From positions 35,439,511 through 35,503,510 of the forward strand of contig NC_056000.1 of the NCBI RefSeq assembly GCF_018446385.1: a DNA stretch of 64,000 nt. The letters run 5' to 3'. Origin of the DNA: Zingiber officinale (taxonomy: Eukaryota; Streptophyta; Magnoliopsida; Zingiberales; Zingiberaceae). Of this stretch, positions 1-64,000 are shown one piece after another (position 1 is the stretch's first letter; every line of letters starts with the position of its first letter). Position numbers and translations under genes: made by a program. Under the pieces are notes generated by a model. That model was given only the letters and a program-made list of their open reading frames with translations. It did no database searches and was not told the DNA's origin.

Positions 1-461
1 GACGCTTCCTCATCTTTCTTCTCCTACTCGAATATTGAGCACGTGTCAACAATCGATTGATCCTTCTCCTTTTGAACTAATAAGCCCTTCTCCTTGGGCT
101 CCTCCACTACTTGGAGTTTTGTAGGATCCTCATGAAGCGTAACTATCTTTTTCCAAAGGTCACTTGCGTTCTTGTATTCACCTACATTCAATACCAAATT
201 AAGAGGTAATAAATTAATCAAAATTCTAGTTACCTCCTTATCCGCCTTCGATTGTTCCCTTTGCTCCTCGATCCAATACTGAGGCTGGAGGCGCTTTCCC
301 TTCTTGTCCGTTAGAGCTTCAAATGCTTCCTCCAACACAATCCATTGGTTCCAATCCATTTGGCACCAAGTCTCCAACCGCTTCCTCTAATACTCGAAAT
401 CATCTCGATCATATGGAGGTGGGATTCAAATATCCCATCCTAGAGGTCCTTCGGACTTCAT
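1..461 (-). pseudogene. gag fragment of element A (nonsense codon 12)
   Basis: The N-terminal part of a copia gag that is collinear with the gag of element C. Shared motifs include QMDWNQW, LTDKKGKRLQP, EEQREQ and LWKKI. The homologous ATG is at 461-459 on the minus strand. Codon 12 is TGA (428-426) where the C copy has CGA, so this copy is dead, although the same frame stays open afterwards to the window edge. The change is a C-to-T transition at a CpG, the usual mark of methylated transposon decay. The C-terminal part lies outside the window. Confidence 0.85.
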
Positions 462-526
462 CTTCCTCTAGTGCTTTGCTCCCTCGGCGATTAGTCCGTA
501 GAAGAGCGATCCGTTTTGATATCAAT

Positions 527-1407
527 TGTTGAGATCTTGATGCCCGCTAGAGGGGGGTGAACAGTGACTCGCCCAACGTTTGCTTCCTACAACGGTTAGT
601 ATGCACAGCAAAATACAGAAACAAATACTAACAAGAGAAATCAAACCTAACACGTTGATTTAACGTGGTTCAGAGATAAAGTTCCTACTCCATGGTTGTC
701 CGTAAGGTGGACGTTCCCGATCCGTCGGTGGATAACTCCCCAGAAAACCTCTGGCTAGCACACATAGCTCTTTGTGAGTGGAGAAACCTCGCCACAAACT
801 CGCACAAGCACGCTAGGCACACAAGAACACTTTGGAGACTCTAATAGGGGTTAACCACCTCTATTTTCCTCAACCATGCCCAAGCACTCCGAGCTCTCTT
901 AAATAGAGTTCAGGAAGAAACACCTAGTTGTGTTTCCCACCACCAGCCAACTGGTACAACCACCAGTTGACTGATCCTAAGTGAAATTCGACCGTCACAA
1001 GCTAACGGTCGACTACCAGCCGACTGCTACAGTAACGCTATAGTAATGATACAGTAATGCTACAGTATACACTGGAATTTTACCCTGAGTACAGTCTCTC
1101 ATGCACTCGTCCTTGCCCGCACAACCTAGACCTAGCCTTCTAGCCTCCTCCATTAGCCTCGCGTCCCTCGGATGCCTCCTCATCCTTCACGTCTTGCCTT
1201 CTAGAACTTTCATCGGCCTTGTCATTGTTGTCAGATCTTCTTTTGCTAAGAGGTCGCACCTCCAGGACTTCATCCATTACCAAGTCATACTTGGATTACG
1301 TTGTACATGTATCCTGCACACTCACAATGCATATCAAATACAACAATAAATCTAACTTAAACCTTTGCCCAAACATCAAAATCTAGGGCACCTAGATTGC
1401 TCCAACA
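527..1407 (-). repeat. 5' LTR of element A
   Basis: An 881-base LTR bounded by TGTTG (plus strand, 527) and CAACA (1407). Near the inner end it has the C-rich box (CACCCCCCTCTAG on the minus strand) that is typical of Sirevirus LTR ends. The adjoining primer-binding site reads TTGATATCAAAAC instead of TTGGTATCAGAGC; each difference is a G-to-A transition. Degenerate copies of the GTCGAC palindromes seen in element C lie around 940-1030. Confidence 0.85.
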
Positions 1408-1408
1408 A

Positions 1409-1876
1409 GTACGAGTCTGAGACTGACACCAAGTCCGAGATTGACACCGAGTCTGAAAGAAGCCACTGATCCATATCCGTTTCTGAAGGTCCCAATACGT
1501 TAACCTTTTATTCAAAGTCAAATTTACTTAAAGTAGTTAAATGTTTGTTTAAAAAATTAACAAAATTTGAAAAATAAAATAACTTGTTACTTAAGGAAAT
1601 TGACCACCTTAAGGAGCAAGTTAACTTGAGTAACTCGACTAACCAAGTTCAAATCAGAACTTCAACTCAAGTTACGAAACTTGAGAAAGAAAATTCCAAC
1701 TTGAAAAATCAAGTCGAGCAACTCAAGACAACATTGGAAAAGTTTGAATTGGGATCCAAATATTTAAATATGGTACTTGGGTCGCAACATTAGAAACCAA
1801 ACAAAATCGGGACTTGACTATAAACCAAACAAAACCAACAAACAATATCTGACCTTAATTAGTCAAAACGTTAGAA
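1409..1876 (+). pseudogene. gag C-terminal fragment of element B
   Basis: From 1584 an open stretch encodes a coiled coil rich in Leu, Lys, Glu and Asn, ending in GSKYLNMVLGSQ. That signature follows the coiled coil in Sirevirus gag-pol polyproteins. Upstream (1409-1580) lie repeats rich in Glu, Ser and Thr codons and an in-frame stop. The reading frame stops at 1791-1793 and the coding region is then cut by element C. Identity is good by motif; the copy is inactive. Confidence 0.7.
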
Positions 1877-1881
1877 ATTAA

Positions 1882-2843
1882 TGTTGGAGCAATCTAGGTG
1901 CCCTAAGTTTTGATGTTTGGGCAAAGGTTTAAGTTAGGTTTATTGTTGTATTTGATATGCATTGTGAGTGTACAGGATACAGGTACAATAAGGAAAGTCC
2001 AAGGGTGAGTCTTGGCGGTGTAAGTCCAAGCATGTAGTCTTGGCAACGTAAGTCCAAGTGTGACTTGGCAATGGATGAAGTCCCGGAGGCGCGACCTCTT
2101 GGCAAAGGAAGACCCGACAACAATGACAAGGCCGATGGAAGCTCCAGAAGGCAAGACGTGAAGGATGGAGAGGCATCCGAGGGACGCAAGGCTGATGGAG
2201 GAGGCTAGAAGGCTAGGTCTAGGTTGGTCGGGCGAGAACGAGTGCTGAGTGAATGTACTCGAGGTAAAATCCTAGAATTAGGGTTTACTGTAGCGTTACT
2301 GTAGCAGTACTGTAGCAGTCGACTGATGCACTGTAGCAGAGCCGTTGAGATAGCCGTTGGGCTGGCACCAGTCGACTGGTGCAAGGACCAGTCGACTGGT
2401 AACGGGCAAATCAGGTTCTGATTTGTTCCAAGCTCTATAAGAAGGAGCTTGGTATGGCCGGCCAAGGCGACGAAATTAGACTTGGTTAAGGTCTAATTAG
2501 TAGTCTACAGTGCTCAAGAGTTTTCCTTGTGTCCAAGAGGTCTTGGTGAGTTTGTGGTGAGGTTTCTCCACCCACAAGGAGTGTGAGCTAGCCGGAGGTC
2601 TTCCGGGGAGTAATCCACCGACGGATAGGGATCGTCCACCTTACGGACACGCCGTGGAGTAGGAGCTTTATCTCCGAACCACGTAAATGATCGTGTAGCT
2701 TGGTTTGCATTCTTTCTTGTCTTGTATTTTGTTTAGCTTGTTTATTTTTGTATTATTCCGCTGCGCAAGCTAACAACGTAGGAAGCGAACGATTTGGGTG
2801 AGCCGCTATTCACCCCCCTCTAGCGGACGTCAAGGTCCCAACA
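1882..2843 (+). repeat. 5' LTR of element C
   Basis: A 962-base LTR starting TGTTGGAGC and ending CCCAACA, with the Sirevirus-type C-rich box (CACCCCCCTCTAG, about 2811-2823) near its end. It contains CTGTAGC repeats (about 2286-2340) and a pair of CCAGTCGACTGG palindromes (about 2368-2400). The short open frames within it are not genes; they also occur in the other LTR copy. Confidence 0.93.
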
Positions 2844-2844
2844 A

Positions 2845-2857
2845 TTGGTATCAGAGC
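2845..2857 (+). other. Primer-binding site of element C
   Basis: TTGGTATCAGAGC, one base after the 5' LTR. This is the standard plant copia primer-binding site, complementary to the 3' end of initiator tRNA-Met. Confidence 0.93.
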
Positions 2858-2915
2858 GAGGGCGCTCTTCTACGGACTAACCGCCAAGAGAGCAAGAAGC
2901 TAGAGGAAGAAGAAG

Positions 2916-4622
2916 ATGGAGTCCGAAGGACCGCTCGGATGGGATATCCGAATTCCACCTCCGTACGACAAAGAAGATTTCAATTATTGGAGGAAGCGGT
3001 TGGAGACATGGTTCCAAATGGATTGGAACCAATGGGTTGTCTTGAGTGACCCATTTGAAGCTCCTACGGACAAGAAGGGTAAACGCCTCCAACCTCGGCA
3101 TTGGACCGAAGAGCAACGGGAACAAGCGGAGGCCGATAAGAAGGTAACAAAAATCTTGTTAAATATATTACCTTCTAACATCCTTTTGAGTGTAGGTGAA
3201 TACACAAGTGCATGTGATCTTTGGAAAAAGATCATTGTCCATCATGAGAACCCTACACAAATCCAAGAAGAGGAGAAGCCCAAGGAGAAGGGCTCATTGG
3301 TCCAAGAAGAGAAGGACCAATCGAATGTTGACATAAGTTCAACATTCGAGGAGGAGAAGGAAGATGAGGAGGTATCATCCACATCTTCAAGGGAGGAAGA
3401 AGTGGAATCATCCACATCTTCAAGTGAAGAGGAAGAAGAGAAATCCGAGGAAGAGGAGATCTTGGAAGCTCAACCCTCCACCTCAACTACCAAGAAGAGC
3501 ACAAAGGACCGCATCAAATGTTTTGAGTGTGGTAAGATGGGGCACTACAAGAGTAGGTGTCCTTCACTCAAGAAGGTAAAGGAGGTAAACCCTAAACTCA
3601 CTAAAGTTAATTTAGAAACTAATGTGAGTTGTAGGAAGAAGAAGAAGGAGAAGAAGCACATTAGGTGCTTTACATGTGGTGAGTGGGGTCACTACCACAC
3701 AAAGTGCCCAAGGAAAGGAGAGCTCATGAAATTGGCGTACTTGAAGAAGTGGGAGAAGAAGGGAGCTTCCAAGGTAAAAACCAAGGTATCATTTAATGAA
3801 TCCATTCCGTTGACATATGATAAAAAGCATGCTAGAAATAACTCTTATCATCTTAATGCTATTTATCATGAGAATAGGAGGCATGATAACCTTAAGGATA
3901 AATATATTCCTCCTTATGCTATATTTACCACACCTAAGGTTAGGAAGGTAAATAACAACTTAGGCAATAACACCAAGGATTTTAGATATATGCCTAAAAA
4001 TAGAAATGCTCAAGGATTCAATGAAAAACCAAAATCTAGAGATTTATGGGATGAAAATCAAGTCTTGAGGACAAGACTTGATAATTTAGAAAGGACCTTA
4101 ACAAGAATGGAAAATATTCTTAGGGGTCAAAATGAGCATAACCTAGGAAAAGCTAGACAAGAGTCATCCAATGGCTATAGAGGTTTGGGATACAAACCTA
4201 AAGACAAGAAGGATGTGACTTCCTTTCATAGGGTTCCATATAGTTATGGGACCAACCCTAGGTTTAGAGGTCAAGTTAAAGATACTAGGGAAGAAATCCC
4301 TAAGAGTATTTTTGGCAAGACCAATGTGACTAAGACTTCTAAGAAGTCCAACAAAGTCACAAAGAAGGTCACAAGGGAGGCCATCCCTAAAGTTGATCTA
4401 ATAAAGGTGACTAAGGCTCCAAAAAGGCCTAATAAAGTCACAAATAAGGTTACAAAGGGAGTTAACCCTAGAAGTGACCTAGTGGAAGTGACCAAGGCTT
4501 CTAAGAAGCCAAGAAAGGTCCTTAGGAAGATATCTAGGGAAGTCATCCCTAATGAGTACCTAGAGCATCCAAGGAGCACCAATAGGTATTGGGTTCCTAG
4601 GAACATATTCTCTACGCCCTAG
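2916..4622 (+). CDS. Gag nucleocapsid-like protein of element C
   Basis: An intact 568-residue gag. Gag packages element RNA into cytoplasmic virus-like particles. Residues 1-120 are the copia-type gag core (WDIRIPPPYDKEDF, LWKKI). Then comes an acidic Glu/Ser tract (about 140-185), followed by two CCHC zinc knuckles at about 201-216 (CFECGKMGHYKSRCP) and 251-266 (CFTCGEWGHYHTKCP). From about residue 460 three imperfect Lys/Thr-rich modules with the pattern KVTKxxKxxxKV follow. The C-terminus is YWVPRNIFSTP, resembling the WVPK motif near the gag-protease junction of Sireviruses. The frame ends in TAG with no pol after it. The start is the first ATG after the PBS and is matched by the homologous ATG in element A. 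Confidence 0.9.
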   Translation: MESEGPLGWDIRIPPPYDKEDFNYWRKRLETWFQMDWNQWVVLSDPFEAPTDKKGKRLQPRHWTEEQREQAEADKKVTKILLNILPSNILLSVGEYTSACDLWKKIIVHHENPTQIQEEEKPKEKGSLVQEEKDQSNVDISSTFEEEKEDEEVSSTSSREEEVESSTSSSEEEEEKSEEEEILEAQPSTSTTKKSTKDRIKCFECGKMGHYKSRCPSLKKVKEVNPKLTKVNLETNVSCRKKKKEKKHIRCFTCGEWGHYHTKCPRKGELMKLAYLKKWEKKGASKVKTKVSFNESIPLTYDKKHARNNSYHLNAIYHENRRHDNLKDKYIPPYAIFTTPKVRKVNNNLGNNTKDFRYMPKNRNAQGFNEKPKSRDLWDENQVLRTRLDNLERTLTRMENILRGQNEHNLGKARQESSNGYRGLGYKPKDKKDVTSFHRVPYSYGTNPRFRGQVKDTREEIPKSIFGKTNVTKTSKKSNKVTKKVTREAIPKVDLIKVTKAPKRPNKVTNKVTKGVNPRSDLVEVTKASKKPRKVLRKISREVIPNEYLEHPRSTNRYWVPRNIFSTP

Positions 4623-6125
4623 ATGGGTTTAGAGAGTGTCAACTCCAATTGGAAAGGTAGTTAACCCAACCTTGGGAAAGTTGACACTTGAGAGCATTTT
4701 CAAGGTGATTGTTAACCTTTGAAAATGAAAAGGATGATAAGTGTTACTCTTTGAAAGAGTAAAATGTGTCAAAATTTGAGGAGTTAAATCTAATTTAAAT
4801 TGACACATTTAGAAAAGGATAAGAAATGCCAAGTTGGGGTTTTGATATTTTCTTAAAAGGTAAAAGGCAAATCTAAGTTTTAATGTGATTTCATTTACTC
4901 TTGGAAAGAGTAAAATGTGCCATACTTTGAGAAATTTGTTTAAGTTAAAATGACACAAATTTAGAAAGGAAAAATAAATGTCAAAATTGGGTTTTGGCAT
5001 TTTCATGGAAAATCATGTGCAATTTAGGGTTAAATTTTGAGTTAGCTAGGGTTAAGAATACTTAGATAGGTAATCTAGGTAAATTTTATTTATGCTAACT
5101 TGTCATGTTTTGTTTGTCTATCATATGTCATGACATCATATTTATATTTAGCATTCATATTTTATTATGAAAAAGATAAAAATACCATGTCATGTCATAC
5201 ATACATCATGTAGCTATAGCTTGCTTTTCATTTTGAAAATTGCTTATTTTGATGTATGCCATGTAAACATCATGCATTACTTTAATTCCCTTGTAATTAA
5301 GGACAAAAGGCATTTATTATGTATGGAAGTGTTCCAACAAGAGGGATCATATCAAGTGACATCCTAGATGGATGATCATGATTTTTACAATGCCTAGATA
5401 GAGATACATGATCTCTTAGTTTAGGGCAAGACCAAATATACATCTCACAAAGAACTATAAGGTGACTTGTATGTGTTTTAATACACGTTAGATACAAGTG
5501 AGATGTTAAGATGGTGAACAAAACTCAAGATGTTGATCTAGTGCATCTTATTGAGTTTTAGGTTCATCAAAACACATAGTTATGTGTCTTCCAATCATTG
5601 GGAAAGCTAATGTACAAGTCATGTGCATTGAGCCCAAAGAACGTGGTTGGATATTGGTTTTGAAAATGATTTCAAAATACTTTTGAAAAACCTTGGTGAA
5701 GACTATCTTTTGATAGTAATCATCATTGAAAAGTTAGATACAAATTAGGAGAAAACATTGAATTTTTCAAGAGTTTTCAAATTTGTTTCAATCTTTGAAA
5801 ATAGGAAATATTTTCATAGAAAACTATTTTTCCTTGATAAAGTATACTCTAAATAATGTCTACATGAGTTTTCATGATGAAAACAAGTATGGTTTGGTTA
5901 AGAAAAACCAAAGTGAAGTTTCGGTTGAGGTTAGTTTCATTATTGAATTTTTAACCTTAAAACTTCAAGTTTTGGCTTTCCTAATTATTTAGGAACCCCA
6001 AGTCATTGTTGGTGCAATGATAGAAGTTTAACCATGTTTTTAGGGGGGAGTTACTCCTTTAAAACATAAAAATCTTTTCCAAGATCAAAAGGACGTCAAA
6101 TGTTAAGGTAGCAAATGACATTGGT
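4623..6125 (+). other. Non-coding interior of element C after gag
   Basis: AT-rich sequence with many stops in all frames. Phrases such as gagtaaaatgtgtcaaaattt and gtcaaaattgggtttt recur around 4740-5000. I see no pol motif on either strand. Confidence 0.7.
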
Positions 6126-6404
6126 ATGGGAGGTGTTGCCGAGGACAAGGGAGAGTCATCCAAGGCCAATAAGAAGGAATATGCTAGGGTAGCATATAAT
6201 TATAGCAAGGATGGAGTGTCCAAGATTAAGGAAAAGAAGAAATTAATCAAAGACAAGGTGTCTAAGGTTAAGAAGGTGAGTTTAGTAGGCCAAGTGTCAC
6301 CCGAGGTGCATCGAAGTGACCTAGCTATAGTGGATGAGTCACCAAGGGAGGTGACTAAGGTTAAGATTCCTAAGGTTAGGAAGAGCCTTTGGGACCCATG
6401 GTAG
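6126..6404 (+). CDS. Small Lys-rich ORF in element C, possible relic of gag tail
   Basis: A 92-residue ORF, rich in Lys and Val, with short KxKVSKVKK-type repeats and the C-terminus KSLWDPW. The sequence after its stop (tagatgggtt, then gtgccaa and gggttggcac) parallels that after the gag stop (tagatgggtt, then gtgtcaa and gttgacac). It may therefore be a decayed duplicate of the gag 3' end. It could also be chance coding or a reduced version of the extra ORF found downstream of pol in some Sireviruses. There is no direct evidence of expression. Confidence 0.35.
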   Translation: MGGVAEDKGESSKANKKEYARVAYNYSKDGVSKIKEKKKLIKDKVSKVKKVSLVGQVSPEVHRSDLAIVDESPREVTKVKIPKVRKSLWDPW

Positions 6405-6835
6405 ATGGGTTATCAAATGTGCCAAGTGGTTAGGAGACGGACTTAAGTCTCTAACATAGTGGGTTGGCACAATTGAGTTGAGTTTCATGCATAGAAATAT
6501 AAATTGGGTTCATATTGCATGAAAATTAGTTTTTGATATATAGATGCCATATAAACTAATGCTAGTGATGCATTATGGTTTAGTATGGGCAAATACATCA
6601 AGAGGAAGCCAAAACTAGGACTTTAAGTCAAGGTTCAATTGAACTTTTTAGCTAGTTTTGTGTTTTGTGTCAATCTTAGGATCTGTGATAAATATATTTT
6701 TATATATATTTTTCCCAAGTAGACAAGGTTAAAATAGACCTCTCCACAAAATTTGAGATTTTTTGGAGGTCTGTAGAATTTCTGGTGCATTTCTGAAGTT
6801 GGTCAGAAAAGGCTGATTTTTTCAGAAATAGGGTG

Positions 6836-7040
6836 CCAGTCGACTGGTGCAGATACCAGTCGACTGGTAACAGTGTTTTTGAGCACAGAATGTCTCTATA
6901 AGCTCATTTTTATGAGGGCAGTCGACTGGTGCCAAGACCAGTCGACTGGTAACAGTAGATTTCGACCACAGAATGCTTCTGTAAGGTTCTGTCGAAGGGG
7001 GCAGTCGACTGGTACCTAGTTCAGTCGACTGATACCAGCC
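6836..7040 (+). repeat. 82-bp tandem array of GTCGAC palindromes in element C
   Basis: Three copies with a period of about 82 bases begin at 6836, 6918 and 7001. Each has two closely spaced 12-base palindromes of the form CCAGTCGACTGG, partly degenerate in the last copy, followed by a tail containing gacCACAGAATG-like sequence. A similar pair occurs in the 5' LTR. Confidence 0.9.
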
Positions 7041-7184
7041 TAAAAGTGTTTTTCAACGTTGTTCTTGACCGTGTCAACTCATTTAAATGTATGAGATCCA
7101 TGGGGGATAAATACATGAGTTTAGGGTCAATTTGGATGACATGTTTTCAACAATTGGGATATTGTTGGAGCTCTTTTTGATGTA

Positions 7185-7472
7185 TGGCAAAGGGGGAGAA
7201 GTCTAGGTTTAAGTGGGAAACCTATACACCTTTGCAAGAAATCCTAACTCGAGGGAGAGCTTAGGTGAAGGGGGAGCGATTGTTTAGGCAAAGGGGGAGA
7301 AGTTTACCTTTGCGAGAAATCCTAGCTCAAGGGAGAGCTTAGGTGAAGGGGGAGCCTAGGGATTTAGGTTCCATTATTTATGCATGAGTTGATTTGCATA
7401 TTTATTTGCATATGTATTGCATTTATGTTTCCCTAACTTAAACAGGTTGTCAAACATCAAAAAGGGGGAGAT
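7185..7472 (+). other. Multiple polypurine tracts upstream of 3' LTR (element C)
   Basis: At least five purine tracts of the form AAAGGGGGAG or GAAGGGGGAG lie at about 7189, 7267, 7291, 7345 and 7461. The last one directly adjoins the 3' LTR and should prime plus-strand synthesis. Tandem polypurine tracts before the 3' LTR are a known hallmark of Sireviruses. The segment 7190-7350 is itself a duplicated block. Confidence 0.85.
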
Positions 7473-8429
7473 TGTTGGAGCAATCTAGGTGCCCTAAGTT
7501 TTGATGTTTGGGCAAAGGTTTAAGTTAGGTTTATTGTTGTATTTGATATGCATTGTGAGTGTGCAGGATACAGGTACAACAAGGAAAGTCCAAGGGTGAG
7601 TCTTGGCGGTGTAAGTCCAAGCATGTAGTCTTGGCAACGTAAGTCCAAGTGTGACTTGGCAATGGATGAAGTCCCGGAGGCGCGACCTCTTGGCAAAGGA
7701 AGACCCGACAACAATGACAAGGCCGATGGAAGCTCCAGAAGGCAAGACGTGAAGGATGGGGAGGCATCCGAGGGACGCAAGGCTGATGGAGGAGGCTAGA
7801 AGGCTAGGTCTAGGTTGGTCGGGCGAGAACGAGTGCTGAGTGAATGTACTCGAGGTAAAATCCTAGAATTAGGGTTTACTGTAGCAGCACTGTATCATAC
7901 TGTAGCGTTACTGTAGCAGTCGACTGGTGACTGTAGCAGTCGACTGATGCACTGTAGCAGACTGGTGCAAGGACCAGTCGACTGGTAACGGGCAAATCAG
8001 GTTCTGATTTGTTCCAAGCTCTATAAGAAGGAGCTTGGTATGGCCGGCCAAGGCGACGAAATTAGACTTGGTTAAGGTCTAATTAGTAGTCTACAGTGCT
8101 CAAGAGTTTTCCTTGTGTCCAAGAGGTCTTGGTGAGTTTGTGGTGAGGTTTCTCCACCCACAAGGAGTGTGAGCTAGCCGGAGGTCTTCCGGGGAGTAAT
8201 CCACCGACGGATAGGGATCGTCCACCTTACGGACACGCCGTGGAGTAGGAGCTTTATCTCCGAACCACGTAAATGATCGTGTAGCTTGGTTTGCATTCTT
8301 TCTTGTCTTGTATTTTGTTTAGCTTGTTTATTTTTGTATTATTCCGCTGCGCAAGCTAACAACGTAGGAAGCGAACGATTTGGGTGAGCCGCTATTCACC
8401 CCCCTCTAGCGGACGTCAAGGTCCCAACA
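7473..8429 (+). repeat. 3' LTR of element C
   Basis: A 957-base copy of the 5' LTR. I see single-base differences (all transitions) near 7562, 7580 and 7760. The block at about 7872-7985 differs in the number of CTGTAGC units and lacks one of the CCAGTCGACTGG palindromes. It ends at CAACA, followed by the target-site copy attaa. Confidence 0.93.
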
Positions 8430-8434
8430 ATTAA

Positions 8435-11400
8435 GTCCAAACATGAGTTCCTAAAAAATGTTTAACTAAACCAATCAAACTAAATCATTATTTGATTCTT
8501 AAAAGTCAAATTCACTACTTAGATAGATCATATCTAAGTTATGACTTAGGGGGAGCAAATAAGAAAATTGTTCAACCAACTTGATTAATCAACTATGCAT
8601 GCTTAGGATTAGGTTTACTTTTCTACTTAGTTTAGAACAATTAGTTAAAAATGTACACTAAACCCTAATAACATAGTATCGGAACGGATTGAGATAATAG
8701 TACGTCAAGGAAGCTTTGTCGAAGACATGTCTAGGCTGAATCTTGTGTATTCTACCTGGTGCACTAGACTTAGTGGATCTGACCAAAGCTACCCCAGTCA
8801 AACATGAGTTAGTTAGACCGAAACCTAGTATTAAGTTTTTTGGACAGGACTAATTTGGAAAGTATTCACAAAGTGGTCCACCGTTAATACATAAGAAGGT
8901 CATATGCCTCATTACTGACTGAAAACTTATCCTTAGAAAGCTTCCTTGATTAACCTAAAGCTAAGTTTGAATCTAACATTAGTTCAACAACCTTTTTCAA
9001 AATACATAATTTAAAATTTTTAATAAAACTTAATTAATTATTAAATTAAGTTAAAAATTAAAATTAATTTAAAACTTAATTAAAAATTTATTTAAAAATT
9101 TAATTATTTTCAAACTTAATTAATTTTAAAACTTAATTAAAAATTATTTTAAAACTTAATTAAAAATTTATTTAAAAACTTAATTATTTTCAAACTTAAT
9201 TAAAATTAATTTAAAATTTAATTATAATTATTTTAAAACTTAATTAAAAAATTATTTTAAAACTTAATTATTTTTAAACTTAATAAATTTCAAACTTAAT
9301 TAAAAATTAATTTAAAAGGTGAAATTAATTGAAACTAAAGTTAACACGCCTAACTTAATACTTACTAAAACTATTTTTTGTTTGTAACTTAATAACTAAA
9401 CTCAAGTTAAACTCAAAACACTTAAAATTCCATTAACCAAATTTTAGACTAACTCCTACGTTATGTGTAGGAATCCAAAACTTTGGGCAAATAGATTTTG
9501 AACAGTGATTGTTCTAAATATATGACTGGGGATCAGAACAAATTCACCAGTATCGAGTTTAAAAATCTAGGATCAATTGTCTTTGGAAATAACGACAAGC
9601 TAAAGGTAATTAGTAAAGGAGAGATTCAATTACAGTAGAATATATTAATTAACAAAGTATTGTTTGTTGGATATTTTCATTCTAATTTGCTTAGTATAAG
9701 TCAATTATGTGATTCTAGATTTAATGTAAAATTTTTATCCTCTAAATGTCTAATAAGTTACACTAAATCAACCAATACATTATTGAAAGAATTTAGAGAT
9801 AAAAATATTTACTCAATAAATCTATTAAAAACCTTTTCGACACAATATGAAGAAACATGGTTGTGGCATAGAAGATTAGCTCACCCTCATATTAGAAATT
9901 TACTAAAATTAAACAAAAATGGTTTAGTTACAGGTCTACCTAAATTAGGAACCCCTGAAAATAAAATATGCAACCTTTGTAAACAAGGAAACCAAATTAA
10001 ATCAACTCATAAAGTAACTAATCAAAATAGAACTAATAAAATACTTGAATTATTACACTTATATTTATTCGATTCTTATGGAGTAAAATCACTAAATGGA
10101 AGTCTTTACTACTTAGTTATAATAGATGATTACTCCAAATATACTTGGATTAAATTCTTAACTCATAAATATGAAACTTTTGAAATATTTAGTAACTTTT
10201 GCAAACAAATAGAGAACGAAAAAAAAAATCAAAATTAAGAAATTTAGAAGTGAGCATGGAGGTGAGTTTAAAAATCAAAATTTTATGAACTTTTATCTAG
10301 AAAATGACTACCATCATGAATTTTCATGCCCCAAGACTCCACAACAAAACAGACTAGTAGAATGTAAAAATAGAACTTTACAAGAAGTTACAAGAACAAT
10401 ACTAAATGAATATGATTTACCTAAATATTTTTGGACAGAAGCTGTTAATACAACCTGTTACATCCAAAATAGAATTATAATAAATAAATTTCTAAATAAA
10501 ACATCATATGAATTTTTTTTAACAAAATTCCAAACATAAAATACTTTGAAGTATTTAGATGTAAGGTGCATATTTTAAACCTTAAAAATTACTTAGGAAA
10601 ATTCACCTAAAAAATCCATCAAAAATTTTCCTTTGGATATTCATCTATAAGTAGAGTCTATAGAGTTTATAATAAATCAACTTTAAAAATTGAAGAAACA
10701 ACGAATGTCATTTTTTATGAAAATATTAATAATAATATAATTAACCTTGAGAAAAGTAATAATCAACATAATTCTTTAAATTAAGAAGAATAAGAACAAT
10801 TAAAACAAAACAAACAAATAGAAAAAACTAATCCAAGAACAATATGACTAAACCTTGATCATCCAATTGAACAAATAATAGGAAATCTTGAGTTAAGAGT
10901 TCAAACCCGATCAACTTTTAGGAACTTAAGCCAAATAGCACTAATATCTAAAATTAAACCCAAAATCATTAATGATGCATTGTCTGAACCTGATTGGGTA
11001 ATTGCAATGTAAGAAGAATTGGGACAATTCGATAGGAATCAGGTTTGAGATCAAGTACCTCCACCAAAAGGTAAGTCAGTTATTGACACTAAGTGGGTCT
11101 TTAGGAATAAGTTAGATGACCAAGGTGAAATCATAAGGAACAAAGCCTGACTAGTTGTCAAAGGGTTTAGTCAAGTCAAGGGACTCAACTACGATGATAC
11201 TTATGCCCCGGTAGCTAGGCTTGAATCAATTAGGATGTTGCTAGCTCATGCAGTATACAAAGGATTTAAGTTATTTTATATGGATGTTAAATCTGCATTC
11301 CTAAATGGGCAAATTAAGGAGGAGGTTTATGTAAGTCAACCACTAAGTTTTGAAAGCTTAGAATACTCAAACCATGTTTTTAAGCTAAAAAAGGCATTAT

Positions 11401-12475
11401 ACGGATTAAAACAAGCACCTAAGGCTTGGTATGAAAGACTATCTAGCTTTCTAAATTCAAAAGGGTTTAAAGAAGGTTAAATTGACCCTACCATTTTCAT
11501 AAAAACCCTTAATTCAGATATATTTATAGCCCAGGTATACGTAGATGACATAGTATTTGGATCAACCAACTCAAAATTTTTAAAAGAAATTATAACTCTA
11601 ATGAAAAATAAATTTGAAATGAGTCTAGTTGGAGAGTTAAACTACTTTCTAGGACTACAAATTAAACAAACTAAAGAAGAAAACTTCGTATATTAAACTA
11701 AATATACAAAATAACTAATTAGGAAATTTGGTATGAAACACTCTAAAGAACTAAAAACATCTACGGCAAGTAACATTAATCTAAATAGTGACCCAAATGA
11801 TAAATCAGTTGACTTAAAATACTATAAAAGCATGATAGGTAGCTTACTATACTTAACTGTAAGTAGGCCTGACATATTATTTGCAGTAAGTATGTGTGCT
11901 CGATATCAAACATACGCTAAAGAGTCCCACCTATCTTATGTTAAAAGAATAATTAAATATATAAAATGAACCATTAATGTAGGCATGTGGTACCCAAGAA
12001 TATCACATTTTAAATTAGTTGACAATTCTGATTCAGATTATGTCGATTATAAGTTAGATAGAAAGAGTACAAGTAGAGGATGTCAACTACTAGGAAAATC
12101 TTTAGTTAACTAGTTTAGTAGAAAGCAACATTGTGTTGCTTTATCTACTACTGAAGTAGAATACATAGCGATGGACGAATGCGTAGCTCAATTGCTATGA
12201 ATGTCTCACACTTTAAAAGATTTTAATCTAGATTATAAAAATATGAAAACATATATTGATAATATAAGTTCTATAAATCTAACTAAAAACCTAGTATGTC
12301 ACTCTAAAACTAAACACATAGAAATTAAACATCACTTCGTTTGAGATCATGCCACTAAAGGCAATATTGAACTTAACTATATTGAATCTAAATTTAACCT
12401 AACTGATATATTTACCAAACCTTTATCTAAAACTAAATTTAGTAACTTAAGAAGATAATTAGACATGTGTTTTAT
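8435..12475 (+). pseudogene. Decayed copia pol of element B (PR-IN-RT-RNase H)
   Basis: The domains stand in copia order. The protease end is near 9495-9640 (motif CSKYMTGDQ; the catalytic DSG appears as NSD). GAG-pre-integrase with the HHCC zinc finger (WLWHRRLAHPH, CNLCKQGNQ) is at about 9840-10010. The integrase core (VIIDDYSKYTW; later CPKTPQQNR) is at about 10030-10500. Reverse transcriptase runs from about 11040 to 11730 (YVDDIVFGST near 11540). RNase H is at about 11990-12460 (ALSTTEVEYIAM, SKTKHIEIKHHF). Stop codons and frameshifts break it in many places, for example after 10238 and at 11478-11480. The sequence is strongly AT-shifted. It is an inactive relic, but it shows that a full-length Sirevirus-like relative once existed in this genome. 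Confidence 0.88.
9000..9330 (+). repeat. AT-rich tandem repeats inside element B
   Basis: About 330 bases of imperfect repeats of the phrase AAAACTTAATTAAAAATTTA, between the element C insertion point and the protease remnant. No reading frame is kept. Confidence 0.75.
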
Positions 12476-13693
12476 GGAATAAATTTCTTTGACATGTTTT
12501 TGAAAATTATTAATTAGTTTTTAAAAATTATGTTTTCAAAATTCCCATTTCAAAATTTGTTTTCAAAATAGTGTTCAAAATATTTTATCTTTTTGGAGTA
12601 GTCTGGGACTTACCGTAGAATTGCATGTTCCTATAGTCTTACAAGCCAACATCTCACAAGCACAATAGGATACCTTGCTTGTATATGTTGAAACATAGAG
12701 TGGTGTGAGATGCTTAGGACTTAACCTCATATTTCAAATGCTTATGTCAGTGCATCGTCATAAATCTAGATTTCAAACAAAACACATTGAACAATTTGAG
12801 TACTCTAGCTAATAACAAACTAGTTAGACCAAACGGTCAAATTGATCATCCTGAATCAGCAGCTGCTATCTTGTGGTAGTTAGTTAAGTATGAAGGTTGG
12901 ACATTTCATCATAAGGATATTTTTTAGTTTTTAAAATTATGCTTGGACTTTTAGGTACTATTCAATTTTAGGGGGAGCTTCAATATCATTTTTGAATATT
13001 TCAAGAATAAGGAAATTCAAACTTAATTTTTCAAAAAAATTTCAAATTTCTCTTTATCAAATTTTCAAAATTATTTTTAACATTTATCTTTACAAAAAAA
13101 TTTCAAAATTATTTTCAAATTTTTTCTTTAACATAATTTCAAAATTATTTTAACATATTTTCGAAATTATTCTCAACCTTTATCTTTACAAAACTTCTTC
13201 AAATCATTTTCAAATGTCTTTTTATCGAATTTTCAAAATTATTTTTAAATTTTAAAGTTAACAAATTTTTATTTTTATTTTTAAAAATACTTATTGTCAA
13301 AAATTTAACTTTAACAAATGTTCAAACTTACTTTCTAATTTTTAAAAATGTTTAATTTTTTTTAAAAAATTTATCTTTAGAATGTATCTTTATAATATTT
13401 GGATAAGTTTTCAAAAGTCTACTTTTAAAATCTAAATATCTTGGAATCCTACTTAAATTTTTTAACCAATCCTTATTTTTAAAATAATATTTTTAACATC
13501 TTCTTTGGTTCGAACTTGTTATTTATATTTCTCCTATTTTTGATGTGTATCAAAAGGGGAGAGATAGTGAATTCAGGAAAAGTTATTAAACTCATGGGGA
13601 ATGTTAAGAAAAAAATTGCTTGTTTACTTATCTTTGTATATGTTATTAACTTAACTGTGAACCTTGGTTGCCAAACATCAAGAAGGGGAAGAG
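12476..13693 (+). other. 3' untranslated region of element B
   Basis: Non-coding DNA after RNase H. It includes AT-rich imperfect repeats of TTTCAAAATTATTTT type (13020-13330), purine tracts near 12970 (TTAGGGGGAGC) and 13552 (AAAAGGGGAGAG), and a final polypurine tract at 13681-13693 next to the LTR. Confidence 0.7.
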
Positions 13694-15132
13694 TGTTGGT
13701 ACAAAATACACCAGAATCGAGCATGAGTTTTGATATTTCAAAGGTTCAAGTTAAGTCATGTTGTGATCTAATAAGTTAATTAAGTGTACAGGATGCTTAC
13801 TTAACTAGGAAGTCTTAGCAGATCGTGGAAGACATGCAGGAAGTCCAAGTGAGTCGAGAAGACCCGACACTTGGCAGGGAAGCTCGATAGGTTTGGAGTA
13901 CCGAAGATCGAGGGAAAGTCTTGGTAAGCCAATCGGATGTTAAGCGGCAAAATCCAAACATATCTACAGGACAAATGTTTGGTAGGTAGGTTGAGGTAAG
14001 CAAACTGGAGAGGAGCGACAGTAAGGTCGTGTTCCGGGAAGGAACAAACTCTAGGTCACTGGTCCAACTAAAGAAATCGGGAAGGTTTCTAAGTTGAGAT
14101 CAAGACAGTGTTACTGTCAATTACTACTCATGCATCATACTATACTGTGTTAACCTTTGTTTTGCAGGGATATATTGTGTTTAACTATATTTTGCAGGAA
14201 TCGGCCTGATCGGTCAATCGAATCTAGGGATCGCTCGACCGAACCAGATCGACTCATAATAGAATTCAGACCAGAGCATAATAGAGTTCGATCAAAGGCT
14301 GATCGATCGACTGAACCAATGATCGATCGACGGAACCATGATGACAGGGAAGAGATCAGATAGAGCCGAAGCAAAGAAGGAAGTTAGGTTGATCAGTCGA
14401 CCGAACACAGAGAATGATCGACCGAACAATCACTTCATTTATGCATAATTAAGTGTGAATCTTGACGAACAGGGAAGTTCGCTATTTGGTCGACCGAACA
14501 AGGTGATCGGTCGACCGAACCATTAAAGCTCATACATGTGAGAAGATAAGATCTCGACGAAGAAGGAAGGGAGCGCGTTCGGTCGACCAATAGGAGGTTC
14601 GGTCAATCGAATGGATTAGTCGGTCGATGTGTTTATCAGTCGACCAAACCATGCTTATAAAAAGGGAGCTCGAGGTTCAAGGCAGATCATCAATTTTCGG
14701 TTCACCTCTGTACTAAATCTCTGTTCGTTCTACTACTCTGTCTCTCATCTTCAAGCAAGCTACTACACCATCCAGAAGTACCGGCTGAGCTCAATCTACT
14801 ACATATTGTCGGTATATTTTTTAGGCTATTATTGTTTTATTTCCAAAAGATAGTAGTGTGTTACTATCTTACATTCATCATTTTGTACGCATTACTTCTT
14901 TTCGAATATTTTGGAAAGAAGAATTCTAGTGGATTGCCCAACGGTGCGATCAAGAGATCACGGATCTTGGAGTAGGAGTCAACTTAGGCTCCAAACTAAG
15001 TAACCAACTTATGTCATCTGTATTGCTTTCATTTTGATTTCTGCTGCTTATTCTGATTTATTTTACAAGCAAAAGAAAAGTATTTAACGTGCAATATTCA
15101 CCCCCCCCTCTATCACATCTTTTGATCCTTCA
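13694..15132 (+). repeat. 3' LTR of element B
   Basis: The LTR starts TGTTGGTACAAAATACACC right after a polypurine tract. It has a TATA box in CTTATAAAAAGGGAGC (about 14653), a C-rich box (CACCCCCCCCTCTA, about 15100) and an end near TCCTTCA at 15132. Between 14200 and 14650 it carries many copies of TCGGTCGACCGAAC-like palindromes. The right border is inferred from TG...CA and the C-rich box, because the paired 5' LTR is absent. Confidence 0.75.
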
Positions 15133-16435
15133 GTTTGTACCTTATGTGTGGTTTAGAAGACACTTGTTGGATCTTTGCATACCTATAGTTTTAGGTGATA
15201 GATAGATCATGTATTAATGTACCTATGGTGATAGAGTTATTACATTGATGATGACTATATTTACATCATGATTATTTATATTATGTTCATCATTGACTAT
15301 ATGCATGCTAACAATCAAAGTCTCCCTTGTAATTGAGAGAATTGTCAGTCATACTCACTGCCTATTTGGTCACTCAGGGGGAGTGATGGCTAGAGTTGGA
15401 TTCAACTTGTCCTGTCATGCCCACTCGGCCACATTGATGTAGTGGTAACTGGAGTCGTGCAAACAGTGACCCTCTTGATACGTAGCTAGATAACTACTCT
15501 GCACCTTGCCCGTCTTAACCATATTGATGTAGTGGTAGCTAGAGACGCGAGTAGTCATCACAGTCCTGCCCGCTCAGCCACATTGATGTAGTGGAAGCTG
15601 GAGTGGAGTATAGAAGTGACGCATATATGTTCATATGCATATCATGTGTGACGCATCTTTTTGAAATATATTTGCATATGCTTGTGATATATTACATTTG
15701 ATTGAGCTATGATTGTTGCATATGGTTATCATAATTCATACATGTTCAATTATCATACATGTATATGTTGTCATACATATTGCTCAGGCGTTACGAGCAA
15801 ATCTATTGTTGGTCCCTAGTGATTTACTGATCATTATACTGTATGTGTTAGACCGGTGTTGGTATGTGCATTCATTATGTCATATATAATCATATTCTTA
15901 TTTCCCTACTAAGACTGTATGCTTTGATCTCCATGTTCTATGTTGACCATGAACTATCATGTCTATTACCCACTGAGTCACCCAGACTCACCACCCGACT
16001 CCTTTGTATATTTTATGTTCCTCAAGTAACATGTAGATGTTGCGGAGTTACTTGGAGTATCCTATCTGTCGGTTCCACGTCATATCTAAGGACAACTTTT
16101 ATTGTGTCATTTTACTTTACTTGCATTTCCTTGGATTTCTTATGGATTCGGTATTGTAATAATTTTGACTTGGACTTAATGTTTATCTTTGTGGCTGTCT
16201 TTATTATTTTTGGTGCTTGTTGTGTTTAAGCTGAGTCGATTCATAGTTTGTCATTTTGGTTTTGGTGTCCTACCTTATATCTTCCGCTAACTGTGTTTTT
16301 GTTTCAGCCGTGTAGGCTGCTTATTATCCTGCATGGTTATGTATGTTTCTAGTCGTGCGAGCTGTAGTTATTATACTTGTGCAGTAGGGGAGATATTGTC
16401 CGTTTATTAGACAGGGACTCTTTCGAGGTGTGACA
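15133..16435 (+). repeat. Tekay/Del-like gypsy LTR fragment
   Basis: The 3' end resembles Tekay/Del-type gypsy LTRs (GGGACTCTTTCGAGGTGTGACA, ending at 16435). It shares the layout of the LTR at 27007-32968, including a CCCACTGAGT motif (about 15970). Three copies of CCACATTGATGTAGTGG lie at about 15430, 15518 and 15579, followed by an AT-rich part. No start or target-site copy could be found, so this is probably a truncated LTR. The 121-residue ORF inside (15864-16229) shows no known domain. Confidence 0.5.
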
Positions 16436-17871
16436 TATCATCTTAATTCATCACATCAAACATTTACTATCAGTGGCGTAACCCGGATTTTTGATCAAGA
16501 TGGGTGATTTTTAAAAATTTCAAATATTAGTGTAGATTAATTTTCACCATCCAAAAAAGTTTAAATTTCGAATTTAAGAAGCTAAAAATGAACTTGAATT
16601 TAAAATTTTTGATTTTAGCCTTGGTTCTAGTTGAAATAATGATATGTCTATTTTCGAGCTTATTTATGATTTAAAGTAAAAAAAATCATTTGTAATTTCA
16701 CTTTTTAATAATATTCAACATTTCTATGTATAACAAATGATTTCACTTTCTGATAATGTTTAACATTCCTATGTATAATACCCTGATCTAAATAATCATC
16801 CTAACTAACAATCTAATAAAATAAAGTTTATAATAATCTCCCTTTCATTTACATTATATTCCAGAATATTCTTTCTTAGCCCAGGATCATAAGGATACTC
16901 ATATGAGTCGACATGAAAAAATGGTGGAGTAAAGTAAGGAGGTGGTGGAGGAGGAGATGCCCGATTTGAAGTAGGTTAATCTCGTATTTTCTTAAAAATA
17001 CTTTAATATTGTCATGTCACCTAATTTATTATTAACATAATATTTTAGAAACATAATTAACTAATTTAATGACTATCTTTTTTCCAACAATTTAAAAAAA
17101 ATAACAAACAAAATTGATAGCAAATAAATAATATACTTGACTAGCAAAAAAAAATATATAAATATATTGATGCGGTGATACAGGGGGGCTTACTAATTGT
17201 GGGTCAAAGGACAGAGATAGAGGCCAACGTGGAGGTCAAAGTTAAGGAGGCCAACGTCGGAGAATCGGCAAGCACGTCGTGAAGGGGCCCGAGTCGGTCT
17301 CTACTGCAATGGTCGATCGGGAATGAGGCTCCTGACTGGCAATAACTAGCCAGAGCGAGTCTCTACTGCAATGGTTGATCAAGAACGAGGCGCTCGACCG
17401 GCCATGATCTGGTCTGAGCAGAAGACCCATGCAGCCAAGATCATTGGATTCTCATCATGGAGTAGAGGAGCATTAGGGCGACCGGGGCATTAGCCCCGTC
17501 GGGCGAACACAAGCTGTCAGGTCGCATTACCCCATGGAAAAGTGGCCCAGTCAGGCTGAGCGGGGGAGTACTCGGGCGAGCGGCTATTCCGCTCGACCGA
17601 GCAAAGGGATCACTTACGTATCCCTCAATATCCTTTTGGGAGATAGTGTCATTGACACCAAGTATTGTTAACAGGTAAATCGTACGACAGAAGTTTCCAC
17701 TGTCTTATCAGAGGTTGGCACGCCCTGTTAAGGTAAGGTGTCAGAAACGCTTTGCTAACACGTCCTTTCATAGGACAAGTATGGAAACATGCAGGCTCCT
17801 TATGTGCCCACACGTTTCTATGGCTCCATACGCTTGGGAGCGTGTACTCGCATGTCACCGCAACTCTATAT

Positions 17872-17902
17872 AAAAAAAAAAGGGGGGGGGGGGGGGGGGG
17901 GG
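17872..17902 (+). repeat. A10-G21 homopolymer at the LTR TATA box
   Basis: CTATATAA is followed by ten A and then twenty-one G. The 3' LTR and the solo LTR have CTATATAAAGGGAGGGTCC at the same place, so this is a homopolymer expansion. It may also be an assembly or sequencing artefact. Confidence 0.8.
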
Positions 17903-17920
17903 CCAACTACCGGAGGAGGT

Positions 17921-18380
17921 TAGAGATGCCAATTTTCCCCACGTGTTCGGGGTCCTGCGGGGAAAATCCGAAATAGGGACGGGGATCCCTAATTTATTCG
18001 AGGATAGGGACGTGTTTGAGGATTTTTTTTCGGGGATGGGGTGAGTTCGGGGCGGGTATGGGGATATTGTCCCCATCCCCGAATATGCCCCGAAAATAAT
18101 AATAATAATAATTTTAAAAATATTAATAATAATATTGATAATAATATTTATATTAAAAAAATTAAAATATTAATAATAAAATTATTATTATTACTGATAT
18201 TAATATTAATATTAATAATAAAATAATAATAATATAAAACTAATTTAGGGATGAAAGCGGGGATGGGGATTTAATCCCCGATGGTTCATGTTCGGGGATT
18301 CCCTGAACCCGAAAAAGTGGGGATGGGGACGGGGATGGGGATGGCTAACCCGTCCCTGCCCCGCCCCATTGCCATCCCTA
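17921..18380. mobile_element. hAT-type MITE in the 5' LTR
   Basis: A 460-base insertion absent from the 3' LTR. It is flanked by a perfect 8-bp duplication, gaggaggt (17913-17920 and 18381-18388). The termini are TAGAGATGCCAATTTTCCCC and, as reverse complement of the right end, TAGGGATGGCAATGGGG. Subterminal GGGGAT/CCCCGA repeats lie inward, with an ATT/AAT-rich centre (18090-18240). No coding capacity. It is a textbook non-autonomous hAT element. Confidence 0.9.
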
Positions 18381-18612
18381 GAGGAGGTACACGCGCACCT
18401 ATTCTACTCTTTAGAGCTCTCGTCTACTGTTCATGTTTCTCTTTGCTGCTGCCGATGACTGACTTGAGCGTCGAAAGACCAACATCGGGGACCCCTTCCC
18501 CAGTCCGACATTAACATTTTTGTCCTTGTAGATCGGGCGTAGTCTTCGCACAGTCCACCAAGGACTCACACCCCTAGCCAGTTGTCTTCACCGAGTTTGG
18601 ACAGGATCATAT

Positions 18613-18632
18613 TTGACACCGTCTATGGGAAC
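18613..18632 (+). other. Primer-binding site of Tat-like element
   Basis: TTGACACCGTCTATGGGAAC follows the 5' LTR and matches the Tat/Ogre-type PBS (TTGGCGCCGTCTGTGGGAA) except for G-to-A transitions. Confidence 0.8.
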
Positions 18633-18649
18633 TATAAACCCTTGCGAAG

Positions 18650-19090
18650 AAAATCAGCAGTCAAGCGACGACTATAAGCTCATGTCTACGCCAATCAAAA
18701 GTCGAACGGCGACTATAAACTCTTGGCCAAGTCGAGCGGTGACTATAAACTCTTACCTAAGTCGAGCGACGACTATAAACTCTTGCCCAAGTCAAGAAGC
18801 GACTATAAAAAATAAATGTAGATCCGCTACATTAACGACCCCCTAATGTCGACCCCACAAATATAGAGGGAGGTACATGCAGATACATAGGCGTCAGATG
18901 CATGGTGGGGTAAACCCCAGGTCATTAGTTAATGAGAATCGACCCTTGGCCATTACGCTAAAGATGTTATACGCCCACCATCTGTGCTACACCCTAGGGG
19001 TGAGCGGCGATTATAAACTCTGACTATGTCAAGCGACGACTATAAACTCTTGCGATTTAAGCCAAGCGGAGGATATAAACCCAGGCGACC
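18650..19090 (+). repeat. 30-bp ACTATAAACTCTT repeats in the Tat-like interior
   Basis: A tandem block at about 18655-18812 has a unit of about 30 bases (GCGACTATAAACTCTTGCCC plus AAGTCGAG). More copies are scattered at about 19000-19075. The 77-residue ORF over the block simply translates the repeat and is not a gene. Confidence 0.85.
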
Positions 19091-19289
19091 TTAAGTCAGT
19101 AATAATAATGATCTCCAGCTGAGCGGCGATTACAAATATCGGATGCCAAAATATTCGGCTGTAAGAGACAAGTATTAAAGGAACGCACCCGAGCGGGGCG
19201 TGCCCCCGACTTGGCGAGATTCATATGGTTAAGGCCCTAAAGCATCTAGGTAAGGCGCCGTACAAGCGTTGTTTGGAAATAAAAAAGAT

Positions 19290-19500
19290 AGGTCGAGTCC
19301 TCAGGACTGAGTCCAGGGTAGATGTTTTAACTAGTCCCCGGTTGGTTACTTACTACTCAGGTTATCTAAGCTCAGTAAGCTCAGTCTCTACGTATATCCT
19401 TGGCGCTTACCCCTAGTATAACTCCTGGTTGTGCAAAAACAGGTGGGTCCTCAGGGCTCAGTCCAGGGCAGGTGTTTTAACTAGTTCTCGATCAGTAACT
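19290..19500 (+). repeat. Duplicated segment before the Tat-like 3' LTR
   Basis: The phrase GTCCTCAGGxCTxAGTCCAGGG, followed by TTTTAACTAGT, occurs at about 19300 and 19448. It is a direct repeat of roughly 50 bases in the 3' non-coding interior. A purine tract (gaggagaagac, 19589-19599) precedes the LTR. Confidence 0.7.
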
Positions 19501-19603
19501 AGACCACAAAGAGTGTCCGATAGGCAGAAGTTCACTCAAGGCACTACTCGTCTAGTCAGTCAGACCTGCAGCCTCCTTCGACTAGACTCGAGGAGAAGAC
19601 TTG

Positions 19604-20498
19604 TGATGCAGTGATAAAGGGGGGCCTACTAAGCGTGGGTCAAAGGACAGAGATAGAGGTCAACATGGAGGTCAAAAATGGCCGATCGGGAATGAGGCTC
19701 CCGACCAGCAATGATCTGGCCAGAGTGGGTCTCTATTGCAATGGCTGATCGGGAATGAGGCGCCCGACCAGCCATGATTTGGTCCGAGCAGATGGCCTGT
19801 ACAGCCAAGATCATAGGATGCTCATCATGAAGCAGAGGAGTGTTAGGGCGATCGGGACGTTAGCCCGGTCGGACGAACACAAGCTATCAGGTCGTGTTAC
19901 CCCATGGAAAAGTGGTCCAGTCAAGCCGAGCGGGGGAGTATCTGGCGAGGGGCTATCCCGCTCAACCGAGCAAAGGGATCACTGACGTATCTCTCAATAT
20001 CCTTTTGAGAGATAGTGTCGCTAACACCAAGCATGGTCAACAGGTAGATCGTATGATAGAAACTTCCACTATCTCATTTGAGGTTGGCACGCCCCTTTAA
20101 GGTAAGATGTCAAAGACGCTTTGTTAATACGTCCTTTCATAGGACAAGTATGGAAATGTGTAGGCGCCTTGGGGCGTATACCTGCACGTTTCTACAGCTC
20201 CATATCCTTGGGGGCACGTGCTCGTATGTCACCACAGCTCTATATAAAGGGAGGGTCCAACCACCGAAGGAGGTACGTGCTCGCACCTATTCTACTATTT
20301 AGAGCTCTTGTCTACTGTTCGTGTTCCTATTTGTTGTTGCCGGTGACTGACTTGAGCGTCGGAGGGCCAACGACAGAGACTTCTTCCCCGGATCGGCACT
20401 GAACATTTTTATCCTTGCAAATCGGGCGTAGTCTTCGCACAGTCCACCAAGGAGTCACATCCTCAACTAACTGTCTTCTCCGAGTTTAGATAGGATCA
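19604..20498 (+). repeat. 3' LTR of Tat-like element
   Basis: An 895-base LTR, TGATGCAG...GGATCA, with a TATA box in CTCTATATAAAGGGAGGG (about 20239). It is followed by the target copy tatat. Confidence 0.88.
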
Positions 20499-20999
20499 TA
20501 TATAAAAATTAAAACTATATATTTTTTTCAATACTTAAATTTATAATCGAAAGAGATCAAGTAAGAAAACTTTACCTCAATCAAAAGTATTTATAATGGA
20601 GCGTCGATGAAGCGACGACGACAATGTTGGCAGCAATTGATAATAGTATTGGCAGCAATAGCATACGGTGATAATGATGTGGGCGACGATTATATATGAC
20701 GTGTGACAAAGAATTTTGTGAGTAAAATTAAGTTGTAGAAGGGATTAAAAAAAATTTTAGAAAGAAATATGTGTGTGTGAGAGAGAGAGAGGAGAGAGGA
20801 AAAGCAAAATGGGAGAGAGGGGAAAAATAAAACACGAGTGAGTAGAAAACACAAGTTTTTAATTGGACTTTTAAAAAAAACAAGTCTATAAGGTTTTAAA
20901 ATTTATAATTAGGTTTGATCATGTATGAATTTTATTTCCTAAATTTCACAGACCACATTTGCACCCCCAACCTCAAATAGCTTTGCCTCTATTTACTAT

Positions 21000-21483
21000 A
21001 CTCGATGCATTCAAATTTAATTCAACTTTTAAAACTCTCCTTAAATTTGAATATTCCTTATTCCAAACATTTCTTTATTCCCAACATGAATCTCAATTTT
21101 TAAAAATCTTCAAATTTAAATGACTTTATTATCACCAACTTAATCTATAACATTCACATACATAAGCTCAACTTCTTTCTTTACCCATATATTCTTGAAT
21201 ATCGGCAACTAAATAGGAGACTTTGAAGCATTCTACTGTCTTTTTTTTCTTTCTTTCTTTATTAAAAGTAAATGAACAGGACTTTGTTCCTATAATCCAA
21301 CCACCAATATGTGTGAATTTCAAGAAATTATTTCATAATCTAATAGTCAAAGATAATTATATTTATAATAACTAGATCAATCGACTGTGACCAACCGATA
21401 CGGTTTGAACAGATATCAAAGCTACTTGATAAAAGTGGTTAGATTTGGGTTCAAAGACTAGTAACTATGCCAAGCAAATTGCA
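21000..21483 (+). promoter_or_regulatory. Upstream region of the lectin receptor kinase gene
   Basis: About 480 bases of AT-rich DNA between the hAT end and the ATG. A pyrimidine-rich stretch (about 21237-21263, CTTTTTTTTCTTTCTTTC) lies about 220 bases upstream of the start. I see no convincing TATA box. Confidence 0.4.
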
Positions 21484-23490
21484 ATGCTCCTCAAGACTTG
21501 TCTCTTCCTTCTCTTACTCTTCTGCTTCTTTCTCCACCGAAACCTTGCTTCCTCTCATGGTTTCCTCTTCAATGGCTTCCTCGGCACGAACCTCACCCTT
21601 CAAGGCCTCGCCACGATAACCCCCACCGGCCTTTTGATGCTCACTAACGCCACCAAGCAGGTCACCGGCCGCGCCTTCCATCCCTCCAAGTTCAGCTTCA
21701 GAAACCCTTCCAACGGCCACATCTTCTCCTTCTCCACCACCTTCGCCTTCGGCGTCGTCTCCATCGATCCCCAACTCAGTGGCCATGGCATCTTCTTCGT
21801 GATCTCCCCCACCGAGGACTTCTCCTGTGCAACCGGAAGCCAGTACTTGGGCCTCTTCAATCTCAGCAACAACGGCAGTCCATCCAACCACCTCTTCGCC
21901 GTCGAGCTCGACACGATCCTTAACCCGGAGTTCCTGGACGTCAACGACAACCATGTCGGGATTGATATCGACGGTCTGAGGTCCTTCAACTCCAGCCCCG
22001 CCGGGTACTACTCCGACGACGACCAATTATCTTTCAGGAACTTAACCCTCCGGAGCGGCCGAATGATGCAAGTTTGGGTGGATTACGACGGCGAGGAGAC
22101 GCGACTGGACGTCACGTTAGCTCCGGTGCCGATGGTGAAGCCGAGGAAGCCTCTGCTGTCTTCGAAGATCGATCTCGCTGGAGTTTTGATGGACTCCATG
22201 TTCGTTGGCTTCACCTCCACCAATGGTCCGTTCTTGACGTCTCACTACGTCCTAGGCTGGAGCTTCAATGTCAACGGCACGGCTAAAGCTCTGGACTACT
22301 CCTTGCTGCCTCCTCTCCCGGCCGCGAGATCGAGCTCCGGACGGTGGAAGCTTTTCTACATCCTGCTGCCTTTAGCTTCCGCTATGTTTGCTGTGATGGC
22401 CATCGCCGGCGCTCTGTTGATCAATTGGAGGAAGGCGGAGTATGCAGAGGAACTCGAGGAGTGGGAGATAGATTACAGTCCTCATCGGTTCTCCTACAAG
22501 GAGTTGCACAGAGCGACTGGAGGTTTCCGGGAGGCGGAGCTGCTGGGGATCGGCGGATTCGGGAGGGTCTACAAGGGCGTTCTTCCGAGCTCCAAGTCGG
22601 AGATCGCCGTGAAAAGAGTGTTGTCCTCCCCTGAGTCGAGACAGGGGATGAGGGAGTTCGTCGCCGAGGTAGTGAGCCTCGGCCAGCTCTGCCACCGAAA
22701 TTTGGTGCCGCTGCTCGGGTACTGCCGCCGGAAAGGCGAGCTCCTCCTCGTCTACCGGTACATGCGCAACAGTAGCCTCGACAGGCTCCTGCACGATTCC
22801 GGCAAGCCGGTGCTGGGTTGGGCGGCGCGGATGAAGATCATCAAAGGCGTAGCGGCGGCGCTTCTCTACCTCCACCAGGACTGGGATCAGGTGGTTGTTC
22901 ACCGGGACGTCAAGGCCAGCAACGTGCTGCTCGACGAGGAGTTCAACGCGAGGTTGGGAGATTTCGGGCTCGCGAGATTGTACGATCATGGAAGTGATCT
23001 GAAATCGAGCAGAGTGGTCGGAACCATGGGCTACCTCGCGCCGGAGCTAGCCAGGACCGGGAAGTCGTCGACGGCGACCGACGTGTTCGCGTTCGGGACG
23101 TTTGTGTTGGAGGTTGTGTGCGGGCGGCGGCCGGTGATCTCCGGCGAGGAGGAGCAGGTTGTGCTGGTGGACTGGGTGGTGGAGAACTGGCGAAAGGGGG
23201 CGATCGCGGAGACGAGGGACACGAGGATGGGGGAGGAAGACGAGCTGGAGGAGGTGGAGCTGGTGTTGAAGATAGGGTTGCTCTGCTCCCACCCGCTGCC
23301 GGCGGCGAGGCCAAGCATGCGGCAGACGGTAAGGTACTTGGAAAAGAAGGAACCGATGCCGGAGCTTTCGCCGGCGAACATGAGCTTCAGTGTTTTTGCT
23401 CTGCTGCATAATGATGGCTTTGATGATTATCTCATGCCGTTTCCATCGCCGGCGACGGCGTCGTCGGTGACGTCATCGTCGATTGAATAA
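21484..23490 (+). CDS. L-type lectin-domain receptor-like kinase (LecRK)
   Basis: An intronless 668-residue receptor kinase that would sit in the plasma membrane. Residues 1-24 are a signal peptide. The legume-lectin domain (about 26-275) has family motifs FSFSTTFAFGV, GHGIFFVISP, FAVELDT and DDNHVGIDI-like NDNHVGIDI. A transmembrane segment follows at about 290-314. The Ser/Thr kinase (about 350-625) has the glycine loop GIGGFG, catalytic Lys377 (IAVKR), HRDVKASN with Asp475, DFG with Asp493 and an APE-type GYLAPE motif. It is an RD kinase and looks catalytically competent. Family members sense extracellular signals in immunity and development; the ligand is unknown. The kinase resembles subclass IV LecRKs. 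I chose the ATG at 21484 because upstream in-frame codons begin only with TTG and the ATG starts the signal peptide. The stop TAA is embedded in AATAAA. Confidence 0.95.
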   Translation: MLLKTCLFLLLLFCFFLHRNLASSHGFLFNGFLGTNLTLQGLATITPTGLLMLTNATKQVTGRAFHPSKFSFRNPSNGHIFSFSTTFAFGVVSIDPQLSGHGIFFVISPTEDFSCATGSQYLGLFNLSNNGSPSNHLFAVELDTILNPEFLDVNDNHVGIDIDGLRSFNSSPAGYYSDDDQLSFRNLTLRSGRMMQVWVDYDGEETRLDVTLAPVPMVKPRKPLLSSKIDLAGVLMDSMFVGFTSTNGPFLTSHYVLGWSFNVNGTAKALDYSLLPPLPAARSSSGRWKLFYILLPLASAMFAVMAIAGALLINWRKAEYAEELEEWEIDYSPHRFSYKELHRATGGFREAELLGIGGFGRVYKGVLPSSKSEIAVKRVLSSPESRQGMREFVAEVVSLGQLCHRNLVPLLGYCRRKGELLLVYRYMRNSSLDRLLHDSGKPVLGWAARMKIIKGVAAALLYLHQDWDQVVVHRDVKASNVLLDEEFNARLGDFGLARLYDHGSDLKSSRVVGTMGYLAPELARTGKSSTATDVFAFGTFVLEVVCGRRPVISGEEEQVVLVDWVVENWRKGAIAETRDTRMGEEDELEEVELVLKIGLLCSHPLPAARPSMRQTVRYLEKKEPMPELSPANMSFSVFALLHNDGFDDYLMPFPSPATASSVTSSSIE

Positions 23491-24515
23491 ATTTGACCTT
23501 TTTATAATTTTTCCTTTAAAAAGAAAATTTGACTCCTTATTGGTCCAACTTTTTTTTCAGAATTAGACAGTTAGTCAACGACGGCTAAAGTTTCTTAATT
23601 AGACTTCATATGAATCTACTTGTATTACGTTAGATCTAGTCTAATTGACGTGTAATAATAATGATAAAATTATGTGGTTGATTATGATAATATTTGTCTT
23701 AAACAAGTGGGAGATAGAGTTGACTATGATTATTTTTAATTTTTTTCAAAATTTTGATTATTTTTTCAACAAAGGAAATTGACCTGATAGAGTCGTCAAT
23801 TGGATTTGAAGCTATCACATTAGCCCTATCCTTCAAATAATTAAATTAGTCGATTTAAAATTTTATCAATTTATTGAAAAACTGATCGGACTAGCTTGTA
23901 TCCAAAAGAGCTAGGGAAGGTTCGGGTTAACTCCCAAGTCGAGAAAAAAAATACAAAATACAAAATAAAAATAATCAAATTCAATTAATGAATTATAATT
24001 TTTTAATTTTTTATTTTTCTATGGAATAGACGATTTAATTCTCAACCTATTTTAAATTGGACTAAATTAGAGATTTCTCAATTTATTAAAATAGCGGGTC
24101 AATCCAGCTCACCCTATTAGATGATAGATTTTTGATGGATTACCTGTGTCGTGAATTGATCCATTTGACCGCTCTAACATTGCTCACATATGCAATTTCA
24201 CATTCTTAATTTCAAATTAGATTTGATCCCACTACAGTGTGAAAAAAAATGTCCTTCGTTATTATTTCCATAAAAAAAATTAGTTGTATATTTTTTATCC
24301 CAAATATTATTATTTTAACGTATAAATGTATAAAGTGCTAAAGTAGTTGTTATAATATAAAGTACAATTACTTTAATTTTAATTTGGTCAAAATTATTAT
24401 AGTAAGACTGTTATATTAAAATATTTTTAATAATTTGATTATTGTATTTATATTTGATAAAAAATTATCAATACTGCTATAATAATTACAGCTCATAGTG
24501 GTTACAATTATACTA
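23491..24515. other. AT-rich intergenic region
   Basis: 3' flank of the kinase gene and AT-rich spacer. I see no gene, RNA or clear repeat. Confidence 0.6.
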
Positions 24516-24523
24516 TCTACATT

Positions 24524-24980
24524 TAGGGTGTAAATGAATCAAATCGTTCATGAATTATTTGAAATTTAATTCAATAAAAGCTCGTTTGACCTTGTTTAAT
24601 GAGGTTCATTAAAATAAATAAACTAAACTTAAACTTCATAATATTCGACTCGTTAGTTCGTGAACATATTCGTTAGTAAATTCATAAATGAAAAAAAATA
24701 ATAGTTTTGATATTAAATTTATAGATTTTACACTAAATAGATAAATTTATTAAATTTATTTATTAAAATAAAATTATAATATATAATTTAGTTTTTAATT
24801 AATATTTAAATTTCTAATTTATATTTATTAAACTCGTTTAGGTTTAATAAAAACTCGAATAAGTTCGTGAGATGTGAATATATTCATTAAATAAAATTTG
24901 AGCTCGGCTCGTTTATAAATGAGTCAAACTTAAATATTCAAAAGTTCAGTTCAACTCGACTCGATTCGATTATATCCTTA
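24524..24980. mobile_element. hAT-type MITE
   Basis: A 457-base element with imperfect terminal inverted repeats: TAGGGTGTAAATGAATCAAA on the left and TAAGGATATAATCGAATCGA on the right (reverse complement). It is flanked by the 8-bp duplication tctac(a/g)tt (24516-24523 and 24981-24988, one mismatch). The inside is rich in GCTCGTTTA/AACTCG phrases. Non-coding. Confidence 0.78.
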
Positions 24981-24988
24981 TCTACGTT

Positions 24989-25439
24989 ATGTTATAGTTG
25001 TCCAAAACTATAGCAAGTATTCATACTAGTTTTTAGTCAAAATTATAAAGCGTTTTTGATTAAATTTAAGTAATTTTGATAAAGTTTATAAAAAAAAATA
25101 TTTTTGATATATGCTATTGTATGTACAAGAATTTTGATTAAATTGAATGTTGAAATGTTATAATTTTATTTTAAAAATAAATATTAAAATGTGTTGCGGT
25201 GGAAATTTAGGTGGCACCGTGGAGCTTGGAAATTCATGATGGGATGATTAAAATATGAGATATTATTATTGTGGAGTATATCAAAATTTAATGTATCCGA
25301 ATGTGTCTTGGCCATCTACATTAATAATTAATAGTCATCTATAATTTATATTCTCCGTGTTAACCAAGCGACAAATTGACAAGAGTACTTGAGATGAGCA
25401 AATCATCTTTGCCACATGTGGTAGAAACCCACCTCACAC
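24989..25439. other. AT-rich intergenic region
   Basis: I see nothing supportable here. Confidence 0.5.
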
Positions 25440-26109
25440 CATAGAGTAATGACACCAAAATTTTTTTTCTTGAGACTAGTATACTCTGTGAACAATTATA
25501 CTTCTATTTTATATAAAATATGTCTCAATTATTCTATTATTTTATAAAAGTAACCATAAATACTTAAAACTCTTTATAGATAACTCGTCATCTTCTATTT
25601 TAATAATTATATCATTATGTTCAATATTAACAAACTTAAATTTTATATATTATTTTTTTACTCTACTAAGCCTAAAATTTTTACTTGAAATGTTTCTCGG
25701 CAAGATTCTAGTTCACTTTTACTCTTTCATATGTCTCATTTACCAAAATAATATAATTTAAAACAACACGTACTGCAATACCATATTTGATATGTCCAAT
25801 GAGTTTGTTCGTAATTAATGTAAAAAGATATGGACTTAGAGTTGATGATTGATGTAACTTTATCTTTATAGAAAACACTTTAGTTAATCCACTTGAAGGG
25901 TTCACTTGTTATTATATCCTCGTATATATCTTTAATTAGTTCAATATAAACTATGCTAACACATTTGTTTTCTAGAATTCTCATATAATTTTCCTTTGGA
26001 CTATATCGTAAACTTGTTATAGATCGACGAATACCATATGTAAGTCTTGCTTTAATTTTCGATACTTTTAATTAGTTGTCTAAGAAGATATATAATTCCT
26101 ATTATCGAA
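25440..26109 (-). pseudogene. LINE reverse-transcriptase fragment, 3' part
   Basis: Broken minus-strand frames match L1-like plant LINE reverse transcriptase in order from right to left. IYLLRQL comes first (about 26060-26100), then a region equivalent to the FIDLEKAYD motif (about 26010-26030). The segment LHQSSTLSPYLFTLI (equivalent to HQGSALSPYLF) follows at about 25800-25850. Next is YIILVNET at about 25740 (equivalent to ADDIVLVDET, with the catalytic DD lost), then the later RYLGS-type region. Many stops. The 5' part continues at 44218 after an 18 kb insertion. Confidence 0.75.
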
Positions 26110-26231
26110 TGATGCGGTGATAAGAGGCCCACCAAGTACGGGTCAAGGACAGAGATAGCAGATGGTGTGGAGGTAAAGTCTAGGTCAATATAAATGTCAA
26201 AGTCAAGGTAGTCAACGCTAGAGAACCAATG

Positions 26232-27006
26232 TGTAGGTCCCTTGCGGTCGGGCAGAGGAGGGCGAATAGCCGACACAATAAATTCAAACAAAACACCTTT
26301 CGCAAAATTATAGCTTGATTAAAATAAGCACTTGCATAAAAGAATTAAGAATCTAATTAAAAGAAAGAGGCACATAAAGAGTTACATGATTTACAATCAG
26401 CGGATTACTAATCTAAGGAAATTAAAGCTCACTAAAAATCTTATTTTGGTGGAGTAGCCTCTTACAGTAGTCAAAGCTCACAATTACAAAGCTAAATTCA
26501 AATGGAATCATTTTCAAGTGTTGTCTTTAACTTCTAGGATCAGGGTTGTATTTAAAGTCCTGATCGGGATGCCTTGAAGGATTCCAAGCACTGGAGGGGG
26601 ATACAATTTTATCCCTATCATAATGAATCACGACAACTGACTTTGCGATAAACTTTTTGGTCCAGACGCCTGGACTCGCTACAGGTGCCCGCACCCGCTT
26701 AAACTCGATTCACATTTGAGGGTGCCTCCGGGGGTGCCCTCGGCACCCGAGGTGGTCCGAGCGCCTGGACCAGATCTGGGCACCCAGACCACAATCAACA
26801 TCCAGTTAACTTTTCATCCGAGTCTTCCACTGCAGCTCCACTTGCTTGAGTGATTTCAGCCATCCGGAATAAGGCTCACCCGAACTCATTTTTTTTGGCC
26901 TTCTCCAGCAACCTTCCGCTCCAGATTCTCGTCCCTCAGAACCATTGCCCGCTTCCTTCTCGTCCGCCAATGTACTCTTCCGTAGCACCTCGTCCCTCGG
27001 AGGCAA
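26232..27006 (-). repeat. 3' LTR of element D, inner part
   Basis: Homologous to 42490-43270. It shares the block from GGCGAATAGCC, CACAATAAATTCAAACAAAAC to CACCTCGTCCCTCGGA. It is interrupted at 27006 and resumes at 32969. Confidence 0.82.
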
Positions 27007-27792
27007 TATCACGCCTCGAGGGTATACTTGTTTGCCAAATCGGACGATACCCCTAGTGACAATATAGGAAATACGATATCAAACCAATTCAAGCCAACAT
27101 AAAAATACCGATATAATATAACAACACCAAGTCACAAAATGATAATATGTGTATATATGCATGTACATGTGAACATACTCAAAATCCAATACAGAAAGAA
27201 GCTGCAACCATAAACAATAGGAGTAATAATATAAAGCAACTCAACGAAAACCCAACTGTAACGGGACTAGCAGCCAAAACCTCTGAGCAACATAATACCT
27301 CCTCTATCAGCTAACCTGAAAGTTAAAGAAAAAACAAAGGGTAGTGAGTACAACCACTCAGTGGGTAGAAGAAGATAGTGTATGCATAATATACTGACAG
27401 GAGATCAAATGATGCAGTCTTAGGTGAAATACTTACTAACCAATATAGGTGTCCCAACATAATCACTAGCTAATCAAAAGTATAACCAATAACATAGTAC
27501 TTTTGTAACATGCTCAACCAAGTATAACCAACAAATTGAGAGTACATACAGTACATCCACACCTGCACGCACAAATATATGGCCAACATATAGCAAGTAT
27601 ATAAAAAAACACTGACTGCGGGAGAACACTCTACCATGGAAGGTCACGTGGGCAGTCAGGGTAAATGATAGTCACTGTCTACAGGCGAACTCGCTACCAC
27701 GAATGGTCTCATGAGCAGATAGGGTATATACATAGCTATCTAGCTACGGACTGCATACGAACTCACTACCACGAATGATCTTATGGGCAGTC

Positions 27793-27824
<32 letters not shown>

Positions 27825-29228
27825 CGATTCTCTCAACTACGAATGGGAGACAATGGTCGACAGGATATAGCAACCAAGGGTCTAGTAGGATCCTCGAAAA
27901 TACTATACTATAGTATAATTCTACTAATGTATAGGCATGAGCCTATATAACAAGTAAGAGTCTACTAGGATACTCAGTATCCTATATTACGATATAATCC
28001 TACTAGTATATAGGCAGAAAATAGACAATCACATCCCCAAGTTACTAGTCACCTAGCATTAATATATCGACTAATTCCATGGAATCATCTCAAATATAAT
28101 AAACAACGGGATCAAGATAAAATGATCTTAGGGGTTGATTCAAAGGGGAAGGCCTAGTGGAATACACTACCCTTCTGCTAAGGAGTGATTTTCAACAAGT
28201 ATAGGTCAGTATAATCTCACTAATATACATGCCCTTGCACTAGTATACAACTATACTACTTATAATATCAGTGATCTATAGGCACGAGCCTATGTAACCA
28301 TACTATAACATAAATTCACTAACATAAGCTATATGCCTAAATAACAACAAGGGTCTATTAGGATACTCAATATCCTATACTACAACATGAAATAATAAAC
28401 AAAGGTTTAGCAAAATGCTTGAAATTCTATACTATGGTATGATCATCCTAACAATAAACACAGAGTTAAATCATTTACTAAAGGTTCTAGCAAAATATCC
28501 AATGTCCTACACTACGTTATGGTAGTATCATGCATATCCATAAACACAATCATGGATATTAAACATAATTGCATAGCTATCAACAATAAATCAACATATA
28601 AGGACAAACAATAAGGTATCAAATTCAGGAGTGACATAGGATAGACTTAAGGTAAACGAGTAACTGCGATCTTATCAAAATATGACAGTAAACAATCATG
28701 CATTATAATTAAAAATATCAAGAAGATAAGCAGGATCTACTCACCTCGATGTAGCGTGTCTAAATGGTCTTCAAGTCTATGAGATCACATCGAGCTCAAA
28801 TTCTATAAATATAGGATAAAAGGAACCTAAGAGTCTATTAATCAATAATCAAGCCCTATTGATTAATTTAGTCAACTTATTAATTCATTCATCTATCTAT
28901 TGATTAATTAAATTAACGTATTAATCAATCAATTAAATAACTTATCTATAACAATCAATTACCCAAATTAAAGAATTAACTAGTAATATGTAATCAAAAT
29001 TTCTAATCTAGATTAGTTGAATTAAGCCAATCAAATTAACCTAACCTTAATTAACCCAAAACCACCCTATACCTAGGTTAATCAAAAACATCATCTGCAT
29101 GCTTAAATTAATTGTTACTCGCAACTAAAGGATGTTGGGCTCCTGGGCTACCCACTGCGAGCGCTTCCCGATTTACCCTAGTGACCGGTGGGAAACTTCC
29201 GTGGGGTCGGGCCGATCACCCCAAGCTC

Positions 29229-31936
29229 TGTTAGAGTGTATACTAAAAGCCTAGCTTTTTGTAAATATTTATTTTGAAATAAAGAATCACATTGGTCAAA
29301 TATCTACGTTTATACTAAGTGTAGTTGTTTAATTAATTTATATTGTAGATAATATGGTGTGTGGTGTCACACACAGAAGATCATGTTATCAGTTCATTAT
29401 AAATTATAAACAGTAGCTCATGACTAAGATGGATAGGAACAAACCATTGGAATAGTCGTAGTGTAATTTGGTATTAGTTTATCTTGACTATAAAATTACA
29501 CTAGTACACTATGAGTATATTGAGTAGGACCATTTGAGGTAATTTCTTTTTATACTGACTACATAAAAGAACATGATCTCTGTTATTATGGAAGTATGTG
29601 CTCTTAATCCTGATATAATAACAAACACATATATTTAGTATTTATTTCTTTAATTTATCAAAGGGTGTGATTTAGCTCGATAAATCAATAGACCCGATAA
29701 GTTGGGAAATAATATTATTTATAGTGTGTGTTGTTGATTATAGAAGGAAACTGTGTCCTAGTAATCTAGGTTGATAATGTCCTCAAGAGGAGCTCATAAG
29801 TATTGTCATGTAAACCCTGCAGATGGACTTAATCCGACATGACAATAAGGTTGAGTGGTACTACTCTTGGACTAAGATATTAATTAAAGTGAGTTGTCAG
29901 TAACTCACTTAATTAGTGGACATTCGACATCTTAAACACAGGGAGACTAACACACTCATAATAAGAAGGAGCCCAAAATATAATTTGGGATTGGTGCGGT
30001 AGTTCAATAATAGTTCTCTAGTGATATGAATTATTATTGATGAAATTAAGTTGGGTGCTCGGGGCGAACACGGGAAGCTTAATTTCATCGGGAGACCAAA
30101 ACCAATTCCTCCTCTCGGTCCCTATCATAGTCTCTTATTTATAAAGTCTTATACCCACTCATACCCACCTTCTTACCCACCTTAAGGTGGCCGGCCAAGC
30201 CTAGCTTGGAGCCCAAGCTGTGGCCGACCCTAGCTTGAACCCAAGCTTGGTGTGGTCGACCACAATAAATTAAAAGGATTTTATTTTTTTAAATCTTTCT
30301 TATGTGAAAGTCATGGTTTTAAAAGAGAGTTTAAAATTTAAATCTTTCCTTTTATGACTTTCTACAAAGGATTAAGAGAAAGGTTTGATATCTTTCCTTA
30401 TTTGTAGTTAAAAGGAAGATTTTAATTTTTGATAAAACTTTCCTTTTTTGTAACCATCTCATGGTTTTAAAAGAGAGTTTTAAAATTATAAATTTTTTCT
30501 TTTATAGCTTTCTACAAAAGAATAAGAGAAAAGTTTGATATCTTTCCTTATTTGTAGTTAAAAGGAATATTTTAATTTTTGATAAAACTTTCCTTTTATG
30601 AAACCATCCTCATGATTTGAAAAGAGAGTTTTAAAATTAAATCTTTCATTTTATAGTTTCTACAAAAGATTAAGAAAAGATTTGATATCTTTCTTTATTT
30701 GTAGATTAAAAGTAAGATTTTAATTTTAGAGAAAACTTTTCTTTCTGTAAATCATCCACATGTTTTAATAGAGAGATTTTAATTTATAAAAGTCTCCTTT
30801 TATAACCAACCAGGGAATTTTTTAAAGAGAAATTTTTATTTTAAAAATTTCCGAAAACAAATTAAAGAAGTTTTAATTTTTGTTTAAAACTTTCCTTGGA
30901 TGGAGGATCATGAGGTGGCTGGCCAAATAGAAACAAGAAAGGAAATATTAATTAAATTTTCTTTTCATTGGAAAAGAGAATAAGGAAGTTTTAATAAAAC
31001 TTTCCTTATTTGTCAAGACCAAGGAATATAAAAGAGAGGGTAGAGGTGCCTCACCTCATAGCAATCTATCTTGTTTGGTTCCTCTCTTCCTTGGATTGGT
31101 GGTCGGCCCTTATCTTCTTCCTCTCCTCCTTTTCTTCTACATTGGTGGCCGGCGGCATCTGTTGGTGGTTGGATTTTGCTTGGAGAAGAAGTAGAGAAAG
31201 AATGCTTTGTTTCTAGCATCCCTTGGAGCTTGGTGGTGGTGGCCGAATCTCATCTTCTCTTGGAGTTCTTGTGGTGGCCGAAACTTGCTTGGAGAAGAAG
31301 GAAGCTTGGGTGGATTCTCGTCTCGGTAGATCGTCGCCCACACGACGTCCGAGATAAGAAGAGGAATACGATAGAAGATCAAGAGGTTTTGCTTACAAAG
31401 AAAGGTATAACTAGTAATTCTATTTCGCATCATACTAGTTTTCTTTGTATAGTTTTTGAAATACCAAATACAAGAGGCATATGATTCTAGGTTTCAAATT
31501 TGTGATTTAAGTTTGTGTTCTTTTGTTTTTTTTTCGATCTTGTGATTCGATTGTTCTTTTTGGTTAAACCTAGGGTTACTATAAGGAAATTAAATATTGA
31601 ATTTCGTTAAGAGGCTTTGTCGAGGCAGTGGTGGATGTTCCCATACCCAAGAAAGTCAAGTGTCTCGCCATGTTTGACTTGGGAGCCGATTTTCGAAATA
31701 AATATTTAATTGAATTTGTAACATAGGTGGATTTGGATCTATAATGTTAAGTATCATTTGCGATCCAAGTCTAAACCTCTAAGAACAGATAAGTTAAATT
31801 TGGAATCAATAATGTTAAGTTCCATTTGCGATTCTGAATTTAATTTATAAAGAACATAATAGATTGTTAGGAAAGGTTCAGGACTTGTACAAAATTTTTG
31901 TACAGGAAAATCAGTATGATATTTCCAGTAGCAACG
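29229..31936 (+). mobile_element. Copia solo LTR, Angela/Tork-like
   Basis: It starts TGTTAGAGTGTATACTAAAA and ends near AGCAACG. It is flanked by agct(c/a) (29224-29228 and 31937-31941). The last part has the phrases GATTGTTAGGAAAGGTTC and ACTTGTACAAAATTTTTGTA, familiar from plant copia LTR 3' ends. No interior domain follows, so it is a solo LTR of 2.7 kb, long because of internal tandem repeats. The 137-residue frame at 31071-31484 lies in the leader and shows no known domain. Confidence 0.72.
30290..30840 (+). repeat. About 150-bp tandem repeats inside the copia solo LTR
   Basis: Units beginning TCTACAAA(A/G)GA occur at about 30361, 30511 and 30659. Each contains GATATCTTTCCTTATTTGTAG and GTTTTAAAAGAGAG. 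Roughly three and a half copies. Confidence 0.78.
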
Positions 31937-32968
31937 AGCTATTATCCAGCCTGATTAATCATTCTTTTTAAATTAATCGTTACCCAACTTATAGCTTGGT
32001 GGTTGTCGAGTTGCAACGGCGGTGTGCACCGGTCAAGATTGAGACAATGGATCGCGAAGGTGTGGCCCTTAATTGTTTCGCGACTTCTTCCCTCTAGCTA
32101 AGATCACAGCGGTGGTCGGGTGTGGACTAGCACGCTCCCGATAGTGGCGTGGTGCGGTTGCTCGTGGCGACGGCTGGTCGAGGCAGCGGCTACATTCCGG
32201 CTCTTTCAAATTCCTACGGTAGGGTGATGCGTTGGGAAGACCGCAAGTAGTTACGTCGAGAGGCACGGGGAAGAGATGGCTAGTGCGCATCGTTGTTGGC
32301 AACACGACGCTGTGGTGGGTGGTGACGCGGTGGACACAGCAAAGGAGACGTGTGGCGGCAACGAGGCATGCTTGTTCTTTGTGGTGAAGCAAGACGGTGG
32401 CTATTGACTCCGAGGATGAGGAAGGGAGCGGCGCTGGCGGTTGGACGCACGGCAGTCGGCGCGGTGACAGTAGTAGGCGGCAACGCGCAATGCACGTGGT
32501 TAAGGAGGGAGGTGGCACTGTGGCGAGATACACAGCGTGCACACGATAAGGGAATAGGCTGCGACTTGTGAGAAGGAGAAGCTAGATGCCGGAGGTGATG
32601 AGGCGGCGGTCGACCATGGCCTGTGTCGTTTCGCGGCTGCGCTGTACGAGCAGGCACAGTGGCGACGTGTGAGCGAGGAGAAGCGGCGTCCTCTAATCAA
32701 ACTTAGCTTTTAATTAAATAAACCTAGCTTCTAAATTAATCAACTCCTAACTTAAACGGGTATTCTAAACGAACTTTTATTTCTAACTTATTTATCCCAT
32801 AAAATATAAAAAGATTATGTTAAAATCCAGAAAAATCTAATAAGTTTAATAAATTCATATAAACCTAAATAAATTATCTGCTAAAATATATTTATTTCAC
32901 TTAAAATAATTTAATTATATCAACCTTTAATTATTTTAAATCCTTAGCTATATTTTTGATATATTACA

Positions 32969-33136
32969 TGCACTGTGTCTGTTGACTCTCTCCCGTGTCG
33001 TCCTTCTGCTAGCTGCGTCTTTTGCTCGACTTCCTGTACTCCTAAGTTCTTGCACACTTAGACACAAGGACATGAAAATATAACAGGACCTAACTTGACT
33101 TAGTTGATCACATCAAAACTATCACGGGTGCTTACA
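32969..33136 (-). repeat. 3' LTR of element D, outer part
   Basis: Homologous to 43290-43463 (CTCTCCCGTGTCGT, GCTAGCTGCGT, ACTTAGACA, GGTTGATCACATCAAAAC). It ends at ACA (33136). The adjoining minus-strand purine tract AAAAGAAAGGGAGAT (33151-33137) is the polypurine tract. Confidence 0.85.
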
Positions 33137-33214
33137 ATCTCCCTTTCTTTTGATGTGAGCAATTCCAAGTTAAGTTAAGGTCACTACAAAAAATGCAAGA
33201 ATTAGAGAAGGAAT

Positions 33215-33640
33215 CTATTCGTCGCTAAATTAAATTTGCGACGGGATAGCGACGGAAAGAGTCCCATCGGATAGAAGTTTATCGTTGCCACTGTAGCGAC
33301 GAAAAGTTAGACATCTGTCGCTATAAATAGCGGCGAATGCCTAAATGTCTGTCGCTAGGAGCCAAATAGAGCAGTAAGTCTGTTAAAAAGAATTTATGAC
33401 AAATATTTAAATATCCGTTGCAAACAGAGACAGACTATTTAAATATCTATCGCAAATAGCGACGTATATATAAATAATTCGTCACTATTTCCCTATTCGA
33501 GATATTGCAACAAATTGTAAAGGTATCGTATCCTTTAAATTAGTAACGGAGAAAAAATCTGCCTCTAATAGGGACGGAATTTCTAAATATCTGTCGCTAA
33601 TAGTGACGGAAAGTCAATTATCTGTCGCTAATGTTGCTTC
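33215..33640. repeat. CACTA left subterminal repeats
   Basis: Many copies, in both orientations, of TGTCGCTA and TAGCGACGGA within about 430 bases of the left end. In CACTA elements such arrays bind the transposase accessory protein. The matching array is at 39915-40375. Confidence 0.85.
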
Positions 33641-34329
33641 CAGTATGCACATTTTTTTCAGTTTTCCTTGTTTACATATGAATATAAATCACTCCAACCA
33701 TCACAAGTGATGATTTTCACAATAAACTCATAATACTTAACAATAAAACTGACTACACATCAATAATTACAACATAACAAACTCACAACACATAACAAAC
33801 ACACAACACATCACATCCCCAAATCTAGCTGAATTAAAATGAACTAGATACATAATAGTAAATTCAAACACAGGTCCGAATCTAATACAAGATAAAGTTT
33901 CTCCAATAAAAAGTAATCAAATACAATACATCCTAAGCAAAATAAGGAACAAAATCATCTATATGTCTTGCATGCAATTTCATTGAGATTAGTTGTGAAT
34001 AGAAAATATAATATTAAACTACAAAAAATATAACTACTTATGTTAAACTAATAAGTAGTTGAACTAACTGACATTTTTAGAAATATATACCTGCGTCCAT
34101 GGAATAAAAATATGTCAAATCTGAAAATGATTGTGCAGATATATAAAACAATCATATATGCATATAATTATTAACAAAAATATTATTATTTTTGACTTAA
34201 TTAAAAGTTAAGCTAAATGATACATACCTCAAAATAATCTACTCTGCAGGGGAATCATTGGGATCCTGGGTGTCCTGGGACTCCAAACGATATGAGGCAG
34301 TCATCTGTGAATTCTGAGAGAACGTCGCC

Positions 34330-35620
34330 GCAAATGCTTGCATATAACGAACTATCGCCTTAGTCTGAGCCTGTAGCTGTCGCATGTCTCATATCTCTGC
34401 GTCCCTCCCAGCCATTGTCTACTCCAATGACGATAGCCGAGTCCGCAAGTCCTCATTTTCCTCTCGCAATTCTCGTACCTCACTAGATGAGGAGGAGGAA
34501 GTAGGATGACCCCTGATCCCTGGAGTCCTCATCCGTTCATATATAACTTTGGCCTGAGAGCCAAGCCTATAGAGGGATATCTTCTTCTTTCCACCAACGA
34601 CATCATAATAAATGTCATTAACTGCATCGGTGGAAAGAGGTTGTAACCCCTCTCCCTCTACCTCTACCCTAGGCTGAGATGCCTCAGCAACTCTAGTAGT
34701 CATTGCTTCCTGTGTCAAAATAATAATTTTAGTAACCTCCACATAAAGTGTACAAATAGATTTACCAAATTTGATATACTTACGTTAATTGTTGAAGAAC
34801 ATTGATTGACATAAGACCCATCTTTCTTTTTATGAGTTTTATTAAAATTCTTCCAACAAGTGGGAGGTTTCTGTAATTTAACAGCATATGTAGAGAAAAT
34901 GTAAATATATTAAAACTAATAACAAAACATATGTAAGAAATATTTATATAACCTAATTTTAAACATACCAAGTCAGAGGCATACTCCACCATCGAACGGG
35001 ATTCAGCGGTATGCTTTGTAGATCTGGTGCTTGGCCCAACAGGCTCTGAATTGTGATTATTGCGTGCAATCGCTGAATTATCCTGCCAATGCTAGGCAGC
35101 CCAGATGGCTCTCCAAGCTTGCCAAACTACATCAGGAACCTTAGATGACCTGGTGCTCATCTACCTCCACTTATACATGTCCCTGTATAGTTTCAAGCGG
35201 TAGGCATTCCAAATTTTTTTGAACATTTCCTCCTGACCCTCCTCCCAAATATATCTCTTCTGCAACAATATATTTTGACAATTAATATCAAGTTAACTAC
35301 ACATATGTTTCTATTCTAAATACTTACCCAAAACTCTTTGTAATAAAAATTCTTCATATCTTGATCTACGAGCTGCCATGTAATATCAGCAGGAGATAAT
35401 TGTTCTTTAAACTTTTTTGATATATATGCTACTGCCTGGTGACCATCTGGGATAAAACTACAAGGAAAAATATTATATTAGATATGCTTGATTATTAAAA
35501 AGTAACTAAATTACTGAAATACTTACTAAATACATAATTACTTACTTGTCCCCAATAACTCGCAACACAATCTAGTCACCACGCGATCTCCGTGTTGGCT
35601 GCATAATTATATAAGCAAAA
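34330..35620 (-). pseudogene. CACTA second transposase gene (Transposase_24-like), decayed
   Basis: Minus-strand exonic fragments resemble the plant transposase family Transposase_24 (Ptta/En/Spm). One has TRSTKHTAESRSMVEYA (35020-34970). Another ORF (34742-34419) has KKKISLYRLGSQAKVIYERM, followed by a C-terminal coiled coil (EVRELREENEDLRTRLSSLE). AG-GT-like intron borders and stops occur between them. By analogy with TnpA it would bind the subterminal repeats. The exact exon structure was not resolved. Confidence 0.6.
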
Positions 35621-35737
35621 TCATAATATAAGATATACACAGTTAATATAATATTGTCAACTAAGGAGAAGAAAAAATAAAAAATAAAATTTATTAAATA
35701 TACCATGACATTGTTAAAAAAATTTAATAACCTTATG

Positions 35738-36301
35738 TCATTCTGAATCAACTAAATTAATATCTTGTAAGTTATCATCGCTAGACTTTATTGGTATATC
35801 AACTTCCTCACTACTGGGCATCTCTCCATCATCTATTTTCTCATAAGTGACATTAATATCTATAAGTAATTGTGATGTAGATTGTATTTCTGAATCAACT
35901 GAGTATATATCGACTTCTTCATTTTGATATACATAATGATTTTGGCCAATTATGGTGTTTGGCATTCCTATGGTTGACTGAGGCTTTATCTGACGCACTG
36001 CTAACTATTCACTAGGTCTTCTTCTCTTTGTTGGGTACTCAAGATAGAATACTTGATCAGCTTGTACCGCAAATATGAAAAACTCAAACTTGTTTAATCT
36101 TTTGTTTGCATTAACCTCAACTACATTATAAAAATGATGCATTCCGGTACTTATTCTTAGAGTTGGATTATACCATGAGCATCTGAACATTAATACACAT
36201 CTTATTAAAGGTATAGTTGAATACTCAATCTTGATGATTTTCTCAAGTCTACCATAATAATCAAATTGAGTATCATTGTTGTTTATGGATCCTTTACTCA
36301 A
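35738..36301 (-). pseudogene. DUF4216-like domain of CACTA transposase region
   Basis: The ORF 36301-36005 matches the pattern of the DUF4216 domain found downstream of TNP2 in plant CACTA proteins (VLMFRCSWYNP, YNVVEVNANKRLNKFEFFIF, QADQVFYLEYP). The stretch 35998-35738 continues as an acidic tail (SSEEVDIPIKSSDDNLQDIN). The boundary between them is a stop codon (36004-36002), so the chain is broken. Confidence 0.7.
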
Positions 36302-36714
36302 ACACCAGAATTATACTTACGCCTTTGTAAATCGCTTTGGGCCACATAAAATCTAAAGTCGTTAACATAATAACCTGAGTAGATTGTTATATTACGAAGA
36401 GGTCATGATGCAAGATTTTTAAGTATTTCATCTTCCACATTTGATATTCTACGATCGTTCGCCTATAACAGTAGTAATTATATAAATTAGATGCATCTAT
36501 AATACAATTACATTGTAAAATAAATAATTTACTCAATAACTTACATAAATTTGAAACCAATGTGTAAAATCATCCTCTAACTTGGTCTCTACCTCACTTG
36601 TACTTATTGATGGACTTTGTAGATATAGTTGTTATTTGTACGAGCTGTCAAAAAAGGTAATTTCAGGACATATTAGATAGCATGTCAAATATTCTTCAAT
36701 ACTGTATTATATTT

Positions 36715-37155
36715 TTACTTGAAGTATTGCCTTATGTATGGATTGACCTCTTCACAGTTCAAGAGTATGTATGTCCTCGCAACATGATAGTCCTGGTCAT
36801 TTAATTGTCTAATAATAGTTGCACCCATTATCTTACCATGAAACTTGAAAATAGAAAGCATCTTTGGATATGTTGGTTGAGTATCATCAGAATTTTGCGG
36901 ACACTTACGATGTCTTATTTTCACATGATCAGCAAAATAATAAGAGCAGAAGGAAGTTGTTTCTTCAACCAAATATACATTACATATTAATCCCTCAACT
37001 CTTGCATTGTTACGAACATTATTCTTTAATTTCCTCATAAATCTTTCAAATAGATACATCCATCTATATTGCACAGGACCACCTAGTTGTGCCTTATAAG
37101 GTAAATAAAGAGGTAGATATTCCATAGAATAAAAAAACTTGGTGGGAATATTCAT
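36715..37155 (-). pseudogene. DUF4218-like domain of CACTA transposase region
   Basis: This 146-residue frame carries the DUF4218 signature GGPVQYRWMYLFERFMRKLK, then NNARVEGLICNVYLVEET and FCSYYF. In intact elements this domain follows the TNP2 core in one protein. Here the upstream frame is interrupted. Confidence 0.75.
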
Positions 37156-37159
37156 TCAA

Positions 37160-39310
37160 GTTTACAGAGTATCATTGGAATGTCTATCTAAAGCCGACAC
37201 ATATCTGTGGGCATACCCTTGAAGTCAAATCTCTGAAAAGAGACTCAACTCTGTAAGTACTTGCCAAACATTGTTTGGAAGTAGATCATGGAATGTTATT
37301 GAAATTAGTCTTTACATAAACACGTGACAATCATGACTCTTTATTCTTAACATTTTTAACATGTTCGTATCAACACAACGTGACATATTCGAGGCATATC
37401 CGTCAGAAAAGTTGATTGCTTTCAACTAGGTACATAATGCTTGCTTACCTTATTTGTCTATTGTATAATATGCTTTCAGCTATTTACCAATTTCATTCTA
37501 ATGCAACTCAGGTCTATTCACTAATTGTTTTAATTCATCGCATGATTTTGTTGTATCTTTAGTTTTTCTATGAACATTCATCACAGTATTGAAGATATTA
37601 TCGAAGAAATTTTTCTCAACATGTATCACATCTAAATTATGTCGAACGAGTAAATACTTCTAATATAGTAGCTCTCAAAATATACTTCTTTTCCTCCAAC
37701 CACACTTGTTCATTCTTACAATGTATTTATTGATATCATTAGAGTCATCTTGATATACTGGAAGAAATCTATAACTGTCAATTTTATCAAGAACTTCTTC
37801 ACTTGATTTTGATACTAGAGGAAGTTTCCTTACCATTTCATTCATTTTGAAATTTTTCTTATTTCTTCTGAATGGGTGATCAATTGGTAAAAATTTTTGA
37901 CGATTATCAAACTAAGATATCTTTCCATTGCAAAGATGAAAATGCATCAGACTCACTCATGTAATGTGGACATATTAACTTGCTAGCTGTGCTCTATCCT
38001 GACAATATTGAGTATGCTAGAAAATCAATAATTGTCCATAACAAAGAAGCATGCATTGTAAAGTTTGATTTATATTCAATGTCATAAGTCTCAGTCCCTA
38101 TATTTCATAAATGGTCTAGCTCAGCAATCAAAGGTTGTAAAAAAATATATATATTTGCCCTTTTGGATTCTGAGGACTTGGTATAAGCACAGTAAGAAAC
38201 AAGAATTCGCCTTGCATGCACATCCATGGAGGTAAGTTATATAATGTTAATATAACTGACCAAGATGAATATTATTGTCCATAACTTCCAAATGGCTAAA
38301 ATCCATCAGCCGAAAGTCCAAGTCTCACATTATGTGATTCCATTGCAAAGGAGGAAAATATGGAATCAAGATATTTCCACGCTGGTGAGTCACAAGGATG
38401 ACACATTATATCTCTTTCGTATACATGGTTTTGATGTCATTTCATGTGGCTTGCTGTTGCGGCAAATGCATACAAGCGTTGGTAGCAGTTAACAGGAAGT
38501 AATACATAACTTTCAAGGGAATGTTTTTCTTCTTCTTTTTAGACATGTGACTACTCTGCTTATAACGAGGGTGATTACACATTCTGCATTCTATCAGTTC
38601 GCTATCTTCATTCCAAAAAAATCATGCAATTATTGATACAACAATGAATCTTCTCTACTGACAAACTCAAATCTCTAATCAATTTTTTTTGTAGTGTAGA
38701 AGCTATCAGTCATGCAGTTATCAGCGGAAAATAACTCTGACATCAATTGACACATTTCATCATAACATCATTCAAAGAAATGATGTTCTGTCTTCATGTT
38801 CAGTAATCTTACAATAGCTGATAGTTCAGAATGGCCAGAATGGACATCTTCCCACAATTCTCTCTCACTAGCTTTCAATATATCATACATTTTCTGAACT
38901 CGGGTGTAGGTGTTTCCTCTATATTCGATTGATCATATGCATTCATTGCATCGTAAACCATTGATTGCATTGAATTCAAATGCATTGATGATTTCTCTGG
39001 AGCAATCGGGCAGGATGACGAAGTAACAGAAGGTCCAATTTCTTCAAATACATACGACTCCCCATGACAATACCAGTTGTAATAATTTGGAACAAACTCA
39101 TACCTACATATATGAGTTTTCACTATATCCTCATCACAGAAAGCCGTATTTCTACATTTGCGTTGATTACATGAACACTTTAACTCGGCACCATTCAAAC
39201 ATTCTGGATGAGACTTAGCGAAATTCATAAACTTTTCAACCCCATCAAAAATTCTTGACTGATAAATCCATTGTCTAACCTATTGTACATCCAAGGCTTG
39301 TTCATATATG
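37160..39310 (-). pseudogene. TNP2-like CACTA transposase, broken
   Basis: The N-terminal transposase-associated domain is intact at 39228-38875: FAKSHPECLNGAELKCSCNQ, with Cys residues and the HICRYEFVPNYYNWYCHGE pattern. The TNP2 core (Transposase_21) follows with recognisable pieces, such as YNLPPWMCMQGEF at about 38235-38200, but contains in-frame stops (for example DGF-stop-PFG near 38300). The intact relative would cut the terminal repeats. This copy is inactive as it stands unless some stops lie in introns that I have not resolved. Confidence 0.75.
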
Positions 39311-39439
39311 TTATATCCTAATGGGAATAACATTTACAACATGGTTAATCATGTCAAACTAAGCATATTTATATTTACTAAATAAACAACATTCTATTTA
39401 AATAAGCACACAGTGTATCACTAAAGATAAGCAAAGTCC

Positions 39440-39795
39440 TTCAAATTCTAGAACCACTTGGCAGGGTCTGCTGGTCGTGCCCGCGTGCGGGTCTAGTAGT
39501 GGCTGTCGGCCACGGCTGCGGCCTGACAGAGGCTACCGGCCGTGGTAGATATTGTCGGCCATAGGAGATGTTGCTAGTCGCGACCTAGCAGAGGCTGTCG
39601 GCCATGGCCACACACAGGTAGAGTGTGCTGGCCACTCATAGGCAAAGCGTACTGGCCACGACCGTCGGCCACGACGTGGCAGAGGTTGCCGATCACGGCT
39701 GCACCCAACCAGAGCCTACCAGACGTGGCCTAGCAGTGCCTACCGGCCGCTAGCGCAGTGTGGCAGCGCTCGCCCAAAGGATGCAAGAAGAGGAA
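39440..39795 (-). repeat. GC-rich GGCCACGG-type repeats upstream of TNP2
   Basis: About 350 bases, much more GC-rich than the rest of the CACTA element. It is built from short repeats of GTCGGCCACGG / CTACCGGCCGTGG type together with GCAGAGG. It lies between the TNP2 start and the right subterminal repeats, where the promoter and leader are expected. Confidence 0.65.
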
Positions 39796-39914
39796 AAAGC
39801 CAAAGGAGAATGTACCTTAAGTCGGAGGAGGGAGAAATCACCGGAGCAGTAAAATCACCAGAGAATCGAAAGGAGGAGAAGACTGCGCGTAGGGAAGAGC
39901 GGTGACAGTCGTAC

Positions 39915-40375
39915 CCTAATATCTTAAATATAACGATGAAATATTAATTCGTCGCTATCTGAGACAGATATTTAAATATCCATCGCTAATAGCAACGAAT
40001 ATTTAAATATCAGTCGCTATTAGCTATGGATCATTTATTTATTGGATCCAAAGGGAAAAGTAGTTCCACATACACAACATAAAGTGACGGCCATTTAATT
40101 AACCGTCACTATTAACGACGAATCATTTAAATATTTGTCGCTATTAGCGATAAATCATTTAAATGATCCATCACTATTAAATATCCATCGCTATTAAATA
40201 TCTATTGCTAATAGCGACAATGTAAAATCAGTCGCTATCTCGTGGAAAAATTGGATTTTTAACAATAGCCAAGTCTATTAGCAACGGGTATTTTAAGTCC
40301 GTCTCTAATAGCGATGGAATTTAATAAAGTCTGTCGTTGTATAGAGACAAAAATTAATGTCCGCCACTAATCCCT
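39915..40375. repeat. CACTA right subterminal repeats
   Basis: The same GTCGCTATTAGCGACG-like units as on the left, in both orientations, just inside the right terminus. Confidence 0.85.
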
Positions 40376-40393
40376 ATTTTCCTTGTAGTGGGT

Positions 40394-41383
40394 AAACCAC
40401 AAACAAGTAACAGTTAAAAAATTACAAATACATAATTTTTAAAAAGAAATGTACCCTCCCCTAGACTTAATCTTTAATTCTCCCCTTTGATCATATTAAA
40501 AATGGTATTTCATTAAAATAATTTTAAAATAAAATTTAAATCAGAGTCTAAGGGATAAAAATAAGGTGATTGTTATCTAGAAAAATTATGAACATTTAAA
40601 TTTCAAAAATCTAGATTTTTATAATTTAAAAATTTACATTTAGATAAACAATTCATAGAAAATTCACCAATGGTCAAAAAAATTCCGAAAAATTTTTATA
40701 GGTAGAGAAAATGATATAGTTTCACAAGAAAATCAAGTTAGCAAGGATAACCTTGCGAAATAATTTTATATTGAAAATTTTGTATTTTGTTAAAAAATTC
40801 GTAGAAAAATAATACAATGGTCAAAAAAATATGAAATTTTTTTCTATAGATGAGTATTGGATTCCTATTTCTTGAAAAATTTAGGATCAAATTTATTTCA
40901 AACAGAAATTATATGAAAAAATTATTTAGCCAATTCTAAACAATAAAAATATCAAATCAATTCAAATGTACGACATCCATAAAAATTAAATCCAAGCATG
41001 TTTTGAAATCCAAGATAGATTCCTTTCTACCAGATTGATAAGAAATTTTTTTGAAATATTTTTTGGTGATAGTTTTCTGATTTAGTTCTTATGATATCTA
41101 TAATACCTATGAAGTCCTGAATAATTTTGAGTCGGTTGAACATGTGTGCAAGCAAAATTTTTCATATTTTCTATTTCTATTTTCAGCTTTTAATTTTCAA
41201 TTTTTATCTTATCAGAATCTTCTAATTGATAGGATATTGCCAAGGTTAATTTAATTCATCATTTTCCTTTTTATATTTTCTATTTTCAATTTCTAATTTA
41301 CACGTATTTTTTGACAACATTTTTATGAATTTAATTAACTAATCAGGAGGTAGAGACCGTACCTAACTTACCTTGTCGATTTT
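40394..41383 (-). other. Non-coding interior of element D
   Basis: AT-rich DNA between gag and the CACTA insertion. On the minus strand it contains a purine tract CAAAGGGGAGAATT (about 40482-40469), similar to Sirevirus polypurine tracts. No pol motif seen. Confidence 0.6.
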
Positions 41384-42471
41384 TTATGCTCCCCTTGTAG
41401 AGCTGCTTTCTTCTGATATTGCTCCCCCTTCATCAATGCTCTCGATGTTCATTGCAGAAGAGCTTGCTTCGTCCTCTTCTTGGTAACTTGCCATCAATGC
41501 AAGTCTATCTTGGGCTCCGATCTCTGACTCTAACAACGTTTCGTCCCACATCACTTTTATATTTTTATATTTTGACTGGATCGTCTTCTTGTTCTTCAGT
41601 TTGGGGTAGTTGTCTTTGACGTGCTCTTCTTCATCGTAGTGGTAACATCATATCTTTCTTCTCCTTCTATTATCCTGCACTTGACTAAACATATTAGTTT
41701 TAAACAACTTTTTGAATTTTCTTACCATGAATGCCCTTCTTCATCGTCGAGGGGCGTTTCAAATTCTGGTTCATCCATTTTTTCCTTTAAGACAATGTTG
41801 TGTTTGGGCTCCTTCTTTAGATCTGCACATCTAGTTTCATAAACTTCAAATGTAGAAAATAATTTATCTAAAGTACTTACCTCTAGATCCTTGGAGATGT
41901 AATATGCATCTACTAAGGATATCCATTCAAAAATCCTAGGAAAGGTGTTAAGTGTGTACCTTATCGAATCTCGATTGGTTACCTTTTCTCCGAGATTTGT
42001 GACTTTGTGAGTCCAGTGATGAGTTCCTTTGATCCTTGAGTGGAGGTGTGCAACATTTTTGCCTTCTTCTAATCGAAGGTTGTTGATCTGGTTTCGGAGC
42101 AGATCCCATCTCGCTAGTTTTGCCTTCGAGGTCCCTTCGTGTAGTTCCAAAAATTTCTCCCAGAATTCCTTGGCTGACTTGTAGGCTCCGATTCAGTTGA
42201 CTTCTTGAGATGGTAAAATGCTAAGCAGATGAAACTTTGCTTTGTCATTTGCTATGAAGTCGATTGGCTCTTTGTTTGTCCATTGGTATTCTTCTTTGCC
42301 CTTTGATTCTACAAAACTAAATTTCATAATTAATAATAAATCAAAATCTATCTTAAAGAATACCTCCATATTTTTCTTCCAGTTCACGAATTCCCCCTGG
42401 AACTTCTGTGGGTAGATGCTCAGTCCGACCATCTCTTGTGCTTCGATCGACGGTTAGTCCTCTTGAAGCAT
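41384..42471 (-). pseudogene. gag of element D, broken
   Basis: A Sirevirus-type gag of the UBN2 style. After an early stop at codon 6 the frame continues with KFQGEFVNWKKNMEVFF, then (past a TGA at 42195-42193) ELHEGTSKAKLARWDLLRNQ and NNLRLEEGKNVAHLHSRIK. A CCHC knuckle remnant follows near 41640 (CYHYDEEEHVKDNYPK, so the last Cys is lost). The tail is LALMASYQEEDEASSS. It ends at TAA 41386-41384. This gag is a different type from those of A and C. Confidence 0.8.
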
Positions 42472-42489
42472 CCTGGATCTGATACTAAT

Positions 42490-43463
42490 TATGGGACCCT
42501 TGGCGGTCGACTAGAGAGGGGTGAATAGCCTGCACAATAAATTCAAACAAAACCTTCCTCGAAACTTATAGCTTGATTAAAAGAAATACTTGCATAAAAG
42601 AATTAAGAACCTAATTAAAAGGAAGAGTTACAGAAAGAGTTACTTGGTTTGCAATCAATAGATTGCTAATCTAAGGAAATTAAAACTCATTAAAAATCTC
42701 CTTTAGGTGGAGTAGCCTCTTCTAGTAGTCAAAACTCATAATTACAAGGCTAAACTCAAATAGAATCATTTTCAAGTGTTGTCTTTAGCTTCTGAGATCA
42801 GGACTATATTTATAACCCTGATCGGGGTGTTTGGAAGGGTTCTAGGCATCTGAAGAGGAATAAAATTTTATCCCATAGTAATGGATCACGACAGCTGACT
42901 TTACGATAAACTTTCTGGTTCGAGCACCTGGACCCACTACAAGCGTCCAGACCCGCTTAAACCCTATCCGCATTCGAGGGTGCTCCGCATTCGAGGGCGC
43001 CTCCGGGGGCCCCCTCGGCACCCGAGGTGGTCTGACCGCTTGGACCAGATCCGGGTGCCTAGAATTACTCCAGGCACTCGGACCACAGTCAACTTCCAGT
43101 TGACTTTTCATTCTGGTCTTCCACTCTATCTCTGTTTGTTTGGGTGATTTCGGCCATCCAGAATAGGGCTTATCCGAATCCATTTTTCGGCCTTCTCGAG
43201 CAACCTTCTGCTCCGGCTTCTCGTCCCTCAGAACCGTCGAATGCTTCCTTCTCATCTGCCAGTGTACTCTTCCGCAGCACCTCGTCCCTCGGATGCACCG
43301 AGCCCATAGACTTTCTCCCGTGTCGTTCTTCTCGCTAGCTGCGTTTTTCGCTCGACCTCCTGTGCTCCTAAGTTCCTGTACACTTAGACATAAGGACAAC
43401 AAAACATAACAAGACCTAACTTGACTTGGTTGATCACATCAAAACTATCACCGGGTACTTACA
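42490..43463 (-). repeat. 5' LTR of element D
   Basis: About 974 bases. On the minus strand it begins TGTAAGTACCCGG and ends near GGGTCCCATA, with a C-rich box (TTCACCCCTCTCTAG). The neighbouring PBS is TTAGTATCAGATCC, a mutated TTGGTATCAGAGCC. Confidence 0.83.
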
Positions 43464-44217
43464 CAACGGGCTCACCAAAGCTAGGCCGAGCGGAGGTCTA
43501 CTACAGTTGTTGATCGGGTATGAAGTATCCGATCAACAAGTGGCTTGTTCGAGCAGAATGCTCAAACAACCAAGAGCACTATGGCAAGAACATCATATGA
43601 TCATCACGAAGCAAAGGAACACTAAGGCGACCAGAGCGTTGGTCTGATCGTGTGGAAATAATCAACTTAGCCAAGGGATTATGAAGATGATTGGATGAGA
43701 TTGACAGGGAGGGGATCCCCGACCGAGCGGCTCCCCCGCTAGCCAAACAGTGGGACCCCTCTTATATCTTTTAATATCCCTTTGGGAGATAATGTCACTG
43801 ACAATAAGGCATGGTCAACAAGCGGATCGTACGACGGAAGTTTCTATCGTTCTGTCAGGTATTTGCATGCCCTATTAAGGTATAGTGTCAAAGCCACTTT
43901 TCTGACATGTCCTTTCATAAGACAATTTGTAGAACATGCTCATGCCTTGAGGCACGACGTCTACTGGGGTGCTATATAAAGGGAGGGTCCATGCACCGGC
44001 CGAGGTACGTATTATTCACTATTCACGCCTTTACTTACTGTTGCTCCACTTCCATTTTTTTTATGACTGACTTGAGCGTCGGAGAGTCAATATCGAGGGC
44101 CCCTTCTCTGGCCCGACACTGACGTTTCTTGAGTTGAAGAGTGAAATGGATTCTACAACCTATCAACACAGAAGTCACGTCCCCAGCAAGCCTTTTCATG
44201 ATTTTCGAACAAGATCA

Positions 44218-44545
44218 TCGACCTTTCAGACATAAATTCAAATTAATTTTTGATCACCAAGTCTCCTTGGTCTTTTTTTCTATTACTCTTTCCCAAAGTT
44301 TCATGACATGACTTATCAGTTTAATTTTCCTATAGTTTGCACAATGTTATAGGTCTTTTTTATTTTTATGTAAGAGAACTATAGTACTTACCCTTCACTA
44401 ATCATACTTTTTTTTTAATATTTACCCTTCACTAGTCATTCAATACATTATTTCCCTAGTTACTTCCATACCTTTATTTGAATATCATCTGGTCTAATTA
44501 CTTTTTCATTTTACATCTCATTTAAACTTATTCTACTTTTGAAAT
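44218..44545 (-). pseudogene. LINE reverse-transcriptase fragment, 5' part
   Basis: The continuation of the LINE at 25440-26109. Minus-strand frames resemble, from right to left, the KAVGPDxIPIEVWK region (about 44500-44450), the YRGIKLMSHTMKLWERV region (about 44345-44285) and FGFMPGRS (FMSERSM at about 44238-44218). The order shows that one LINE was split by the Tat LTR. Confidence 0.7.
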
Positions 44546-45272
44546 TTAAATTTTACGATAAAAATTTAAAATTTTATACTCATTTAATCTATTTAAATTT
44601 GAGTAAATTTGATTACCTAAAACTTTATTTAAAAATTGATGAAAATATCTTTTTTATTAGTCTTTTATTTTTTTATACATTCGTTTTTAATATACCTCAT
44701 TTAGATAAGATATTTTATCTTTCCTTTTATCTCTTTTTTAATATATCTCATTTAGATAAGATATTTTATCTTTCCTTTTACCTCTTTTAGTTATTCTGTA
44801 AATATCTCTTTCTATTTTTTTTATATCCAATTTCTACTTCTTATCTTTTCTCATATCCCCTAGTATGTATGTATATAACAATCAAATAACTTTAAAAAAC
44901 ATGCTAAAATTTTGATAGCAATTTAAATTATATATACAAATAATTAAAATCATTTTATTTTGAATTTAAATATACAAATACTTAAAAAAATAAATATGCA
45001 GCAGCTTTAAATTATCCATATTTAAATTTAAAATTCGAGAAAAAAATAGTCATATCATAATTTTAAACTAACAATTTTTGATAATTTGTAAAATTTATAA
45101 ATTGCCAAAGGAACTGATTTCTTTATAAATAGTTTTGGAAACACATTTACAATGAATTGGTGATCATTAAACTCACACACAAATCACTAAATTCAAAAAC
45201 TGTGTGCTTCAAAACATTTTCCTCCTAAAATCAGAGTGTTGTTTTTAAAGAAAAAACGTGTAATAATATTGA
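44546..45272. other. AT-rich spacer with a 51-bp tandem duplication
   Basis: No gene seen. At 44689-44788 a 51-base unit is repeated twice, nearly exactly. Each unit contains the palindrome AGATAAGATATTTTATCT. Confidence 0.7.
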
Positions 45273-48200
45273 CTAAGAAGAGCAGCAAGAAGCAGCAGCC
45301 ACTGGTTTGTCATCAGGTCTGCCTGTTAGAGTCATTCCTTGAGGGTTCTGTACTGGCTTCACTTGTGTTAGTCTCTTTGCTGAAACACAACCACCAAAAC
45401 AAGTGTTAGTTATTTGTTATCGTCGCAGAAAACCAAAAGCGATGAAGAAGTGATGCCATGAAGAAGAATTTTCAGGCGCCTAACTGTCTATTACAACTAA
45501 GATAAGTAGTGCAGGAGGAAGCATCCTTTTTGGTGAAAGATGGATTCTTATTCAGGAGCTTGGCAATCCCTTAGAAAGGGCTTTACCAGGAAGAAAAAAA
45601 AGTCAGCATGGTGACTGCTCAAGTAGATATTATGGAAGTCGAGTTGGAGTTGGAAGTAATTTCAAGCTCTATGAGAATATCCTCAAGTAGGCTAAGCTCC
45701 ATGCTATGCTGATACATTGTAAAGGAACTCACCGATTTCATAGAATATGTCGTTAACATTAATTGCTGTTTTGGCCGAAGTTTCCATGAGGTAAAGGCCA
45801 TTATCCTGTGCGTATGTCTGGGCTTCCTGCAATTGAAGCATTTCATCATCTTCGATATAGGAGGAAATAAAGATTTCATGACAAGAAGATAAAAAGTTTC
45901 AAAGGTCAAAAAAATCCTATCAGCACCGATAGACAAACTAGCTACTGCTGTAAATAACATCTACAATAGAGACTTAGCTAACTGGAGCCTGGTAGCTAGA
46001 CCATTACAGGAAAGTGGTTTAGGTATTTTGAATTTGGATTTCTATAATCTAGCCCTTCCTTGTTCTTGGCGGTGGAAAGCTCTATCTGAAAAGCAACCTT
46101 GGAAAATTATCATTAATGAACTTATTTCCATAAAAGTCACTGGACTGAGGCTGCACCAACTCGGTCTTGCATTTGGAAATACCTACTTCGAGTGAGGAAT
46201 TTCATTAGTCTTGTGATCAAAAGCAAGATCGATGATGGAAAAAGGAACTACATTTTCTGGAGGGATAACTGTACATGTCATATTAGACTAATGCATGAAT
46301 TGCCACGGTCATTTGAACAGTGCTAAAATAGAAACAATGTTACTTAGGAACTAAAAGAGAATCAACCTACGAATGGAATTTTCTGGTGTTGTTTCAGAGT
46401 CACTCTAATCAATATTTTTGGGGATTGAACTATTTTGGTAGTTATACCGCTAAAAATGCATACCATTTCTTACCTTTTCACTGGCATCAGCAGCATGCTG
46501 TATGAATCAATTTGGTATTCATTCAGAGTTCAAATAGAAGGGAAAAAATTATAACCTGGCTATACCAGAAGATCAAAACTAGAGATGTTCTACTTATGAA
46601 GAGTGTTCAGATTCAGACTGTTGTGTGGGTGAATTGTGAATGCACCTCAGAACTACAACTCATCTTATTCCAGCATTGCAGAATTTTTGCCTCAGTATTG
46701 ACATGTCTGACTAACTTGTTTCAAGTTCCTATCAATCAATGCTTTGAGAGCTTATTTTATGGAATTTGGTTGTCATAGCTTCAAGGAATCAGTAGGTATT
46801 GTTTTAACACCTTTTGTCAAGAATGGTTATGGACTTTATGGACTGTTAGGAATCAAATCATCTTTGAAGGATAAATGGAGCCATCTTTCCGCTATAATGG
46901 ATCAATCTGCTTTCTGCTTGGATTAATCAGGTGCCCAGCAGAATAGAGGAAGGATCATTGAAACTGTAAGAAGGTCAATGTATATCATTAACTCTCAAAA
47001 TTAGGAAGCATGTTTGCAAATGCTTGTGTGGAGAAGTTCATGTTTGATCTGCCAACTTAAAATATTCCAGCTGTAATCCACCAGGTACTAGACTCTGTCT
47101 TCATGTATTATTTATATGAGTACTTTTAGGTGATAGTAAATTTCTCATCATCTCTTTATTTTATTTTATTTTCTAAAAACATGTTTATCAGGTGAAGCTT
47201 GAATTTAAGATAAGCTAAATATGTTCTAAGCACTAAATATCTACATGAAATGGATAAGGCACCACCAAGAAATCTTACCTCGGTTGTGACCTGTCTAGCT
47301 TCTAAAAGATCAGCTTTATTACCAGCAAGAGCAATGATAGTATTTGAGCTACCTGAAACACGATAAAGTATTTGAATATTAGATTACTCATATATCGATT
47401 AAAACAAAGTTATTTTCAGATCTATACTACACAATGTATATATCTATAGTTTTGATTTTTATGAAACATCACAATGATAATAATGCTGCAAAAATGGTGC
47501 ATTTATTTTATCACAGAATCTCCTCTTCTAAGTGATCTTAGTTTTTGAGGTCACAAGAAGATAATTATTTAGCATGATGAAAAAGACAAACCAGAATGTA
47601 ATCCCCCTATAAAACAGGCAGCAACTTATGCTTGAAGAATTGCTTCAGTATATTAACAGAGGAAAACACACAAGGCCAACAAAAAAAACTCATTAACTAC
47701 TAGCCATTGATGTTGTTGGTGCTTATGCATTTTCCTAACATTAGCTAAACGAAAGAGGAACATAAATGGTAAGCGAGAATAAATTAAAAGTGTTGGTCAT
47801 TCATGAAGATCACTTAAAAAGTGATATAAAATGCTACAATAGCCAAACATATTGAATGATGAGAAAATGAGTCACTTAACCATTCAATCCTGAAAAAGTG
47901 AACTCTATCCACATCAACTATAAAAATGAACTAAATGCTACCTTGGGCTTGAAGTTCTTGAACCCACTTCTTTGCTCGAGTAAATGTAGCCTGCAAAATG
48001 AATGGCATAATGATTAACATACAATTTGAGTTTCTTTTGAGAATATAACCACTGTATGTTTTTGCATTGGTTTGAACTTCGGAGATGGTAAGTTAGAGAG
48101 GAAACAATTATGTTAATTCTAACCTTCCTGTATCTTAACATATCACAAATTCACAATTCAGATCTCTTCCCACTATGTTAGTCTTGTCATGATAGCTAAT

Positions 48201-49520
48201 GAATAACATAATTAGGAGAGAAGCAACTTATATTAGCTAAATATATAATAAATGAATAAAGCTTTAATAGTCTTGTGAAGAATTGGTCTCCTAATTTTCA
48301 GATAAGAACAATGTCCTCAAGCTTGTCGTTCCAATAATCACATACTTTGAACCTTCTGTTTTAGGTTTGAAGACTCACCCAAAAGATTCTCTAGTCAAAA
48401 CAAATATAGACTAAAATAGATGATTCCGAAATCAAGGAAGATGTGATTATCTAATCTCAATAATTTGGATACTGAAATGACCACATATACTTTTTTTATT
48501 CCTTTTCTGAAGTTGATTGACTCAAAATTTTCTTGGTCTAGTGTTAACTAGAATGCAAAGTCATGATGAATAACCAATTAGATGAGAAACAAGGGGTTCC
48601 TCTCCAAGTAAATTCTTTTGAGGACAAAAAGATAAACTGAAAAGCACATGTTCATTCAGGATTAGGTAAAAGACACGTATACTTGTGATGCTTTTTCACT
48701 AACCGAATTTGTTATATCGTAGACAACCACAGCAGCTGCAGCTCCTCTGTAATACATAGGGGCCAAGCTATGATACCTCTCCTGCCCAGCAGTATCCCAA
48801 ATCTCAAATTTCACTGATTCATCATTGACAGAAACTACTTGCGAGAAGAATGCAGCACCTATGGTCGATTGCTGCACCATCATGACGCATAAGGTCAGGA
48901 CTCTATGGTTCCTGTCCGAATTCCATAAGGCAGCTAGCTATAGGAACACGAGACACAAAATGCAATACTAACCTGGAATTCAACAAACTGGCCTTTCACA
49001 AATCGCAACACCAGACTTGATTTTCCGGTACCAACATCCCCAAGAAGAACCTAATAAATTAAATCAGCAGTAAAAGTTTATATATACACAAACACATTAA
49101 AATAGCAAAATTTATCTGAGAGGAAATAGTAGAATAGAACTTTCTATTAAAGGTGAAACAAAAGACAAAAGGATAAATGAATACTTGAGCTGGAGTGAAT
49201 TCCAGGAACCGAAAAAATAAAATCTCATTTTTACCCAAGATTACTATAGAATCGAGAAACAAAATCATAGAACCATGATCAACAACAAGACAAAATAGGC
49301 GATTCGATTCATGGAAATTGCCGAACTAGGATTTAATGAAATTTCATAAATTTCGAACATCGGAAGGGAACTAGCCACGGAAATCAACCTATGAATGAAC
49401 AAATAAGGGATTTCGGAAACACCATGCAGCCACTGACTCGAAAACAAGAAAGATTGAAGAATGTACTGAACATATTACCAATTTCGCGTTCTTGATCTGG
49501 TTGCTTCCGGCAGTCGCCAT
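45273..49520 (-). CDS. RABF2: Rab5-type small GTPase (RABF2)
   Basis: A seven-exon gene on the minus strand: 49520-49479, 49050-48973, 48871-48704, 47990-47942, 47352-47279, 45826-45733 and 45379-45273. All junctions are GT-AG, and the product is 203 residues. Rab5 GTPases recruit effectors to endosomes and control endocytic and vacuolar traffic. Visible motifs are the P-loop GDVGTGKSS (18-26), STIGAAFF of switch I, WDTAGQE (65-71), NKAD (124-127) and ETSAK (152-156). The C-terminus CCSS should be geranylgeranylated. No N-terminal MGC myristoylation signal is present, so it is the conventional RABF2 (ARA7/RHA1) type and not RABF1. Residue 41 is Gln where Rab5 proteins usually have Glu (FQESTIGAAF). 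Length and exon phases are fully consistent. Confidence 0.95.
45915..46990 (+). pseudogene. LINE 3' fragment in a RABF2 intron
   Basis: The fifth intron (47278-45827) contains a decayed LINE in the opposite orientation to the gene. Plus-strand frames give [20 protein letters not shown], typical of the region after the reverse transcriptase (GGLGI.NL...NLALL..W). Then come [14 protein letters not shown] and [11 protein letters not shown], typical of the zf-RVT zinc-finger region. Stops and frameshifts are common. Borders are approximate. Confidence 0.75.
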
Positions 49521-50129
49521 AATACAAAGATCGGAATCCGTCACACGCAATCCCGCACCGAGATTGCGCGAATTCCTCTCCGCGGTGGGTCTATCGCGGA
49601 CGACGGTGACGACGAAGTCGTCGCGAACGACACGGGAATTATAAGGGAAAGAAAGTTCCAGTGATCCTGCGGCACAGATATTCTCTTCGTGTACCGCTTC
49701 CGATCATACAATCTGGGCCGTTCGTTTCATGAGCATTCCTTATTAAGGTCCTCAGGTCTTGTTTTGACATATCAAATATACGTTATTACACATTATACCA
49801 GTCTTGCATTGGATTGTACTAAAAGATTAGAGAGGTCCCGCGCCGAGCAAACGAAACATATTGAAGCGCGTAGTTTCAGCGCGTATAACATGGCAGTAAT
49901 TGATAGGAAGCTTCTGCCGTAGGGAGGCAAATGCTTTGTCTAAAGGTGTGGCCAGCATTTTTTTTATAAAAAATACAAATTTAGATTAAATATTAAATAA
50001 ATCAATAAGTTCTATTAGAATAAGGAATCATTTTAAGCACAAAATTCAAAGAGCGTTTTTTTAAGGGTAAATATGCACTGGTAAACATAATTTTACATAT
50101 ACTTTTTATTAGGAAAAAAAATGTTATTT
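49521..50129. other. Upstream region of RABF2
   Basis: 49521-49690 should hold the 5' leader and promoter of RABF2 (GC-rich with CGACGACGG-type sequence). The rest is AT-rich spacer. No further gene seen. Confidence 0.5.
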
Positions 50130-50680
50130 TCACTCCTAATCTAATATATTTACCTAATTACTCCTGATATTTTAAATATAAAAAGTCTAAAAAGAGTATA
50201 AATCCTCTTAAATTCAGTACATTAAACTAGAATCTAGTATATTTTCTATTAAATTGAGTACGACTCTTTTTCCACCTCAATTGAATGGAAAATATACTAA
50301 ATTTTCTTTAAATGATACTCAATTAGATGGAAAATATACTAGATTTTCTTTAAATGATACTCAATTGGATGAAAAATATACTAGATTTTTTTTCAAATGA
50401 TACTTAATTTAAAAGGAATTATATTAAATAGGAAAAACGTCATACTCAATTTAATAGAAAATATACTCGATTCTAGTTTAAAATGTTAAATTTAATAGAA
50501 ATTATACTTATTTTTAGTGTTTAGGAAATAGGAAAAAAATGTATTCAATTTAATAGAAAATATACTCGATTCTAATGTAAAGTACTGAATTTAAAAAGAA
50601 TTATACTCATTTTTGGACCTTTTGTACCTAAAAAATTTGAGGAACAATTAGATCACAATATTTGTATGAGAGAGTTGAAG
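50130..50680. repeat. Foldback/MITE-like inverted repeat
   Basis: The left arm (about 50140-50263, containing TAGTATATTTTCTATTAAATTGAG) is repeated inverted on the right (about 50440-50515 and again 50533-50660). The two right-hand copies are direct repeats of each other. Between the arms are three copies of a unit of about 45 bases (TTTTCTTTAAATGATACTCAATT). The long terminal inverted repeats suggest a foldback element or MITE. I found no certain target duplication. Confidence 0.65.
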
Positions 50681-51774
50681 CAAATAAAATTTTATATGCA
50701 GAAACAAAGTTTTTTTATAAGTAAAAATTATATACAAAATATAAATTATAATTGAGGATTTTATTCTACTTTACTATTTTTTTAATCGAGTTGATGTCTC
50801 ATTTGAGTTTTTATTAAAATAGCGTCCCACCGTTTATAAAATGACATAAGCACTCTCTCACGTCTCGTCTATTTTGCCATCTAAATTCTGAATAGGGATG
50901 TCTTATAGTAGCTATGATTTAATATACTATAACATGAATTTTCTATAAAAAAAATTTAAAATTATTTGGAGTGTCTAATAAAAATCAATAAGTTTAATTT
51001 CATAATTAATTATAAAATTCTAAACGAATTTCCATTCGATATATTATACATTTCGTAATTTAATAGAAATAAAACATTATAATCTCTCAAATTTTAAAAT
51101 TTAATATTCAAACAGTACCCGATACAACTAAGCTATCACGCTCGATTTAATGGACCCTATCACTTTAAAATTTAAACAGAAAATATAATAAAAACACGAC
51201 TGGAGGATAATTCTATTGTTTTACAAGAAACTCTTCTTATTTTACCCATCATTTGATTCCACAAATTTAGAATTATAAAATTAAATGAATATTGGTCTCA
51301 TAAATTATTTGTTTCCTTCTAGAAAATAATCCATTGGAACAACCTTATTCAGTAATTTTGAAACAGCTAAGGTTCTTTTTGAAATTTCAGGAAAATTTCA
51401 TAATTTTCTTTTAAATGAAGGATTATTTTAATAATAAAAATTAGAGCGCTCTTTTAACGATAATAAAAATTAGAGTTGGACTTTGATTTTTTTTAATAAT
51501 TTAAAAATCTAAATTTTATTTTGAAAATCGGCATCTAAAATATTCAATCTTTAATTTTATCCAGATAGAGGAGAATTAAAATGAAACTATTATTAAAACT
51601 ACAGGGCAATAAATATAATTTATAAAGTGTACGAGGCAATGTGGGAAAATTTGTCCCTGCGACCCTCTGTTAGACCCAACGAAGGGACCAACAGAAGAAA
51701 CCCTTTTTGATGCGTTCCCTCGAGATTTCACGCAAATCACAGTTTATCGCCTTTGATCGTCTCCGGCCTCGGAA
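50681..51774. other. Spacer and promoter of the SWAP70-like gene
   Basis: AT-rich up to about 51640, then a GC-richer leader just before the ATG. No clear TATA box and no other gene. Confidence 0.45.
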
Positions 51775-54700
51775 ATGGCTTCCAATGGAAGCTCCACGGT
51801 GAGTCGCCAGCTTGAATTATAGTGTTTCCCTCAAAAATTGCTGCTGTTGCTGCCCCTACGTGTCTTTCAACCCAAATCTGGTCTGAAATGATGCCCTTAG
51901 GGCATTCTTTCTCGTGTTTTCGGTGATCATAGGGGGCAGGAAATGCGGAGAGCAGCTTGGAGAAGATCAAGCGGCAGCTGACATCAGGGTCGGGGAAGTA
52001 TTTGCTGCAGGGCCCTCTTTTGAAACGATCAGAAACGGTACGCCTTCTCATCTCTCGTTCTCCACAGGAATTTGGGTTTCAAGTTTCCTAGTTGTGAGAT
52101 CGTTACAGTAAAATTTTGAGTTTTTTTGTTATATTTGCCTTTTTTTTTTTTGCTTACTGGAAAACGGATATGATCTTCATGGCATTACTGCTGCAAGACA
52201 AGTTTAAAATGAAATTCGGTATTTATTTTGATGCGTGTTGATCGGTGAAAGAATTTTCTCTTCAAAGGTTGCTTGTTTGAAGTGGTCCATGAAACTTTAA
52301 ATGCTGTATGTACAGGGAAAACAAAACTTTGCATGATCCCAATTCATTTGATGATTTTTTCTTAAAACTTGGATGATTTGATTTCAATATTTATTTATTC
52401 AAGTTTATTGGTTTTGAAAAGTTACGATTTTGGAGCCTTTTGGTGGATTTTAACATCCTTCCAAAATCCAAATGTTTGTGAGTATATAGGTAGTTATATG
52501 TTTTTCATTACTTATCTTCATTTAGGTTACTAGATTATCATTTATCTCTCAGCTGGTATATTACAAAGCAGAAAGAAGCTTATTATGACTATCAGTTAGG
52601 GTGATGCTCTCTTTAGATAAAAACATACTGTTGGTCTTTTAGTAAATGTACAAATGATGCAAGGATTCCTTACCCTGTTTCCAAGCTGCATCCTGTCATC
52701 ACTGTTATCCAACTTTAAAAGCTGATATGTAATGGAATTGTGAATGATCTTTGCTTGCCTTTTTTTGAACAGCTAAGGAAATGGAATGAGCGTTGGGTGA
52801 TTCTTGATCCAACTACTGGGAAAATGGAATACAAGTATCATGCTATACCCACTTGTTAATGAGTCTTTATGAATTCTAACTGATTAACTTGATCATAGAA
52901 TTTTATGTTGATCCTGGCACAGGATTCGGAGAAATGAACCAGCTATTAAGGGAACCATCATGTTTGATTCAAACAGCATAATCACTAATTCTCCCATAAA
53001 CATCCAGTGAGGGTTCTATATGCACAGTGACATGAGTTTTCCAAAAAAAAAAAAATCTTGAATGTAGTACGATTATGAATTTTTTGATGTATTATTTTTT
53101 CTTCTTGCAGTGGATTGCCAAAATATGATGGATGCTGCTTTTGTATCCATAGTCATGTCTGCTTTATTTCCGTGGATTTCAGTTTCCGTTTTCTGTTGAA
53201 CTTTCAGGCAATATATTCAGTTCTTTCTAGTTTAAGGTTGTGAAAATTATCTAGTTCCTGAACTAAAATAACAGATGTTGGCACACCAAAAAAAAAGGAG
53301 TATTTTTTCTGTGCAGAGTCTCCTGGTGCCGCTAAGGGCTGGGTTTCCACTTTACAGTAAGTTTCTTGATTAGTTGATTTAAGGTTTTTTTTCTTAACAT
53401 AATCATTAAACTAATCAGCATATTATTAGGTAGTAAAGCATAAATTTTCAAGTGCCATTCATGCTTTCATGTGTATCTGAAACTCCTAGTATATTTGGCA
53501 GTTTTATGATCATATATAATTTAGTATGGCTCAATTGTTAACATTGTTTTAATATTCTCTATTACTTTAAAATGTGATTTGTATTGGCTACTGATTAACA
53601 TTCTTTTACTTTTTGTTCAATAACAGTGCCACACAGTTGGTACTGCGTGCTCATAGGGAAGCAGTTAATAACTTGAGTGGCAGTGGATCGTCACAATTAC
53701 GAACAGTTGCTACTGTTGTTGCAGCGGCTAACTTAACTGCAATGGAGGCTTCAAAAGAAATCGAAACAGCCATGAAGATCTCCCTGAGAACTGCTCTGGG
53801 GTCGTTGGCTACTAAGCCAAATGATGCTCAACTAGATGATTTGACTATTATGAAGGTATTTAACATAATATATCAGACCATGTGGACCTTAGTGTTTGTA
53901 TCCATGCATTAGTTTTGATCATCTAATGTCAGTTCATTCGTGTTTGGTTATTTGAACTCACGCAACTCTTTTTTTGTTACTATATGTTATATATTGCTCA
54001 TGGTGCAGGAGACTATTAGAGTCAAGGATGAAGAACTACATCAGTTGGCTAAGGATCTTCGAGCTCGTGATTTTACAATAAAAGAAATTACAGATAAATT
54101 AGTAGAGACAGCAGAGGCTGCTGAAACTGCTGCTTCTGCAGCTCATACAATGGATGAGGAGAGAAGACTTGCATGTGCAGAAATTGGGCGTCTAAGGAAG
54201 GATGCTGAGAAGTACCAAGGAACTATCCAGCTTAAGGTAATTGCTTCATTCTCCTAATTTTGAGGGAAAATTTTAGTATTTTTTATTTATTTCATATAAA
54301 AGGTAAACTGATTAATTACTGGTTTGATTGATGCAATTAACTCAAGCAAAACATGTGAGTCCATTATGATAAATAAACTTCTGATTCCCATAAGAACTAT
54401 TACTATATCCTGCACCCAGATAGCCCTATTCTTATGCTTTTTCTACTCAAAATATTAACTCCGTGTTTTAATCCATATGATGCTGACCTCCTTATTAATT
54501 GAATATATAGTACATACTATACATGCTACAAGGAAAACAGATCATATCATTTTGTTCTAAAATGGCATGACCAAAAAAACGACAACCTGCACAGTTGCAG
54601 GAAGAAAAAAACAGAGAAAACAACAAGGAGTAGACAAAAAGAGACAATAAGAAGAAAAAAAGATTGAAATCTTACGTCAACATAATCATTCATCTTCTCT

Positions 54701-57048
54701 AAGATTGCATTAATCATCTTGAGTTGAAGGGGCTTCCCCCACACCCCCAACCGGGGTGGGCTGCTTTCTGCACACCTGGTGAACCAACCCTCAAAGCTTA
54801 GCATGGTGCATCAATCGAGCTCCAATACCTCCAGCAGTAAGAAGTGCCACGGACATGAGTCTTCTATAATTTAGTTGAGTTTAAGCAATTTCCAGTACTG
54901 GTTTAAACCTACCATATCAATTGATCAATTTTCTTACAGATATTTGAGAATAATATTTATCCTCTGGCCCATTCAGGATTCAAGAATATTATAATTTACA
55001 TGCAATTATTCTTAGTCAAACTAGGCATGGTTTTATTATGATCATCTCTTTCTCTCATGCACAGCATGATCGAGTAGATAACCTTGTTTTGAATTTCAAA
55101 AAGGATCTTTGTTGTGTTGTTGCTTGACAGAGACAATTAGGGGAGAAAAAATCGCTGCACAAGCAGTATTTTATTAGCTTAGAAGGATACAGGGTTGGAG
55201 GTGCCAACTAACTTAGTTGGTGTGGGCCTTGGAAGTTATTGCCAACGTCTTTGATTTTGAAATCTACCTTCACTCAAATGTAAATGTTTGAGGGCTCTCA
55301 TAGTTATTTTTTCTAAACAAGTTTAGAAGGATATGAACAAAGTGTGGAATCCTTGTTTTTGGTTCTTGAAGACTTAAATTACATAGGCAGGTTTGAGCGG
55401 AGAGAGAGGAATGAATTACCACTGTGGTTTCAAGGAAAGGATCACATTGAAGTCGAATATTGAAAAAGTGTGTCAGTAACATTGTTAGTTTGAATACCAT
55501 CCTTCGGCATAAGATCTATGTTGCTAGTTCTTATGTAATTCTCTCTTCTATTTGTCTATTTTTCGTTATGATATATGTTTTTGGATTTTTCAGTTGAAAG
55601 AATATGAAGAAAAGGTTAAGAACCTCTCACAGGAACGAGAGCTGTTGCTAAAGCAGAGAGAATCTGCTCTTCAAGAAACACATTTGTGGCGTTCTGAGCT
55701 TGCAAAGGCTAGGGAACGCGCTGTGGTATTAGAAGCAGCTGTTGTGAGAGCTGAAGAAAGAGCCAGAATAGCAGAGGTGGACTCCGAGGCCAGAGTAAAA
55801 GATGCCGTAGAAAAAACATTAACAGCTATAAAAGAAAAAGAGGATCTCCTGGCTCTTGTTCATAGGTTGCAATCACAAGTACAGAGGTATTACATCATTC
55901 TGTTTTATTCTTTGGTAGTATTTCATAATATCTATAAATCTGGCGATTAATTGTCTTGGGTAGAGTTTTACCTCCATGAATAAACATTCACTTAAGATGA
56001 AGTAGCAGGTTTTGTATGATGCATATTGGGGCTAGAGCAGTCAATTTCGGTTGGGTCCGTCGGATTGACTTGCTCCATCAAACAATTTAAGCAGATTAGG
56101 TTGGAATTTTATCAACCCAAGTCTGTCGTAGGCCGACCCACCTAAGCCCACGACTCTTATTGGTCAGCCCACGATAGACTTGAGTTGGCCCATGGGTTGA
56201 AAAACATATGTAAGTTAAGTTTTATGTCAATTTATTATCTTTCTTTGTTATAATTTTGAAATAAAAATAATACTTTTTATCAAACATGTGTACTCGTTTG
56301 TGTCCATTTATATTTAAAATATCTATTTCTAGATATATTTGATTGATGAAATCTTTCCGAAGTAAAACGTTGAAGATATTAAATTTTTTTAAAAAATTTT
56401 TGATGGCCTGCGGGTTGGCCCGCCGCAACCTGCCTTGGATTGGGTTGGGTTGGAGATTTTCCAACCTGCCTAGATGGCAGGCCGACCCACCCCATCCCGC
56501 CAAATGGCTGCCCTGCCACGGCTGACCCGCCCCGTCCACGGATTGACACAACTCTAATTGGGGCCATTGACATACAATTTGTTCTTTTTGTAGGAGGTAT
56601 GTTGTTATAGATTCTTGATTTTGTACTTGGAACACTGGTTTCTATCTGACGTAATTTACAGTTTATTTATGATCCAAAAATTGTTCTTGTGCGTGCGCTT
56701 TCCCTCTACAGACAAGGCAGCTCAAAGCAGGTCTTTGAAGAGAGATCCGATGCACACTCCACCCCCGATGATACTCTTCCGATGACAAAGCACGTTGACT
56801 TATCAGAAGATGATGTCGATAAAGCTTGCTTAAATGATCCCAGGCCACTTCTGGCTTCTTCTGAAAGTGAAATACAAGTTGGTGTAGATGGAGTCGATAT
56901 CCATTCTGTTACTGATGCTAACTGGCACAGTTTCCAGTCTTCAACTGCAAGAATGACCAATGTGCGTGAGATTTCTCCCGAAGCAGAAGGAAACAGCTTG
57001 GATATTTCTGTTGATAACGAACATGGGGGAAGCTCACTCCAACCGTGA
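51775..57048 (+). CDS. SWAP70: SWAP70-like PH-domain, coiled-coil protein
   Basis: Ten exons: 51775-51798, 51933-52037, 52773-52834, 52923-53006, 53111-53142, 53275-53356, 53627-53855, 54009-54236, 55594-55886 and 56712-57048. All have GT-AG borders and consistent phases, giving 491 residues. Residues about 30-133 form a PH domain (LLQGPLLKRSETLRKWNERW near the start, GAAKGWVSTL at the end). An alpha-helical, strongly charged coiled coil follows at about 207-380 (KEYEEKVKNLSQERELLLKQ, WRSELAKARERAVVLEAAVV). The acidic tail has TKHVDLSEDDVDKACL. The order and motifs match plant SWAP70 proteins, which have been linked to Rac/ROP GTPase activation and defence. A possible poly(A) signal AATAAA is at 57147. 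The seventh junction lies at the codon for MKETIRVKDEEL. Confidence 0.92.
56033..56556. mobile_element. hAT-type MITE in the last SWAP70 intron
   Basis: A 524-base element flanked by a perfect 8-bp duplication, attggggc (56025-56032 and 56557-56564). The ends are TAGAGCAGTCAATTTCGG on the left and TAGAGTTGTGTCAATCCG on the right (reverse complement). The two ends are GC-rich with GGGTTGG/CCGACCC repeats and the centre is AT-rich. Non-coding. It lies wholly in intron 9 (55887-56711) and leaves the splice sites intact. Confidence 0.9.
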
Positions 57049-57560
57049 TCGAGTGTTAACCATGGAATTAGGCTTTTAACTTGGATTGAGAGCAAGGCTT
57101 ATTTGGTTACTATGAGAAAGTTCATGAAAGAGAGATGCTATAGAACAATAAAAAATATGATACTTATAGTATTTTGTATAGAGAAATTGTAATTTGTGAA
57201 GTTTTAAGATTATCATGAGTTAAGAAGCCTCATTTTTACTTATTTTTATAAATGTTAAATATTTGTTTTGCCACCGATATTTAGATGTAATAAATGTGAT
57301 TACCATATTTGTCTTGAGGTTAGATTTGTGAGCTATTGGCTTATGCAAGTACAGAAAATTGAAATGGTAAGTGTTCCGGTGTGAAATAGGAATGAGTCAA
57401 CTCCGTAGAACTTTTTTTTGTTGACTTGGACCACATGCCATTGGATTTATCTTCTTCAATCGGTCAGCTCGTAGCGGATCGGGCATGTATTGCCGAATGA
57501 AAAGGAGATGAACCAATTCCTTCTTTGCCTCGTTGGACATTTTGCTTCCTTTCTAAAACA
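57049..57560. other. 3' flank of SWAP70 gene
   Basis: Probable 3' UTR to about 57180, then spacer. Nothing further supported. Confidence 0.5.
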
Positions 57561-57704
57561 GATCAATTAGAGGTTAGTAGGGAGATCAAGGCGCACCTTG
57601 GCATGACTGGCGACCCAACGCTCAAGTTGGATTTGGAAAAGAAGCTGAGAACAAGAATGGAGAATAATAGTAGTTTAGAAATCAATTGTCATACCGACTC
57701 TGCT
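57561..57704 (+). pseudogene. Orphan exon-like segment
   Basis: A 144-base open segment lies between an acceptor-like TCTAAAACAG and a donor-like GTAAGT, exactly 48 codons with phase 0 on both sides. It encodes a charged peptide (QLEVSREIKAHLGMTGDPTL, then LDLEKKLRTRMENN). Codon use looks genic, but I recognise no family and see no partner exons nearby. It may be a captured or relic exon, or chance. Confidence 0.3.
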
Positions 57705-58029
57705 GTAAGTGATTACCTTATATATCAAAGGAGACGAAGAAATATTTCCTATGTACTAAAGGCATTTCTTTCTTCATGCAACCTTTTTATTCCATACAGT
57801 TGTGTGATTCTGACATTTATAACTGTTGTAACTTATCACTGATGGATCCTTTCCGCATTCATAATCGACATCTCCTTTTCTATCTCTGTAATTGTCATTA
57901 CAACGTCAACCCTTAATGTCTGCTCTATAATAGACGTATGTTCTTATGCCTTTTACTTTTCCCATTGTTCCTATACTCAAAATAACATAGATACAATGTT
58001 TGGGAGCATTACTCACTTGGGCTTGTGCA

Positions 58030-58360
58030 TGTTACAATACTTGAGATCGTCACCTACTCAAGAATGTTATGGTACTCAGGATCATCACCCACTCAGACTC
58101 GGAAATACTATGGTGCTCGAGATTGTCATACACTTGAACTTAGGAACTCGGAAGCGTTGAGCACTCGGGCTTAGACACTCAAGAATATTACAATGCTGGG
58201 GATTATCATTCACTAGAACTTGGAAGCACCACCCACTCGGACTTGGGCACTCAGGAGCATCACCCACTCTGACTCGAGCATTCAGGAATGCTATGGTGCT
58301 CAAGATCATCACCCACTCAGACTTAAGAACTTAGGAGTACCATCCATTCAGGCTTAATAG
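58030..58360. repeat. Minisatellite-like imperfect repeats
   Basis: Units built from GATCATCACCCACTCAGACT, ACTxxGxxCTCAGGA and CTATGGTGCTC recur about every 30-60 bases with many variations. Antisense frames over it (58085-58312) are repeat translation, not a gene. Confidence 0.75.
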
Positions 58361-58770
58361 CACCAAGGTGATTGAAAATCATATTGACGGAATAAGTTTG
58401 GTCTAAAAGAATCATATTGATTGAGACAAGGAGGTATTATCTGGAGCATGTAAGAGAGAATCAGTAAGATTATATTTAAATTCATTATTTGTTGTTTTAT
58501 ATATTTTAATTTTAGTTACATTTATTTAGATTTTTTAAAAAAATATATTTTAAAAATATTGCAGCGGTGGTCATAATGTGAAATAGTGGTTGATAGAAAA
58601 TATTTATTTTTTAAGAAAGAATACTTTTGTTTACTTAAACAGTTTGAATAAAAACTGGTGATATTATGGAGTGAAAAAAAAATATCAATTTATTTCACCT
58701 TAAAAAAAAAATTATTTAAATGTAAACAGAAAAGAGAAAAAAAATTAATAGCAAAAAAGAAAATAAAAAC
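58361..58770. other. AT-rich spacer
   Basis: No gene. Its right end (58753-58770) provides the T-rich terminator of the minus-strand tRNA gene. Confidence 0.5.
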
Positions 58771-58844
58771 TTCCATTGCCGGGATTTGAACCCGGGTCGC
58801 CTGGGTGAAAGCCAGGTATCCTAACCGGACTAGACGACAATGGA
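58771..58844 (-). tRNA. trnE-UUC: tRNA-Glu (anticodon UUC)
   Basis: The minus strand folds as a tRNA. The 7-bp acceptor stem is TCCATTG/CAATGGA with discriminator A. The anticodon stem is CCTGG/CCAGG with loop CTTTCAC, hence anticodon TTC. The T arm is CCGGG-TTCAAAT-CCCGG. Internal promoters are A box (TAGTCCGGTTAGG) and B box (GGTTCAAATCC). GTTTTT directly after the gene suits RNA polymerase III termination. No intron. The CCA is not encoded, as is normal for a nuclear gene. Confidence 0.96.
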
Positions 58845-59300
58845 ACTGTTGTGAAGTTGCGTCACAAATTTTATTTAAATTAATTTCATAACTGTTTGTT
58901 GATATTAATTAAAATCAATGCCTTTTCCAAAAAAAAAAAATCCAAAACAATTATTTCTTTGAGTATCATAATGTGAGTTGTGTTATATATTTTTGAAGGG
59001 TATAAAAGGATGATTCTCAATTCGTTCATTTTTTAAAAGTATATATTTTATTCCTTGGAAATTTTCGCTTTTTTTAAAAAAAAAAATTGGTTCTAAACTA
59101 GTCTAATTCTCAAATAAATTCTAACCTTTAAAATTATACTATGTTTATCGATTTAAGTTTGAGTTCTAAAAGTTCATATAATAATTTTACTCACAATTGT
59201 CACACAAGTCTAAACTCACCCAATTTAATTTTATTTATATTAAATATTTTTAATAAATATTAATTTTATGGTAAATAATATGATTTTAGGATCGACTACT
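58845..59300. other. AT-rich spacer between the tRNA and TIM14 genes
   Basis: Nothing supported. Confidence 0.5.
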
Positions 59301-59694
59301 GTCAGGCCAATTTAGACCGGGCCGGACCCGTCAAGTCATTTTCTTGTAGCCCAAGCAATGGGAATCATCCCTATAAATCCCTCTCCGTCTTCGTCACCGC
59401 TCACCTCTTCTTCCGTCTTCCTCGCCGCTCACCTCTTCTTGTCTTCCTCCGTAATCTCTGCTCCGAAGAACGCAACTCTTTCGCCCTAAGTTCGTCTCAG
59501 GTACTTCAACCACCCCGCCCTCGAATTTGTCGTGTCAGATGTCGTTTCCAAGGGGAAAAACGTACCTTTTAGTTTAGGGTATTAGTTGTGATCAAATGCT
59601 TACCCTGTATGTTTTTTCTTTTTTGGTGCATGAAGCAGTGAGATTGCTTGGATTTGGATAGACTGGTTGGATTCTCAGTGCTGCGATCTTAATG
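59301..59694 (+). promoter_or_regulatory. TIM14 promoter and 5' UTR exons
   Basis: A TATA box (CTATAAATCC, 59371-59380) is preceded by AGCCCA (59349-59354, reverse of the TGGGCT site II motif common in genes for mitochondrial proteins). The leader contains a duplicated GCTCACCTCTTCTT unit (59399-59440). A first non-coding exon ends at 59500 (CAG|GTACTT). A second exon runs 59639-59694 and ends with the ATG. Confidence 0.65.
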
Positions 59695-62563
59695 GTACGT
59701 AATGATTCCGATGTTCAGTTAATCTTTTTTAAATGCTCGTTGCAAGGATTCTGAATTTTGCTTAGGTTGAACAAATTTTTTTGTTTGGTGATGAATGGTT
59801 GAGATGCTATGACAAAATACCAGTTTATTTGATGAATTTTGAGCTCTTTGTTTTGATGTCCCAATGAACGATGGTAAATGAAGAGGATAAATCATATTTT
59901 CTTTTTATGATGAATAGCTTTGATTAGTTTTTTGTCTTAACTTTGGGTGGATGAGTTACAAAGTATGGACTTCACTTCAGTATCAATGTTTCCTCTATTT
60001 CCCAACTGAAATAAAGAAAAAAATGATATATTGTTTATCGCTTTTAAGACATATAAAAATTTTGCTTCTATATACCCAGAAGGAAGGATAGGGGAGGACC
60101 AGTTCATGGAAATCTTCATTTATCAGCTCCAAATTTCAGTAGTAAGAAGTCTCCTCTCCTCGGATATGTTCACCTAGTTTTAGGCAGGTGAACATTGCGT
60201 CCATTGAAATAGAGATGACAATTGGTGTCATGTTGTGCTAATCAGTTGATAAACAAGTTGTGTCTGTATAAGGTGCATGAACTAAATTTTCTAAGTTAGG
60301 TTATATGATATAAAAGCTATCTATATTTTTAAAGTAAATTATTTTTGTAAATTGGTCAATTCATATCAACCCATTTATATGTTAGGGTGGTATCATGTCA
60401 TTTTAGGATTTTGTATCTACTAATTGTGTTTCAGATTAGATTAGGTTGGTTCATGTGTGATATTGTCAACACTAAAATAGGAAAGAAAAAATTGATCATT
60501 TTGCCCCTTCTCTTCTAACACAATGAGTTCTAGTGTGGCGAGTGGGGTATTAGGCATTGGATGAGATTGGCATCAAATGAGGTCGTGGTGGGTGGCCGAT
60601 GGGGAGGTGACATGATAACTTGCGAGGCAATGTGGCAAGTTAAAGTAGGCGAGGCAATGTGACAAGTTGTAGTAGGCTATGTGGTAAGGTGAAGTGGGTG
60701 TTAGAGAAGCTGAGCATAAACTTGTACCTTTACTCTCTCCTCTTTTCTCATCTCCTTTGTGTCGAGGTAGAGGGGAGTAAGTGGGAGTGAGCAAGAGGAA
60801 TTAAATAGGAACCATAATTTTTATTCCCTCTTTCTCTCATCTCTTTCCTTTCATTAGTAAATATAGCTACACTTATTATTGGAACTTTGTAGAATCCAAA
60901 AGTCTCTTTGGTCAAATGTATTTTCTCTCATTGTTTAAGCATACACAATCTTGTATCCCTTTTCATGTCATTCACAATAACACAACCCTGATTGCAGAAA
61001 CTATCGAACTCCAAATATGCAGTTATGTTTGGGGAAAAGGAGCTTTAATATTGCCTCCACTAACTATTAGACTGTCCCTGTAAATATTTGCCGCATTCCA
61101 TTTATTAAAGGAGCTTTCATATTGCCTCCAAATACTAGTGCAGTATAGCTTTTTTGCTGCATTCCATTTATTTGAATATTTGTCAACGTTTCCCTATTTT
61201 TCATTCCAACCAATTGGAAAGTTGAGGATTCTAACTTAAATAGTTGCTTTTGAGAGTGCTAATTACCATCTCCAACTTGGTCGTTCTCATGAACCAGCAG
61301 CATTATATTGTGTGTATGATTGATCAATGCATATCGGTGATTCTGATCGTAGTTCTCTCCTATAATGATATAAACTCTCCTATAATTGAAATTGTAATAT
61401 TTTAAAGTTTAGAAGTGAGATCTCTCATACTTATTTCATGCTTGAATACCATTCTGTAAGTTATTTTCGAGAAGTTTTAGTTGGGCCATAAGTGAACCTT
61501 AGTGAGCAAACTTAGTATTCTCGGCTTGATAAGAGTTGAATATGCCCATTCAATATATACCAGATCAATTAAATGAACAATTTTGAATAACTTATTAAAC
61601 TAAATAAACAAGATTAAATACATGTGTTTAGCTTGTTAATTTGTTGATGTTCATAATAAAGATTGTGAACAATGTCCACAAACAAAAGTTTGTTCATTAA
61701 CAAAGTTCTTATCAAACATGAAAATAGACAAGCAAGTTCTCAAAACGAATTTGTCAAGCTCACTAACCAAACTAACCAATCAAATAGGTTAAAAATGTAA
61801 AAGTTTTAAACAATCAAATAAGCTCAAATTGAGAGCTCGATAATATCTAAACAAACCAAGCTTGAACAAAACTCAAGCTCATAAAAAGAAATCAAGCTTG
61901 AATAACTATTTCAAGGACTTACTTCATTTTAGGCTTAGCTTACCTCTATTATCTTCTGTAACAAACTAGAACAATATAAAGTTTGGTTCGTCTTGGCTCA
62001 TTTTTGTCCTAAGATATAGTATTGCCGAAGATCCTAAGCATTTATAATTCCTGGTTTCTTCTTTTTGAATTATTTCCATCTAATAGCCAGTATCCATGAA
62101 TATGGTTCATACGCGATGATATCATGACATCTTCTAATCATTACTTCAGGCAATGCCTTTAATTGCAAGTCTAACAGTGGCTGCTGCTGCGATGGGAGGT
62201 CGATACATGATTCAGGCATGGCAGGCGTTTAAAGCTCGCCCTATTGTTCCTCGAGTCCGCAGGTTCTATCCAGGTGGCTTCGAGCAGCAGATGACAAAGC
62301 GAGAAGCCTCATTGATCCTTGGCGTGAGGTATGTCCAACTCTGGTTCCTTAACTGAATGTTATCTCATTGGTTCCTTGAGCAAACTCGGACTTGGACTTG
62401 TCACAGAGAGCATTCTCCACCGGATAAGATCAAGGAGGCTCACAGGAGAGTCATGGTGGCGAACCACCCGGATAGCGGAGGAAGCCATTTCCTCGCTTCG
62501 AAGATCAACGAGGCCAAGGACATGCTAACGGGTAAATTTAGAGGTGGTTCATCTGTGTTTTGA
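59692..62563 (+). CDS. TIM14: TIM14/PAM18 J-protein of mitochondrial import motor
   Basis: Coding parts are 59692-59694 (the ATG only), 62150-62328 and 62407-62563, GT-AG throughout, giving 112 residues, the same length as Arabidopsis TIM14. TIM14 (PAM18, DNAJC19) is an inner-membrane J protein that stimulates mtHsp70 in the presequence import motor. Residues about 4-22 form a transmembrane segment ([20 protein letters not shown]). Then comes AWQAFKARP, and the short J domain follows (about 50-105) with [32 protein letters not shown] and HPD at 81-83. The upstream ATG is preferred because the resulting MAMPLIA aligns with MATPFIA of plant homologues. Starting at 62153 would lose two residues. 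The first intron within the CDS is 2455 bases. Confidence 0.93.
61460..61955. repeat. Possible degenerate MITE in TIM14 intron
   Basis: AT-rich DNA with repeated AAGCTTG, AAGCTCA and CTCGATAA phrases resembling the MITE at 24524-24980. It ends near ACCTCTA, reverse of a TAGAGGT terminus. Duplications are uncertain. Confidence 0.3.
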
Positions 62564-64000
62564 TTTCTTCAGTGAGCACAATACACATGATGAATATGAC
62601 TCCGTAAGAGTGTTCCAGCTTCTAACAAAGGACTAACTAATTATATTCTCTATCCTGACAACGTTTTTTCCTTTTTCAATTTCTTGGAACAATTGAGATT
62701 GATTCACAGAGTTCATTTTGTAAGAATTGGGTTTTACTCGTTATGAAACAACACATGTGCAACTGGTGGTGTTAATTCTCAATTTATTCTTGAGGATGGA
62801 GCATTGAAAAGGTCAATTGATAAGAGATGTTCATTAATTGAACGGAGAATGATACAAAGGATAAGAACGGATTGTCCATTTATGAATGAATGATTTAGCA
62901 AAAATCAAAAGCATCTCTAATTATTAGAATGGATGTTTTTAAAAAACAATAATAAAAAAAGTGTTTAATATATTTATTATTTTAAAAACACTTTTATTTC
63001 AATTGAAATATTATTATAGTAACTATTAAATATAATATATATTATTTTTATTAAGTTAAACTTAAAAAAGAATATTTGTTTTAATATATAATAACTAGTG
63101 CTATATATTATAATTGTTATACAAGTATGTAATAAGGATATTAAAAAAAAAAATTAAAGCACACTTTTGTTTTTTTTACACTTATTACATAGACAAGCAC
63201 TTATTACATAGACACGTATGTAATAAGGATATTAAAAAAAATTAAAGCACACTTTTGTTTTTTTTACATGCAAATTTATCTATGAATAGCTATTTAATAG
63301 TAGTTATGATAATTTTTTAATACTAATGATTTATTTTTTGCAATAAGTAAATATTACGGAGGATATATACATTTAAAGGAGAAAGACAATGGATTACACA
63401 GGTTATCTTCCACCTTCGAAAGATGATAGATTTGGTTGCTCTGTGAAATCAGCCTGATCCAGTGCCCTTCACATCATGAACCGGACAAACTGGGCCTTAA
63501 CCCGATTATAACGATTCACTATCAACTTGGAATTGGCAGGCAAGCGATCGCACATTGAATCCACGCCAAGGAAATCACTAAAATCATCTAAGCCATTGAT
63601 TGTCCCTGCTTGGATCACGAGCTGCCGTGGGCTGGATCAACCGGTTAAGGCGTGACATCCTTGCACAATGAGTCGTAGGATCGAAGGTCCACGGACGCGC
63701 ACTGGATGAATAATCTGGGCCGGCTGTGTTAAATTCCGGAGACACCACGCTTTAATCGGGCCAGCATTCACCGCTGATTTACCTCCTCCTAGGATCCATG
63801 TTGGGCCAGGCCTAGGGGGCCGCTGGGCGGCGGAACCCGCCTTTTGCACAACGAGCTGCCACTGCACAGCTCGGCAATCGAGGCGCAAAGGAGAACCAAT
63901 ATATTTGGTGAAGTGTAGATAGAACGATGTGGGACTAACAGAGTTCGCTTTGGGACGGTAGATGAGCTCTCGGTCCCGGCGGTGCGAGCCACCAGGTGGG
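62564..64000. other. Intergenic region after TIM14
   Basis: 3' flank, then AT-rich DNA to about 63390, then GC-richer DNA to the end. The last 400 bases contain CTGGGCC and TTGGGCC motifs (63716, 63801) and could be upstream sequence of a gene beyond the edge. Antisense frames there show no known domain. Confidence 0.45.
63125..63267 (+). repeat. Direct repeat of about 55 bp
   Basis: GTATGTAATAAGGATATTAA plus AAAGCACACTTTTG occurs at 63125-63180 and 63216-63267, separated by two short copies of CTTATTACATAGACA. Confidence 0.85.

Follow-up and report, generated by a model that had tools for sequence, protein, structure and literature searches.

Locus and features

The window, the 64,000-nucleotide stretch of DNA analysed here (C15:35439511-35503510 of the 3.09-Gb assembly), contains a lectin receptor kinase gene at 21490-23487, whose product shares 99% identity with a protein of Zingiber officinale, pointing to ginger as the host, and 90% with one of Curcuma longa, and a minus-strand open reading frame (ORF) near 48.7 kb, which from its motifs we take to be a Rab-like gene. 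Between these two genes lies a stack of transposons nested five deep, and the order of the insertions can be read from the target duplications. The features of the stack are given below, with the evidence that placed them in brackets.

25461-26109, minus strand: 3' part of a LINE, layer 1, with a reverse transcriptase domain and many stops; left end approximate (tblastn with relatives, genome copies)
26105-26109, within the LINE 3' part: TCGAA, left copy of the Tat-like duplication
26110-26231, no strand given: part 1 of the Tat-like solo LTR, layer 2, starting TGATG (alignment with LTRs at 17168 and 19604; haplotype B junctions)
26227-26231, within Tat-like part 1: CAATG, left copy of the D duplication
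26232-27006, minus strand: part 1 of the 3' LTR of element D, layer 3 (LTR alignment)
27002-27006, within the D 3' LTR: GGCAA, left copy of the Tekay-like duplication
27007-29228, listed as minus with the remark 'first part on +', strand judged by eye: part 1 of the Tekay-like solo LTR, layer 4 (genome copies begin at 27007)
29224-29228, within Tekay-like part 1: AGCTC, left copy of the copia duplication
29229-31936, plus strand: copia solo LTR, 2708 bp, layer 5 (full-length genome copies; iMet-type primer site in relatives)
31937-31941, within Tekay-like part 2: AGCTA, right copy of the copia duplication
31937-32968, minus strand: part 2 of the Tekay-like solo LTR (comparison with the genomic LTR L055, with which only 32821-32962 aligned)
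32969-32973, within D 3' LTR part 2: TGCAC, right copy of the Tekay-like duplication
32969-33136, minus strand: part 2 of the D 3' LTR (LTR alignment, genomic D LTRs)
33137-33181, minus strand: internal end of D with the polypurine tract (element-boundary analysis)
33179-33181, within the D internal end: GGT, left copy of the CACTA duplication
33182-40390, minus strand: CACTA (En/Spm) transposon of 7209 bp, a side branch at layer 4, its transposase genes degraded (ends CACTACAA, GGT/GGT, Pfam)
40391-42489, minus strand: D internal region with primer site and copia-type gag (Retrotran_gag_2, E 1.5e-10; match to a gag relative)
42490-43463, minus strand: D 5' LTR, uninterrupted (LTR alignment; genome copies)
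43464-43468, within Tat-like part 2: CAACG, right copy of the D duplication
43464-44217, no strand given: part 2 of the Tat-like solo LTR, ending GATCA (LTR alignment; haplotype B junctions)
44218-44222, within the LINE 5' part: TCGAC, right copy of the Tat-like duplication
44218 to at least 44833, minus strand: 5' part of the LINE (tblastn with relatives, genome copies, junction test, other haplotype)

A first-pass annotation had read the region as a LINE split by a Tat-like solo LTR (TCGAA/TCGAC), which was split by the minus-strand element D (CAATG/CAACG), with D split in turn in its interior by a CACTA element (GGT/GGT) and in its 3' (left) LTR by a second, Tekay-like solo LTR, itself split by a copia solo LTR (AGCTC/AGCTA). 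We found that this arrangement, its order and its five levels are upheld by the refutation tests proposed with it (a LINE alignable without a gap, and Tat-like pieces forming one LTR), by genome copies elsewhere and by the other haplotype of the assembly (haplotype B). At every insertion the duplication has the length expected for the class of element. In the window, 4 of 5 bases match for the Tat-like, D and copia insertions, 3 of 3 for CACTA and 3 of 5 for the Tekay-like one; when the boundary pairs were shifted by up to 60 bases, the fraction matching equally well was 0.022, 0.017, 0.021, 0.024 and 0.11, respectively. Once the guest is removed, the host halves are contiguous for the LINE, the Tat-like LTR (weakly in part) and the D LTR; for the Tekay-like LTR this is judged solely from its length and ends.

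The LINE is continuous across the stack

Because Pfam gave only a match to RVT_1 at E 0.0045, under its cut-off, in one typed LINE frame and none in two other typed frame stretches, relatives were used for the LINE comparison. We found 72 related reverse transcriptases, with identities over the aligned parts of 31-46% in 71 of them and 28% in one. In all 25 relatives shown by tblastn (of the 72) the two pieces are consecutive in residue order, the right match ending at 44278-44236 and the left match starting at 26067-26058. The reading frame, said in the first-pass annotation to continue across the 18-kb gap, does so only if the 5-bp duplication is counted once: the mean score of the ungapped junction peptide against the 72 relatives was 36.2 with one copy, 6.2 with none, 6.0 with two and 9.6 when shuffled, and one copy was the best fit in 72 of 72, at a modest identity (mean 8.7 of 26). 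Excision of 26110-44217 plus one duplication copy gives the LINE that scores best, ungapped, against every relative and that aligns without a gap to three of the four genomic copies fetched (L052, L053 and L054; L051 is gapped at the junction), and L052 and L053 read TTGAC at the site where the window has TCGAA/TCGAC. The divergence of both pieces and the abundance of LINE copies (a first look gave 4114 candidates for the left piece) would leave room for two separate LINE insertions flanking the transposon cluster by chance, but this idea carries almost no probability against this consecutive residue order, the closure of the frame with a single duplication copy and the genomic copies that are contiguous at exactly the junction.

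The borders first given for the interrupted LINE, 25440 and 44545, proved to be off, since family matches start at 25465 (best copy) and extend to 44824-44833; judged from these alignments, the LINE would span about 25461 to at least 44833. Its 5' part contains a 51-bp tandem duplication (44681-44782), and looking for a target duplication of the LINE itself yielded just a T-run 9-mer.

The Tat-like LTR and element D

The pieces at 26110-26231 and 43464-44217 form one LTR, with an alignment to other LTRs of the window that is weak in part. Joined as 26110-26231 and 43469-44217, they align, both ends included, with the LTR pair of a different window element (17168 and 19604) at 71-79% identity in matched blocks; in the left piece only the first 49 of 122 bases match clearly, and the second half is poorly matched. 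TTTGACACCGTCTATGGGAA follows the related LTR at 17168-18609 and presumably resembles a Tat/Ogre primer region. The lineage name 'Tat' is not established, as it derives from this one motif beside a relative.

Element D extends from 26232 to 43463 on the minus strand and has two LTRs, a polypurine tract and a primer site, the last altered from what we take to be the usual TGGTATCAGAGC. Its interior without the CACTA element is 2141 bp long and contains ten minus-strand ORFs of at least 40 residues, one of which matches gag; none of the ten matches pol, a search that shorter or frame-broken remains would escape. The short interior and the missing pol domain would also fit an ordinary autonomous copia element shortened by deletion, outside any gag-only family. 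We consider this unlikely, as other D-family LTR pairs lie about 3.36 kb apart (C15:14324669/14328032 and C16:12253152/12256523), which gives a similar element size of 4.3 kb, the same gag adjoins the LTR in six of six loci checked (of 30), and a 464-residue relative (P0193) matches 42369-41001, stopping close to where D's readable gag ends. By its domain content, D appears to be a gag-only copia-type element.

The LTR pair of D differs by a K2P distance of 0.174 +/- 0.016 over 931 sites, and by 0.180 +/- 0.018 in the part of D that remains in haplotype B. Seven LTR pairings among other D copies, from the same element or neighbouring ones, gave K values of 0.179-0.213, about the same as the nearest between-element distances, suggesting that the family may have multiplied in one old burst. 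In the family alignment, the left LTR of D is 0.196 from its right LTR, compared with 0.190-0.194 for the nearest three from other elements. That D's LTRs are not nearest neighbours is expected under an old burst, yet it means that similarity alone does not pair them. With the grass-based rate of 1.3e-8, the age of D would be 6.7 million years. At the rate used in one paper on the ginger genome (6.5e-9 per site and year; PMC8342499), it would be about 13 million years.

Insertions within D

The splitting of D's 3' LTR by the Tekay-like LTR is supported by D's other LTR, where TGCAC stands uninterrupted at the site, and by the unbroken sequence of 27 further genomic D LTRs at this point, in a search that returns continuous matches and leaves interrupted copies unlisted. 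Together with the uninterrupted LTR of each haplotype, 10 of 29 continuous D LTRs read TGCAC; three loci (L021, L022 and L046) were excluded from this count because they are the copies belonging to the window itself and to haplotype B. The duplication GGCAA/TGCAC is weak (4 of 5 bases with the other haplotype's left copy), so the borders rest on D's other LTR, the genomic D LTRs and L055, a solo LTR of the same family elsewhere in the genome. L055 is 3337 bp long, compared with 3249 bp in the window, is flanked by TTTCC/TTTCC, starts at the same family position and has no copia match inside. The start at 27007 is common to L055 and L056. Divergence in the middle of the window LTR prevents alignment with L055 there, and the alignment with L056 stops at 28949. 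In haplotype B the LTR starts TGTCACG after GGCAC, so the window may owe its TA terminus and one of the two duplication mismatches to changes that came later; a TA start is seen in L055 and L056 as well. Pfam gave no match for two ORFs in this LTR, and the lineage name 'Tekay' is not established, the comparison having covered LTR sequence only.

For the LTR of layer 5 there are at least three non-self full-length genome copies among the 40 candidates scored of 22,268, with 92% identity over 1-2707. At four of eight loci of this LTR, the window being one of the eight, AGTAGYAACYAACA is followed by an iMet-type primer site, ATTGGTATYAGAGC, from which we presume the assignment to copia. The window LTR ends AGTAGCAACG where its relatives have AGTAGYAACYAACA; the last four bases are missing, and the right border at 31936 therefore rests on the duplication. 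Loss of one CAAC unit together with a base change would explain this end, in which case the AGCTC/AGCTA duplication would stand. No copy with an empty AGCTN site was seen for this LTR.

The CACTA element in D's interior has CACTA termini and the 3-bp duplication GGT/GGT, and encodes a tnp2-type transposase (Transposase_21, E 1.2e-30), with further matches to Transpos_assoc, DUF4218 and DUF4216. Its insertion cannot be ordered relative to that of the Tekay-like element.

The other haplotype and the ages of the layers

Haplotype B (C16:30026001-30096000) was aligned with 21880-50062 over seven blocks, from which divergence was computed; additional matches, and about 23 kb of other DNA, lie in its left flank. 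The LINE, the Tat-like LTR, D, the Tekay-like LTR and the CACTA element (layers 1 to 4 and the side branch) are common to both haplotypes. Haplotype B is without 28928-37265 (8.3 kb) and is therefore uninformative on the copia LTR, the right Tekay-like border and the left CACTA border. This deletion, and the mismatches in some duplications, could be taken to mean that recombination, inversion or assembly joining, instead of insertions, produced part of the stack. Such an origin is very improbable, given that six of the ten stack junctions are found in both assembled haplotypes, that each duplication has the length typical of its class, and that three mismatched duplications can be compared in haplotype B: the Tat-like one is perfect (TCGAC/TCGAC), the Tekay-like one is improved, and the D one is confirmed by its right copy, which reads CAATG like the window's left copy (haplotype B's left copy is CAA, with two bases missing). 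We are highly confident that the stack arose by successive independent insertions, in the order LINE, Tat-like, D, Tekay-like and copia, with CACTA as a side branch.

Haplotype B also carries insertions of its own. These are a copia LTR in the Tekay-like layer (GAATA/GAATA), itself split by a 13.4-kb insertion (GAAAA/GAAGA), which makes that allele at least six layers deep; a complete copia element in D's gag (GTTTC/GTTTC), with an LTR K of 0.016 +/- 0.003; and a sequence of roughly 190 bp in the Tat-like LTR with a 14-bp duplication, which we read as SINE-like.

The two haplotypes carry different copia insertions in the same Tekay-like LTR.

The haplotypes diverge by 0.052-0.142 within the stack, by 0.077 across the left intergenic flank and by 0.011-0.013 in the two gene regions; D's own LTRs differ between them by 0.097 and 0.132. 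D is older than the haplotype split, as its LTR K of 0.174 exceeds the stack divergence and D is present in both haplotypes, and the haplotype-B copia element, absent from the window and with a K below that divergence, is younger. Direct dating is impossible for the solo LTRs, the LINE and the CACTA element, and a rise of age outward is seen only for D, the haplotype split and the haplotype-B copia element. The best listed non-allelic genome copy has 85% identity for the LINE (next 79%), 82% for the D LTR over its length, 82% over 1.9 kb for the Tekay-like LTR (shorter matches up to 89%) and 92% for the copia LTR, an order that agrees with expectation but is a weak proxy, as only 40 candidates per search were scored and families differ in activity. 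CpG depletion was also tried as a clock but gave no ranking of the layers.

Proposed course of events

In the history that we propose, a LINE would first have inserted between the lectin-kinase and Rab-like genes (step 1). An LTR retrotransposon of the TGATG...GATCA family would then have entered the LINE, duplicating TCGAC (step 2), and later recombination between its LTRs probably left the single LTR, as the flanking duplication suggests. D would have inserted on the minus strand into this Tat-like LTR at CAATG (step 3). An element with a 3.25-kb LTR would have entered D's 3' LTR at TGCAC and become a solo LTR (step 4), and a CACTA transposon would have entered D's interior at GGT, unordered with respect to step 4 (step 4'). 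Finally, a copia element would have entered the 3.25-kb LTR at AGCTC or AGCTA and become a solo LTR (step 5). A broader reading, which we regard as possible but rather doubtful, is that the stack is a continuing insertion sink, in which silenced nested DNA may attract elements (as in the haplotype-B allele with its six or more layers), and that D's gag-only family stems from one old burst, perhaps in the ginger family only.

Comparison with known systems

The window LINE has a reverse transcriptase of the same family as plant L1-type LINEs, some of them annotated 'Pol polyprotein LINE-1', but is a pseudogene, apparently truncated at both ends. The CACTA element shares its ends, 3-bp duplication and tnp2 transposase with CACTA (En/Spm) transposons; the window copy is degraded, and nothing unusual was seen in it. 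Like the TR-GAG non-autonomous LTR retrotransposons (defined in PMC6022998), D has LTRs and a gag domain, with pol not found, whereas its family has protein relatives of its own, of which five were found, all three named ones from turmeric.

Among the papers listed in literature searches on ginger and nested insertions, no title concerned this locus. Taking order from containment and age from LTR pairs is standard (PMC2672092). Since 30,199 nested insertions, with up to 8 layers, were reconstructed on wheat 3B (PMC4290129), five layers are ordinary; the stack is real, well resolved and of an ordinary kind for plant genomes, with no new kind of biology. It is a clean example, with five layers and a side branch, in which the haplotypes allow mismatched duplications to be compared and insertions to be dated relative to the haplotype split, and it should serve annotation and the calibration of transposon activity in ginger. 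As in the nested clusters of maize and wheat described with REANNOTATE, TEnest and CLARI-TE, elements inserted sequentially into earlier ones; only the particular families differ, together with the help that two haplotypes of one assembly give in dating the layers.

Haplotype divergence around the stack

Around position 44840, the right-hand border of the LINE, we found that divergence between the window and the allelic locus of the other haplotype (haplotype B) drops from ~5-10% to ~1% over roughly 150 bases. On the side of the lectin-kinase gene, at 23400-23700, it falls more gradually than at about 44840. The drop may stem from selection, from mutation driven by methylation or from haplotype blocks that are old. 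The LINE of the stack also carries a 51-bp tandem duplication (44681-44782), the unit of which is apparently single, as judged by eye, in haplotype B. Near the Rab-like gene, a plus-strand ORF (45893-46195) was seen by eye to resemble a piece of another LINE.

Further elements in the window

Two repeats, 1882-2846 and 7473-8432, lie in direct orientation with 96% identity, and 1882-8432 is possibly a second gag-only LTR element in the window. A copy in inverted orientation lies at 7-1407 (76%). By eye, a gag-like ORF (2904-4622) sits between the two direct repeats.

A further element of the Tat-like LTR family was noticed at 17168-20498. Its interior is <1 kb, TATAT flanks it on each side, and its LTRs are as follows.

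17168-18609, LTR, containing its own insertion
19604-20498, other LTR

A SINE-like sequence with tRNA-like boxes, recognized by eye, occupies 18818-18999. We found that a relative of it (81.5%) is inserted into the Tat-like LTR of haplotype B, with a 14-bp duplication.

Related copies elsewhere in the genome

At G000:C4:103827695-103835351, a stretch of the same assembly, three consecutive LTRs of the family of D, the stack's gag-only element, are arrayed with 3.4-kb spacing, the pattern that unequal LTR-LTR recombination is expected to leave. Downstream of the Tekay-like LTR in L056, a genome copy of that family (G000:C15:130611250-130614800), a minus-strand stretch at about 3000-3500 looked by eye like Ty3/gypsy reverse transcriptase, which provides a lead on the lineage of the Tekay-like LTR.
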